This document shows positions 1-42,039 of a DNA stretch of 42,039 nucleotides, one piece after another (the first letter of the stretch is position 1; each line of letters starts with the position of its first letter). The DNA is taken from assembly GCA_016870325.1 (NCBI GenBank), contig VGBV01000007.1, forward strand, positions 1 through 42,039, in the 5' to 3' direction. The notes under the pieces were generated by a model. That model saw only the letters and a list, made by a program, of their open reading frames with translations, ran no database searches and was not told where the DNA came from. Position numbers and translations under genes: made by a program. The stretch is from Actinomycetota bacterium (GTDB taxonomy: Bacteria; Actinomycetota; Thermoleophilia; Solirubrobacterales; 70-9).

Positions 1-2057
1 CCGCCCGAGGCCCAGCCCGTGAGCGCCTGCTCGTCGCCGCCCTCGCGCTCGACGAGCTCGTCGGGCAGCTCCGAGAGGAAGCGGGAGGGCATGCCGCCGG
101 CGCGGTCGCCGAAGAGGCGGCGGCTGCGGGCGTGGGTCAGCCACAGCCGTTTGCGGGCTCGGGTGATGCCGACGTAGGCGAGGCGGCGCTCCTCCTCCTC
201 GTTGCCCTCCTCGAGCGAGCGCGAGTGCGGGAAGACGCCCTCCTCAACGCCGATGATGAAGACGGCGTCGTACTCGAGGCCCTTGGCGTTGTGCAGGGTC
301 ATCAGCGTCACCTTCTCCTCGCCGTCGCCGATGTCGTCCTGGTCGGTGTAGAGCGAGATCGCCTGCAGGAACTCCTCCAGCGGGGTCAGCTCCGAGTCGC
401 CCTCGAGCGCGCGGTTGGCGTCGAACTCGGAGGCGACGCCGACCAGCTCCTCGAGGTTCTCGATCCGCCCCTCGGCCTCGACCGTGCGCTCGGCGCGCAG
501 CGCGTCGAAGTAGCCGCTGCGCTCGAGCAGGTCGCGCATCAACTCGGCCACCGGCTGGCGCTCTGCCTCGGCGCGGAGGTCCTCGATCAGCTCCACGAAC
601 CGGCCCACCGACTTGATCGCCGCGGCGCCCAGGCCCGGCACGGACTCCGGCTCGCGCGCGGCCTCCCAGACCGTGCGCCCCGTGTTGTCCGCGTGCGAGC
701 GCAGTCGCTGCCGGCTGGTGTCGCCGATGCCGCGGCGCGGTGAGTTGACGACGCGCGCGAAGCTGACCTCATCGGCGGGGTTGACCAGCAGGTTCAGATA
801 CGCGACCGCGTCCTTGACCTCGGCCCGCTCGTAGAACTTGGTGCCGCCGATCACCTGGTAGGGCAGCTCGTAGCGAACGAGCACGTCCTCGAGCACGCGG
901 CTGTGTGCGTTGGTCCGGTAGAAGACCGCGATCTGCTCGCGCGGCACCCCCGCTCCGGCCAGCTCCTCGATCTCGCCTGCGACGAAGCGGGCCTCACCGT
1001 GCTCGTCGTCGAGCTCGGCGACGACGATCTTCTCCCCCTCCTCCACCTCGGTCCACAGGTTCTTCCCCAGCCGCTCGCGATTGTTCGAGACGAGGGCGTT
1101 GGCGGCGCTGAGTATCGTCTCCGTCGAGCGGTAGTTCTGCTCGAGCTTGACCACGTGGGCCTCGGCGAAGTCCTTATCGAACTCGAGGATGTTGCGGATC
1201 TGAGCCTGTCGGAAGCCGTAGATCGACTGGTCCTCATCGCCGACCACCATCAGGTTCCCGTTCGGGCCGGCAAGCAGCTGAAGCAGCCGGTACTGGGCTT
1301 GATTCGTGTCCTGGTACTCGTCCACCAGCACCCACCGGAAGCGCTCGCGGTAGCGGCGGCGGACGTCGGCTGCCAGCTCCAGGACGTTGACGGTGCGCAT
1401 CAGCAGGTCGTCGAAGTCCATCGCGTTCGCGTCCAGCATCCGGCGCTCATAGAGGCGGTAGGCCTGGAAGACGACGTCCTCGAAGTGCCCTGCGCCCGCG
1501 TGCTCCTCGTAGGCCTCGGCGTCGAGGAGCGCGTTCTTGGCGTCTGAGATGCGGGCGCGGATCGCGCGCGGCGGGTAGCGCTTGGTATCGACCTCGAGGT
1601 CCACGAGGCAGCGCTTCAGCATCCGCAGGGAGTCCGACTCGTCGTAGATCGTGAAGCTCTTGGTGTAGCCGAGGCGCTCCGCCTCCATCCGCAGCAGCCG
1701 GGCGCAGGCGGCGTGAAAGGTCATCACCCACATCCGCCGCTCGACGCCGCCGACGAGGGCGCCGACGCGCTCGCGCATCTCCTGGGCGGCCCTGTTGGTG
1801 AATGTGATCGCCAGGATCTGGTTCGGCCGGGCCTGGCCGGTCGCGAGCAGCCAGGCGATGCGATGGGTCAGCACCCGGGTCTTGCCCGAACCGGCGCCCG
1901 CCAGCACCAGCAGCGGCCCCTCGCCGTGGCTGACCGCCTCGCGCTGTGGCGGGTTCAGGTCCTCGAGCAGGTGCTCGGTGCCCGCGGCGCCGGCCTCGAC
2001 CGGGGCCCCGGAGAACAGGTCCTCGGGCGTCGCTGTCTCCTCCTCGATCCGGGCCAC
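1..2057 (-). CDS. pcrA: ATP-dependent DNA helicase PcrA/UvrD (C-terminus cut by window edge)
   Basis: Superfamily 1A 3'-5' DNA helicase acting in repair and replication-fork maintenance. Translating the minus strand gives the family motifs in order: Q-motif LNPPQREAV (about residues 35-42), Walker A AGAGSGKT (53-60), Walker B VDEYQDTN, GDEDQSIYGFRQ, LEQNYRS, LMTLHNAKGLEYD and motif VI EERRLAYVGITRARKRL. About 685 codons are visible, and PcrA proteins usually have 730-800, so only a short C-terminal tail lies outside. I chose the GTG at 2057 because a TATTCT hexamer (2065-2070) sits 7 bases upstream, as expected for a leaderless message, and no good ribosome-binding site is seen. The next gene upstream on the same strand is a lipoprotein. 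Helicase identity is certain from the motifs; PcrA rather than another UvrD paralogue is likely but not proven. Confidence 0.95.
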   Translation of the reverse strand, partial: MARIEEETATPEDLFSGAPVEAGAAGTEHLLEDLNPPQREAVSHGEGPLLVLAGAGSGKTRVLTHRIAWLLATGQARPNQILAITFTNRAAQEMRERVGALVGGVERRMWVMTFHAACARLLRMEAERLGYTKSFTIYDESDSLRMLKRCLVDLEVDTKRYPPRAIRARISDAKNALLDAEAYEEHAGAGHFEDVVFQAYRLYERRMLDANAMDFDDLLMRTVNVLELAADVRRRYRERFRWVLVDEYQDTNQAQYRLLQLLAGPNGNLMVVGDEDQSIYGFRQAQIRNILEFDKDFAEAHVVKLEQNYRSTETILSAANALVSNNRERLGKNLWTEVEEGEKIVVAELDDEHGEARFVAGEIEELAGAGVPREQIAVFYRTNAHSRVLEDVLVRYELPYQVIGGTKFYERAEVKDAVAYLNLLVNPADEVSFARVVNSPRRGIGDTSRQRLRSHADNTGRTVWEAAREPESVPGLGAAAIKSVGRFVELIEDLRAEAERQPVAELMRDLLERSGYFDALRAERTVEAEGRIENLEELVGVASEFDANRALEGDSELTPLEEFLQAISLYTDQDDIGDGEEKVTLMTLHNAKGLEYDAVFIIGVEEGVFPHSRSLEEGNEEEERRLAYVGITRARKRLWLTHARSRRLFGDRAGGMPSRFLSELPDELVEREGGDEQALTGWASG

Positions 2058-2133
2058 GCGACCGAGAATAGCCCGCGGCCCGGAGCGCTCAGGCGCCCCG
2101 GGCCGCGGCCTCCAGCTGGTTCAGGCTGTGCCT

Positions 2134-2733
2134 CTACTGGCCGAAGCACTCCCCGAAGAGGGCGACGAGCTGGCTCTCGTCGCCGCTCAGGTAGACGCCG
2201 GTGAGCTCGTCGTCGGAGGCGGCGTTGATGGCCTGCTCGAGGCAGTTCAAGACCCCCTGCGGAGTCTCGCCGTCGGAGGAGGCCTTCTCGAGCAGGCCCG
2301 TTGCGAATGCCTCCTTGTCGAACTCGACGAACTCGTCCAGCGAGTCGAGCTTCCATTGCCCGTCCTCGTCCACGAGGGAGATCGCCAGGACCTGGCCGTC
2401 GAGGTTGCCGCCGCTGAAGCTGACGTCCGCGGTCGCCGATTCGCCGTCGACCTCGATGCTCTCGACCTCGACCGAGTCGGCCGCGACGTCACCCTGGCCG
2501 GCCTCCTGCTCGCAGACCTCGGTCGCGTCGCCCTCGGAGGCGAACTCCGTCTGCTGGTTGAAGGCGTCGGTCTGGACCTCGGTGCAGTTCTCGGCGGTAT
2601 CGGTGGTCGCCGCCTGCTCGATCGCGGCCGTGATGCCGTCCTCGTCCCCGCTGCTGTCATCGCCACAGGCCGCGAGCAGGAACGGGGCGGCGGCCAGCAG
2701 CAGCAGCGGTGCGATCAGTCGTGAGCTTCTCAT
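2134..2733 (-). CDS. secreted lipoprotein of unknown function
   Basis: This 199-residue protein starts with a classical lipoprotein signal: Arg near the N-terminus, a hydrophobic run, and lipobox LLAAC with the lipidated cysteine at residue 23. The mature part is acidic (GDDSSGDEDG) and has cysteine-containing segments near residues 50, 73, 164 and 196, which may form disulfides. The middle (VDGESATADVSF...DEDGQWKLDSL) resembles the small alpha+beta lumazine/SnoaL-like folds often seen in actinobacterial lipoproteins; this is a fold-level impression only. A strong ribosome-binding site, GGGAGG, lies 9 bases before the ATG. The gene follows a broken paralogue (2771-3338) in the same direction. 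Function unknown; the outer face of the membrane is the expected location. Confidence 0.85.
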   Translation of the reverse strand: MRSSRLIAPLLLLAAAPFLLAACGDDSSGDEDGITAAIEQAATTDTAENCTEVQTDAFNQQTEFASEGDATEVCEQEAGQGDVAADSVEVESIEVDGESATADVSFSGGNLDGQVLAISLVDEDGQWKLDSLDEFVEFDKEAFATGLLEKASSDGETPQGVLNCLEQAINAASDDELTGVYLSGDESQLVALFGECFGQ

Positions 2734-2770
2734 GCGGATAGACCTCCCTTGGGTTGGCTGACCGGCCAGT

Positions 2771-3338
2771 TTAATCCCGGGCCCGGGAGCGGCAACGATC
2801 CAGGATCGGCTCCACCCCCGCCTCCAGGAACACCCGCGCCAGCGCCCCCGGCGAAAGCGTCCCGAGCGCCTGGGAGACGCAGGAGACGACCGGCTCCCCG
2901 AAGCCGAGCGGCGGCTCGCGCAGGCGCGCGCCGTAGGCGGCGATCACCGCCGCCGAGTCGCACTCGAGCGCGAGCCGCCGTGTCCCCGTCGATCTCGACG
3001 GCGGTCACCTGCAGGGGCGCGTCAATGAGCCCGCTGTCGCGGTCCAGAAAGCTGTTCTGGCATGCGGCCAGGGCCGCCGCCCCCCTGCGCCGCTCGCGCT
3101 GCTCGATGTAGGCCTGGGTCGCGAGCACGGTGCACTGGTCCGCGCTGCGCGTCTCGGCGGCCGGGGCGATCGTGTCCGCGACCGCGCTCTCGCGCGCGGA
3201 GAGCTGCGCCGGCACCTGGGCCGCCGGAGCGGTCGGCTACCGCGGCTCCTGCTCCCCGCCGCCCGGCAGCAGCCCGACCGCGATTCCGGCGCTCGCGATG
3301 AGCGCGCATGCGAGGGCGATGCGACCGGCTCGCCCCAC
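2771..3338 (-). pseudogene. decayed paralogue of the adjacent exported protein
   Basis: Read from the GTG at 3338, the frame gives a signal-like hydrophobic N-terminus (IALACALIASAGIAVGLL) and then meets an in-frame TAG at 3237-3239 (codon 34). The same frame continues past it with ADQCTVLATQAYIEQ and LQVTAVEIDGDTA. A shift of one frame at about 2975-3012 is then needed to continue with ECDSAAVIAAYG, VVSCVSQALG and VEPILDRCRSRARD, stop TAA 2771-2773. The segments align in order with the neighbouring lipoprotein (ENCTEVQTDAF, VEVESIEVDGESA, VLNCLEQAI, ALFGEC), but about 30 residues of its middle are missing. An internal deletion of non-triplet length would explain the frameshift. A shorter product from GTG 3215 is possible but would end in an out-of-frame tail. 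The gene lies 10 bases after cysE. Confidence 0.7.
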
Positions 3339-3348
3339 CGTCCCGGGC

Positions 3349-4110
3349 TCAGCCGCCGGCGGAGCTCGGGCCCTTCTTCGGGCGCAGCTCGGTCACCTTG
3401 GCCGCGGGCGGCAGCCCGCTCTTGGGCTCAACGTGCTCGTCACCCTCGGCCTCGGCGAGCAGGCGCTCCAGCTGGGAGATCCGATCGGAGAGCTCCTTGA
3501 TCGCCTCCGCGACCGGGTCCGGCAGGTGGATCCAATCCGAGTCGGGGCCCTCGACCGGCCTGCCCTCGACGCGAACGGGATGCCCGGGGTTGCCGACCAC
3601 GGTCGTCTCCGCCGGAACGTCCTCGACCACGACCGTGTTGGCGCCGACCTTGGCGTTGGACCCGATCGTGACCGGGCCGAGCAGCTTGGCGCCGGAACCC
3701 ACGGTCACGTTGTCGCCCAGGGTCGGGTGGCGCTTGCCGGTCTCGAAGCCGGCGCCTCCCAGGGTGACGCCCTGGTAGAGGGTGACCCGGTCGCCGATCT
3801 CGGCCGTCTCGCCGATCACCACGCCCGCACCGTGGTCGATGAAGAACTCCTCGCCGATCTCGGCCGCGGGATGGATCTCGACTCCCGTCACCGCGCGGCT
3901 CCCGTAGGCGATCAGGCGCGGAGCGACGGGGACCTCCGCGTCCCAGAGCGCGTGCGCCACGCGGTGAGCGAGCAGCGCCTGCACCCCCGCCCACCCGGTC
4001 AGGATCTCGAGCGACCCCACGCCCTTGGCGGCGGGGTCGCGGTCGCGCGCCGAGCGGATGTCGGATGAGATCTCTGCCGCGACGCGGCGCAGGGTGCCCA
4101 GGCCGAGCAT
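3349..4110 (-). CDS. cysE: serine O-acetyltransferase
   Basis: Transfers acetyl from acetyl-CoA to L-serine, giving O-acetylserine, the substrate of the next enzyme, CysK. The 253-residue sequence has the N-terminal helical segment, then the left-handed beta-helix of hexapeptide repeats. It carries the signature FIDHGAGVVIGE (catalytic Asp92/His93) and LYQGVTLGGAGFETGKRHPTLGDNV, then IGSNAKVGANTVVVEDVP. The C-terminal 60 residues are a polar tail with a short coiled-coil-like stretch (ISQLERLLAEAEGD) not needed for catalysis in the family. It lies 45 bases downstream of cysK on the same strand. A TACCCT hexamer (4117-4122) 6 bases before the ATG suggests its own leaderless start. Identity is very secure. 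Confidence 0.95.
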   Translation of the reverse strand: MLGLGTLRRVAAEISSDIRSARDRDPAAKGVGSLEILTGWAGVQALLAHRVAHALWDAEVPVAPRLIAYGSRAVTGVEIHPAAEIGEEFFIDHGAGVVIGETAEIGDRVTLYQGVTLGGAGFETGKRHPTLGDNVTVGSGAKLLGPVTIGSNAKVGANTVVVEDVPAETTVVGNPGHPVRVEGRPVEGPDSDWIHLPDPVAEAIKELSDRISQLERLLAEAEGDEHVEPKSGLPPAAKVTELRPKKGPSSAGG

Positions 4111-4155
4111 GGGCGAAGGGTACCCGCCACCGGACGCGCGCCCGGCATCCTGCGG

Positions 4156-5109
4156 TCAGTCCGGGGCGAAGAAGGGGAGCGACATGTAGCGCTCGCCCGA
4201 GTCGCAGACGATCGTCACGATCCGCTTCCCGGCCATCTCAGGGCGGGCGGCCACCTCCAGCGCGGCGTGAACCGCGGCGCCGGCCGAGATCCCGGCGAGC
4301 ACCCCCTCGCGGCGAGCGAGCGTTCTCGCCGTCTCCAGCGCGTCCTCGTCGCCGACCGGGATCACCTCGTCGACGACCGAGCGGTCGAGGGCCTCGGGCA
4401 CGAATCCCGGCCCGATGCCCTGGATCTTGTGCGGGCCGGGCTTCCCGCCGGAGAGCACCGGCGAGCCCGCCGGCTCGACCGCGATCACCTGCACCTCGGG
4501 ACGGCGCTCCTTCAGGACCTGCCCGACGCCGGTGATCGTGCCGCCGGTCCCCGCGCCCGCGACGAAGGCGTCCACCTGGCCGTCGAGGTCGCTCCAGATC
4601 TCTTCGGCGGTCGTGCGCCGGTGAATCTCGGGATTGGCGGGGTTCGAGAACTGCATCGGCATGTAGCCGCCGTGCTCGGAGACGAGCCTGCGCGCGAGGT
4701 CGACCGACTCGTCCATGCCGCCCATCGAGGGCGTCTCGTGGACCTCGGCGCCGTAGGTGCGCAGCATCGCGGTGCGCTCGCGGCTCATGCCCTCCGGCAG
4801 GGTCAGGATCAGCCGGTAGCCGCGCGCCGCGCAGACCAGGGCGAGGCCGATGCCGGTGTTGCCGCTGGTCGGCTCGACGACCACCGATCCCGGCTCGATC
4901 AGGCCGTCGCGCTCGGCCGCGTCGATCAGAGCCACCCCGAGGCGATCCTTGACCGAGCCGCCCGGGTTGAAGTACTCGAGCTTGGCGACGACCTCGCCGC
5001 CCAGCTCGTCGGCCATGCGCCCCAGCCTGACCAAGGGGGTCCCGCCGACCAGGGCCGAGGCCTCGCCTCCGACGCGTACCGCCATGCTCTGTCCCGGCGC
5101 CCCGGCCAC
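4156..5109 (-). CDS. cysK: cysteine synthase (O-acetylserine sulfhydrylase)
   Basis: PLP enzyme that makes cysteine from O-acetylserine and sulfide. Visible signatures are NPGGSVKDR with the PLP-binding lysine (Lys54 from the GTG start), the substrate loop TSGNTG (81-86), GTGGTITG for phosphate binding, and the C-terminal CDSGERYMS. Length (317 aa) is normal. Two starts are possible: GTG 5109 or ATG 5085 (residue 9). The TAGTTT at 5117-5122, 7 bases before the GTG, favours a leaderless GTG start. It is co-directional with cysE and lies downstream of a Rrf2-type regulator gene, separated from it by a 167-bp repeat element. In Bacillus, CymR (Rrf2) and CysK form a regulatory complex, so the neighbourhood fits cysteine-responsive control. 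Cystathionine beta-synthase lacking its CBS domains is a less likely alternative. Confidence 0.94.
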
Positions 5110-5171
5110 GCCAGAGAAACTACCAATTGTTGACCAGGTTTAACGGGATTCGCCTGGCGAGGTCCTGCCAG
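5110..5171 (-). promoter_or_regulatory. cysK promoter region with candidate operator
   Basis: On the minus strand this 62-base stretch is locally AT-rich (GTTAAACC, GGTCAACAATTGG, TAGTTT) compared with its surroundings. TAGTTT at 5117-5122 fits a -10 hexamer placed 7 bases before the GTG of cysK. No convincing -35 is seen. The partly symmetric tract between about 5121 and 5146 is where a Rrf2-type regulator could bind, but I could not match a defined consensus. Confidence 0.4.
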
Positions 5172-5338
5172 CTAGTGGCCCTTCTCGGAACGTTCGCCAG
5201 GAAATGACGCAGGCCAGGCGCCGCCAGGCAAGGAGGCAGGGAGTCCGAATAGCAGCGCTATCCGGACGACCGAGGACGCAGCATGGTGGTGATCTGGACC
5301 GGTCATTTCCGGTGAGGCGTTTTGAGGAGGGCCGCTAG
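5172..5338. repeat. 167-bp inverted-repeat element, copy 1
   Basis: This element is about 90% identical (150 of 167 positions, no gaps) to 18711-18877. It begins and ends with CTAG. The outer 37 bases of each end are inverted repeats of each other (e.g. GGCCCT, CTC, AACG, GGAAATGAC). Most terminal mismatches would be G-U wobbles in a plus-strand transcript. In the centre GTCCGAATAGC and GCTATCCGGAC form an 11-bp hairpin around AGC. The right-hand CTAG overlaps and supplies the TAG stop of the Rrf2 gene. On the minus strand an ATG-started 44-codon frame (5306 to 5172) runs across it, beginning MTGPDHHHA and ending at the left CTAG. It could be a MITE-type element, a structured RNA or a mini-gene; the two copies alone do not decide. 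Confidence 0.85.
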
Positions 5339-5733
5339 ATGTAGTACATCCCCGCGTCGGACTCCCGGCCCTCGCGGCGGGCGATGTCGGCGATCGTGTT
5401 GGAGCGGAAGGTCTCGCGCAGGGCCTCCACGCCCTCGGCCCAGATGCCGCCGGCCTCCTTGCCCTCCTCGCCGACGACGCCGTCGAGCGCCTGCACGACC
5501 TCGAGCACGGTGATCTCCTCGGGCGGGCGCGCGAGCGTGTAGCCGCCCTTGGCGCCTCGGTGGCTGGCGAGGATGCCGGCGCGGCGCAGGGTCGAGAACA
5601 GCTGCTCGAGGAACTGCACGGGCATCTCCCGCCGCTCGGCGATCTGGCCGATCGGGACCGGGTCGCCACCCGAGCGGGCAAGCTCGGCCAGCGCCACCAC
5701 CGCGTAACGTGACTTGGAGGTGACCGAGATCAC
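5335..5733 (-). CDS. Rrf2-family transcriptional regulator (CymR-like)
   Basis: A 132-residue winged-helix regulator with the typical Rrf2 start (MISVTSKSRYAVVALAELA), the recognition region MPVQFLEQLFSTLRRAGILAS and the wing RGAKGGYTLARPPEEITVLEVVQAL. It has no cysteine at all, so it cannot hold the iron-sulfur cluster of IscR/NsrR; this favours a CymR-like cysteine regulator. It sits upstream of cysK-cysE on the same strand. GTG 5733 was chosen because AGAAGG lies 8 bases ahead and the N-terminus matches the family. Its 5' end overlaps the divergent VanZ-like gene, and its stop codon lies inside the terminal CTAG of repeat copy 1. The regulatory target is inferred from position. Confidence 0.9.
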   Translation of the reverse strand: MISVTSKSRYAVVALAELARSGGDPVPIGQIAERREMPVQFLEQLFSTLRRAGILASHRGAKGGYTLARPPEEITVLEVVQALDGVVGEEGKEAGGIWAEGVEALRETFRSNTIADIARREGRESDAGMYYI

Positions 5734-6124
5734 GCCATCCCTTCTAACAGGTCGGTCGGCCGCCAGCCCCTGGCGCCTGCTGGCCCCGCTGGCGATGATG
5801 GCCGCGATCTTCTACTTCTCGGCGCAGCCCTTCGAGGGCCCCGAGCTCGCCCCCTGGGAGGTCGCGGTCCGCAAGCTCGGCCACGTCGCCGGCTACGCGC
5901 TGCTCGCCTTCCTCTGGTGGTGGGCGCTGCTCGGGCGGGTGCGCCGCCCGCTGCTCGCCGCCGTCGCGATCTCGCTGGCATACGCGGTCAGCGACGAGTA
6001 CCACCAGACCTTCACCGAGAGCCGCAACGGCTCTCCCCTTGACGTCGGCATCGACGCCGTCGGCGTGGGGCTGGCGTCCCTGTGGATCAGCAAGCGCTGG
6101 CCGCGCCCGCGGGAGTCGGCCTAG
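5720..6124 (+). CDS. VanZ-like family membrane protein
   Basis: A small membrane protein of about 134 residues. The signature order of the VanZ-like family is visible: FYFSAQP near the first membrane helix, KLGHVAGYALLAFLWWWAL, and SDEYHQTFTESRNGSPLDVGIDAVGVGLA near the end. Three to four membrane segments are predicted by eye. Family members contribute to teicoplanin resistance in vanA operons, but most chromosomal copies have no known role. The start is unsure: GTG 5720 (with TAACGT 9 bases upstream) or TTG 5714; both lie inside the first codons of the divergent Rrf2 gene. Its TAG stop shares a CTAG with the stop of the convergent HDOD gene. Confidence 0.85.
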   Translation: MTEITPSLLTGRSAASPWRLLAPLAMMAAIFYFSAQPFEGPELAPWEVAVRKLGHVAGYALLAFLWWWALLGRVRRPLLAAVAISLAYAVSDEYHQTFTESRNGSPLDVGIDAVGVGLASLWISKRWPRPRESA

Positions 6125-7185
6125 ATCCAGCCCTGCTCGGTGGCCATCAGGACCGCTTGCGCGCGGTCGAGGGCTCCGAGCTTGCCGTAGACGTTGTGCA
6201 GGTGGCTGCGGACGGTGCTCGCCGACAGCTCCAGCTCCTGCGCGATCTGCTTGTAGACCTTGCCCTCGGCGAGGCGCCGCAGCACGTCCAGCTCGCGCGA
6301 GGAGAGCGGGCAGGGGCCTGTGGCGCGGCGGCGCGAGCCGACGCCCTGGGGGAGCTCATAGACGACCTGGCGCAGGCCGTCCTCGCCGAGGCCGCAGGAG
6401 ACCGCGGCGTCGGTCATCACGGAGATGCTGACGGGGCAGTCCTCGAGGTGGGCGACGATCATGTCCGCGAGGCGGACGATCGCAGCGCCCCCCTCGACCT
6501 GCTGGGTGTGGTGGCGCTCGACGGCCTCGGAGATGCGGCCGTTGACCCCCCAGCGCCGTGTCAGGACGCCGCCGACGAGGGCGTGGTCGATGCCGAGCTC
6601 GCGGCGCTCGGCATCGATGCGATCGTCCGGCGTGCCACCGTCCCGGTCGAAGCGCTCGGCGTAGCCGGGATGCAGGCGGGCCAGGACGGGCCGGCCGATG
6701 TCGTGCAGGACGGCGGCCAGCGCCAGCTCGTCGCGGTCGCCGTAGCCGACCAGCTCGGCGATGCGGTCGGCGGTGCGCTGGACGGCCAGGGCGTGAAGTC
6801 GGAAGCGGTCGGGCTGCAGGGCGAGCTGGGCGTCGCCCTGGAACATCTCGTAGGTGGGCGCTGAGCGCACGATCGCCTCGACCGCGCCCGGGCCGAGCCG
6901 TTCGACGGCGTCGGGGACGCTGCGGATCCGGCCCCCGCCCTGAAGCTGGCCTGCGGCGCGGATGATCGCGCAGGTGAGGCCGACGTCGCCCTCGGCCGCG
7001 GCCGCGAGCTCGTGGGGCGGCGCGCCGCGAGCGATCAGCTCCAGCGCCTGATCGCGAGACTCGGCCAGCGCCGGCTGGCGCTCGGCCTCATCGAAGGCGG
7101 CAGCGAGGACCCGGCCGCGCCCTTGTCCTCGGGGCGCGGGCTCGGACGCGCGAGTGGAGGTGCTGGTCGCCATTGAACTACCCAT
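6121..7185 (-). CDS. HDOD-domain protein with C-terminal LuxR-type helix-turn-helix
   Basis: This 354-residue protein joins two modules. Residues about 25-235 look like an HDOD domain, the catalytically dead relative of HD phosphohydrolases: DQALELIARGAPPHELAAAAEGDVGLTC-type start, then LAAVLHDIGRPVLARLHP, HALVGGVLTRRWG and ISEAVERHH. The last 60 residues are a LuxR/FixJ-type DNA-binding domain (LSSRELDVLRRLAEGKVYKQIAQEL, then LSASTVRSHLHNVYGKLG). No receiver domain is present. The likely role is a transcription factor whose HDOD part senses a signal or partner; the signal is unknown. I chose ATG 7185 (TAGTTG 7 bases upstream); GTG 7191 and ATG 7173 are also in frame. It follows gltX by about 25 bases on the same strand, so co-transcription is likely. 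Confidence 0.87.
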   Translation of the reverse strand: MGSSMATSTSTRASEPAPRGQGRGRVLAAAFDEAERQPALAESRDQALELIARGAPPHELAAAAEGDVGLTCAIIRAAGQLQGGGRIRSVPDAVERLGPGAVEAIVRSAPTYEMFQGDAQLALQPDRFRLHALAVQRTADRIAELVGYGDRDELALAAVLHDIGRPVLARLHPGYAERFDRDGGTPDDRIDAERRELGIDHALVGGVLTRRWGVNGRISEAVERHHTQQVEGGAAIVRLADMIVAHLEDCPVSISVMTDAAVSCGLGEDGLRQVVYELPQGVGSRRRATGPCPLSSRELDVLRRLAEGKVYKQIAQELELSASTVRSHLHNVYGKLGALDRAQAVLMATEQGWI

Positions 7186-7213
7186 CGGCACCCAACTATT
7201 GATTGTTTAGCCC

Positions 7214-8602
7214 TTACGTCGAGACGGCCGAACCTTCATCCAGGGCACGCTGAATCCGCTGCAAGCTGGCGCTCTTGCCGAGCGCGGCGAGGGATTCGAA
7301 GATGCCGGGAGAGACGGTTCCGCCGCTGATCGCCACGCGGATCGGCTGGTAGAGCTTGCCCGGCTTGACGTCGTGCTCGGCGAGCACGGGCGCGAGCGTC
7401 GCCTCGATCGTCTCGGCGTCGAAGGGCTCGGCGCCCTCGAGCGCCGCGCGCGCGTCGGTCAGCAGCGTCATCGCGCTGTCCTTCATCACCTTCTTCCACG
7501 CCTTCGGGTCGTACTCCGGCTCGGCGAAGAGGAAGGAGATCAGCGGCCAGACCTCGTCCAGCGTCTGTGCCTTGTCCTGGACGATCGCGCAAGCGGCGCG
7601 CAGGGCCTCGTCGGGCTCGCGGCCGAGGTGGCGCGCGACCGCCTCGGTGTACTCCTCGAGCGGCATCTCGCGCATGAAGCGCCCGTTCAGCCAGCGCAGC
7701 TTCTGCTCGTCGAAGATCGCGGACGAGGTGCCGACGTCGCCGACGTCGAAGCGCTCGACCAGCTCCTGGGTGGACATGATCGTCGTGTCGTCATCGGTCC
7801 CCCACCCCAGCAGCGCCAGGTAATTGCGCACGGCGGCGGGCAGGTAGCCGGCGTCGCGCAGCTCCTGCACGCTCGCGGCGCCGTGCCGCTTCGAGAGCTT
7901 CTTGCCATCGGGCCCGTGCAGCAGCGGCAGGTGGGCGTAGCGGGGCGGCTCCACCCCAAGCGCCTCCATCACCAGCAGCTGCTTGGGAGTGTTGGAGAGG
8001 TGGTCGTCGCCGCGGATCACGTCGGTGATGCCCATGTCCGCGTCGTCGACGGCGACCGCGAAGTTGTAGAGGACCGACCCGTCGCCGCGGGCGATCACGA
8101 AATCGTCGGCGTTGGCGTTCGGAAAGCGCACCTCGCCGCGGATCAGGTCGTCGACGACGGTGTCGCCGCCGTCGGGCATTCGCAGGCGCACCGCGGCCGT
8201 CTCGTCGTCGCTGGGCTCTCCGCGGTAGCCCCGCTGCTTGCCGTGCCGCTCCTTCCAGGCCCTGACGTCGTCGGCCATCGCCGGATCGCGATAGGCGGCC
8301 CCGCCCTCGAGCAGCTGCTCCACGGCTTCGCGGTGGCGCTCGGCCCGGGCGGCCTGGCTCAGCGGCCCCTCCTCCCAGTCCAGCTCGAGCCAGCCCAGCG
8401 CGTCCAGGATCTGCTCGACGTTATCGGGGGTGGAGCGCTCGCGGTCGGTGTCCTCTATCCGCAGCACCAGCTCGCCCCCCTGATGGCGCGCCTGCAGCCA
8501 GTTGTACAGTGCCGTCCGCGCTCCGCCGATGTGGAGCGCCCCCGTCGGGGACGGGGCGAACCTGACTCGGAACGGGGAATCTGTCTGTGGATCGTCACTC
8601 AT
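7214..8602 (-). CDS. gltX: glutamyl-tRNA synthetase
   Basis: Charges tRNA-Glu (or also tRNA-Gln in organisms using the amidotransferase route). The class I signatures are present: FAPSPTGALHIGGARTALYN (HIGG at 24-27) and KLSKRHGA at about 233-240. Length 462 aa is normal for the bacterial enzyme. The ATG at 8602 is the only reasonable start; an upstream extension exists in frame but runs through nfo and lacks family similarity. That ATG lies in the palindrome CATG, which is also the start of the divergent nfo gene. A HDOD-LuxR gene follows 3' on the same strand. Whether the tRNA specificity is discriminating cannot be read from the sequence by eye. Confidence 0.95.
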   Translation of the reverse strand: MSDDPQTDSPFRVRFAPSPTGALHIGGARTALYNWLQARHQGGELVLRIEDTDRERSTPDNVEQILDALGWLELDWEEGPLSQAARAERHREAVEQLLEGGAAYRDPAMADDVRAWKERHGKQRGYRGEPSDDETAAVRLRMPDGGDTVVDDLIRGEVRFPNANADDFVIARGDGSVLYNFAVAVDDADMGITDVIRGDDHLSNTPKQLLVMEALGVEPPRYAHLPLLHGPDGKKLSKRHGAASVQELRDAGYLPAAVRNYLALLGWGTDDDTTIMSTQELVERFDVGDVGTSSAIFDEQKLRWLNGRFMREMPLEEYTEAVARHLGREPDEALRAACAIVQDKAQTLDEVWPLISFLFAEPEYDPKAWKKVMKDSAMTLLTDARAALEGAEPFDAETIEATLAPVLAEHDVKPGKLYQPIRVAISGGTVSPGIFESLAALGKSASLQRIQRALDEGSAVST

Positions 8603-9476
8603 GCTGATCGGCGCCCATGTTTCCACCAGCGGCGGCCTGCTGAAGGTATTGGAGCGGGCCCAGGAGACCACCTCGGACGCGATCCAGATCTTCAGCCAGA
8701 GCCCCCGCATGTGGCGGCCGACGAAGTACGCCGACGAGGATTTCACCGCCTTTCGGGAAGCCGCCCGGGGCACGCGGCTGCAGGCGGTGATGATCCACAT
8801 GATCTACCTGATCAACCCCGCCACCGACGACCCCGAGATGCGGCGCAAGAGCCTCGAGTCCCTGAGCCACGCGCTTCGCGTCGGCGACGGGATCGGAGCG
8901 ATAGGGGTGGTCGTGCACCCGGGCGCGCTCAAGACCGACACCCGCGCCAACGCGAAGAGGCGGGCGATCGCCCTGCTGAACGAGGCCCTCGCCGAGTCCG
9001 AGAGCTGCCCGATCATCTACGAGAACACGGCGGGCTCGCCGCAGCTGCTGGGGCGGGACTTCGACGAGACCGCGGAGCTGATCGAGAAGACGGCGACGCG
9101 GGCCGGCCCCGAGCGGCTCGGCCTCTGCATCGACAGCTGCCACCTGCACGCGACCGGATACGACGTCACCACGGTCGAGGGGGTCGCGGAGCTCGCTGAC
9201 GAGATCGAGGCGAAGATCGGGCTCGAGCAGCTCCGTGCCATCCACCTGAACGACTCTCGCGACGCGCGGGGATCCAACCGCGACCGCCACGCCGCGATCG
9301 GCAAGGGCGAGATCGGCCGCAGGGGGTTCCGCGCCTTCCTCAGCGAGCTCCGCTTCCAGGGCGTACCCGCCGTCTCGGAGACGCCCGGCCCCGGCGGCAA
9401 GGGCCCCGACAAGGCCGAGGTGCAGCTGATGCGGCGGCTGCGGCGCGAGGGCCTGAAGGCGCGAGGAGGCGGCTAG
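8601..9476 (+). CDS. nfo: endonuclease IV (AP endonuclease)
   Basis: Metal-dependent AP endonuclease of base excision repair, with a xylose-isomerase-like TIM barrel. Visible family markers are the start MLIGAHVSTSGGL, VVHPGA, IIYENTAG, LCIDSCHLHATGYD, HLNDSRDARGSNRDRHAAIGKGEIG and VSETPG. Together these supply the expected zinc ligands (His, Glu, Asp). Length is 291 aa, normal. The ATG shares CATG with the start of gltX, so each promoter must lie inside the other gene's coding sequence. No clear ribosome-binding site precedes it. Identity very secure. Confidence 0.95.
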   Translation: MLIGAHVSTSGGLLKVLERAQETTSDAIQIFSQSPRMWRPTKYADEDFTAFREAARGTRLQAVMIHMIYLINPATDDPEMRRKSLESLSHALRVGDGIGAIGVVVHPGALKTDTRANAKRRAIALLNEALAESESCPIIYENTAGSPQLLGRDFDETAELIEKTATRAGPERLGLCIDSCHLHATGYDVTTVEGVAELADEIEAKIGLEQLRAIHLNDSRDARGSNRDRHAAIGKGEIGRRGFRAFLSELRFQGVPAVSETPGPGGKGPDKAEVQLMRRLRREGLKARGGG

Positions 9477-9514
9477 GCCCACACAGCCCGGGCCGTAGGC
9501 GCGATCATGGGCCC

Positions 9515-9961
9515 GTGGAATCCGCCTCCCCGCCCGACGACAAGCACCGGCTTCAGCGCATGGGCCTGATCGCCGCCTCGGCGCTGCTCTCGATCAACAT
9601 CTGGACCGGTGCCCCCCTGCTCGCCGTTTGGGTCGGCTCGCGCATCCAGGCCGCCCAGAACGCATTCACGATGAGCTCCCTGCTCGCCGTCGTCGCCACC
9701 CTCGGCGTCTCGGTCCTCGCCCTCGCCTGGCTGCTGGCCCGCATCAACGGCCGCTACGACGAGCTCAGCGGCCACGAGCGGGGCGCCCGCGAGACCTCCC
9801 CCTGGCTGCGCAGCCTCAGCGGCGAGCGCGAGGCCGACGTCCGCCGCAAGCACGGCATCAGCGGCATCGAGCGCGTCGTCGTCATCGTCGTCATCGTCGC
9901 CGTGCTCGCCTTCGAGGCCTGGTTCTTCTTCTTCGCCGGCTCCTCGCTCCCGAACGCCTGA
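9515..9961 (+). CDS. small membrane protein of unknown function
   Basis: A 148-residue protein with about three membrane segments: residues 17-40 (LIAASALLSINIWTGAPLLAVWVG), 53-76 (MSSLLAVVATLGVSVLALAWLLA) and 119-140 (RVVVIVVIVAVLAFEAWFFFF). Between the second and third is a charged stretch (INGRYDELSGHERGARETSPWLR, SGEREADVRRKHGIS) that should face the cytoplasm. I do not recognise the family. The GTG start is in frame with a GATCAT 6 bases upstream. It follows nfo by about 38 bases and may be co-transcribed with it. Codon usage matches its neighbours. Confidence 0.7.
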   Translation: MESASPPDDKHRLQRMGLIAASALLSINIWTGAPLLAVWVGSRIQAAQNAFTMSSLLAVVATLGVSVLALAWLLARINGRYDELSGHERGARETSPWLRSLSGEREADVRRKHGISGIERVVVIVVIVAVLAFEAWFFFFAGSSLPNA

Positions 9962-9988
9962 CGCAATGCGCTCTTCCAGCCGTTGCAC

Positions 9989-10092
9989 GGGGCCGGGGTC
10001 CGGCCGTGCGACCGTATGCAGCCGCCTGCTCGATCTCGGACGGCCGCCGCGGCCAATCGGCGAATCAGGGAGGTAGGCCGGACCCCGGCCCC
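9989..10092. repeat. 17-bp perfect inverted repeat between convergent genes
   Basis: GGGGCCGGGGTCCGGCC at 9989-10005 is the exact reverse complement of 10076-10092, separated by 70 bases. A shorter local hairpin is also possible on the left arm (GCACGG 9985-9990 with CCGTGC 10003-10008). The region lies between the 3' ends of a plus-strand and a minus-strand gene, so a bidirectional terminator is the simplest reading. No T-run follows either arm. Confidence 0.6.
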
Positions 10093-10102
10093 GCACAGCC
10101 CG

Positions 10103-10510
10103 CTACGTCAGCGCGTTGCGGAGGTCGAAGGCCCTGATCGACTCGGAGTGCTCGTGGGCCATGTCGAAGAAGCTGCGGTTGATGCATTCGTACTCGGGGC
10201 CGTCGCCCTCGTATGCGCGCTCGACCGTGAACTGGCACTGGGGAAGCGGCCGGCCGGTCATCTTGATGCCGCCGTAGCTGCCTCGTCCCGCCTCGGCCAG
10301 CAGGAACAGGTCCACGTTGATCTCGCCGCCGAAGACCTTGTTCACGCAGCCCATGAAGCGGCCGCCCGTGATCGCGTCCTCGTAGGTGTAGAGGAAGCGG
10401 CAGCCGATCGCGAGGCAGCCGGCGGGCTCGATCAGCTTGTCGCAGGTGGCGCGGCACTGCCGGCACTCGCCGGCGGCGCGGGTCCTCTCCTGTGGCTGAC
10501 CGAGCGTCAT
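10103..10510 (-). CDS. cysteine-rich conserved-looking protein of unknown function
   Basis: A 135-residue soluble protein whose first half carries a cysteine cluster: ECRQCRATCDKLIEPAGCLAIGC (five or six cysteines between residues 15 and 37), then GGRFMGCVNKVFGGEINVD, and later single cysteines in PQCQFTVERAY and EYECINRSFF. The pattern suggests a metal site, zinc or iron-sulfur, but I do not recognise a named family. No signal peptide. A TAGACT hexamer (10517-10522) 6 bases before the ATG suggests a leaderless start. It lies downstream of dnaE on the same strand after about 110 bases. Confidence 0.75.
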   Translation of the reverse strand: MTLGQPQERTRAAGECRQCRATCDKLIEPAGCLAIGCRFLYTYEDAITGGRFMGCVNKVFGGEINVDLFLLAEAGRGSYGGIKMTGRPLPQCQFTVERAYEGDGPEYECINRSFFDMAHEHSESIRAFDLRNALT

Positions 10511-10619
10511 GCGCTGAGTCTATGCCTCGCCGGGACGCCCATTCGGGCGTCGTTCGGGCGGCCCTTGAACTCCGGATGCGGCTGTGGTAGCCGCCCGGCG
10601 CCGGTCGTGCCGCGGTGGC

Positions 10620-13600
10620 TCAGGCGGCCCGGGTCCCGGCGCCGAGCACGGCGCCGAGCTCGGCGTGCAGGGCGGCCGAGTCGCGCACCCGGTACTCGTC
10701 GCCGAAGCGCAGCCGGCGCACGCCCTGGCGCGTCTCCATCTCGAGCACGACCTCGCTCTCGCCGGGGAAGTGCTCGAACACGCCCTTGAGCTCGTCGACC
10801 AGGGCCGCGCCGAACTCGCCGGCGTTCAGGTGCAGGATGATCGGCTGCGGCGCGCGCGCCTGCCGGGCGCGGGCGACCTCGTCGTCGGAGGGCTCGAAGG
10901 CCTCGACCTCCTGGGCGATCAGCTTCGTCTGCCCCCGCTCCTGGTGATCGAGGCGGCCCTTGACGATCAACACGCTGTCCACGGCGAGCGCCTCGCCCGC
11001 GTTGGCGTAGGCCTGGCCCAGCACCAGCGTCTCGACCTGGCCCTCGACGTCGTCGAGGGTGAGGAAGGCCATCGGGTCCCCGCGCTTGGTCTTGTGGCGC
11101 TTGAACTCGCTGACGATGCCGCCGACGGTGACGACCGAGCCGTCCGGCCTGCTCGCCAGCTCCGAGAGCGGGCAGTCCACGCGCGCGCGGAGCGCGTCGC
11201 GAACATCGGTGAGCGGGTGCGAGGAGAGGAAGGTGCCGAGGGTCTGCTTCTCCATCCGCAGCAGCTCTCGCTGGTCGTACTCGTCGAGGCCGATCGGCGG
11301 GTGCTGCATGCGCCCGCCCCCGCTTTCCTGCCCGCCCCCTCCCCCGAGGTCGAAGATCGATCCCTGGCCGAGGCGCGAGTCCTCCTGGGCCTTCTGGCCC
11401 GCGGCGGTCGCCATCGGCACTGCCTCGATCATGCCTCGCCGGCTGGCGCCGGTCGAGTCGAGCGCCCCGCATTTGACCAGGCATTCGACCGCCCGCTTGT
11501 TGACGGCGCGGGTGTCGACCCGCTCGCAGAAGTTCCAGAGCGAGCTGAACTCGCCGTCCTCGCGCGCGTCGAGGATCGCCTGCACGGCCTGGTGGCCGAC
11601 GTTCTTGACCGCGTCGAGGCCGAAGCGGATGCTCTTGCCCGTGACCACGAAGCCGTGATCGGAGGCGTTGACGTCGGGGGGCAGCACCTCGATCCCCATC
11701 TCGTCGCAGCGGTTGACGAAGAAGGGGACCTTGTCCTTGGTGCTCATCACCGTCGAGATCAGCGCCGCCATGTACTCGGCCGGGTAGTTGGCCCGCAGCC
11801 AGGCGGTGCGGTAGGCGATCAGCGCGTAGCAGGCGGCGTGCGAGCGGTTGAAGGAGTAGTCCGCGGCGGCCTCCATCAGCGACCAGAGGTCGCCGGCGAC
11901 GTGCTTGTCGGTTCCCGACTCGCTGAGGCCCTCCAGGAACTCTTCCTTGATGGTCGCCATCAGTTCGCGCTTCTTCTTGCCGATCGCCTTGCGCAGGTCG
12001 TCGGCGCGCGCGGGGCTGAAGCCGGCCATCTGCTTGGCGATCTCCATCAGCTGCTCCTGGTAGATCACGCAGCCGTAGGTCGACTCCGTGATCGGGCGCA
12101 TGCGATCGTCGGGGTAGCGCACGGTGCGGGGATCGCGCTTGCCCTGGGCGTACTGGGGGATGTAGGCCATGGCGCCGGGGCGGTACAGCGAGACGAGCGC
12201 GACCAGGTCGCGGAACTCGGTCGGGCGAACCTGGCGCAGCGCGTCGCGCATGCCGTCGGACTCGAACTGGAAGACGCCGATCGAGTCGCCGCGCGAGAGC
12301 ATCTCGTAGGTGGCGGTGTCGTCCAGCGGCACGTCCTTGATCTCGATCCGCTCGCCGCGCGAGCGCTCGACGATGTCCGCCGCGTCCTCGATCACGTCGA
12401 GGTTGCGCAGCCCGAGGAAGTCCATCTTCAGCAGGCCGATCTCCTCGATCGGCCCCATCGAGTACTGGGTCACCGTCTTGTAGGCGCGCTCTGGCTTGCC
12501 CCCGTTGCCGTTGCCGTCGCCCGCGGCCTCGGCCGCCCCAGCGCCGCGGTCCTCGGCGAGCTGCAGGGGCACGAACTCGTTCAGCGGCCGGTCGGAGATG
12601 ACCACCGCGGCGGCGTGGATCGAGTTGTTGCGGACGATCCCCTCGAGGCCCTTGGCGACGTCGATGATCCGCCTCGAGTCGGGCTCGGCGTCGTAGGTGC
12701 GGCGCAGCTCCTGGCCCGGGCGCAGGCACTCGTCGAAGCTCGGGCTGCGCCCCATCACCGGCTCGGGGATCTGCTTCGCGAGGCGGTCGCCGGTGCCGTA
12801 GTCATAGCCGAGCACGCGCGCGGCGTCGCGGGTTGCGGCGCGCGGGGCCATCTTGCCGAAGGTGATGATCTGGGCGACGCAATCGCGCCCGTACTTGTCC
12901 TGGACGTAGCGGATCACCTGCTCGCGACCGCGCACCGAGAAGTCGATGTCGATGTCCGGCATCGACTTGCGCCCGGGGTTGAGGAAGCGCTCGAACAGCA
13001 GGTCGTTCGCGATCGGGTCGATGTCGGTGATGTCGAGCGCGAAGGAGACGATCGAGCCGGCCGCCGAGCCGCGGCCGGGACCGACCGCGATGCCGTTCTC
13101 CTTCGCGTAGCTGACGAAGTCCCAGACGATCAGGAAGTAGGAGTCGAATCCCATCTCCCCGATCACCCCGAGCTCGAACTCGAGGCGCTCTCGCGCCTGC
13201 GCCGGGACCGGGTCGCCGTAGCGGGCCCGCAGGCCCTCGCCGGCCAGGCGGCGCAGCATCTCGGCCGGCTCCTCGCCCTCGGGCGTCTCGTAGCGCGGCA
13301 GCAGCAGCTTGCCGAGCTCCATCTCGACCTCGCAGCGCTCGGCGATCTCGAGCGTGTTCGGAATCGCCTCGGGCCAGTCGGCGAAGTCGCTCGCCATCTC
13401 CTCGGGGCTCTTGAGGAAGAACTCGTTGGTGTCGAAGCTCAGCTTCGGCTCGGCGACGGTGGACTTGGTCTGCACGCAGAGCAGCGCCGCGTGGTTCTCG
13501 TAGTCGTGGCGGGTCAGGTAGTGGACGTCGGCGGTACCGACCAGCGGGCGGCCCAGCTCGCGGGCCATCCTGACGATCCCCTCGTTGGCCTTGTCCTGCT

Positions 13601-14195
13601 CGGGGATGCCGTTGCGCTGCAGCTCGAAGTAGACCTGCTCGGCGCCGAAGACGTTGACCAGGTCGTCGATGTGCGCGCGGGCGTCGTCGGGGCGGTCCTC
13701 GACTATGCGGCGGCAGAAACGCGACTGCAGGCAGCCCGTCAGCGCCAGCACCCCCTGGGAGTGGCGGGAGAGCAGCTCCATGTCGAGGTTCGCCTTGCCG
13801 CGCGAGAAGCCCTCCAGGAACCCGGCCGAGCTCAGCTTCGAGAGGTTGGCGAAGCCCGCGTCGTCGTGGGCCAGCAGCGTGATGTGGTTGCGCTCGTAGC
13901 GGGGCTGTCCCGCGATCGCGTTGCGGTCGTCGACGAGGTAGCCCTCCATGCCGATGATCGGCTTGATCCCCACCTCGCGACAGGCCTTGTAGTGCTCGAC
14001 CGCTCCGTTCATGACGCCGTGGTCGGTCAGCCCCAGCGCCGGCATCCCCAGCTCGGCCGCGCGCTCGGCCAGCGACATCCGCCCGACCGGCTCGCCCTTC
14101 TTGTTCTTCCTGCGCGGGCTGAGCTTGCAGGCGCCGTCGAGCAGCGAGTACTCGCTGTGGACGTGCAGGTGCACTGCGGGGGCGGAGGCGCTCAC
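10620..14195 (-). CDS. dnaE: DNA polymerase III alpha subunit
   Basis: Catalytic subunit of the replicative polymerase, 1191 aa. The N-terminal PHP domain keeps its metal-binding motifs (HLHVHSEYSLLDGA, LTDHGVMNG). The polymerase active site MPDIDIDFSVRG lies near residues 410-420, with GPGRGSAAGS before it. NRSHAACYALIAYRTAWL lies further on, and the C-terminus holds the OB-fold (VVTVGGIVSEFKRHKTKRGDPM) and tau-binding region. A Gly/Ala/Asn-rich insertion (AAEAAGDGNGNGG) sits in a surface loop near residue 560. The GTG start is supported by GGAAGG 8 bases upstream. Length and order match the DnaE1 type. The same strand continues into the cysteine-rich gene. Confidence 0.96.
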   Translation of the reverse strand: MSASAPAVHLHVHSEYSLLDGACKLSPRRKNKKGEPVGRMSLAERAAELGMPALGLTDHGVMNGAVEHYKACREVGIKPIIGMEGYLVDDRNAIAGQPRYERNHITLLAHDDAGFANLSKLSSAGFLEGFSRGKANLDMELLSRHSQGVLALTGCLQSRFCRRIVEDRPDDARAHIDDLVNVFGAEQVYFELQRNGIPEQDKANEGIVRMARELGRPLVGTADVHYLTRHDYENHAALLCVQTKSTVAEPKLSFDTNEFFLKSPEEMASDFADWPEAIPNTLEIAERCEVEMELGKLLLPRYETPEGEEPAEMLRRLAGEGLRARYGDPVPAQARERLEFELGVIGEMGFDSYFLIVWDFVSYAKENGIAVGPGRGSAAGSIVSFALDITDIDPIANDLLFERFLNPGRKSMPDIDIDFSVRGREQVIRYVQDKYGRDCVAQIITFGKMAPRAATRDAARVLGYDYGTGDRLAKQIPEPVMGRSPSFDECLRPGQELRRTYDAEPDSRRIIDVAKGLEGIVRNNSIHAAAVVISDRPLNEFVPLQLAEDRGAGAAEAAGDGNGNGGKPERAYKTVTQYSMGPIEEIGLLKMDFLGLRNLDVIEDAADIVERSRGERIEIKDVPLDDTATYEMLSRGDSIGVFQFESDGMRDALRQVRPTEFRDLVALVSLYRPGAMAYIPQYAQGKRDPRTVRYPDDRMRPITESTYGCVIYQEQLMEIAKQMAGFSPARADDLRKAIGKKKRELMATIKEEFLEGLSESGTDKHVAGDLWSLMEAAADYSFNRSHAACYALIAYRTAWLRANYPAEYMAALISTVMSTKDKVPFFVNRCDEMGIEVLPPDVNASDHGFVVTGKSIRFGLDAVKNVGHQAVQAILDAREDGEFSSLWNFCERVDTRAVNKRAVECLVKCGALDSTGASRRGMIEAVPMATAAGQKAQEDSRLGQGSIFDLGGGGGQESGGGRMQHPPIGLDEYDQRELLRMEKQTLGTFLSSHPLTDVRDALRARVDCPLSELASRPDGSVVTVGGIVSEFKRHKTKRGDPMAFLTLDDVEGQVETLVLGQAYANAGEALAVDSVLIVKGRLDHQERGQTKLIAQEVEAFEPSDDEVARARQARAPQPIILHLNAGEFGAALVDELKGVFEHFPGESEVVLEMETRQGVRRLRFGDEYRVRDSAALHAELGAVLGAGTRAA

Positions 14196-14277
14196 CCACC
14201 CATCCTTCCAAGCAGGCCAGATGTCACGGGTCTGTCACGGCAGCGCTTTCGCGGAGTTTCCGTAGCCTGAGCGGCCG

Positions 14278-14712
14278 ATGATCTGGCTGCTGCGACACGG
14301 CGACGCCGAGGACGGCGCCGGCAAACCCGACGCCGAGCGCGAGCTGACCGCCAAGGGCGAGCGGCAGGGGCGGGACGCGGGAGCGGCGATGGCCGCGATC
14401 GGGGTCGAGCTCGGAGCGTGCTTGACCAGCCCCAAGGTGCGCGCCCGGCGCACGGCCGAGCTGGCCTGCGCCGAGCTGGGCGTCGCCGTAGAGCTCGACG
14501 AGCGCCTGGCCGGTGGGGACTTCGACCCCTACGAGCTCGCCGCCGGCCACGGCGAGGTGCTGCTGGTCGGCCACGAGCCCGACTTCTCGCTCGCCATCGC
14601 GATCGCCACCGGCTCCCGGGTCAAGATGAGGAAGGGCGGGCTCGCCGCGTTCGACGACCACCTGCTGCACCTGCTGCTGCGGCCGAAGGACCTGAGCAGG
14701 ATCGCAAGCTGA
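14278..14712 (+). CDS. SixA-like histidine phosphatase
   Basis: A 144-residue member of the histidine (phosphoglycerate mutase-like) phosphatase superfamily. It has the catalytic RHG at residues 6-8 (LLRHGDAED), the conserved arginine in SPKVRARRTAEL, and the second histidine in VGHEPDFS. Its small size matches SixA phosphohistidine phosphatases, which act on phosphorylated histidine in signalling proteins. The actual substrate is unknown; a nucleotide or sugar phosphate is possible. TAGCCT 9 bases before the ATG may be a leaderless promoter. It is divergent from dnaE. Confidence 0.85.
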   Translation: MIWLLRHGDAEDGAGKPDAERELTAKGERQGRDAGAAMAAIGVELGACLTSPKVRARRTAELACAELGVAVELDERLAGGDFDPYELAAGHGEVLLVGHEPDFSLAIAIATGSRVKMRKGGLAAFDDHLLHLLLRPKDLSRIAS

Positions 14713-14724
14713 GCACCTCGGCGC

Positions 14725-15138
14725 CTACGGAAGCGCGGTGATCTTGATCTGCAGGCGCCCCGGGCCCTGGTATTGCCGCAGCCGCTCCCCGGCCTTGCGG
14801 TTGACCGGAACGACGACCCAGCGGGCCCGGTCGGCCTTGGCTCCGGCCGCACCGGAGCCGATCAGGCGGCTTGCGAGGCCCAGCCGGCTCGCGACACGCT
14901 TCGATACGCGCACCTTGACCACGAGTACGCAATCGAGCGAGCACGAGGCCTTGACCCGCACACCGCGAGAGGCGAGCTTGGCCCACGTGTTCGGCACGAC
15001 CACCTTCTTCACCTCCACCACCGGGGCCCCGTCCTGCGCCTGCGCGTCGGCCCGGCCCAGCAGTGCGAATGCCACCGCGAGCGCGAGCAATCCAGCCATC
15101 CCGCGGACGCGCCAGGCTCTGGATCCGAACTCGGCCAT
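14725..15138 (-). CDS. exported protein of unknown function
   Basis: A 137-residue protein with an N-terminal export signal (RVRGMAGLLALAVAFALLGRADAQAQ). The mature domain is about 100 residues and has a two-cysteine motif SCSLDCVLVVKVRVSKRVASRLGL, then DRARWVVVPVNRKAGERLRQY and GRLQIKITALP. The alternation of hydrophobic and charged residues suggests a beta-sandwich. I do not recognise a named family. ATG 15138 is assumed; ATG at MAGLL is an alternative start giving a shorter signal peptide. It lies immediately downstream of the Rpf-like gene, with a 12-base gap, so the two exported proteins are probably co-transcribed under the same c-di-AMP riboswitch. Confidence 0.7.
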   Translation of the reverse strand: MAEFGSRAWRVRGMAGLLALAVAFALLGRADAQAQDGAPVVEVKKVVVPNTWAKLASRGVRVKASCSLDCVLVVKVRVSKRVASRLGLASRLIGSGAAGAKADRARWVVVPVNRKAGERLRQYQGPGRLQIKITALP

Positions 15139-15149
15139 CGCGCGCGAGT

Positions 15150-16127
15150 TTATGAGCAGGCCCAGGCTCCCGGGCCGTCCTCGCGCCAGATGATCGCGGC
15201 GATGCGGTCCTGCTCGGCCTTGGAGGCGAGGTGCGGCAGGCCCCTGCCGCCGTAGGCGCGCCAGGTCGAGGGAATGATCTGGTAGGCGCCGCCGGCGCCG
15301 CTGGAGGGGTTGAGGGCGCGGTAGTTGCCGCCGGACTCGCAGATGACGATGTAGGTCGGGATCGAGTAGGGCCCGCCCAGGTAGGCGCCTTCGCCCAGCT
15401 CCTCCGCGGCCTCCCTGCGCACCTCGAGCTCCCAGCCCGAGATCCGCTCGTGCAGCTCCGCGAGAGCGGAGCGCTCGGCGGCGCGGGCGTCGGCGATCTC
15501 TGAGGCGCGGCGCTCGGCGGCGGCGCGGGCGGACTCGATCTCGGCGCGCGCCGCCTCGAGGCGACGCGCCTCGGCGTCGATGCCCGCCTTCAGCTCGGCG
15601 ATCTGCTCGTAGGCTCTGGAGACCTCGTCGTGCAGGGCGCTGACGCGGTCGGCGATGCGCTCGTCGGCGTCGGTCAGCGCGTCGAGGTACTGCGCCCTCG
15701 TCTCCAGCTCGTCGAACCCGTCGGACTCCAGCAGCACGGTCAGGAGGTCGGGCTCGGACCCCTTGTAGATCGCGACGAGCCGGTCGGCGAGCACCCCGAC
15801 GGCGCGCTTGTAGCGGGCCCGCACGACCTCGAGCTCCCGCTCGGCGGCGAGCAGGTCGTCGTCCAGCGCGTTCGAGCGTGCGGTGCTCTCGCGCAGCTGT
15901 GCGCGCAGCTCCCGCTCGCGGGCGGCCGCGCGGGCGGCCTCGGCCTCGAGCTCGGCGATGCTCGCCGACTGGGTGCTGATCCGCTGCGTGATCTGACCGG
16001 CCTCCTCGCGGGCCGACGCGAGCTTGCGCTCGGTCTCGGTCGGCTCGGCGCCGGCGAGCGAGCCGAGCGCCAGCGCGGCGCCCAGGGCGCCAGCGGCGAG
16101 GATCCAGATCCTTGCTTGTCTCGGCAC
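15150..16127 (-). CDS. secreted coiled-coil protein with Rpf/transglycosylase-like domain
   Basis: This 325-residue protein has a signal peptide (residues 1-28, ending near LAGAEP). A long coiled coil follows (about 30-235, heptads rich in Ala/Glu/Arg, as in PcsB/NlpC-associated hydrolases). The C-terminal domain reads YIVICESGGNYRALNPSSGAGGAYQIIPSTWRAYGG, then AEQDRIAAIIWREDGPGAWACS. The glutamate in CESGGNY is the expected catalytic acid of lysozyme-like/resuscitation-promoting factors. It should cleave peptidoglycan outside the cell. GTG 16127 follows GGAAGGAG by 9-10 bases. It is preceded by a c-di-AMP riboswitch, as actinobacterial rpf genes often are. Which bond it cuts is not shown by the sequence. 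Confidence 0.9.
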   Translation of the reverse strand: MPRQARIWILAAGALGAALALGSLAGAEPTETERKLASAREEAGQITQRISTQSASIAELEAEAARAAARERELRAQLRESTARSNALDDDLLAAERELEVVRARYKRAVGVLADRLVAIYKGSEPDLLTVLLESDGFDELETRAQYLDALTDADERIADRVSALHDEVSRAYEQIAELKAGIDAEARRLEAARAEIESARAAAERRASEIADARAAERSALAELHERISGWELEVRREAAEELGEGAYLGGPYSIPTYIVICESGGNYRALNPSSGAGGAYQIIPSTWRAYGGRGLPHLASKAEQDRIAAIIWREDGPGAWACS

Positions 16128-16145
16128 TGCGGCCCACTCCTTCCG

Positions 16146-16312
16146 GCGCCCGCGGGGTTAGCTGTCGGGCTCGCGCCGAAGGAGTGGCGCTACGCAGTGG
16201 TGCTCGTCTGCCTGCGATTCGCCCCTGGGGCGGATGCCCCGGTGGTCCCCCGCTCCCGGCGTCGGTCGCCCGGGACTCGGCTCGCTCTACGAGCCGAAAA
16301 GTTAGCGGACGC
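16146..16312 (-). ncRNA. c-di-AMP riboswitch (ydaO/yuaA leader)
   Basis: In the 5' leader of the Rpf-like gene the minus strand carries the core motifs of the ydaO class in order: AGCGGGGGACC, GGGGCGAATC and CCGACAGCTAACCCCG. These correspond to the Bacillus ydaO segments AGCGGGGGACC, GGGGUGAAUC and CCGUCAGCUAACCUCG. The ends form an 8-bp closing stem, GCGTCCGC (16305-16312) with GCGGGCGC (16146-16153), with one G-U. The ribosome-binding site GGAAGGAG begins three bases after this stem. In known cases c-di-AMP binding lowers expression of cell-wall hydrolase genes. Whether control here is by termination or by access to the ribosome-binding site is not visible. Confidence 0.93.
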
Positions 16313-16378
16313 TCAGATACTCACAGCGAGGCGCCGCGGGGGCGGCCGGCGCCCCTGCCGCTGCAAGCGATCGTGCAG

Positions 16379-16396
16379 GCGGGGGACCGCCCCCGC
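16379..16396 (-). terminator. GC-rich terminator-like hairpin
   Basis: GCGGGGG (16379-16385) pairs perfectly with CCCCCGC (16390-16396) around a 4-base loop. It starts 7 bases after the stop of the 52-residue membrane protein gene on the minus strand. No U-tract follows. Two weaker hairpins lie just beyond, before the riboswitch. Confidence 0.5.
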
Positions 16397-16402
16397 CGGT
16401 CC

Positions 16403-16561
16403 CTAGTCCTGCTCGTGTTCGCGAGTGGCGGCGTAGACGCCGATCGCGCCCAGCGCCGCAGCCGCGAGGCCGACGCCCGCTGCGACGCGCAGCTCGCGGC
16501 CGTAGCGATAGCGCACGAAGCCCACGACCATGCGGCCGATCAGCTCGTAGATGCGGCTCAT
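16403..16561 (-). CDS. small single-pass membrane protein
   Basis: A 52-residue protein, MSRIYELIGRMVVGF then RYRYGRELRVAAG and one membrane segment VGLAAAALGAIGVYAATR, ending REHEQD. A strong ribosome-binding site (GGAAGGAG, 6 bases before the ATG at 16561) shows that this short frame is translated, and that the longer in-frame extension upstream is not needed. The N-terminal half is amphipathic and may also touch the membrane. No family recognised. It lies 28 bases downstream of argG on the same strand and is followed by a terminator-like hairpin. Confidence 0.75.
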   Translation of the reverse strand: MSRIYELIGRMVVGFVRYRYGRELRVAAGVGLAAAALGAIGVYAATREHEQD

Positions 16562-16589
16562 GCGGCTCTCCTTCCGGTTGCTCTCGAGG

Positions 16590-17879
16590 TCATTGCCCTG
16601 CTCCCCCATCCTTCCCCGGGGCCGCCCTTCGAATCCTGTTGGCGAGCCGGCTCTGCAGGGTGAACAGCTCGATGAAGCCGGGGCTCGCGTGTTGGGAGAA
16701 GTCCCCACCCGACTCGCCGAACGAAGCCAGCGACTGGTCGTACAGCGCGTAGGGAGAGGTGCGCGCCACGGGCGTCACCGAGCCCCGGTAGAGCTTGACC
16801 GTGACCTCGCCGCTGACGAAGCGGTTGACCGAGTCCATGTAGGCGTCCAGGTCGGCGCGCAGCGGCTCCAGCCAGAGCCCCGCGTAGCAGAGGTAGGCCC
16901 AGTGACCCTCGAGCGCGCCCTTGAAGTTGTTCTGGTGGATGGTGCTGACGAGCTTCTCGAGCTCGCGGTGGGCGGACATGATGATCGCCGCCGCGGGGGC
17001 CTCGTAGAGGTCCCGCACCTTGAGCCCGACGATGCGGTCCTCGATCTGATCGACGATGCCGACCCCGTGGCGGGCGCCGATCTCGGCCGCGCGCTCGATC
17101 AGCTCGACCAACCCGAGCTGCTCGCCGTCCAGCGAGACCGGGCAGCCCTGCTCGAATCCGACCCGGAGCAGCTGGGGCTCGGCCTCCGCCCGCTCGGGCG
17201 GCGTCACGAGCTGGAAGACGTCGTCCGGCGGCGGCTGGGAGAGATCCTCGATCGTGCGCCCCTCCGAGGAGCGGCCCCAGAGGTTGTCGTCGATCGAGTA
17301 GGGCGAGACCTCGGTCCCGCCCTTGAGGGGGATTCCGTGCTCGCGCGCGTAGGCGATCTCCTCCTCACGGCCCATCCGCCAGTCGCGCACCGGCGCGATC
17401 ACCTTGAGCTCGGGGTCCAGCGTCGCGATCATGCCCTCGATCCGGACCTGGTCGTTGCCCTTGCCGGTGCAGCCGTGGGCGATCGTGTCGCAGCCGTGCT
17501 CGCGGGCGACCTCGACCGCGAGCTTCGCGATCAGGGGGCGCCCGAGCGCGGTGAACAGCGGATAGCCGCCGCCGTAGAGGGCGTTGGCCTTGATCGCGGG
17601 CAGCACATGCTCGCGCGCGAACTGCTCGCGCGCGTCAACGATCACGGTCTCGGCCGCGCCCAGCTGATCGGCCTTGCCGGTGACCACGTCCCAGTCCTCT
17701 CCCGGCTGGCCGAGGTCCACGGTCAAGGTCACGATCTCGGCCCCGTAGAGCTCCTGGATCCACTTCAGCATCACGCTCGTGTCGAGGCCCCCGGAATAGA
17801 GCAGCAGCACCCGCCCCACCTGGGAGGGGTCGGCCTCGTAGGAGGCGATGCGGGGGCCGTCGGGGCGCTCGGGGCTCAT
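16590..17879 (-). CDS. argG: argininosuccinate synthase
   Basis: Joins citrulline and aspartate with ATP in arginine biosynthesis. The N-type ATP pyrophosphatase P-loop YSGGLDTS lies at residues 28-35, with HGCTGKGNDQVR, the aspartate/citrulline-binding stretch KGGTEVSPYSIDDNLWGRS, and LTLQ-type C-terminus (IELFTLQSRLANRIR). Length 429 aa fits the longer argG subgroup. ATG 17879 starts MSPERPDGPR; further upstream the frame lacks family similarity. A lone arginine gene, with no other arg genes nearby in the window. Identity secure. Confidence 0.95.
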   Translation of the reverse strand: MSPERPDGPRIASYEADPSQVGRVLLLYSGGLDTSVMLKWIQELYGAEIVTLTVDLGQPGEDWDVVTGKADQLGAAETVIVDAREQFAREHVLPAIKANALYGGGYPLFTALGRPLIAKLAVEVAREHGCDTIAHGCTGKGNDQVRIEGMIATLDPELKVIAPVRDWRMGREEEIAYAREHGIPLKGGTEVSPYSIDDNLWGRSSEGRTIEDLSQPPPDDVFQLVTPPERAEAEPQLLRVGFEQGCPVSLDGEQLGLVELIERAAEIGARHGVGIVDQIEDRIVGLKVRDLYEAPAAAIIMSAHRELEKLVSTIHQNNFKGALEGHWAYLCYAGLWLEPLRADLDAYMDSVNRFVSGEVTVKLYRGSVTPVARTSPYALYDQSLASFGESGGDFSQHASPGFIELFTLQSRLANRIRRAAPGKDGGAGQ

Positions 17880-17986
17880 CGCAGGCGCCTGAGTTTGGCA
17901 ACTATCCAGCCTCGGGCGCGCCCGATGGGCGGCCGCCGCCGGCACGGCCTTTGGAATTCGTTGAGAGGCACTGCCAGAATGGCGAC

Positions 17987-18688
17987 ATGCGCCGTCCCCT
18001 CAGGATAGTCTCGACGGCCCTGATCACGGCCGGCGTCGTGTTGCTGGCCGACGCCGTACTCACGATCGTCTGGCAGGAGCCGGTCTCGGCGGCTTACGCC
18101 TCCATGCAGCAGAGCCGCGCGGCCGGCGAGCTCGGCGAGCTCGAGTCCGAGTTCGATCCCGGCGAGGTCGGCCAGCTCGGCGCCGGCGCCGGCGCCGGCG
18201 AGGTCGCCCGGGCCCGCCTGCTTGCCGAGCGCTTCGAGCAGACGCTCGAGAAGGGCCAGCCGATCGGCCGGCTCGAGATCGACAGCATCGGTCTCAGCAA
18301 GGTGCTGATGAACGGCACCGACACCAAGACGCTCCAGAATGGCCCCGGCCGCTACCCACAGACGCCCCTGCCGGGTTTCGGCGAGACGACAGGAATCGCT
18401 GGGCACCGCACCACCTACGGCGCTCCGTTCCGGAAGATCAACGAGATCAAGGATGGCGACGAGATCCGGATCGAGCTTCCCTACGCGGCCTTCACGTATG
18501 TGGTGCAGAAGCACGAGATCGTGAGGCCGAGCGACGTACAGATCGTCTACCCGGTCGGGTACGAGCGCGTCGTGCTTACCGCCTGCCACCCGCTCTACAG
18601 CGCCGCCCAGCGCTGGGCAGTGTTCGCGAAGCTGACCGACATCGACACGTTCGCGATCAGCGGGGAGGGCGACTGGGTCGCTCCCTGA
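17987..18688 (+). CDS. sortase (class E-like)
   Basis: A 233-residue membrane-anchored transpeptidase. An N-terminal membrane helix (about residues 7-29) is followed by a Glu/Gly/Ala-rich spacer with a short GAGAGAGE run, then the sortase barrel. Catalytic residues are visible: His140 in GIAGHRTTYGAPF, Cys200 in VVLTACHPLYSAAQRW and Arg209. The TxTC-like context (LTAC) and tight HPLYSAAQR motif resemble actinobacterial class E housekeeping sortases, which prefer LAXTG but can accept other signals. A likely substrate with LPFTG lies 4 kb away at 22581-22883. ATG 17987 was chosen because the upstream extension is not family-like. The downstream flank is repeat copy 2. Confidence 0.9.
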   Translation: MRRPLRIVSTALITAGVVLLADAVLTIVWQEPVSAAYASMQQSRAAGELGELESEFDPGEVGQLGAGAGAGEVARARLLAERFEQTLEKGQPIGRLEIDSIGLSKVLMNGTDTKTLQNGPGRYPQTPLPGFGETTGIAGHRTTYGAPFRKINEIKDGDEIRIELPYAAFTYVVQKHEIVRPSDVQIVYPVGYERVVLTACHPLYSAAQRWAVFAKLTDIDTFAISGEGDWVAP

Positions 18689-18710
18689 GCGGCAGCGTGA
18701 TCCCGCGCGG

Positions 18711-18877
18711 CCAGTGGCCCTGCTCGGAACGTTCGCCAGGAAATGACGCAGGCCAGGCGCCGGAGGGCAAGGAGGCGGGGAGTCCGAACGGCAGCGCTGT
18801 TCGGACGACTGAGGATTCAGCATGGTGGTGGTCTGGACCAGTCATTTCCGGTGAAACGTTTTGAGGAGGGCCGCTAG
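18711..18877. repeat. 167-bp inverted-repeat element, copy 2
   Basis: Same length as copy 1 (5172-5338), differing at 17 positions without gaps. The left end reads CCAG instead of CTAG. The right end keeps CTAG and supplies the TAG stop of the minus-strand gene at 18874-19785. The central hairpin GTCCGAACGGC/GCTGTTCGGAC is kept: one pair changes T-A to C-G, another becomes a G-T wobble, and the A-C mismatch of copy 1 becomes A-T. The minus-strand frame starting MTGPDHHHA is also kept (ATG at 18845), but the lost left CTAG lets it run on to 18657. It lies between the convergent sortase gene and a frameshifted gene. Confidence 0.85.
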
Positions 18878-19785
18878 CGCGCCCTGAAGCTGCGGGTGGC
18901 GGCCCGGGCCTCGCCCGCGACCCTGGCGGAGGCGCCTCGATCCACGCTGGTCAGCAACAGGAACGAGTCCCCGCCGTCGGCGAGCACGATCGCGGACAAC
19001 CAGGCCGCTTCCGTCGTCGGAGGTCAGCCGCAGACCCCTGGCCCCTCCAACCATGACCCGGCCCGCCCGCTTGACCCGAGCGCCTCCGGTCTCGTCGGAG
19101 AGAATCGCCGCGGCTCCACGGGCGAGGACGAGCAGACCCCGTTCCCCGCGCTCGATCAGAACCTCGACCCTCGCGACGGAGCCGGCTGATTCGATCTCGA
19201 GCCCCGACCCTTCGCGGCCTGCGCGCCACCCACGCGGCACCCCGATCGCGAACAGACCCTCGATGACCCGGCGATCGAGTCGGAGCGCGACGCTCGCTCC
19301 GGAGGGCGGCTCGCTCGGCTCCGGCGGCTGGGTCTGCGTCGGGACCGAGGGCAGCGTGGCTGCGGGCTCCTCGGGTGGCCCTCCGCCGCCCTCCTGGCTG
19401 GAGGAGCGCACCAGACCGACTGCGAGCAGCGCAATCCCCGCGACGATCAGCACCGCTGCCAGGGCGTGCGACGGGCGCAAGCCATCGGGCCCGCTGCGGC
19501 TCGGAGCGGGACGGCCGTCTGGATCCGGGAGGCCTGCCCCGGGCCGAGCGCGCGAACCCGCGTCACCGTTCGCAGTGCCGATCGCGGACACGCGGCCATC
19601 TCGCCCGCGTCGACCGCCCGGCAGGCGATCGACGCGCCGCATCCGAGGCAGGTGATCAGCAGCCTGCCCGAGCCCGGGCCGGCCTCGCGGCTGACGTCGA
19701 AGCCCGCCTCGGGATGTTGATGCTCGCTGAGGAAGCGCGCGATTCCCCGCGCGCCCTCGCTCCGGAACCGCTCACCCTCTGCCAT
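18874..19785 (-). pseudogene. zinc-ribbon/membrane-anchored protein gene broken by two frameshifts
   Basis: The N-terminal part (from ATG 19785) reads MAEGERFRSEGARGIARFLSE, then LLITCLGCGASIACRAVDAGE, a cysteine pair like a small zinc ribbon. A shift near 19580-19620 is needed to continue into a Gly/Pro-rich linker, a membrane helix (HALAAVLIVAGIALLAVGLV) and a globular part (VIEGLFAIGVPRGWRA, RVEVLIERGERGLLVLARG, GLRLTSDDG). A second, opposite shift within about 19005-19024 restores the first frame: AWLSAIVLADGGDSFLLL and AATRSFRAR, stop TAG 18874-18876. The shifted frames have stops on the far sides, so no single frame spans the gene. The final TAG lies in repeat copy 2. Sequencing error at two places is the alternative to true decay. 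Confidence 0.65.
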
Positions 19786-19884
19786 CGCCACCCAACCGGA
19801 TCCTCTCCCGGGGGGGTGGCCAATCGGTGGCTACGCCGGATCCCGGCCCGGGAGCGCTGAACCTCGAGCCGCGGCTCCCTGGGC

Positions 19885-20958
19885 CTAGATTCCGATCTCG
19901 CGAAGCAGCGCGGTCGGGTACTTGACCCCGAACTCCCGCTCGAGCCGGGCTTTGATCTCGTCGCGACCGCTGCCGGAGATCGCCATCTGTGTGGCGAGCA
20001 GGCGAGCGCCGGCGGATAACCTCGGGAGAGCGCTCTCGGCGGATTCGGGGTCCGGCTCCGGCGCACTCTCAGCGGGCCGCCGGGGCGGCGCGGGGAAGGG
20101 CCTGGTCTCAGGTTCTCCCGCGGGGGGCATGGGCGGCGGGTCCCGGGGGGGCTCCGTCGGCGGCCAGAGTTCGCCCGGCTGCGATGCCGCAGCCGGCGGC
20201 AGCGATGGTTCCTGAGGCGGGATCTGGGGCGGAGGAGCCGCGGGGGGCGGCTGAGGCCGTGGCGGTGGTGGTGAAGGCGGCGAGGGAGGCACGGGGGCGG
20301 GCTCGGGCGGGACCGCCGTCGGTTGCGGCCGGGCAGGGGCCTGGGGCGCAACCGGGGGCGGAGTGGCTCCGGGCCCGGCCCAGTAGAGATATGGGTACGC
20401 CGGCGGGGCCGGAGCCGGGGCTGCCGGTGCCGGGAAGGACTCGGGGGTCCGCTGCTGGGTGACCGGCGGCGGGTGGGGGCCCGCGGCGTGCTCGACCCCC
20501 GGGACGGCATCGTAGGGCCGCTGGACCGCCTCGGCGACGCGTGCCGGTGCGGCGGGGTCGATGGCGCCCGCGGGAGTGGCGCTCGCCTCGCCGGCTTCTC
20601 CGGGGAGGTCGAGAGCCCTGCGTCCCGTCTCGTCGAGAGCCGCAACCAGCTCATCCGACTGCTGGGCGACGGCGCGGACGCGCTCGACCAGGCTGTCCGT
20701 CAGTTCCGAGACCTGTCGGATCCGCTCCTCAGTCAGCTCGTCGGCCTGCTGGCGGGTTTCATCAAGGTATTCCGCTGCCCGCAGTTCGGCCTCCTCGCGA
20801 ATCCCGGCCGCCGCCTGTTCGGCCGCTTCGAGAATCGCCTCCACCCGCTCGCCGAGGATCTCCTCCACCCCATCCGCCTCGGTGGCTCCGGACCGCGGCG
20901 ATGGCGCATCATCGCTTGCGGGGTCCTCGGTGGTGTCTCTTCGGCCTTTCCAGATCAT
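19885..20958 (-). CDS. coiled-coil, proline-rich protein with conserved C-terminal domain
   Basis: A 357-residue protein in three parts. Residues about 25-110 form a coiled coil resembling DivIVA-type helices (ILGERVEAILEAAEQAAAG, then LDETRQQADELTEERIRQV). Residues about 130-300 are a low-complexity Pro/Ala linker. The last 45 residues are compact and amphipathic (LSAGARLLATQMAISGSG, then REFGVKYPTALLREIGI) and look like a small DNA- or protein-binding helix bundle. The ATG at 20958 begins MIWKGRRDTTEDP. The architecture suggests a polar-growth or cell-envelope scaffold, but this is inference. Base composition is like its neighbours except in the linker, where CCG/CCC codons dominate. Confidence 0.72.
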   Translation of the reverse strand: MIWKGRRDTTEDPASDDAPSPRSGATEADGVEEILGERVEAILEAAEQAAAGIREEAELRAAEYLDETRQQADELTEERIRQVSELTDSLVERVRAVAQQSDELVAALDETGRRALDLPGEAGEASATPAGAIDPAAPARVAEAVQRPYDAVPGVEHAAGPHPPPVTQQRTPESFPAPAAPAPAPPAYPYLYWAGPGATPPPVAPQAPARPQPTAVPPEPAPVPPSPPSPPPPRPQPPPAAPPPQIPPQEPSLPPAAASQPGELWPPTEPPRDPPPMPPAGEPETRPFPAPPRRPAESAPEPDPESAESALPRLSAGARLLATQMAISGSGRDEIKARLEREFGVKYPTALLREIGI

Positions 20959-21019
20959 CGATCTCGCCCTGCCCCAGTTCACGATCAGGCGCCCAGATCC
21001 TGCCCGGTGACCCCGTTCC

Positions 21020-22555
21020 TCACGCCCTCTGGCCGACCTCAAGCCTCGCCTGCACCTCTTCTCCCGCCGTGGCCGCGACGATGAAGCGCTCGTCCGGCCG
21101 GTTCATCGGCTCGGGCACGAAAACGGTGCTCAGCGTCTCGAGCATGATCAGCAGATCGAAGAGGGTCGAGCGACGCTTCAGGTAGTAGAGGTCATGGCAG
21201 AGCTTCCAGGCGCTGCCGATCTGGCTGCCCGAGTAGCCGCACCGAACCTGGGCCCAGCCGGTGATTCCCGGCTTCACGAGGTGGCGGCGGTCGTAATAGC
21301 TGAAGCGGGACTCCAGCTTCGCGACGATCGACGGCTGTTCGGGCCGAGGCCCGACCAGGCTCATCTCGCCCTTCAGCACCAGCCACAGCTGCGGCAGCTC
21401 GTCGATGTGGAGCCGGCGCAGCACCCGTCCGACGGCGCTGATGCGATCGTCTTCGCTCTGGGTCCAGAGCGGGCCTCGATGCGCTTCCCGCATCGTGCGC
21501 AGCTTGATCATCTCGATCTCGCGACCCCCTTCGCCCAGCCGCGTCTGCCGGTGCAGGATCGGGCCACGGTCACCGATCTTGATCGCCAGCGCCGCAACGA
21601 GCAACAGGGGCAGTGCGAACACCGCGGCGACAAGGCCCAGGGCGAGGTCGAAGAGGCGCTTCGAGATGGGCCAGGCGGGCTGGTAGTTCGGATGCAGGAG
21701 GTATTGGAACCAAGCGGAGGTGGTGGTGCCGAGGGGGACGTGCCCGAACAGCTCCTCGTAGAGCTGGCCGGCCTCGATCATCGAGACCGGCAGGTCGAGG
21801 CACGCGTCGGCGACGCGCTCGAACACCTCCAGGCGCGAGACCCCCCCGCCCCTGAACCCGTCCTCGGAGGGGAGCGCCGAATCGTCGGCCCCGGTGGTGG
21901 CCGAGAGGGGCCCGAGCACCAGCAACTCGAGGCCTTCGCTGAGGACCGTATTGCGGAGCAGCACCATCGAGCCGAGACAGCGAACGCCGGCCACCTCATC
22001 GGTCGGGCAAGAGCCCTCGGGATCGATGCAGCCGACCACTCGATACCCGCTGACGCCCACAGCCTCGAGTTCCGCCTCGAGGCCCCGCGCGAACTCGTGC
22101 GTCCCGATCACCGCCATGCGCACCTCCCGGTCCCGCCGCAAGGAGTGTGTGAGCCAAGCTCCGATCCCGGTCACGATCCATGCGCCCAGGACGGCCGGAA
22201 CCATGTCGGCGATCTGGACGTTGCTGATCGCGTACGCGTCGGCGCCGCTGATGGCGACTGCGAGGGCCGCTCCCAGCAGCGGGGCGAGCATGTAGAGCGT
22301 CGCGGAGGCGAACGGGATCAGGTGCAGCGGGTAGTGCCGCTGGCGCAGCGCCAGCGAAGCCCCCAGCATGCAGACGAATACGAGCAGCGCCTGCCATTCC
22401 GAGTCGAGCCTCGCATGTGCAATCGCAGCCCCCGCCAGAGCGGGGGCGACGCGCAGGGCGACGAGATCGGAGATCCGATGGGCGCTGGGGCCCGTCAGAT
22501 AGGGGAGCGAGCGCCGACGATCCTCACGAGCGTGATGCCGTGACCGGTCGCCCAT
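21020..22555 (-). CDS. exopolysaccharide initiating phosphoglycosyltransferase (WcaJ/EpsL type)
   Basis: Polyprenyl-phosphate sugar-phosphate transferase that starts polymer assembly on undecaprenyl phosphate. 511 aa. The N-terminal half has several membrane helices and a nucleotide-binding-like segment (MAVIGTHEFARGLEAEL, VVGCIDPEG) as in WbaP/WcaJ proteins. The C-terminal bacterial sugar-transferase domain is clear: KRLFDLALGLVAAVFALPLLL, IKLRTMREAH, LRRLHIDELPQLWLVLKGEM, SLVGPRPEQP and KPGITGWAQVRCGYSG. The catalytic Asp-Glu pair (HIDELPQ) is kept. It opens the polysaccharide locus and lies 26 bases downstream of the LPFTG gene on the same strand. The sugar it transfers cannot be told from sequence. 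Confidence 0.92.
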   Translation of the reverse strand: MGDRSRHHAREDRRRSLPYLTGPSAHRISDLVALRVAPALAGAAIAHARLDSEWQALLVFVCMLGASLALRQRHYPLHLIPFASATLYMLAPLLGAALAVAISGADAYAISNVQIADMVPAVLGAWIVTGIGAWLTHSLRRDREVRMAVIGTHEFARGLEAELEAVGVSGYRVVGCIDPEGSCPTDEVAGVRCLGSMVLLRNTVLSEGLELLVLGPLSATTGADDSALPSEDGFRGGGVSRLEVFERVADACLDLPVSMIEAGQLYEELFGHVPLGTTTSAWFQYLLHPNYQPAWPISKRLFDLALGLVAAVFALPLLLVAALAIKIGDRGPILHRQTRLGEGGREIEMIKLRTMREAHRGPLWTQSEDDRISAVGRVLRRLHIDELPQLWLVLKGEMSLVGPRPEQPSIVAKLESRFSYYDRRHLVKPGITGWAQVRCGYSGSQIGSAWKLCHDLYYLKRRSTLFDLLIMLETLSTVFVPEPMNRPDERFIVAATAGEEVQARLEVGQRA

Positions 22556-22580
22556 TCTGGTCGAGCCTCGTCGGGGCTGG

Positions 22581-22883
22581 TCAGCTCCGCGGCTCGGATG
22601 GCGACGAGAGCCGCCGCAGCGCGAAGCCCGTGCCGGTGAGCAGCAAGGCCACGCCGACGATGATCAGCACGTCGAGACCCGTGAATGGAAGCGAGCCGAG
22701 GTTGCTGTCGAGCCCCGAGCTGGAGCCTGAAGCGGTAGCTCCAGCCGTGTCGTCAGGAATTGGCGGATTGTATTGCGCCGATGAAGGATCATCCTGTGCC
22801 GAGGCGACGGGAACCCACGCCAAGGCCACCGCCGCAATGGCGGTCGTGAGGATCCAGGTGATTCGTGTTCGCCATGAATACAT
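22581..22883 (-). CDS. small LPFTG cell-wall-anchored surface protein
   Basis: A 100-residue sortase substrate. A signal peptide (MYSWRTRITWILTTAIAAVA to about residue 30, ASAQ) is followed by a short Ser/Pro/Asp-rich mature part, then LPFTG at 65-69, a membrane helix (LDVLIIVGVALLLTGTGFAL) and the basic tail RRLSSPSEPRS. After cleavage only about 35 residues would remain on the wall, so it is unusually short. ATG 22883 is preceded by AAGGA at 8 bases; an earlier in-frame ATG (22916) lacks such a site. It lies at the edge of the polysaccharide locus. It may serve as a short wall-linked acceptor or spacer; this is speculation. Confidence 0.85.
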   Translation of the reverse strand: MYSWRTRITWILTTAIAAVALAWVPVASAQDDPSSAQYNPPIPDDTAGATASGSSSGLDSNLGSLPFTGLDVLIIVGVALLLTGTGFALRRLSSPSEPRS

Positions 22884-22955
22884 TTTCGGATTCCTTTTCA
22901 GCGATTTCTCGGGCATGTGTTTGAAGTCGTCTTCCGCGATCCAAACCTTTAATCC

Positions 22956-22987
22956 GGAGTCGCTAGGGGTGGTTCCCCCTGTACTCC
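22956..22987 (-). promoter_or_regulatory. leader hairpin upstream of the LPFTG gene
   Basis: In the relatively AT-richer 205-base gap between the ligase-like gene and the LPFTG gene, GGAGT (22956-22960) pairs with ACTCC (22983-22987), and AGGGG (22965-22969) pairs with CCCCT (22975-22979), with an internal loop between. It would lie in the 5' leader of the LPFTG-glycosyltransferase transcript. No known riboswitch class is matched. Confidence 0.35.
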
Positions 22988-23088
22988 AGCCGATGATAGT
23001 TGCTCTGCAGGATTCAGCAAGCCTATGGACCTGCATGGGACTGACACATGTGGCGGCTCCGAATGCAAGATCGGCTGCGGGCGTGCGC

Positions 23089-25068
23089 TCAGGATCCGCC
23101 CGAGAGGCGCTGCTCGAGACGGTCGATCTCGGTGCCGTGGGGGTTCAACTCCCGCGCCTGACGGATCGCCCGGCGCGCCGCGGCGGGATCCCTGCCCTCG
23201 AGCACACGGGCCTCGAGGAAATAGAGCGTCCATTCCGTGGGCGTCCTCTCCTGCGCCCGCGAGAGCGCCGCCAGCGCCTGCTGGGGCTCGCCCGCGGACT
23301 CCGCGATCGACGCCTCGGCCAGCAGCGGGTGATCGCTCAGCGGATTCAGGTCCGCGGCCCGGCTGAGGTCGGAATACGCCTTGGGCAGGTCGGTGCGCCA
23401 GGTCTCCAGCGCCTCCCTCGTGTATCGGTCGCTGAGGAAGAACGGGACCATCGAGATCGCGGCGACCCCCACGACGGCCGCCAGTCCCACCCTCCATCCC
23501 GGCCGCGGCGGGCCGGCGGGGCGAAGCAGTGCCGGGGCACAGGCGGCACCGAGCGCGAACGAGACGGGCAGCGTGATGGCCGGGTAGTGCCAGAACCATT
23601 CGACCGAGGCATGGAACAGCCAGTAGGTGAGGGCGCTCAGGGCTGCCGCGGCGAGCGCCGCGGCCGAGGGCCCGAGCCGTCGCGCGCGAAGCACCGCCCA
23701 GACGCCCCCGACGAGAAAACCGGCGAAGAGCAGCAGCCCCGGGATCCCGAGCTCGGCGAGCATCAGCAACTCGACGCTGTGGGGGTCCTCGGGCTGTACC
23801 GCCGTGGCGTCGGACTCGCGCTCCAGCAGGTAGGTGGCGCGAAACCCTCCCCCGCCCTCGCCGACGACGGGGCTGGCCTTGAAGTCGTCGATCGCCACGC
23901 GCCAGATGTCACCCCGTCCGGTGCGCAGGTCGAGCCCGAAGCGGCTCTGCTCACCCGTCAGGTCCGGGCTGCCCTCTGAGAGGTCGTCAAGTCGATCGTT
24001 GACGAAACCGACCGGCCCGCCATCGAGGCGGGCGATCCCGACGGCGGCTACCACGACCGCCAGCGCGAGCGCGCCGAGCAGGGCCCGCTCTATCGCTCGG
24101 CGCGCACGAGGGGAAGGCAGCGGCTCCCAGCGGCAGAGGACGAGCCCCAGAGCCGCGGAGACGCCGGAGCTGATCGCCATCGCCCCGCAGGCCGAATGCA
24201 GTGGTGGGATCGAGGCGGCCGTGGCTCCGCCCTCCGCCTGGAACACATCGAGCAGCCATGGCAGAGCCAGCGCCGCGGGGACCATCGCAAGCGCCAGATA
24301 CCCCAGCAACCGCAGACGGGCCGGGTGCGCCAGGAACAGGACCGCAACGGCGCCGGCCAGCGCGAACACGGCGCCGCGGCTCTGGGAGAGCACGGCGAGC
24401 TCCATCGCGAGCGTCGCGCTGCCGACCAGAACGCAGCGAGCGCGCCAATCGAGGTCCCGGGCCGCGGCCAAGACCAACATCGGCAGCATCGCGATCCCGA
24501 AGAAGGCGGCGACGGCGTTCCGATAGCCGAGCGGGTAGCGCAGGGTCGCGTCATCCTCAAGGAACTCGACCGCGTTGTCGCCGACCCAGAGGGCGATCAA
24601 GGTGGCGACGGCCACCACCGCCCCGGCCGCGGCCACGGGCACCAGCGCCAGCAGCATGCGGCGGCCGAGCAGCAGACAGATCCAGATCCCGACCGCAAAC
24701 GCCGCCGCGTAGGCGACCACCCGCTGCGCATCGGAGATCGCGACCGCCGGGGTGGGGGACCAGGCGGCCGAGATGGCGGTCCAGGCGGCGAGGCCGATCA
24801 GGCTGAGCAACGCCACCAGCGCCGGGCCCGAAAGGCGCCCCGGCCAGGGGGCGAACAGCAGCATGGCGGCCAGCAGCGCCAGCAGCGCCATCGTCCCCGG
24901 CAGCACAACCACGCCGAAGTACGCCCCGCTCTCCCAGGCCCACCAGCAGATCAGGGCCGTGACGAGCGCCAGAAGCAGCAGCGCCGCCGCTGGCGGGGGC
25001 GCCTGAAGAGCCTCGGCAGGTGTCCCGCTCTCGCCTCGGCTGCGCGCCCCCTTCGACTCTGGCGTCAC
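23089..25068 (-). CDS. O-antigen ligase/polymerase-like membrane protein with C-terminal TPR region
   Basis: 659 aa, with about 12 membrane helices in the first 480 residues. The periplasmic-loop signature typical of the Wzy/WaaL family is present (LRTGRGDIWRVAIDDFKASPV, then VGEGGGGFRATY, then PHSVELLMLAELGIPGLLLF). The last 120 residues are soluble and helical with TPR-like repeats (AYSDLSRAADLNPLSDHPLL, AGEPQQALAALSRAQERTP). It should act on lipid-linked polysaccharide at the outer membrane face, either polymerising repeats or ligating chains. GTG 25068 is the start, divergent from a glycosyltransferase gene with a 44-base gap. A second such protein lies at 28016-29416. Confidence 0.87.
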   Translation of the reverse strand: MTPESKGARSRGESGTPAEALQAPPPAAALLLLALVTALICWWAWESGAYFGVVVLPGTMALLALLAAMLLFAPWPGRLSGPALVALLSLIGLAAWTAISAAWSPTPAVAISDAQRVVAYAAAFAVGIWICLLLGRRMLLALVPVAAAGAVVAVATLIALWVGDNAVEFLEDDATLRYPLGYRNAVAAFFGIAMLPMLVLAAARDLDWRARCVLVGSATLAMELAVLSQSRGAVFALAGAVAVLFLAHPARLRLLGYLALAMVPAALALPWLLDVFQAEGGATAASIPPLHSACGAMAISSGVSAALGLVLCRWEPLPSPRARRAIERALLGALALAVVVAAVGIARLDGGPVGFVNDRLDDLSEGSPDLTGEQSRFGLDLRTGRGDIWRVAIDDFKASPVVGEGGGGFRATYLLERESDATAVQPEDPHSVELLMLAELGIPGLLLFAGFLVGGVWAVLRARRLGPSAAALAAAALSALTYWLFHASVEWFWHYPAITLPVSFALGAACAPALLRPAGPPRPGWRVGLAAVVGVAAISMVPFFLSDRYTREALETWRTDLPKAYSDLSRAADLNPLSDHPLLAEASIAESAGEPQQALAALSRAQERTPTEWTLYFLEARVLEGRDPAAARRAIRQARELNPHGTEIDRLEQRLSGGS

Positions 25069-25094
25069 GGAGGAAGGCTATTCGATGAGGCCGA

Positions 25095-25108
25095 CGAGAA
25101 TATCCTCG
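25095..25108. promoter_or_regulatory. imperfect palindrome in a divergent promoter
   Basis: CGAGAATATCCTCG (14 bases, 12 symmetric) lies between the divergent ligase-like gene (start 25068) and glycosyltransferase gene (start 25113). It includes TATCCT (25101-25106), which is placed 6 bases before the GTG of the right-hand gene like a -10 box. A repressor bound here could block both promoters. This is positional inference. Confidence 0.35.
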
Positions 25109-25112
25109 ACGG

Positions 25113-26282
25113 GTGGCGAGGCTCGGCGTCTATACCGACTACACCTACTCGCTGCGCGATGGGCAGCCCCATGCCGAGCGCTCGTTCGCGCTGTTCGTGG
25201 CGGCGCTTGCCGAGCGGTTCGAGCGCACCGTCCTGATCGGGCGGCTCGATCCGGCCGGCGAGGCGCGCTATCCGCTCGGCGGGGTCGAGCTGTGCCCGCT
25301 GTCCAACTACCCGAGCCTCTCCCACACGCTGCCTGCCCTGCGCGGGATGCTGGGATCGCTGCGCCCTTTCTGGCGAGCGCTGGAGGGACTCGATCTGATC
25401 TGGATCCTGGGACCGCACCCCCTCGCCTTTCCGTTCGCGCTGCTCGCGAGGTTGCGCGGTCGTGCGGTCGTGCTCGGCGTGCGCCAGGACACCGTCGAGT
25501 ACGTTCGCAACCGCCACCCCGGGAGCCGCCGCAAGCAGGCCCTCGCGAAGCTGATGGACGCCGGCTTTCGCGCCCTCGGCCGTCGCTGGCCCGTGGTCGT
25601 CGTGGGTCCGGCGATCGCCGAGGCCTACCGGAGCAGCCCGAGGCTGCTCGAGATCTCGGTCTCATTGATTGCTCGTTCGCAGATCGCCGAAGCCGGTCAG
25701 AGCCGCGCCCGCGACTACTCCGGGGAGCTGCGGGCGCTCAGCGTCGGCCGCCTCGAGACGGAGAAGAACCCGCTCGCGCTAGCCGACGTGCTCGCCGACC
25801 TCAGGCGCCGGGACGAGCGCTGGCGCCTGGTGGTCTGCGGCGAAGGGGAGCTGAGGCCGGCCCTGGAGAGCCGCCTGCGGGAGTTGGGGGTGGACGCTTA
25901 CGCCGAGCTGCCGGGCTACCTGGGCCATGACTCGGCTTTGGGCGACCAGTACCGCAGGGCGCACGCGCTCGTGCTCGTCTCCTGGACGGAGGGTCTCCCC
26001 CAGGTCCTCTACGAGGCTTTCGCCGCAGGTCTGCCGGTCGCCGCGACCGACGTCGGCGGGATCGCCGCCGCTGCTGGAGACGCGGTGCTGCTCGTTCCCC
26101 CCGGAGACCCCGAGGCGATGGCGGCTTCGCTGGCTCGGATCGGGGAGGACGCCGCGCTGCGCGAGAGGCTGGTGCATCGCGGGCTGGCGCTGGTCGCCGA
26201 ACGCACGATCGAGTCCGAGACCGCCCGAGTCGCCGAGTTCCTCGAGGACGCGGAGCGACAGCCACCGCCCAGCACCAGATGA
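25113..26282 (+). CDS. glycosyltransferase family 4 protein
   Basis: GT-B fold retaining glycosyltransferase, 389 aa. The C-terminal half has the family pattern: LRALSVGRLETEKNPLAL, LVVCGEGELRPALE, HALVLVSWTEGLPQVLYEAFAAGLPV and TDVGGIAAAAGDAVLLVPPGD; the two glutamates of the EX7E motif lie in EGLPQVLYE. The N-terminal half has LIWILGPHPLAFPFALLARL and VLGVRQDTVEYVR. It would add a sugar to the lipid-linked intermediate in the cytoplasm. GTG 25113 follows TATCCT by 6 bases. The Wzz-kinase gene follows 42 bases later on the same strand. Donor and linkage are unknown. Confidence 0.9.
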   Translation: MARLGVYTDYTYSLRDGQPHAERSFALFVAALAERFERTVLIGRLDPAGEARYPLGGVELCPLSNYPSLSHTLPALRGMLGSLRPFWRALEGLDLIWILGPHPLAFPFALLARLRGRAVVLGVRQDTVEYVRNRHPGSRRKQALAKLMDAGFRALGRRWPVVVVGPAIAEAYRSSPRLLEISVSLIARSQIAEAGQSRARDYSGELRALSVGRLETEKNPLALADVLADLRRRDERWRLVVCGEGELRPALESRLRELGVDAYAELPGYLGHDSALGDQYRRAHALVLVSWTEGLPQVLYEAFAAGLPVAATDVGGIAAAAGDAVLLVPPGDPEAMAASLARIGEDAALRERLVHRGLALVAERTIESETARVAEFLEDAERQPPPSTR

Positions 26283-26324
26283 CCGGCATGTCAGAATCCG
26301 GCAATCCTCCGGTCTCGCACCAAT

Positions 26325-28004
26325 GTGCGCGACCATAACGAGCCAGTGTCCCGAGACCCCAACCATCGAGCCGACTGGCTCCAGCCGCCCGAAGAGGAGC
26401 TGGGGCTCAAGCGCTATGTGGAGACGATCAAGGAGCGCAAGCGGCTGGTGCTGCTCACGACGTTCCTCGCCACGGCGGCAGCAGTCGCCTACGTCCTGCT
26501 GGCACCCAAGACCTACGACGCGCAGGCGGACCTGCTGATCACCCCGGCCTCCAGCGAGACGCTGCCCGGTCTGCCGCTGATCCGAGAGTCCTCCCAGGAG
26601 ACCCGCGACGTCGAGACGGCGGCGCGGCTGGTGGTCAACACGGATGTCGCTGGGCGCGCCCAGAAGCGGCTGGACTTGAGCGGCGATCCCCAGGACCTGC
26701 TCGACGATGTCACGGCGGAGCCCGTCGCCCAGAGCAACATCGTCGCCGTCACCGCGACCGCGGACTCGCCCCAGGAGGCGCAGGATCTCGCCAACGCCTT
26801 CGCGGAGGCGACCGTCGTCGAGCAGACCGAGGCGCTGCGAGAGGAGGTCACCGCCCAGATCGACGCGCTCGAGAAGCAGCTCGCATCGAGCCCCAACCCG
26901 GCGCTCAGCGACAGGGTCGCGGAGCTGCAGGCGCTGGTCAGCGGGCCCAACCCGAACTTCAGGCTCGAGACCGGGGCCGCGCTGCCTCGCGAGCAGGCGA
27001 CCCCGCGACCCGCGCTGACGATCGTGGGAGGCTTCCTCGCCGGACTCGTGCTGGGGATCGTGGGGGCCTTCGCCTCCCAGGCGTTCGACCCTCGCGTACG
27101 GCGCGAGGAACAGCTGCGCCGCAGCTTCAGCCTTCCGATTCTGGCCCGAGTCCCGGAGGAGAGGTCCCGGCGGCCGGAGCCGCTCGGGCCCCGCCGTGTC
27201 TCGCCCGCGACCGCGGAGGCATTCCGCATTCTCCGCAGCTCGCTCGACAGGCCCGGTGAGCACGGCTCCGGCCGAGCGATCATGGTCACCGGCTCCTCCC
27301 CATCCGAAGGCAAGACGACAGCGGCCGCCAACCTGGCTTCCGCGCTGGCACTGGCGGGCTACAGGGTGATCCTGATCGAGGCCGACCTGCGCCGGCCGTC
27401 CCTGAGAAAGGCGCTGGAGACAGAGGAGACGAGCAGCGGGGTGGTCGAGGTGCTGATCGAGAACGCCTCGCTCGAGGATTCGCTGGTCCCGACGCCGACC
27501 TTCGGCGACAACCTCAGGGTCCTGTCGGCCGATTCCGCGGGAGGATGGATCGCAGACCTGTTCTCGATCCCGACGGCCTCCCAGATGCTCGACGATGCGC
27601 GGGCGATGGCCGACTTCGTGATCGTCGACTCGCCGCCGCTGATCGAAGTCGTGGACGCTTTCCCGCTGGCGCGAAGGTGCGACGACCTCGTCATCGTCGT
27701 CCGCCTTGGCCGGACCCGACTGGACCGGCTCTCACATCTGGCGGAGCTGCTGGCCGAGAACGACATCGTCCCGGCCGGATTCGCGGTCATCGGCACCAAG
27801 CCCCCGGGGAAGGCCGAGTACTCCTACTACCTGGAGACGCCCGACGCCGGCAGGAAGGGCAAGCGGCGCAAGCGCCTGGGCCGGAAGAAGCAGCTCGAGG
27901 CCCCCCAGCGCCCGACGCTCGACCGGCAGCAGGCGGAGGGCGCCCGCAGGAGCGCCAAGCGCCGCAGCTCCAAGCCACGGCAAGACACCGGCAAGAGTCG
28001 CTAG
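26325..28004 (+). CDS. Wzz-type chain-length regulator fused to BY-kinase (CpsD-like)
   Basis: 559 aa controlling polymer length and export. The N-terminal Wzz domain has two membrane helices (about 43-60 and 233-255) with a Gln/Ala-rich extracellular coiled coil between. The C-terminal kinase has Walker A GSSPSEGKTT (323-332), Walker A' VILIEADLRRP and Walker B ADFVIVDSPPL. Classical BY-kinases end in a tyrosine cluster. Here the few tyrosines (EYSYYLETP) are followed by about 50 residues rich in Lys/Arg (GKRRKRLGRKK, SAKRRSSKPRQ) with no tyrosine. GTG 26325 is used; GTG 26346 is an alternative. It lies between a glycosyltransferase and the second ligase-like gene. Confidence 0.9.
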   Translation: MRDHNEPVSRDPNHRADWLQPPEEELGLKRYVETIKERKRLVLLTTFLATAAAVAYVLLAPKTYDAQADLLITPASSETLPGLPLIRESSQETRDVETAARLVVNTDVAGRAQKRLDLSGDPQDLLDDVTAEPVAQSNIVAVTATADSPQEAQDLANAFAEATVVEQTEALREEVTAQIDALEKQLASSPNPALSDRVAELQALVSGPNPNFRLETGAALPREQATPRPALTIVGGFLAGLVLGIVGAFASQAFDPRVRREEQLRRSFSLPILARVPEERSRRPEPLGPRRVSPATAEAFRILRSSLDRPGEHGSGRAIMVTGSSPSEGKTTAAANLASALALAGYRVILIEADLRRPSLRKALETEETSSGVVEVLIENASLEDSLVPTPTFGDNLRVLSADSAGGWIADLFSIPTASQMLDDARAMADFVIVDSPPLIEVVDAFPLARRCDDLVIVVRLGRTRLDRLSHLAELLAENDIVPAGFAVIGTKPPGKAEYSYYLETPDAGRKGKRRKRLGRKKQLEAPQRPTLDRQQAEGARRSAKRRSSKPRQDTGKSR

Positions 28005-28015
28005 GGCCTCCGCCC

Positions 28016-29416
28016 TTGGCGCTCCGGATCGACTGGGCGAGGTGGGGATGGCCCGCCCTGTTGGGTGCGCTGGCCCTGCCGGTGGGGGTGCTGGCCGGCG
28101 TGCGGCCCGAGCTGACCCTGCTCGTCGCGCTGGGGCTTGCGTTCGTGCTGGTCGTCTTCGCCGACCTGACCACGGGGCTGGTCGCGTTCACGTTCCTCAC
28201 CTTCTTCGAGCTGCTTCCGAGCGCGGACAGCGCGGCCTTCGGATTCACCAAGCTCGCCGGCCTGCTGCTCGCCCTTTCCTGGCTGGCGCGACTGGCCGTC
28301 CACCCCGACGCCAAGTCCGACCTGCTGCGCGCGCACCCGATGATCGGCGGGCTGCTGGTGCTGCTGATCGCCTGGGCGGGGGTCAGCGTGATCTGGGCCG
28401 AGAACACGGCCGGCGCGATCGAGGCCACCTATCGCCTGGGCCTGAACGCCGTGCTCTTCCTGATCGTCTACACGGCGGTGCGGGTGCCGCGCGACGCCGT
28501 GCGTGTGCTGTGGGCGTTCGTGATCGGGGCGAGCGCGGCGACGGCCTACGGAATCGTGACCGGCGACGCCGCATCGCCATACGGCGAAGCGGCGCGGCTC
28601 TCGGGGACCGCCGAGAACGCCAACGAGCTGGCCTCGACGCTGGTTGCGAGCCTCGCGCTGGCGCTCGGGCTTGCGTTCCACTCGCGCGACTCGCCCGCGC
28701 AGCGAGCGGCGGCGCTGGCGATGGCGACGATCGCGCTCTACGGCGTCCTCCTCACCGTGTCGCGCTCGGGCCTGATCGCGCTGGGCGTCGCCGCCCTCGC
28801 CGCGATCGTCCTCTCGGGGCGTTGGCGGCCGCGGGTGGCGGTGCTGGCGATCGGAGTGGCGGTGAGCGCCCTCGCCTACTTTGCGCTGTTCGCTCCCGAC
28901 GCCGCCCGCGAGCGGGTCCGCGACTTCGAGGGCGGCACCGGCCGCGAGGACATCTGGCGGGTGGCGTGGCGGATGGTCGAGGACCAGCCGCTCCAGGGCG
29001 TCGGCGCCGGCAACTTCTCGGACTCCTCGATCCACTACCTGCTGGTGCCCGGCACGCTGCGCCGCTCGGACTTCATCGTCGACAGCCGGAAGAACGCCCA
29101 CAACGTCTACCTGGGGACCCTGGCGGAGCTGGGGATCGTCGGTCTGGCGCTGCTGGCGGCGCTGATCGTCGCGATCATCGCCTGCGCGCTCTGGGCGATC
29201 GACGGCTTCCGCCGGGTCGGGGACATCCGCATGGAGATGCTCGCGCGGGCCCAGCTCGTCGCCGTCTTCGGCCTGCTCGCCTCGCTGTTCTTCGCCTCGG
29301 ACGAGTACAAGAAGCAGCTCTGGCTGCTGCTGGCGCTGGCGCCGGCGCTGCTCGCGATCGCGCGGGCCGAGCTGGACCGGGCCCGTGAGCGCAGCGCTGA
29401 CGCCGAGCCCGGCTAG
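28016..29416 (+). CDS. second O-antigen ligase/polymerase-like protein
   Basis: About 466 aa with 11-12 membrane helices. The signature loop of the family is present (GTGREDIWRVAWRMVEDQPL, then GVGAGNFSDSS, then KNAHNVYLGTLAELGIVGLALL), and so is the conserved LTVSRSG segment. Unlike the ligase-like protein at 23089-25068 it lacks a TPR tail. A TTG at 28016, 12 bases after the stop of the Wzz-kinase gene, is the likely start because it lies just before the first membrane helix. It is co-directional with the GT and Wzz-kinase genes. Its stop overlaps that of the convergent glycosyltransferase by four bases (CTAG). One of the two family members is probably the polymerase and the other a ligase. 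Confidence 0.87.
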   Translation: MALRIDWARWGWPALLGALALPVGVLAGVRPELTLLVALGLAFVLVVFADLTTGLVAFTFLTFFELLPSADSAAFGFTKLAGLLLALSWLARLAVHPDAKSDLLRAHPMIGGLLVLLIAWAGVSVIWAENTAGAIEATYRLGLNAVLFLIVYTAVRVPRDAVRVLWAFVIGASAATAYGIVTGDAASPYGEAARLSGTAENANELASTLVASLALALGLAFHSRDSPAQRAAALAMATIALYGVLLTVSRSGLIALGVAALAAIVLSGRWRPRVAVLAIGVAVSALAYFALFAPDAARERVRDFEGGTGREDIWRVAWRMVEDQPLQGVGAGNFSDSSIHYLLVPGTLRRSDFIVDSRKNAHNVYLGTLAELGIVGLALLAALIVAIIACALWAIDGFRRVGDIRMEMLARAQLVAVFGLLASLFFASDEYKKQLWLLLALAPALLAIARAELDRARERSADAEPG

Positions 29417-30636
29417 CGCGCCACGGACTCCAGCACCGCCTCCATCGACCCGACCGCCCGCTCCCGCGAGTGTTGCTCGCCGAACTCGCGGGCCGCCGCC
29501 GCCAGGCGCTCCCGCAGCCGCTCGTCGTCGCGCAGCCGCCGCACAGCCGCGGCGATCGCGTTCCCGTCCTCGGGCGGGACGCAGATCGCGGCCCCGGCCC
29601 CCTCGGCCAGCTCGGCCGCCTCGCCCCTGGCGGCGACCACCAGAGGCCGCCCCACGCCCGCGTACTCGAACAGCTTCGAGGGCACGAAGCCCTCGAGCCC
29701 GGGCGTCGCCGCGAGCGGCACCAGCAGCGCGTCCGCGGCGCGCAGGATCCCCGCGGCCTGCGCGGACGGCACCGGGTCGAACAGCTCCACCGCCCCCGGC
29801 GGCAGCCCGGCCGCCAGGCGGCGCAGGCTCTCGCGGCGGGGGCCCTCGCCGACCAGGATCAGGCGAAAGCCCTCCCCCAGCTCGCGCGCGGCCTCGATCG
29901 CGCTCTCCAGCCCCTGCGCGATCCCGAGGTTGCCGGCGTAGGCCCAGGTGAAGCGCCCGGCCCGATCGCCCGCGCCCAGCGCCGCAAGCGCGCCGGGGTC
30001 GGGTGGCTCAGCGCCCGCGTCGAGGAACTCGGCCGCGGCGCCGTTTCGGATCACCGTCAGCTTCTCGTCCCCCCCGCGCTCCGCGACCACGCGCCGGAAG
30101 TGCTCGGTCGTGACGGTGATCGCGTCCGCGCTCGCGTACAGGCTCCGCTCCAAGCGCTCGACGAAGCGCAAGAGCCGCCCTGGGCCGATCTCGCCGACGA
30201 CCACCGCGACGTCGGGCCAGAGGTCGCGGACGTCGAGGACCCAGGGCGCGCGGTGCCGCCGCGCCAGCGCCCGCCCGACGCTGCCGACCGAGAGCGGCGG
30301 TGAGGACGCGAGGATCGCGTCCGGCCGCCGCCGGGCCGCCCCGGCCAGGGTGGCCATCGCTGCGTAGGAGGCGTAGTTGAGCAGGCGGGCCCGCGGGGAC
30401 TTCGACGGGGTGGCGCGGACCCAGACGTAGCTGACCTCGAACCCCTGCAGCGATCGCCTGCTCACAGGCCGGCCCCCGTAGCCGGGCTCGATCGCGCCGG
30501 CGGGGTGACTCGGGACCTCGCAGACGACCTCGACCTCGTGGCCGCGGGAGGCGAGCCCGGCGGCGAACGAGTGGAGCCTGTTGGCGCCCGCAGTGATCTC
30601 AGGCGGAAAGTACTGGCTTGCGATCAGGACCCTCAA
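29413..30636 (-). CDS. glycosyltransferase family 4 protein (WbuB-like)
   Basis: 407 aa. It has a typical start MRVLIASQYFPPEITAGANR, VLDVRDLWPDVAVVVG, AITVTTEHFRR, FTWAYAGNLGIAQGLESA, LILVGEGPRRESL and the C-terminal PSKLFEYAGVGRPLVVAARG. The arrangement is that of WbuB-type N-acetyl-L-fucosaminyl or related transferases, but donor specificity cannot be read from motifs. The TTG start overlaps the TGA stop of the aminotransferase gene (TTGA), which implies translational coupling. It ends the minus-strand sugar operon that begins with the epimerase at 33470. Confidence 0.9.
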   Translation of the reverse strand: MRVLIASQYFPPEITAGANRLHSFAAGLASRGHEVEVVCEVPSHPAGAIEPGYGGRPVSRRSLQGFEVSYVWVRATPSKSPRARLLNYASYAAMATLAGAARRRPDAILASSPPLSVGSVGRALARRHRAPWVLDVRDLWPDVAVVVGEIGPGRLLRFVERLERSLYASADAITVTTEHFRRVVAERGGDEKLTVIRNGAAAEFLDAGAEPPDPGALAALGAGDRAGRFTWAYAGNLGIAQGLESAIEAARELGEGFRLILVGEGPRRESLRRLAAGLPPGAVELFDPVPSAQAAGILRAADALLVPLAATPGLEGFVPSKLFEYAGVGRPLVVAARGEAAELAEGAGAAICVPPEDGNAIAAAVRRLRDDERLRERLAAAAREFGEQHSRERAVGSMEAVLESVAR

Positions 30637-31763
30637 AGCGCCTCGGCGAGGCTGCTCGCCACGAGCCCGACCTGCTCCTCGCTGATCGTGGGAAACAGCG
30701 GCAGCGAGATCGCCCGCTCGGCGTAGGCCTCGGTCCGCGGCAGCTCGGCAGCGACGCCGTAGGCGCTGAAGCGGTGGATCGGCGGGTAGTGGAGACTGGT
30801 CTGCACCCCCTGCTCGGCCATGCGCTCACGGACCCCGTCGCGGTCGAGGCCCCGATCGAGCACGACCGTGAACAGGTGATGGGCCGGGCGCTCGCCGAGG
30901 GCCACGTCCACGGGCATCGTCGCCGAGACGCCCTCGATCGCCGCCAGGCGCTCGCGGTAGAGCGCCGCCGCGGCCGCGCGCCGGGCGTTGTCGGCGTCGA
31001 GCCGCTCGAGCCTGACCGTGGCCAGTGCCGCGCGTGGCTCGTCCATCCGGTAGTTGAAGCCGAGGTCGACGACGTCGTAGCTGCTCGCGTGGCCGCGATG
31101 GCGATCCCAGGTGACCGAGGTCATCGCGTGCGAGCGCAGCAGCCTCGCACGCTCGGCGATCTCATCGTCGTCGCTGACCACCATGCCGCCCTCGCCGACC
31201 GGCAGGTTCTTGTTCGAGAAGAAGCTGTAGGCCCCCGCGAGCCCGAAGGTGCCGAGATGGCGGCCGTCGAGGCTGCCCCCGAGGCCGTGCGCGGCGTCCT
31301 CCAGCAGCAGCAGCCGGCGGTCCGCGGCCAGGGCCGCCAGCCCCGCGCTGTCGCCGGGATGGCCGCCGTAGGTCATGTTGAAGATCGCCCGCGTGCGCTC
31401 GCCGATCGCCGCCGCGGCCGTCTCGGCGGTGATCCAAGGTCGCTCGAGCCCTCCGATGTCCGCGAACACGGGGGTTGCGCCCGTGTAGCGGACCGCGTTC
31501 GCGGTGGCCACGAAGGTGAGCGAGGGAACGATCACCTCGTCGCCCTCCCCCAGCCCCGCCGCCGCGCAGATCAGGTGCAGCCCAGCCGTGCAGTTGGTGA
31601 CGGCGATCGCGTGCGCGGCCCCGGTGTAGCCGGCGAACCGCTGCTCCAGCAGCTCGATCCGCGGTCCACTGCTGAGCCAGCCGGAGCGGTAGGTCTCGGC
31701 CACGGCCTCGACCTCGAGCTCGTCGATCGTGACGTCGACGAGCGGGACCCGCCAGTCAGGCAT
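30633..31763 (-). CDS. DegT/DnrJ/EryC1-family sugar aminotransferase
   Basis: PLP enzyme that aminates a keto sugar nucleotide. 376 aa. Signatures: RSGWLSSGPRIELLEQRFA, VIVPSLTFVATANAVRYTGA, LLLLEDAAHGLG (Asp156 near the PLP pyridine) and SFFSNKNLPVGEGGM with the PLP lysine at residue 185. FNYRMDEPRAALATVRLERLD and a HYPPIHRF segment follow. The ATG overlaps the last codons of the upstream nucleotidyltransferase by eight bases. Because the family is named for many amino sugars, the product (for example a 3- or 4-amino-deoxy sugar) stays open. Dehydratase genes needed to make the keto substrate are not in the window. Confidence 0.92.
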   Translation of the reverse strand: MPDWRVPLVDVTIDELEVEAVAETYRSGWLSSGPRIELLEQRFAGYTGAAHAIAVTNCTAGLHLICAAAGLGEGDEVIVPSLTFVATANAVRYTGATPVFADIGGLERPWITAETAAAAIGERTRAIFNMTYGGHPGDSAGLAALAADRRLLLLEDAAHGLGGSLDGRHLGTFGLAGAYSFFSNKNLPVGEGGMVVSDDDEIAERARLLRSHAMTSVTWDRHRGHASSYDVVDLGFNYRMDEPRAALATVRLERLDADNARRAAAAALYRERLAAIEGVSATMPVDVALGERPAHHLFTVVLDRGLDRDGVRERMAEQGVQTSLHYPPIHRFSAYGVAAELPRTEAYAERAISLPLFPTISEEQVGLVASSLAEAL

Positions 31764-32460
31764 TCTCGAACAGCTTCGGGTCCGCCGCGATCGCGGCGGT
31801 GGCGCGCTCGTGCTCGCCGACCGTCCCGATGTCGAACCAGACGCCGGGGGCGGCGTAGGAGGCGACGGCGCGATCACCGTCGATCATCTTCTGGACCACG
31901 TCGGGGAAGTCGAAGCGGCCGTCGGGTATCAGCTCCAGCACCGATGGGTCGTAGACGTAGACGCCCATGCTGACGTCGAAGTGCATCGTCGGCTTCTCGT
32001 CGTAGGAGACCACCCGCCCCTCCTCGGAGTGGATCACCCCGAGGTCGATGCCGATGTCGCGGCGGTGGGTCGCGATCGTCAGCTCCGCGTCGTGGCCGAG
32101 GTGGTAGCGCATCAGCTGTCCGTAGTCCATCGTCGTCAGGATGTCCCCGTTCATCGCCAGGAAGGGCTCGTCGAGGTCGTCGATGTGGCGCAGCGCGCCG
32201 GCGGTGCCGAGCGGCTCGTCCTCCCACCAGTAGCGCACCCTGAGCGACTCGGGCAGCTCGACGCTCTCGAGGTAGGCCTTGATCAGCCCGCCGAGGTGCC
32301 CGACCGAGAGGTCGATGCGGGTGAAGCCGAAGCTCGCGAGCTGGCGCAGGATCAGCTCCAGGATCGGGCGCTCGGCCACCGGCACCAGGGGCTTCGGAAG
32401 CACCGTCGTGTAGGGGCGGAGCCGGGTGCCCTTGCCGCCCGCGAGGATCACTGCCCTCAT
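31756..32460 (-). CDS. sugar-1-phosphate nucleotidyltransferase
   Basis: 234-residue NTP transferase. The signature LAGGKGTRLRP (residues 6-16) with Lys23 in LPKPLVPV, the metal/nucleotide Asp in MNGDILTT, and GVWFDIGTVGEHERA near the end are present. It activates a sugar phosphate as NDP-sugar for the locus. The short length fits GlmU/RmlA-like or D-glycero-manno-heptose and mannose guanylyltransferase-like enzymes without a C-terminal beta-helix. ATG 32460 overlaps the TGA of the epimerase gene (ATGA). Substrate unknown. Confidence 0.9.
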   Translation of the reverse strand: MRAVILAGGKGTRLRPYTTVLPKPLVPVAERPILELILRQLASFGFTRIDLSVGHLGGLIKAYLESVELPESLRVRYWWEDEPLGTAGALRHIDDLDEPFLAMNGDILTTMDYGQLMRYHLGHDAELTIATHRRDIGIDLGVIHSEEGRVVSYDEKPTMHFDVSMGVYVYDPSVLELIPDGRFDFPDVVQKMIDGDRAVASYAAPGVWFDIGTVGEHERATAAIAADPKLFENA

Positions 32461-33470
32461 CGGCCGCTCAGCTCGTAGTTGAGGTAGAGGAGCGGATCGG
32501 CCTCGACGGAGTCGAAGACGCCGCTGCGGATCGCCTCGACCAGGCGCTCGACCGAGCCGGGGACCGTGTGGCGGGGCGAGAAGCCGAGCCGCTCGGAGAT
32601 CTTCTCGAAGGAGACGCGGTAGTTGCGCGCGTCGGCGCCGCCCTCGGTGAAGACGACCTCGCCCTCGCCGTCGAGCGCAGCGAGCGCGGTCTCGACCACC
32701 ATGCGCTTGGTGTAGTTGCCCCCCGCGCCACCGACGTTGAAGACCTCGCCGGAGACCAGCTCGGGGGCGGACTCCAGGACGAGCGCGATCGCGGCCGAGG
32801 TGTCGGCGATGTGGCAATAGGGACGCCAGGTGTCCGCGTCGTAGACCTCCAGCGCGCGGCCGAGCGCGAGCTCGCGGGTGAACTCCGAGATCGTCAGGTC
32901 GAAGCGCATCCGGGGCGAGATCCCGTAGGCCGTGGCCACGCGAAGCACGGTCGCCTCGAAGCTCGCATGCCGCGCGCGCTCGAGCAGCTCGCCCTCCATC
33001 TGCACCTTCGTCTCGGCGTAGAGCGAGAGCGGGTGCAGCTCGTCGGTCTCGGTGGCGGGCTCGTCGGTGCGCAGGCCGTAGTTGCTGCAGGTCGAGGCGA
33101 ACACGAAGCGCTCGACCCCGGCCTCGGCCGACGCGTCGATCAGGTTGCGGGCGCCGCCGACGTTGGTCTGCTCGGCCAGCTCGGGGCTGCCCTTGCAGAC
33201 CGGGTCACCGACCAGCGCCGCCAGCAGCACGACCTCGCCGACGCCCTCGACCGCGGCGCGCACCTGATCGGCCGAGCGCACGTCGCCGCGCGCGAACTCG
33301 AAGCCGGGGTGCTCCGCGACCGCGGCCAACGAGCCGCCGTTGCCGTAGAGCAGGGAGTCCAGGACGCGTACGCGATGCCCGGCGGCGAGCAGGTCGCGCG
33401 TGAGCACGGAGCCGATGTAGCCGGCTCCGCCCACGACCAGGATCTGCCGCTCAAGATCTGCCGCGGACAT
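32457..33470 (-). CDS. NAD-dependent epimerase/dehydratase (extended SDR)
   Basis: 337 aa with the Rossmann motif GGAGYIG at 14-20, STCSNYG (126-132) and the catalytic YxxxK at Tyr151/Lys155 (LYAETKVQ). PYCHIADTSAAI and VFNVGGAGGNYTKR follow in the substrate half. It acts on a nucleotide sugar, as a 4-epimerase, dehydratase or reductase. The CSNYG in place of the more usual SS.YG resembles hexose-derivative epimerases of antibiotic and surface-sugar loci. First gene of a four-gene overlapping operon. TAGATT (33477-33482) lies 6 bases before the ATG, fitting a leaderless start. Confidence 0.9.
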   Translation of the reverse strand: MSAADLERQILVVGGAGYIGSVLTRDLLAAGHRVRVLDSLLYGNGGSLAAVAEHPGFEFARGDVRSADQVRAAVEGVGEVVLLAALVGDPVCKGSPELAEQTNVGGARNLIDASAEAGVERFVFASTCSNYGLRTDEPATETDELHPLSLYAETKVQMEGELLERARHASFEATVLRVATAYGISPRMRFDLTISEFTRELALGRALEVYDADTWRPYCHIADTSAAIALVLESAPELVSGEVFNVGGAGGNYTKRMVVETALAALDGEGEVVFTEGGADARNYRVSFEKISERLGFSPRHTVPGSVERLVEAIRSGVFDSVEADPLLYLNYELSGR

Positions 33471-33541
33471 GGGGCCAATCTAGGGACTGCGGGGGCGCTG
33501 GGCGGGAAGCGTCCTTCACTGGGCCGGGCCGCTCGGGCGGC

Positions 33542-34345
33542 TCAGATCACGATCAGGGCCCCGGCCTGCTCGGCCACGGGCGGCAGGCCGCCGGCAAGCG
33601 AGAGACGGGCGGCGTCCGCGAGCCGGCCCAGCCTCGTGGAGCGCACCATGCGGATCGCCGGCGAGGTCTTCAGCCAGAAGCGCCAGCGCCGGTCCGCCGG
33701 GTAGACGCCCACCCGGGGCCAGCAGAGGGGCTGCTCGGGCCCGCAGCGCATCGACGCCGCGGCGGCGTACCCGGCTTGGCCCGCGAGCCGCTGCACCCGC
33801 TCGTCCTCGTCGCCGTAGGGGAAGGCGAGCGAGCGGCGGTCGCCGCCGAGCTCCTCCCGCAGACGATCGCGCGAGCCGGCCAGCTCGGCGAGCAGCGCAT
33901 CGTCTTGGAGCCTGCTCAGGCGGGGGTGCGAGCGCGTATGCGAGCCCACCTCCCAGCCGGCGTCCCGCAGGCCGCGGAGCTGGTCCCAGTCGAGGCAGCG
34001 CAGCTCCTCGCGGAAGGGCCCTTCTGACCATTCGTCGATGCCGGGCCAGCGCATCGGCCCGGGCGCGCCGACGAAATCGGTGGGGACGAAGATCGTGCCG
34101 GGCAGGTCCAGTTCGCGCATGATCGGCACCGCGTGCTCGAGCACCGACGCGTAGCCGTCGTCGAAGCTGACGACCAGCGAGCGGCGCGGCGCGGCGCCGC
34201 TGACCACCTGGGAGAAGGTCGCGCCCGTGTAGCCTCGCTCGATGAGCAACTCGAGCTGCTCGCGGAACCTCCCCGGAGAGACCGATAGCACGGAGGGCCA
34301 ACGGGGGCTGACCGCGTGGTAGGAGAGGACGAGCGATGGCGACAT
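33542..34345 (-). CDS. polysaccharide deacetylase (NodB/CE4)
   Basis: 267 aa without signal peptide. CE4 motifs: SFDDGYASVLEHA (Asp62/Asp63), GSHTRSHPRLS (zinc His136/His140), and AFPYGDEDERV with the following arginine-side motif. It should remove N- or O-acetyl groups from a sugar. The absence of an export signal suggests either a cytoplasmic lipid-linked or NDP-sugar substrate, or non-classical export. GAAGG 7 bases before the ATG is a clear ribosome-binding site. It is co-directional with the glycosyltransferase at 34397 and the epimerase operon. Confidence 0.9.
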   Translation of the reverse strand: MSPSLVLSYHAVSPRWPSVLSVSPGRFREQLELLIERGYTGATFSQVVSGAAPRRSLVVSFDDGYASVLEHAVPIMRELDLPGTIFVPTDFVGAPGPMRWPGIDEWSEGPFREELRCLDWDQLRGLRDAGWEVGSHTRSHPRLSRLQDDALLAELAGSRDRLREELGGDRRSLAFPYGDEDERVQRLAGQAGYAAAASMRCGPEQPLCWPRVGVYPADRRWRFWLKTSPAIRMVRSTRLGRLADAARLSLAGGLPPVAEQAGALIVI

Positions 34346-34396
34346 GGGGCTACCTTCGGCTGAACCTGAGACGTTACTGAAGACCCCAGATGCAAT

Positions 34397-35533
34397 CTAG
34401 GCGTGGGCGGCGAGCACGCGCGCGTAACGGTCGACCATCTTCTCGGCCCAGGGGCGCAGGTCGAAGCGTGCGGCGACCGCCTCGCGGGCCTCGGCGGCCT
34501 CGCGCTCGGCGCGCTCGCGCGGGCGGCCGAGCAGCTCTCGCGCCGCCGCGGCCATCGCCTCCGGCGTGCGCTCCACGACCCGGCAGCTCGCGAGGCCGTC
34601 GCAGATGTCCTGATGGCCCGGCAGGTCGGTCGCGACCACGGGCAGGCCCGAGAGGATCGCCTCGATCACCGCGAGGGGCTGGCCCTCGACGCGGCTGGAG
34701 GCGACGAACAGGTCGGCCGCCGCGTAGAGGTCACGGATATCGGCGGCGCCGTCGAGGATCCGCAGCCGAGGCCCGAGGCCGAGCGCCTCCGCGCCGCGGC
34801 GGGCGGGCTCTCCGCCCCGGACCGTGACGCCCACGTAGCTGCGCTCCGGGCCCCGGTCGAGCAGCCTGCGCAGGGTCGCCAGGAACAGGTCGCCGTCCTT
34901 CAGCCGCCAGTCCCAGGCGAGGTGCAGAAGGACCCGGTCCTCGGGGTCCAGGCCGAGCTCCGAGCGCGCCGGTGCTCGCAGCGCCGGGCCGACCAGCGGG
35001 AAGGAGTCGACCTCGATGCCGCCGCCGACGACCTCGACCCGGCCGCGCGGTGCGCCGGCCAGGATCGCGCCGCGCGCCGGATCGGGCCCGGCCGCGACGA
35101 TCTCGTCCACCGAACGGCCGAGCAGGCCGTACTTGAGCAGGTTTCTCGCGGCGGCCCGCGGCCGCCACGACAGCGGGGTGTGGATGTGCCAGATCACCCC
35201 GGTCACGGGCCGCTTCCTCGCGAGCGCCAGGGCGGGCAGGTCGAAGCGGGTGAAGTGCGTGTGCAGCAGCGTCGGCTCCGAGCCGGGGCCGAAGCGCTCC
35301 CCGACCCAGTCAGTGAGCGTGCGCCGTCCCGCGTCGGGGGCCTCGAGCACGGCCGCGCCCCCCTGTGCGCGCAGATCCCTGTACCAGTCGAATGACTCGA
35401 CCTCGGTCGTGAACGCCATCTCCACCCGCCACCCGCGGGCGTCCGCCGCGTCGCGCAGGGAGCGCAGCATCGGCACGAACGAGCCCTCGAAGGGCCCGTT
35501 GTAGCCGGCCAGGAGCCCGAGCCTGGGACTCAC
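34397..35533 (-). CDS. glycosyltransferase family 4 protein
   Basis: 378 aa GT-B transferase. LLHTHFTRFDLPALALARKR, GVIWHIHTPLSWRPRAAARN, VEVVGGGIEVDSFPL, DLYAAADLFVASSRVEGQPLAVIEAILSGLPVVATDLPGH and the acidic pair of the EX7E motif (EGQPLAVIE) are visible. The N-terminus MSPRLGLLAGYNGPFEGSFVP begins directly at the first beta strand. GTG 35533 lies only a base after the stop of the C5-epimerase-like gene, so the two are surely in one transcript and coupled. This suggests that it builds or extends the uronic-acid polymer acted on by that epimerase. Donor unknown. Confidence 0.9.
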   Translation of the reverse strand: MSPRLGLLAGYNGPFEGSFVPMLRSLRDAADARGWRVEMAFTTEVESFDWYRDLRAQGGAAVLEAPDAGRRTLTDWVGERFGPGSEPTLLHTHFTRFDLPALALARKRPVTGVIWHIHTPLSWRPRAAARNLLKYGLLGRSVDEIVAAGPDPARGAILAGAPRGRVEVVGGGIEVDSFPLVGPALRAPARSELGLDPEDRVLLHLAWDWRLKDGDLFLATLRRLLDRGPERSYVGVTVRGGEPARRGAEALGLGPRLRILDGAADIRDLYAAADLFVASSRVEGQPLAVIEAILSGLPVVATDLPGHQDICDGLASCRVVERTPEAMAAAARELLGRPRERAEREAAEAREAVAARFDLRPWAEKMVDRYARVLAAHA

Positions 35534-35534
35534 T

Positions 35535-36494
35535 TCAGGCGGTCGCCTCGCCCCGGGTCCAGGGCATGCGCCGGCCGAGCACCCGGTTGCGCGGCACGAC
35601 CAGGCGGAAGGCCAGCTTGTGCGCGAATGAGCCGGCGCGATTGGAGCGGCGGGCCATGTAGCCGCGGAAGCGCTCGGCCGCTGCGGCCAGCTCGGGCCTC
35701 GGGCCGATCGCCTGGTTCGCCTCGAGCTGGCGGATGTGGAGCAGGTGGTATGCCGAGCTCGCCACGTTGCGCAGGGGCAGCGCCGGGTAGAGGTCGTACA
35801 GGGACCAGCGGCCCGTGTCCCAGCGCCCGATTCCGCGGGCGAGGGCGTCCAGGCCCCGCTCCCAGTCCGCGGCGGCGCTCTGGTCGCCCAGGCCGACGGC
35901 GACGTCGCGCGCGCCCCAGAGGGCGAAGATGCCTCCGTTCAGCACGTAGGAGGCGGGCTCGGTCGGGTACTCCTCGAAGAAGGGGCCGCCCTCGAGCTCG
36001 ACGCGGACGCCGCCCGCCGCCGTCGGCGCCGCGAAGGGACCGAGCGCGCGCAGCGCCGCCTCGGCGTAGGCCTCCTCCCCGGTCTCGGCGTGCAGCCGCG
36101 TCAGCAGGCTGGCCCCCTGGCCCTGCGCCATCGACGAGAGCCACGGCGGGTCGAGCGGGAAGGTGTGCGGCATCGGGAAGCGGTGTACCCAGGCGCCCCC
36201 CGGCTCCTGGTCGGAGACCAGATGGTCGGCGCCCGCCCGCGCCCCGGCCAGCCAACTCTCGCCCTCGCCCCAGAGGTAGCGCTCGAAGCAGCCGAGGCCC
36301 CACTGGGTCAGTTCCACGTGCAGCAGCGTCTCCCGCGGCCCCATCCAGGCGGGGGGCCAGTCCGGGCTCTCGGCCTTGAAGCCGAAGTCGATCGGGTAGC
36401 CGCGCACGCCCTCGGGATCCATGTGCGCGCCGACCCGCGGCGAGAACACTCGCGCGCTGCTGAAGAACCCGGTGCTCTTGTGGTCGGAAGCCAT
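35535..36494 (-). CDS. D-glucuronyl C5-epimerase-like protein
   Basis: 319 aa. The sequence matches the C-terminal (alpha/alpha-barrel) domain of heparan glucuronyl C5-epimerases: ETLLHVELTQWGLGCFERYL, GGAWVHRFPMPHTFPLDPPW, LSSMAQGQGASLLTRLHAET, GGPFFEEYPTEPASYVLNGG, FALWGARDV, and RWDTGRWSLYDLYP with SSAYHLLHIRQLE. In animals this domain turns GlcA into IdoA within heparosan; bacterial homologues occur in capsule loci. The N-terminal beta-domain of the animal enzyme is absent, as usual in bacteria. No signal peptide. Upstream is a divergent gene with a 57-base gap. Activity on heparosan-like or alginate-like chains is an inference. Confidence 0.87.
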   Translation of the reverse strand: MASDHKSTGFFSSARVFSPRVGAHMDPEGVRGYPIDFGFKAESPDWPPAWMGPRETLLHVELTQWGLGCFERYLWGEGESWLAGARAGADHLVSDQEPGGAWVHRFPMPHTFPLDPPWLSSMAQGQGASLLTRLHAETGEEAYAEAALRALGPFAAPTAAGGVRVELEGGPFFEEYPTEPASYVLNGGIFALWGARDVAVGLGDQSAAADWERGLDALARGIGRWDTGRWSLYDLYPALPLRNVASSAYHLLHIRQLEANQAIGPRPELAAAAERFRGYMARRSNRAGSFAHKLAFRLVVPRNRVLGRRMPWTRGEATA

Positions 36495-36551
36495 GTTGCT
36501 CGGCACCCTGAGTTGCGGTCGAGGTCGGGCGCGCGGCCTAGGGTATGGCAG

Positions 36552-37907
36552 ATGAGCGACGGCACGATCTTCGCACCGGAAGGCTCCGGGATCCGCCCGT
36601 TCGCCGACACGATCGGCTGGCTCTGGAGGGTCCCGGTCACCGATTCGCCCTCTGGCCGCTCGGTCGGGATCGGCACGATCGAGGACGGCGTCGAGCTCGA
36701 GGCCCTGGTGGCGTCCCGGCAGCTCGCGGGGGCCGCGGTGTTCGGCTCGCGGCCCGGCCCCGACCAGGGGCGCGTGCCCGGGCGCCAGCGCCTGGCCGGA
36801 ACGGCGAGGTTCGGCCCCGGCCTGGCGACCCAGGGCGACTTCACCGTGCTGCACGGACCCGGTCGGGCCGTCGCCGAATCCTCCTTCGGCGCCCACGCGC
36901 TGCGCGACGGCTCCTGGCTCACGCTCGGCTTCGACCCCGTCGCTTCGTGGGGCACCCTGCAGCACTTCTGGGCGCTGCGCCCCCTGGCCGACTTCCTCGC
37001 CGAGCTGCTGCAGCGGCCGATGGCGATGCTGCCGCCGCTGGGAATGGTCCGCTACGACGACGTCCCGGGCACAGCCGAGCAGCAGCTCAAGGGGGAGACC
37101 AAGAGCGACGCCCACGTGCGCAGGCGCCTGCGTCGCATCCTCGGCGCCTACCGCCGAGCTGGGGCCGTGATCAACGTCGCGGTCGCCTGCCGGGCCCTGG
37201 ACGGCGATCGCGAGGTGCCGCTCGAGAGCATCTGGCCCGGATCGCTGGAGATGCTGCGCGAGGGCATCGCCGAGGGATACGTGGAGCAGGTCTGCCACGG
37301 CTACCTCCACCTCGACCGCGACCGCAGCGGGCCCGACGAGATCGAGCCGCGCGAGTTCGCCCGCCTCGACAGGCCCGAGGCCCACCGAAGGATCGAGGCG
37401 GCGCTGGAATGGGGGACGTCGATCCTGGGCGCCAGGCCGCGCACCTTCATCGCCCCCAACTGGGGCTACAGCTCGGGCTCGCTGGAGGCGCTCGGCGAGA
37501 TCGGGCTGCCGGCCTGGCTGCCGTTCCGCTTTGGGCCGCTGGTCGACGGGCCGAACGCCCGGGAGACGCTCGTCTCCACCGTCAACGGCATCCACGACCT
37601 CGACTACGCCCCTCTGGCCGCGCTCGCGGCCGCCGGCCTCCCCCCCTACGTGACCATCCACGGCGGCCTCATGGATGCCCGCTTCGACGGGCTCCGCGGC
37701 CTCCGCCACGCGGGCGCCCTGGCGCGGCTCGCCCTGCGCCGCGACCTGGTCAGGCTTCCGGGCGTGCCCGGGATCCGCTGGGTCGGGTCAGGAGAGCTGA
37801 TGGAGCGGCTGCGCGCGCACGACCGCGTCGAGGTCGCGGGGGCCGAGATCCGCTCCCCGGACGGCGTCGAGGTGAGTGCGCACGGGGCCCCGGTCGCGGC
37901 GCCCTGA
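36552..37907 (+). CDS. divergent CE4/DUF2334-like polysaccharide deacetylase-fold protein
   Basis: 451 aa with no close family recognised by eye. The middle has CE4-like metal motifs in the right order: VRYDDVPG (Asp169/Asp170), QVCHGYLHLD (His249 and His253, an HxxxH) and TFIAPNWGYSSGSLEAL, comparable with motif 3 of the family. The N-terminal 150 residues form a separate domain (GVELEALVASRQLAGAAVFG, FTVLHGPGRAVAESSFG, ALRDGSWLTLGFDPVASWG) of unknown fold. No signal peptide. ATG 36552 is preceded by TAGGGT at 7 bases. It overlaps the next gene by one base (TGATG). A deacetylase or carbohydrate-binding role in the same polymer pathway is inferred. Confidence 0.75.
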   Translation: MSDGTIFAPEGSGIRPFADTIGWLWRVPVTDSPSGRSVGIGTIEDGVELEALVASRQLAGAAVFGSRPGPDQGRVPGRQRLAGTARFGPGLATQGDFTVLHGPGRAVAESSFGAHALRDGSWLTLGFDPVASWGTLQHFWALRPLADFLAELLQRPMAMLPPLGMVRYDDVPGTAEQQLKGETKSDAHVRRRLRRILGAYRRAGAVINVAVACRALDGDREVPLESIWPGSLEMLREGIAEGYVEQVCHGYLHLDRDRSGPDEIEPREFARLDRPEAHRRIEAALEWGTSILGARPRTFIAPNWGYSSGSLEALGEIGLPAWLPFRFGPLVDGPNARETLVSTVNGIHDLDYAPLAALAAAGLPPYVTIHGGLMDARFDGLRGLRHAGALARLALRRDLVRLPGVPGIRWVGSGELMERLRAHDRVEVAGAEIRSPDGVEVSAHGAPVAAP

Positions 37908-38854
37908 TGGATGCGGGCGCGAACTCGAGCGCGGATCAACGCACGCCGGGGCCTAAACGGCGGCGGCGGACGAGGGCCTGGGGCCTGCTCGCCATCGCGC
38001 CGGCGGCGGTCGCCGTCGCCGCGGCGCTCGGAGCCGGCGGCGATTCTGACGAGGCCCTGCCCGACTCCTCGCAGCGCCTGCTCGCCTCCGACACCGCCGG
38101 CATGGCCGACCCCTTGCCTTTCTGGGGAGCGCTCGACTGCGCCGAGCGCTCTCGCCACCGCCGCATCGCCACGGGAGGCGACCCCGCCCCGGCGGGAGAC
38201 GGATCGCCGCAGGGCGATGCGGCCTTCCGGCGGCTGACGGCGGTCGACGGTGACGACCTCTGGGGCGAGCGCTGCGAGCTGGGCCTGAACAACGCCGGGG
38301 GGCCGGTCAGCTTCTACCGCGAGGGCGAGCGCCTCGTGACCTACGCCAGCTTCCGGCTGCCCCACGACTTCCCGCTGGGGGCGAAGAACTGGCAGGGGGT
38401 GCTGCAGATGAAGCAGGCCCAGCCGGCCGACAACGGCGGCGGCACCCCGGTGATCTCGCTCGGGGCCTATCAGGGCCAGTGGCTGCTGTTCGCGAGCGAC
38501 CCCGGCCCGACGATCGTGGACCGCGTGGTCTGGCGGGCGCCGGCCGAGAAGGGGGCCTGGACGCGCTTCCGGATCGAGGCGCTCTACTCACAGGACCCCG
38601 GGCAGGGCTGGGTCGAGGTCCGGGTCGATCTCGACGGCGACGGTGACAGCGACGACGAGGGCGAGGGCGGGCCGCGGATCGCGGTGGCCACGCTCAAGCG
38701 CGAGACGGCCGGGGACCCGGGCGACGGCCTCGAGCGGGGCGACCCGGTCCCCTCCCACCTGCGCGTCGGGATCTACCACGACGAGCGCATCGCCTGCCCG
38801 GCGCCGGCGGGCTGCTCGGTCGACGTCGACAACGTGCAGGTGCTGCGGCCGTGA
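37907..38854 (+). CDS. heparin-lyase-I-like polysaccharide lyase-fold protein, membrane-anchored
   Basis: 315 aa. A basic N-terminus (KRRRRTR) and one membrane helix (WGLLAIAPAAVAVAAALG) place the rest outside. The jelly-roll part resembles the heparin lyase I family (polysaccharide lyase, PL13/PL20-like): VSFYREGERLVTYASFRLP, AKNWQGVLQMKQAQP, TPVISLGAYQGQWLLF, AEKGAWTRFRIEALYSQDPG, a calcium-type acidic loop DLDGDGDSDDEGEGG, and SHLRVGIYHDE. Such enzymes cut acidic polysaccharides by beta-elimination. Catalytic residues could not be assigned safely. It lies between the CE4-like and flippase genes with start-stop overlaps on both sides. It could trim or only bind the polymer. Confidence 0.75.
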   Translation: MDAGANSSADQRTPGPKRRRRTRAWGLLAIAPAAVAVAAALGAGGDSDEALPDSSQRLLASDTAGMADPLPFWGALDCAERSRHRRIATGGDPAPAGDGSPQGDAAFRRLTAVDGDDLWGERCELGLNNAGGPVSFYREGERLVTYASFRLPHDFPLGAKNWQGVLQMKQAQPADNGGGTPVISLGAYQGQWLLFASDPGPTIVDRVVWRAPAEKGAWTRFRIEALYSQDPGQGWVEVRVDLDGDGDSDDEGEGGPRIAVATLKRETAGDPGDGLERGDPVPSHLRVGIYHDERIACPAPAGCSVDVDNVQVLRP

Positions 38855-40401
38855 GCGGCGGCGGCCCCCACCCCGCCGCGCCGGGATCAGGGCCCCCGCC
38901 CGCGGGCCCCGAGGACCCGGCCGACAGCATCGAGCGCAACGCCGCCTTCGGCCTCGCCGTGAAGCTCGCCGGGGCGCTGTTCACGGGCGCGCTCACGATC
39001 TTCCTCGTGCGCGAGTTGGAGCCCGACGGCTACGGGGTGTTCGCGCTCGCGACCAGCATCGGCTCGCTGGTGGTGCTGTTCTCGGACTTCGGCATCTCCC
39101 AGTCCGCGGCGCGCTACATCGCCGAGCGACGAGGCCGCCACCAGGAGGTCGGCAACGTGCTCGGCGACGCTCTCAGCCTCAAGCTCGCCGCCTCGCTGCT
39201 CGTATCGGCGCTGCTCGCGCTGCTCGCGGTTCCGATCGCGGACGCCTACGACAACCCGGACCTCGTCTGGCCGCTTCGACTGGTCTCCCTCGCGGTGCTC
39301 GCCCAAAGCGTGATGGCGCTGTTCGCCGGCTCCTTCAATGCGCTGGGGCGAAACTCGCTGCACTTCAGACTGGCCCTCTCGGAGAGCGCGGTCGAGGTCG
39401 GTGCCAGCGTCGCCCTCGTCCTGCTCGGGGCGGGGGTCACCGGCGCAGTCGGCGGACGCGCGATCGGCTATGCGTTCGGCGCCCTGCTCGGCGTCGTCCT
39501 GGTGGCGCGCCTGATCAGGCCCGGCAGGATGCACGTCGGGCTCCGGGCGCGCTGGGGCTACCGCCCGATCGCCGCATATGCCGGCGCGTTGCTGATCGTC
39601 GAGGGCGCCTTTGCGCTCTACACCGAGATCGACACACTGATGATCGGCGCGATCCTCGGCACCACAGCCGCCGGCCTCTTCGCGGCGCCACTGCAGCTTC
39701 TGATCTTCACCCAGTATCCGGCGCTGGCGCTGGCGGCCGGGATCGCGCCGCGGCTCGCGCGTCACCCGGATCACCCGCCCAACGCCGATGCTCTCCAGGG
39801 CGGGCTGCGGCTGCTGATCCTGATCCAGTTCGCGCTCGTCGTGCCGATCGTCGTCTGGGCCGAGCCGCTCGTCGACCTCGTCTTCGGCGCCGACTACGGA
39901 GCCTCGGTCGAGCCGCTCCGCTTCCTCGCGCCCTACGTGCTGATCGGCGGCATCACCCCGCTGCTGGCCCTGAGCGTCAACTATCTCGGCGAGGCCCGGC
40001 GCCGGATACCCCTCGCGATCGCGACCGTCCTCATCAACGCGGCGCTCGACCTCTGGCTGATCAACGAGCTCGGGATCAAGGGGGCCTCGATAGCCACGAG
40101 CATCGCGGTCGCGTTCTACGCGTTCGGCCACCTCATGATCTGCGTACGGGTGCTCGATCTGCGGCTGGCGCCGCTGGCACTGAGCTCCACCCGCTCCGCC
40201 CTCGCGGCGACCGCGATGGGAGCCGTCCTGTTCGCCTTCGGGACGGGCACGCTCAGTGTGCTCGAGATGATCGCCGGCGGCCTACTTGCCCTGACGGCCT
40301 ACGCGCTGGTCTTGGTCACGACTCGGGAGTTGACCGGCGAGGACGCCCGTCAGCTGCGCGAGCGCGCGGCAGCCGCGCTCGGCCGCGGGAGCGGAACCTG
40401 A
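38851..40401 (+). CDS. Wzx-type polysaccharide flippase (MATE/MOP superfamily)
   Basis: 516 aa with about 14 membrane helices, the usual number for Wzx/RfbX flippases. The N-terminal cytoplasmic stretch is Pro/Gly-rich (HPAAPGSGPPPAGPEDPADS). Family-like features are the first-helix motif IERNAAFGLAVKLAGALF, TIFLVRELEPDGYGVFALA, LFSDFGISQSAARYIAERRG and the paired FGADYGASVEPLRFLAPYVL. It should flip lipid-linked repeat units across the membrane. GTG 38851 overlaps the stop of the lyase-like gene (GTGA). Same operon as the two genes before it. Substrate specificity is unknown. Confidence 0.92.
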   Translation: MSGGGPHPAAPGSGPPPAGPEDPADSIERNAAFGLAVKLAGALFTGALTIFLVRELEPDGYGVFALATSIGSLVVLFSDFGISQSAARYIAERRGRHQEVGNVLGDALSLKLAASLLVSALLALLAVPIADAYDNPDLVWPLRLVSLAVLAQSVMALFAGSFNALGRNSLHFRLALSESAVEVGASVALVLLGAGVTGAVGGRAIGYAFGALLGVVLVARLIRPGRMHVGLRARWGYRPIAAYAGALLIVEGAFALYTEIDTLMIGAILGTTAAGLFAAPLQLLIFTQYPALALAAGIAPRLARHPDHPPNADALQGGLRLLILIQFALVVPIVVWAEPLVDLVFGADYGASVEPLRFLAPYVLIGGITPLLALSVNYLGEARRRIPLAIATVLINAALDLWLINELGIKGASIATSIAVAFYAFGHLMICVRVLDLRLAPLALSSTRSALAATAMGAVLFAFGTGTLSVLEMIAGGLLALTAYALVLVTTRELTGEDARQLRERAAAALGRGSGT

Positions 40402-40422
40402 TCGGGGCCCCTGGCTAGACGG

Positions 40423-40623
40423 CTAGGGAGGGCTGACGCCGCCGGAGTCGGTGGTCGTGGGCTCCGTCTCGGTGGTCGTCGTCGGAGCGACCGTCTGCGT
40501 CTGGGTCGCGGTGGTCGCCCCGCCCCCCTCGTCATCGTCGCCGGCGACGATCGCCAGCGCCACGCCCAGCCCGATCACGAGCGCGAGCAGCAACCCGATC
40601 ATCCATCTTGCGTTCGTCGACAT
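40423..40623 (-). CDS. small Thr-rich membrane-anchored protein
   Basis: A 66-residue protein: a short basic start (MSTNARW), one membrane helix (MIGLLLALVIGLGVALAIVA), an acidic patch (GDDDEGGG), then a Thr/Pro/Gln-rich tail (TATQTQTVAPTTTTETEP) of the sort that is extended and often glycosylated outside the cell. No catalytic motif. The ATG at 40623 is preceded by TAGCAT at 8 bases (40632-40637). It is convergent with the flippase gene and divergent from asnB. Function unknown. Confidence 0.65.
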   Translation of the reverse strand: MSTNARWMIGLLLALVIGLGVALAIVAGDDDEGGGATTATQTQTVAPTTTTETEPTTTDSGGVSPP

Positions 40624-40697
40624 CGGCGGCGATGCTAATCGGGGCGGCGGCGGATTCCCGCCGGCAACGGCGGATCCCCTCTCTAGGCTTGGCACCG

Positions 40698-42039
40698 ATG
40701 TGCGGGATCGCCGGTCAGGTTCGCAGCGATGGCCGCCCGGCCGAGCCGGCGCTGCTGGCCCGCATGTGCGCGGCGCTCGAGCATCGCGGTCCCGACTCGC
40801 GCGGGATCCACGCCGAGGGCGGCGCGGGGATCGCGATCCAGCGCCTGGCCGTGATCGACCTCGAGACCGGGGATCAGCCCGTCTTCAACGAGGACCGCAG
40901 CGTCTCGGTCGTGCTCAACGGCGAGATCTACAACTACCGCGAGCTGCGCGCTCGGCTCGAGGCGCGCGGGCACCGCTTCGCGACCAACGGTGACACCGAG
41001 CCGATCGCCCACCTCTACGAGGAGCACGGGCCCGAGCTCGCGCGCGAGCTGCACGGCATGTTCGCTTTCGCGCTCTGGGACTCGAGGCGCCGCCGACTGG
41101 TCGTCTCACGCGACCGCATCGGCAAGAAGCCGCTCTTCTACTCGAAGCGGGACGGCGCGCTGAGCTTCGCCTCCGAGATCCGGGCCCTGATGCAGGACCC
41201 TGAGATTTCACGCGACCTCGACGCCGGGGCGCTCGATTCCTACCTCAGCTACGAGTACGTCCCGGCTCCGATGGCGGCCTTCGCAGCGGTGCGCAAGCTG
41301 CGCCCCGGCTCGACACTGGTCTGGGAGGACGGCAGGGTCACGATCGAGCGCTACTGGCGGCTCGGCTACGCCGACAAGCTCGCCTCGCCGGACCCCAGCG
41401 AGGTGCATGAGCGCATCCGCGAGCTGATCCGCGCAGCGGTCAGGCGGCGAATGATCGCCGACGTCCCGCTCGGGGTCTTCCTCTCGGGGGGCATCGACTC
41501 CTCGGTCGTGGTCGCTGCGATGGCCGAGGCCTCGAGCGAGCCCGTGAAGACGTTCTCGATCGGATTTCGCGAGGAGCGCTTCAGCGAGCTGCCGAACGCG
41601 CGATTGATCGCCGACCGCTTCGGCACGGACCACCACGAGCTCGTGGTCGAGCCGGACGCCGTCTCGCTGATCCCCAGGATCGTGCGGCACTACGGCGAGC
41701 CCTTCGCCGACTCCTCGTCGGTCCCGAGCTTCCAGGTCTCCGAGCTGACCAGGCGGGAGGTCACCGTCGCCCTCAACGGGGACGGGGGCGACGAGAGCTT
41801 CGCCGGCTACGAGCGCTACGTCGCAGGGCTGCGAACCGAGCGCCTTGCCCGGCGGCTGCCCGGCCCGATGCGAGCGGCGATCGCCGCGGCCGGCCGCCGT
41901 CGCCGCCTGCGCGGGGATCCCCTGCGCACAGTCAACCGCGCGACGCGGCTGGCGCGGCTACTGGGAATGGCGCCGCCCGAGCGCTATCGGCTGACGATGG
42001 CGACGCTCGACGACGCCGGGCGCGATGCGCTCTACAGCG
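40698..42039 (+). CDS. asnB: asparagine synthase (glutamine-hydrolysing), 3' end outside window
   Basis: About 447 codons are visible of a usual 600-650. Class-II glutaminase domain: MCGIAGQVR with the nucleophile Cys2, LEHRGPDSRGIH, GEIYNYRELR and the conserved ASEIRAL. The synthetase domain follows with the PP-loop VFLSGGIDSSVVVAAMAEA at 259-277 and ALNGDGGDESFAGYERY. TAGGCT (40684-40689) lies 8 bases before the ATG. AsnB paralogues in polysaccharide loci often amidate uronic acids, so the gene may modify the polymer rather than make free asparagine; this is inference. The reading frame is open to the window edge. Confidence 0.93.
   Translation, partial: MCGIAGQVRSDGRPAEPALLARMCAALEHRGPDSRGIHAEGGAGIAIQRLAVIDLETGDQPVFNEDRSVSVVLNGEIYNYRELRARLEARGHRFATNGDTEPIAHLYEEHGPELARELHGMFAFALWDSRRRRLVVSRDRIGKKPLFYSKRDGALSFASEIRALMQDPEISRDLDAGALDSYLSYEYVPAPMAAFAAVRKLRPGSTLVWEDGRVTIERYWRLGYADKLASPDPSEVHERIRELIRAAVRRRMIADVPLGVFLSGGIDSSVVVAAMAEASSEPVKTFSIGFREERFSELPNARLIADRFGTDHHELVVEPDAVSLIPRIVRHYGEPFADSSSVPSFQVSELTRREVTVALNGDGGDESFAGYERYVAGLRTERLARRLPGPMRAAIAAAGRRRRLRGDPLRTVNRATRLARLLGMAPPERYRLTMATLDDAGRDALYS

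What the first reader, a model, noticed from the sequence alone, without database searches (positions are those of the whole stretch)
35535..38854. Possible glycosaminoglycan-like polymer pathway in a Gram-positive actinobacterium
A glucuronyl C5-epimerase domain, a heparin-lyase-I-like exported protein, two CE4-type deacetylases (33542 and 36552), a coupled glycosyltransferase, a flippase and asnB lie together. In animals deacetylation and C5-epimerisation of heparosan are the steps that make heparan. The gene set could make an epimerised, partly deacetylated uronic-acid polymer.
Basis: inference. Interest (0 to 1): 0.75.

Follow-up and report, generated by a model that had tools for sequence, protein, structure and literature searches.

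The report
Bacterial heparan-style epimerase–deacetylase sugar locus
A soil-type actinobacterium carries, inside an ordinary polysaccharide-export locus, a sugar-acid epimerase of the animal heparan-sulfate type that is evolutionarily tied (and in one relative physically fused) to a sugar N-deacetylase, so the cell may make a polymer decorated the way heparan is; whether it truly resembles heparan is not shown.

Summary
The core observation holds, with corrections. The epimerase is 35535–36494(−), a PF06662 protein (E 2e-38) most similar among solved structures to vertebrate glucuronyl C5-epimerase (E 1e-28). All five published catalytic residues are kept, and its confident model matches only that enzyme closely. 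The protein at 33542 is a true CE4 deacetylase; the one at 36552 is only DUF2334; the exported "heparin-lyase-like" protein has the lyase domain but lacks the motif histidine. All sit in a Wzx/Wzy exopolysaccharide locus.

New evidence from relatives (Solirubrobacterales and kin): the CE4 orthologue occurs in 12/12 family genomes with the epimerase versus 4/38 without. It lies within 1.6 kb in 10/12 and is fused to the epimerase in one. Sulfotransferases sit beside the pair in several relatives. The genome has UDP-glucose dehydrogenase, APS kinase and sulfotransferases, but elsewhere.

Neither enzyme has a signal peptide, so the likeliest mechanism is cytoplasmic editing of lipid-linked repeat units: GlcNAc to GlcN and a uronic acid to its C5 epimer, then Wzx/Wzy export. 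A strictly alternating glycosaminoglycan is not shown. GLCE homologues are common in this class (135/249 genomes) and one bacterial enzyme is characterised. New variant of a known kind.

The parts
35535..36494 (-). GLCE-family glucuronyl C5-epimerase, 319 aa, single alpha-barrel domain, no signal peptide
   Evidence: PF06662 E 2.2e-38; zebrafish GLCE 4pw2 E 1.3e-28, human 6hzz E 1.5e-25; five catalytic residues kept; AF2 pLDDT 89, pTM 0.88, Foldseek top 8 all GLCE, E about 1e-13, rmsd about 2 A
33542..34345 (-). CE4 polysaccharide N-deacetylase, 267 aa, cytoplasmic; D63/H136/H140 metal triad present
   Evidence: PF01522 E 6e-24; nearest solved structures are GlcNAc-polymer de-N-acetylases of IcaB/PgaB type; orthologue adjacent or fused to the epimerase in relatives
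34397..35533 (-). GT4 glycosyltransferase between epimerase and deacetylase, start 1 bp from epimerase stop
   Evidence: PF13692 E 1e-19
36552..37907 (+). DUF2334 protein (NodB-like fold suspected), divergent from epimerase
   Evidence: PF10096 31 bits; orthologue about 5 kb from the epimerase in G200
37907..38854 (+). Exported or membrane-anchored Polysacc_lyase-domain protein (PF14099); Q-x-H motif reads QMK
   Evidence: 41 bits; N-terminal hydrophobic segment; weak model, best folds glucuronan lyase PL20, heparinase I, alginate lyase; motif
38851..40401 (+). Wzx-type flippase
   Evidence: PF01943/PF13440
40698..42039 (+). AsnB-like amidotransferase, truncated at contig end
   Evidence: PF00733 profile positions 2-177
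32457..33470 (-). NAD-dependent sugar epimerase/dehydratase (SDR)
   Evidence: PF01370
31756..32460 (-). Sugar-1-phosphate nucleotidyltransferase
   Evidence: PF00483
30633..31763 (-). DegT/DnrJ sugar aminotransferase
   Evidence: PF01041 E 2e-101
29413..30636 (-). GT4 glycosyltransferase
   Evidence: PF13579
28016..29416 (+). Wzy / O-antigen ligase-like polymerase
   Evidence: NCBIfam TIGR03097/TIGR00947 below cut-off
26325..28004 (+). Wzz/BY-kinase-like chain-length protein
   Evidence: read from its translation; conserved beside the epimerase in relatives
25113..26282 (+). Glycosyltransferase, GT4-like
   Evidence: translation; homologues 52-59% identical in relatives' epimerase loci
23089..25068 (-). 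Second Wzy/O-antigen ligase-like membrane protein
   Evidence: translation; homologues in L038/L039
21020..22555 (-). Undecaprenyl-phosphate sugar phosphotransferase (chain initiation)
   Evidence: TIGR03025 290 bits, just under cut-off

Best explanation
The region is a Wzx/Wzy-dependent exopolysaccharide locus of a Solirubrobacterales-type actinobacterium. It contains a coupled modification module: a single-domain, cytoplasmic GLCE-family C5-epimerase and a CE4 N-deacetylase. Proposed mechanism: (1) an undecaprenyl-phosphate sugar transferase and GT4 enzymes build a lipid-linked repeat unit containing a hexuronic acid and an N-acetylhexosamine; (2) the CE4 enzyme removes the N-acetyl group; (3) the epimerase inverts C5 of the neighbouring uronic acid (D-GlcA to L-IdoA if GlcA is the substrate) by Tyr/Glu proton transfer; (4) Wzx flips and Wzy polymerises the unit; (5) an exported lyase-fold protein binds or trims the product. 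In some relatives sulfotransferases add sulfate. Shown by sequence: family identity, catalytic residues, predicted fold, genomic coupling. Inferred: localisation, substrates, order of steps, product.
For: Epimerase identity. Catalytic residues E499/Y500/N510/Y560/Y578 (listed in PMC13308652) are all kept here and in the closest relatives aligned. Family-wide: CE4 orthologue (E<1e-30) in 12/12 epimerase-positive versus 4/38 negative genomes (Fisher p 1.5e-8; genomes are not phylogenetically independent, but a same-genus contrast holds: G000 has both, G133 neither). Gap under 1.6 kb in 10/12. GLCE-CE4 fusion in G200 with both Pfam domains in one 612-aa frame. Neither protein has an N-terminal hydrophobic segment, unlike most of the exported PF06662 group. 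UDP-glucose dehydrogenase (C70), APS kinase and sulfotransferases in the genome. Wzx, Wzy, BY-kinase and UndP-transferase in the locus. Lyase-domain genes near the epimerase in G270 and on the same contig in G065.
Against: No biochemistry. The residue at human Arg563 is Tyr here, and the dimerisation and beta-sandwich domains of vertebrate GLCE are absent, so substrate range may differ. In four relatives the nucleotide-sugar dehydrogenase beside the epimerase is WbpA/WecC-like, with a UDP-GlcNAc 2-epimerase-like gene nearby in one, so the uronic acid could be a HexNAcA. The own genome also has a wbp-like set on C47. Sulfotransferases are not in the window.
Confidence: 0.6

Rival explanations
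1. The enzymes make a conventional heteropolysaccharide whose uronic acid is not GlcA (for example ManNAcA or a 2,3-diamino-mannuronic acid). The GLCE-like enzyme then epimerises a HexNAcA, or acts only on one residue of a larger, branched repeat unit.
For: WbpA/WecC-type dehydrogenase near the epimerase in the G271-G274 type loci; wbp-like set on C47 of this genome; R563 replaced; DegT, NTase and SDR genes in the locus imply further amino sugars; AsnB-like amidotransferases in such loci can amidate uronic acids (WbpS/WbtH type; recalled knowledge, not tested).
Against: A true UDP-glucose dehydrogenase is also present; GlcA-type UGD genes lie near GLCE homologues in Bifidobacterium, Paenibacillaceae and Phocaeicola; the catalytic residues match the GlcA enzyme exactly.
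Confidence: 0.25
2. True glycosaminoglycan: an alternating GlcA/GlcNAc polymer, partly deacetylated, epimerised and sulfated, as in heparan sulfate.
For: Deacetylase-epimerase coupling including a fusion; sulfotransferases beside the pair in G029, G180, G198 and G263; lyase-fold proteins whose best structural hits are uronic-acid lyases.
Against: No heparosan synthase seen; GT4-type transferases plus extra amino-sugar genes argue for a longer repeat; Wzx/Wzy route; no sulfotransferase in this locus.
Confidence: 0.12
3. The gene neighbourhood is a loose exopolysaccharide island. Epimerase and deacetylase are both common in such islands and need not act on the same molecule.
For: PF06662 is in 135/249 genomes of the class; sulfotransferases are numerous in some of these genomes; G065 has the two genes 40 kb apart.
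Against: Conserved adjacency in 10/12, a gene fusion, and co-absence in congeners (G133, G248) are not expected for unrelated genes.
Confidence: 0.15

Closest known systems
Vertebrate heparan sulfate D-glucuronyl C5-epimerase (GLCE; PDB 6HZZ, 4PW2)
   Same: Catalytic alpha-helical domain, 31-35% identity over about 210 residues, all five catalytic residues
   Different: Only the C-terminal domain, no signal peptide or membrane anchor, Arg563 not kept, sits in a Wzx/Wzy locus
Bermanella marisrubri RED65_08024 C5-epimerase (Raedts 2013; described in PMC13308652 and PMC4432689)
   Same: Bacterial GLCE homologue; the only characterised bacterial one according to PMC13308652
   Different: Its sequence could not be compared here; its native polymer is unknown (PMC4432689); a coupled deacetylase is not mentioned in the texts read
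Halobacterium Agl32 (PMC13308652)
   Same: Acts on a lipid-linked glycan before export, single helical domain: the same topology as proposed here
   Different: Lacks the GLCE catalytic residues; N-glycosylation pathway
NDST / heparan sulfate biosynthesis
   Same: Deacetylation of GlcNAc paired with C5-epimerisation of uronic acid, sulfotransferases in relatives
   Different: CE4 rather than NDST; fused to the epimerase (in one relative) rather than to a sulfotransferase; no EXT-type polymerase seen
HfsH / IcaB / PgaB polysaccharide deacetylases
   Same: CE4 family and motifs; sub-threshold NCBIfam matches to PgaB, IcaB and HfsH
   Different: Partnered with a C5-epimerase

Membership tests
GLCE (PF06662) C5-epimerase | Profile match to C5-epim_C | tested here: met
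   E 2.2e-38, 132 bits against cut-off 23.3
GLCE (PF06662) C5-epimerase | Catalytic E499, Y500, N510, Y560, Y578 | tested here: met
   E175, Y176, N186, Y233, Y249 (residue list)
GLCE (PF06662) C5-epimerase | Alpha-helical catalytic fold | tested here: met
   Foldseek top 8 hits all GLCE, rmsd about 2 A
GLCE (PF06662) C5-epimerase | N-terminal beta-hairpin and beta-sandwich domains | tested here: not met
   319-aa protein aligns only to chain residues 355-578 of 4pw2; model mostly helical
GLCE (PF06662) C5-epimerase | GlcA to IdoA activity | not testable with these tools
   needs an enzyme assay
CE4 N-deacetylase | Polysacc_deac_1 profile and D-H-H metal motifs (33542 protein) | tested here: met
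   (FDD, HTRSH)
CE4 N-deacetylase | Profile match of the second claimed CE4, at 36552 | tested here: not met
   only DUF2334 (PF10096), 31 bits
Heparin lyase I (PL13) / PF14099 | Profile match | tested here: met
   41 bits, cut-off 29.9
Heparin lyase I (PL13) / PF14099 | Q-x-H catalytic motif (assigned from memory of heparinase I) | tested here: not met
   QMK in window and orthologues, QWH/QFH in most strong members
Heparin lyase I (PL13) / PF14099 | Fold | tested here: inconclusive
   model pLDDT 56; best hits PL20, PL13, PL7
Heparan-sulfate-like pathway | UDP-GlcA supply | tested here: met
   UGD on C70, coding sequence split by an intein-like insert
Heparan-sulfate-like pathway | Sulfotransferases with the modification genes | tested here: not met
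   none in the window, which ends at a contig end; present beside the pair in four relatives
Heparan-sulfate-like pathway | Heparosan-type polymerase (EXT, KfiA/KfiC) | tested here: inconclusive
   GTs of the locus examined are GT4-type; whole genome not searched for them
Heparan-sulfate-like pathway | Modification of the finished polymer outside the cytosol | tested here: not met
   no signal peptide or TM in epimerase or CE4 by hydropathy

The most novel reading that the evidence does not exclude
Solirubrobacterales bacteria independently make a heparan-sulfate-like exopolysaccharide (free-amine glucosamine, L-iduronic acid, sulfated in some species) by editing lipid-linked repeat units in the cytoplasm, with deacetylase and epimerase working as one (sometimes fused) enzyme.
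Probability: 0.2. Interest if true: 0.85.

Novelty: new variant of a known kind. Interest (0 to 1): 0.55.

Why it matters
Only one bacterial glucuronyl C5-epimerase is characterised according to PMC13308652, its natural polymer is unknown, and a 2015 review states that sulfation had not been observed in prokaryotic glycosaminoglycans (PMC4432689). A conserved epimerase–deacetylase module, fused in one genome and flanked by sulfotransferases in others, makes the question 'do bacteria build heparan-like chains?' directly testable. It also offers soluble, single-domain enzymes for chemoenzymatic heparin work, where animal NDST is a bottleneck (PMC13353177).

Tried and rejected
Joining contig C7 to C70 through asnB: the two partial genes are complementary on the profile (2-177 and 202-286), but the C-terminal piece looks like another subfamily and the ends do not visibly overlap, so I do not claim UGD is linked to the locus. 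Heparin-lyase identity by sequence: no relevant PDB match for the protein or its profile. Structure of the lyase-like protein: model too weak to rely on. CE4 linkage outside Actinomycetota: not seen in the other phyla examined. Literature: no paper found on a deacetylase–epimerase module in actinobacteria; the library lacks Raedts 2011 and 2013. Considered that PF06662 here was a divergent exported protein like many in the class: rejected, since the window's protein groups with the non-secreted exopolysaccharide clade.
Full report
Observation. The window is the whole of contig C7 of its genome (2.5 Mb, 247 contigs, 93% complete) and has no tRNA genes. Gene calling with a codon model and translation give, around the finding: CE4 33542-34345(−), GT4 34397-35533(−), epimerase 35535-36494(−), then divergently DUF2334 36552-37907(+), lyase-domain protein 37907-38854(+), flippase 38851-40401(+), asnB 40698(+) to the contig end. 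The long ORF 35535-37709 given by mechanical listing is the epimerase plus non-coding antisense. Several junctions overlap or nearly touch, as in operons.

Identity. Pfam gives PF06662 at 2.2e-38 for the epimerase, PF01522 at 6e-24 for the CE4, only DUF2334 (31 bits) for the second 'deacetylase' and PF14099 (41 bits) for the exported protein. NCBIfam has no model for the epimerase. Against solved structures the epimerase finds only vertebrate GLCE (E 1e-28 to 5e-25). The catalytic residues listed for human GLCE in PMC13308652 are all conserved in the window protein and its closest relatives, while exported PF06662 paralogues of the class often lose E499 or Y500. Human Arg563 is Tyr here and Phe or Tyr in the closest relatives. 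An AlphaFold2 model from ten aligned sequences has pLDDT 89 and pTM 0.88. Its eight best PDB matches are all GLCE (E about 1e-13, rmsd about 2 A over 210 columns), the next being GH76 barrels at about 5e-4. The match covers only the helical catalytic domain.

Localisation. Hydropathy finds no N-terminal hydrophobic segment in the epimerase or CE4, in this genome or in the relatives of that clade, whereas most of the other, about 500-aa PF06662 group have one. So both modification enzymes are most likely cytoplasmic, and the substrate is most simply a lipid-linked repeat unit. This is inference from sequence.

Relatives. PF06662 is found in 135 of 249 genomes of the class, so the domain itself is not rare. 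A tree puts the window protein in a well-supported clade of ten Actinomycetota sequences, mostly Solirubrobacterales/Thermoleophilaceae or unplaced actinobacterial metagenome-assembled genomes by their titles. In the family of the window genome (50 genomes) the CE4 orthologue is found at E<1e-30 in all 12 epimerase-positive genomes and 4 of 38 negative ones (Fisher 1.5e-8; genomes are related, so this p is optimistic). The same-genus genome G133 lacks both. In 10 of 12 the two genes lie within 1.6 kb. In G200 (isolate MohnsGC08_bin146, L009/L093) they are one 612-aa protein with both Pfam domains and no stop. In G029, G180, G198 and G270 the genes overlap by a few bases in the order epimerase, CE4, flippase. 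The locus in G029, G180, G198 and G065 lies next to argG and a sortase-like gene, as in the window.

Sulfation and lyases. In G029, G180 and G198 two to four proteins with sulfotransferase domains lie within 10 kb. In G263 one is just upstream of the epimerase and one abuts the CE4. G065 has a sulfotransferase about 2-3 kb from its CE4 and another beside three lyase-domain genes about 12 kb from the epimerase. G270 has three lyase-domain genes in the epimerase locus. In the window genome sulfotransferase genes exist only on other contigs and an APS kinase is present. Background matters: some of these genomes hold 17 or more sulfotransferase matches, so the association is suggestive, not exclusive.

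Substrate. A UDP-glucose dehydrogenase with the EPGL motif is encoded on C70, interrupted by an intein-like insert at GGS|CFPKD, so UDP-GlcA supply is likely. However, the genome also has a WbpA-like dehydrogenase with wbp-type neighbours on C47, and four relatives place a WbpA/WecC-type dehydrogenase near the epimerase. In other phyla the dehydrogenase near GLCE homologues is GlcA-type in some and HexNAcA-type or unresolved in others. So GlcA to IdoA is the leading but unproven reaction.

The exported protein. Its domain belongs to PF14099; a low-confidence model (pLDDT 56) still finds glucuronan lyase, heparinase I and alginate lyases first. All are uronic-acid lyases, but the Q-x-H motif of strong members is Q-M-K in the window and its orthologues, while the C-terminal Tyr is kept. 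I therefore call it lyase-fold, activity doubtful.

Conclusion. The stronger claim of a glycosaminoglycan-like polymer is not established. What the relatives add, adjacency and one fusion, is the part I consider new; I found no paper describing it, in a library that lacks the two key Raedts papers.

Noticed in passing
L051:4023-6794(-) (own genome, contig C70): UDP-glucose dehydrogenase gene with an intein-like insertion of several hundred residues exactly before the catalytic Cys (GGS|CFPKD).
   Followed up: partly
L009:580-2418(-) / L093: Natural fusion of a GLCE-type C5-epimerase and a CE4 deacetylase in one 612-aa protein.
   Followed up: yes
L013, L015, L018-L020, L022, L028-L033: A second PF06662 group of about 400-600-aa, mostly exported proteins outside polysaccharide loci (in L045 and L046 close to an acyl-CoA dehydrogenase-like gene); several replace E499 by Gln, Ile or Met. 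Function unknown.
   Followed up: partly
L174 (G093): CE4, sulfotransferases and a lyase-domain protein linked in a polysaccharide locus of a genome that lacks the epimerase.
   Followed up: no
L050 (own genome, contig C47): wbpA/B/D/E/I-like gene set suggesting UDP-2,3-diacetamido-mannuronic acid synthesis.
   Followed up: no
window 42039 and L051:10099-10647: Two incomplete asnB pieces at contig ends, complementary on the profile but probably different subfamilies.
   Followed up: partly
L034, L036-L039, L092, L094-L098 near the epimerase: Right-handed beta-helix exported proteins recur next to the epimerase in relatives (none seen in the window); possible polymer-binding or lyase-like partner.
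   Followed up: no
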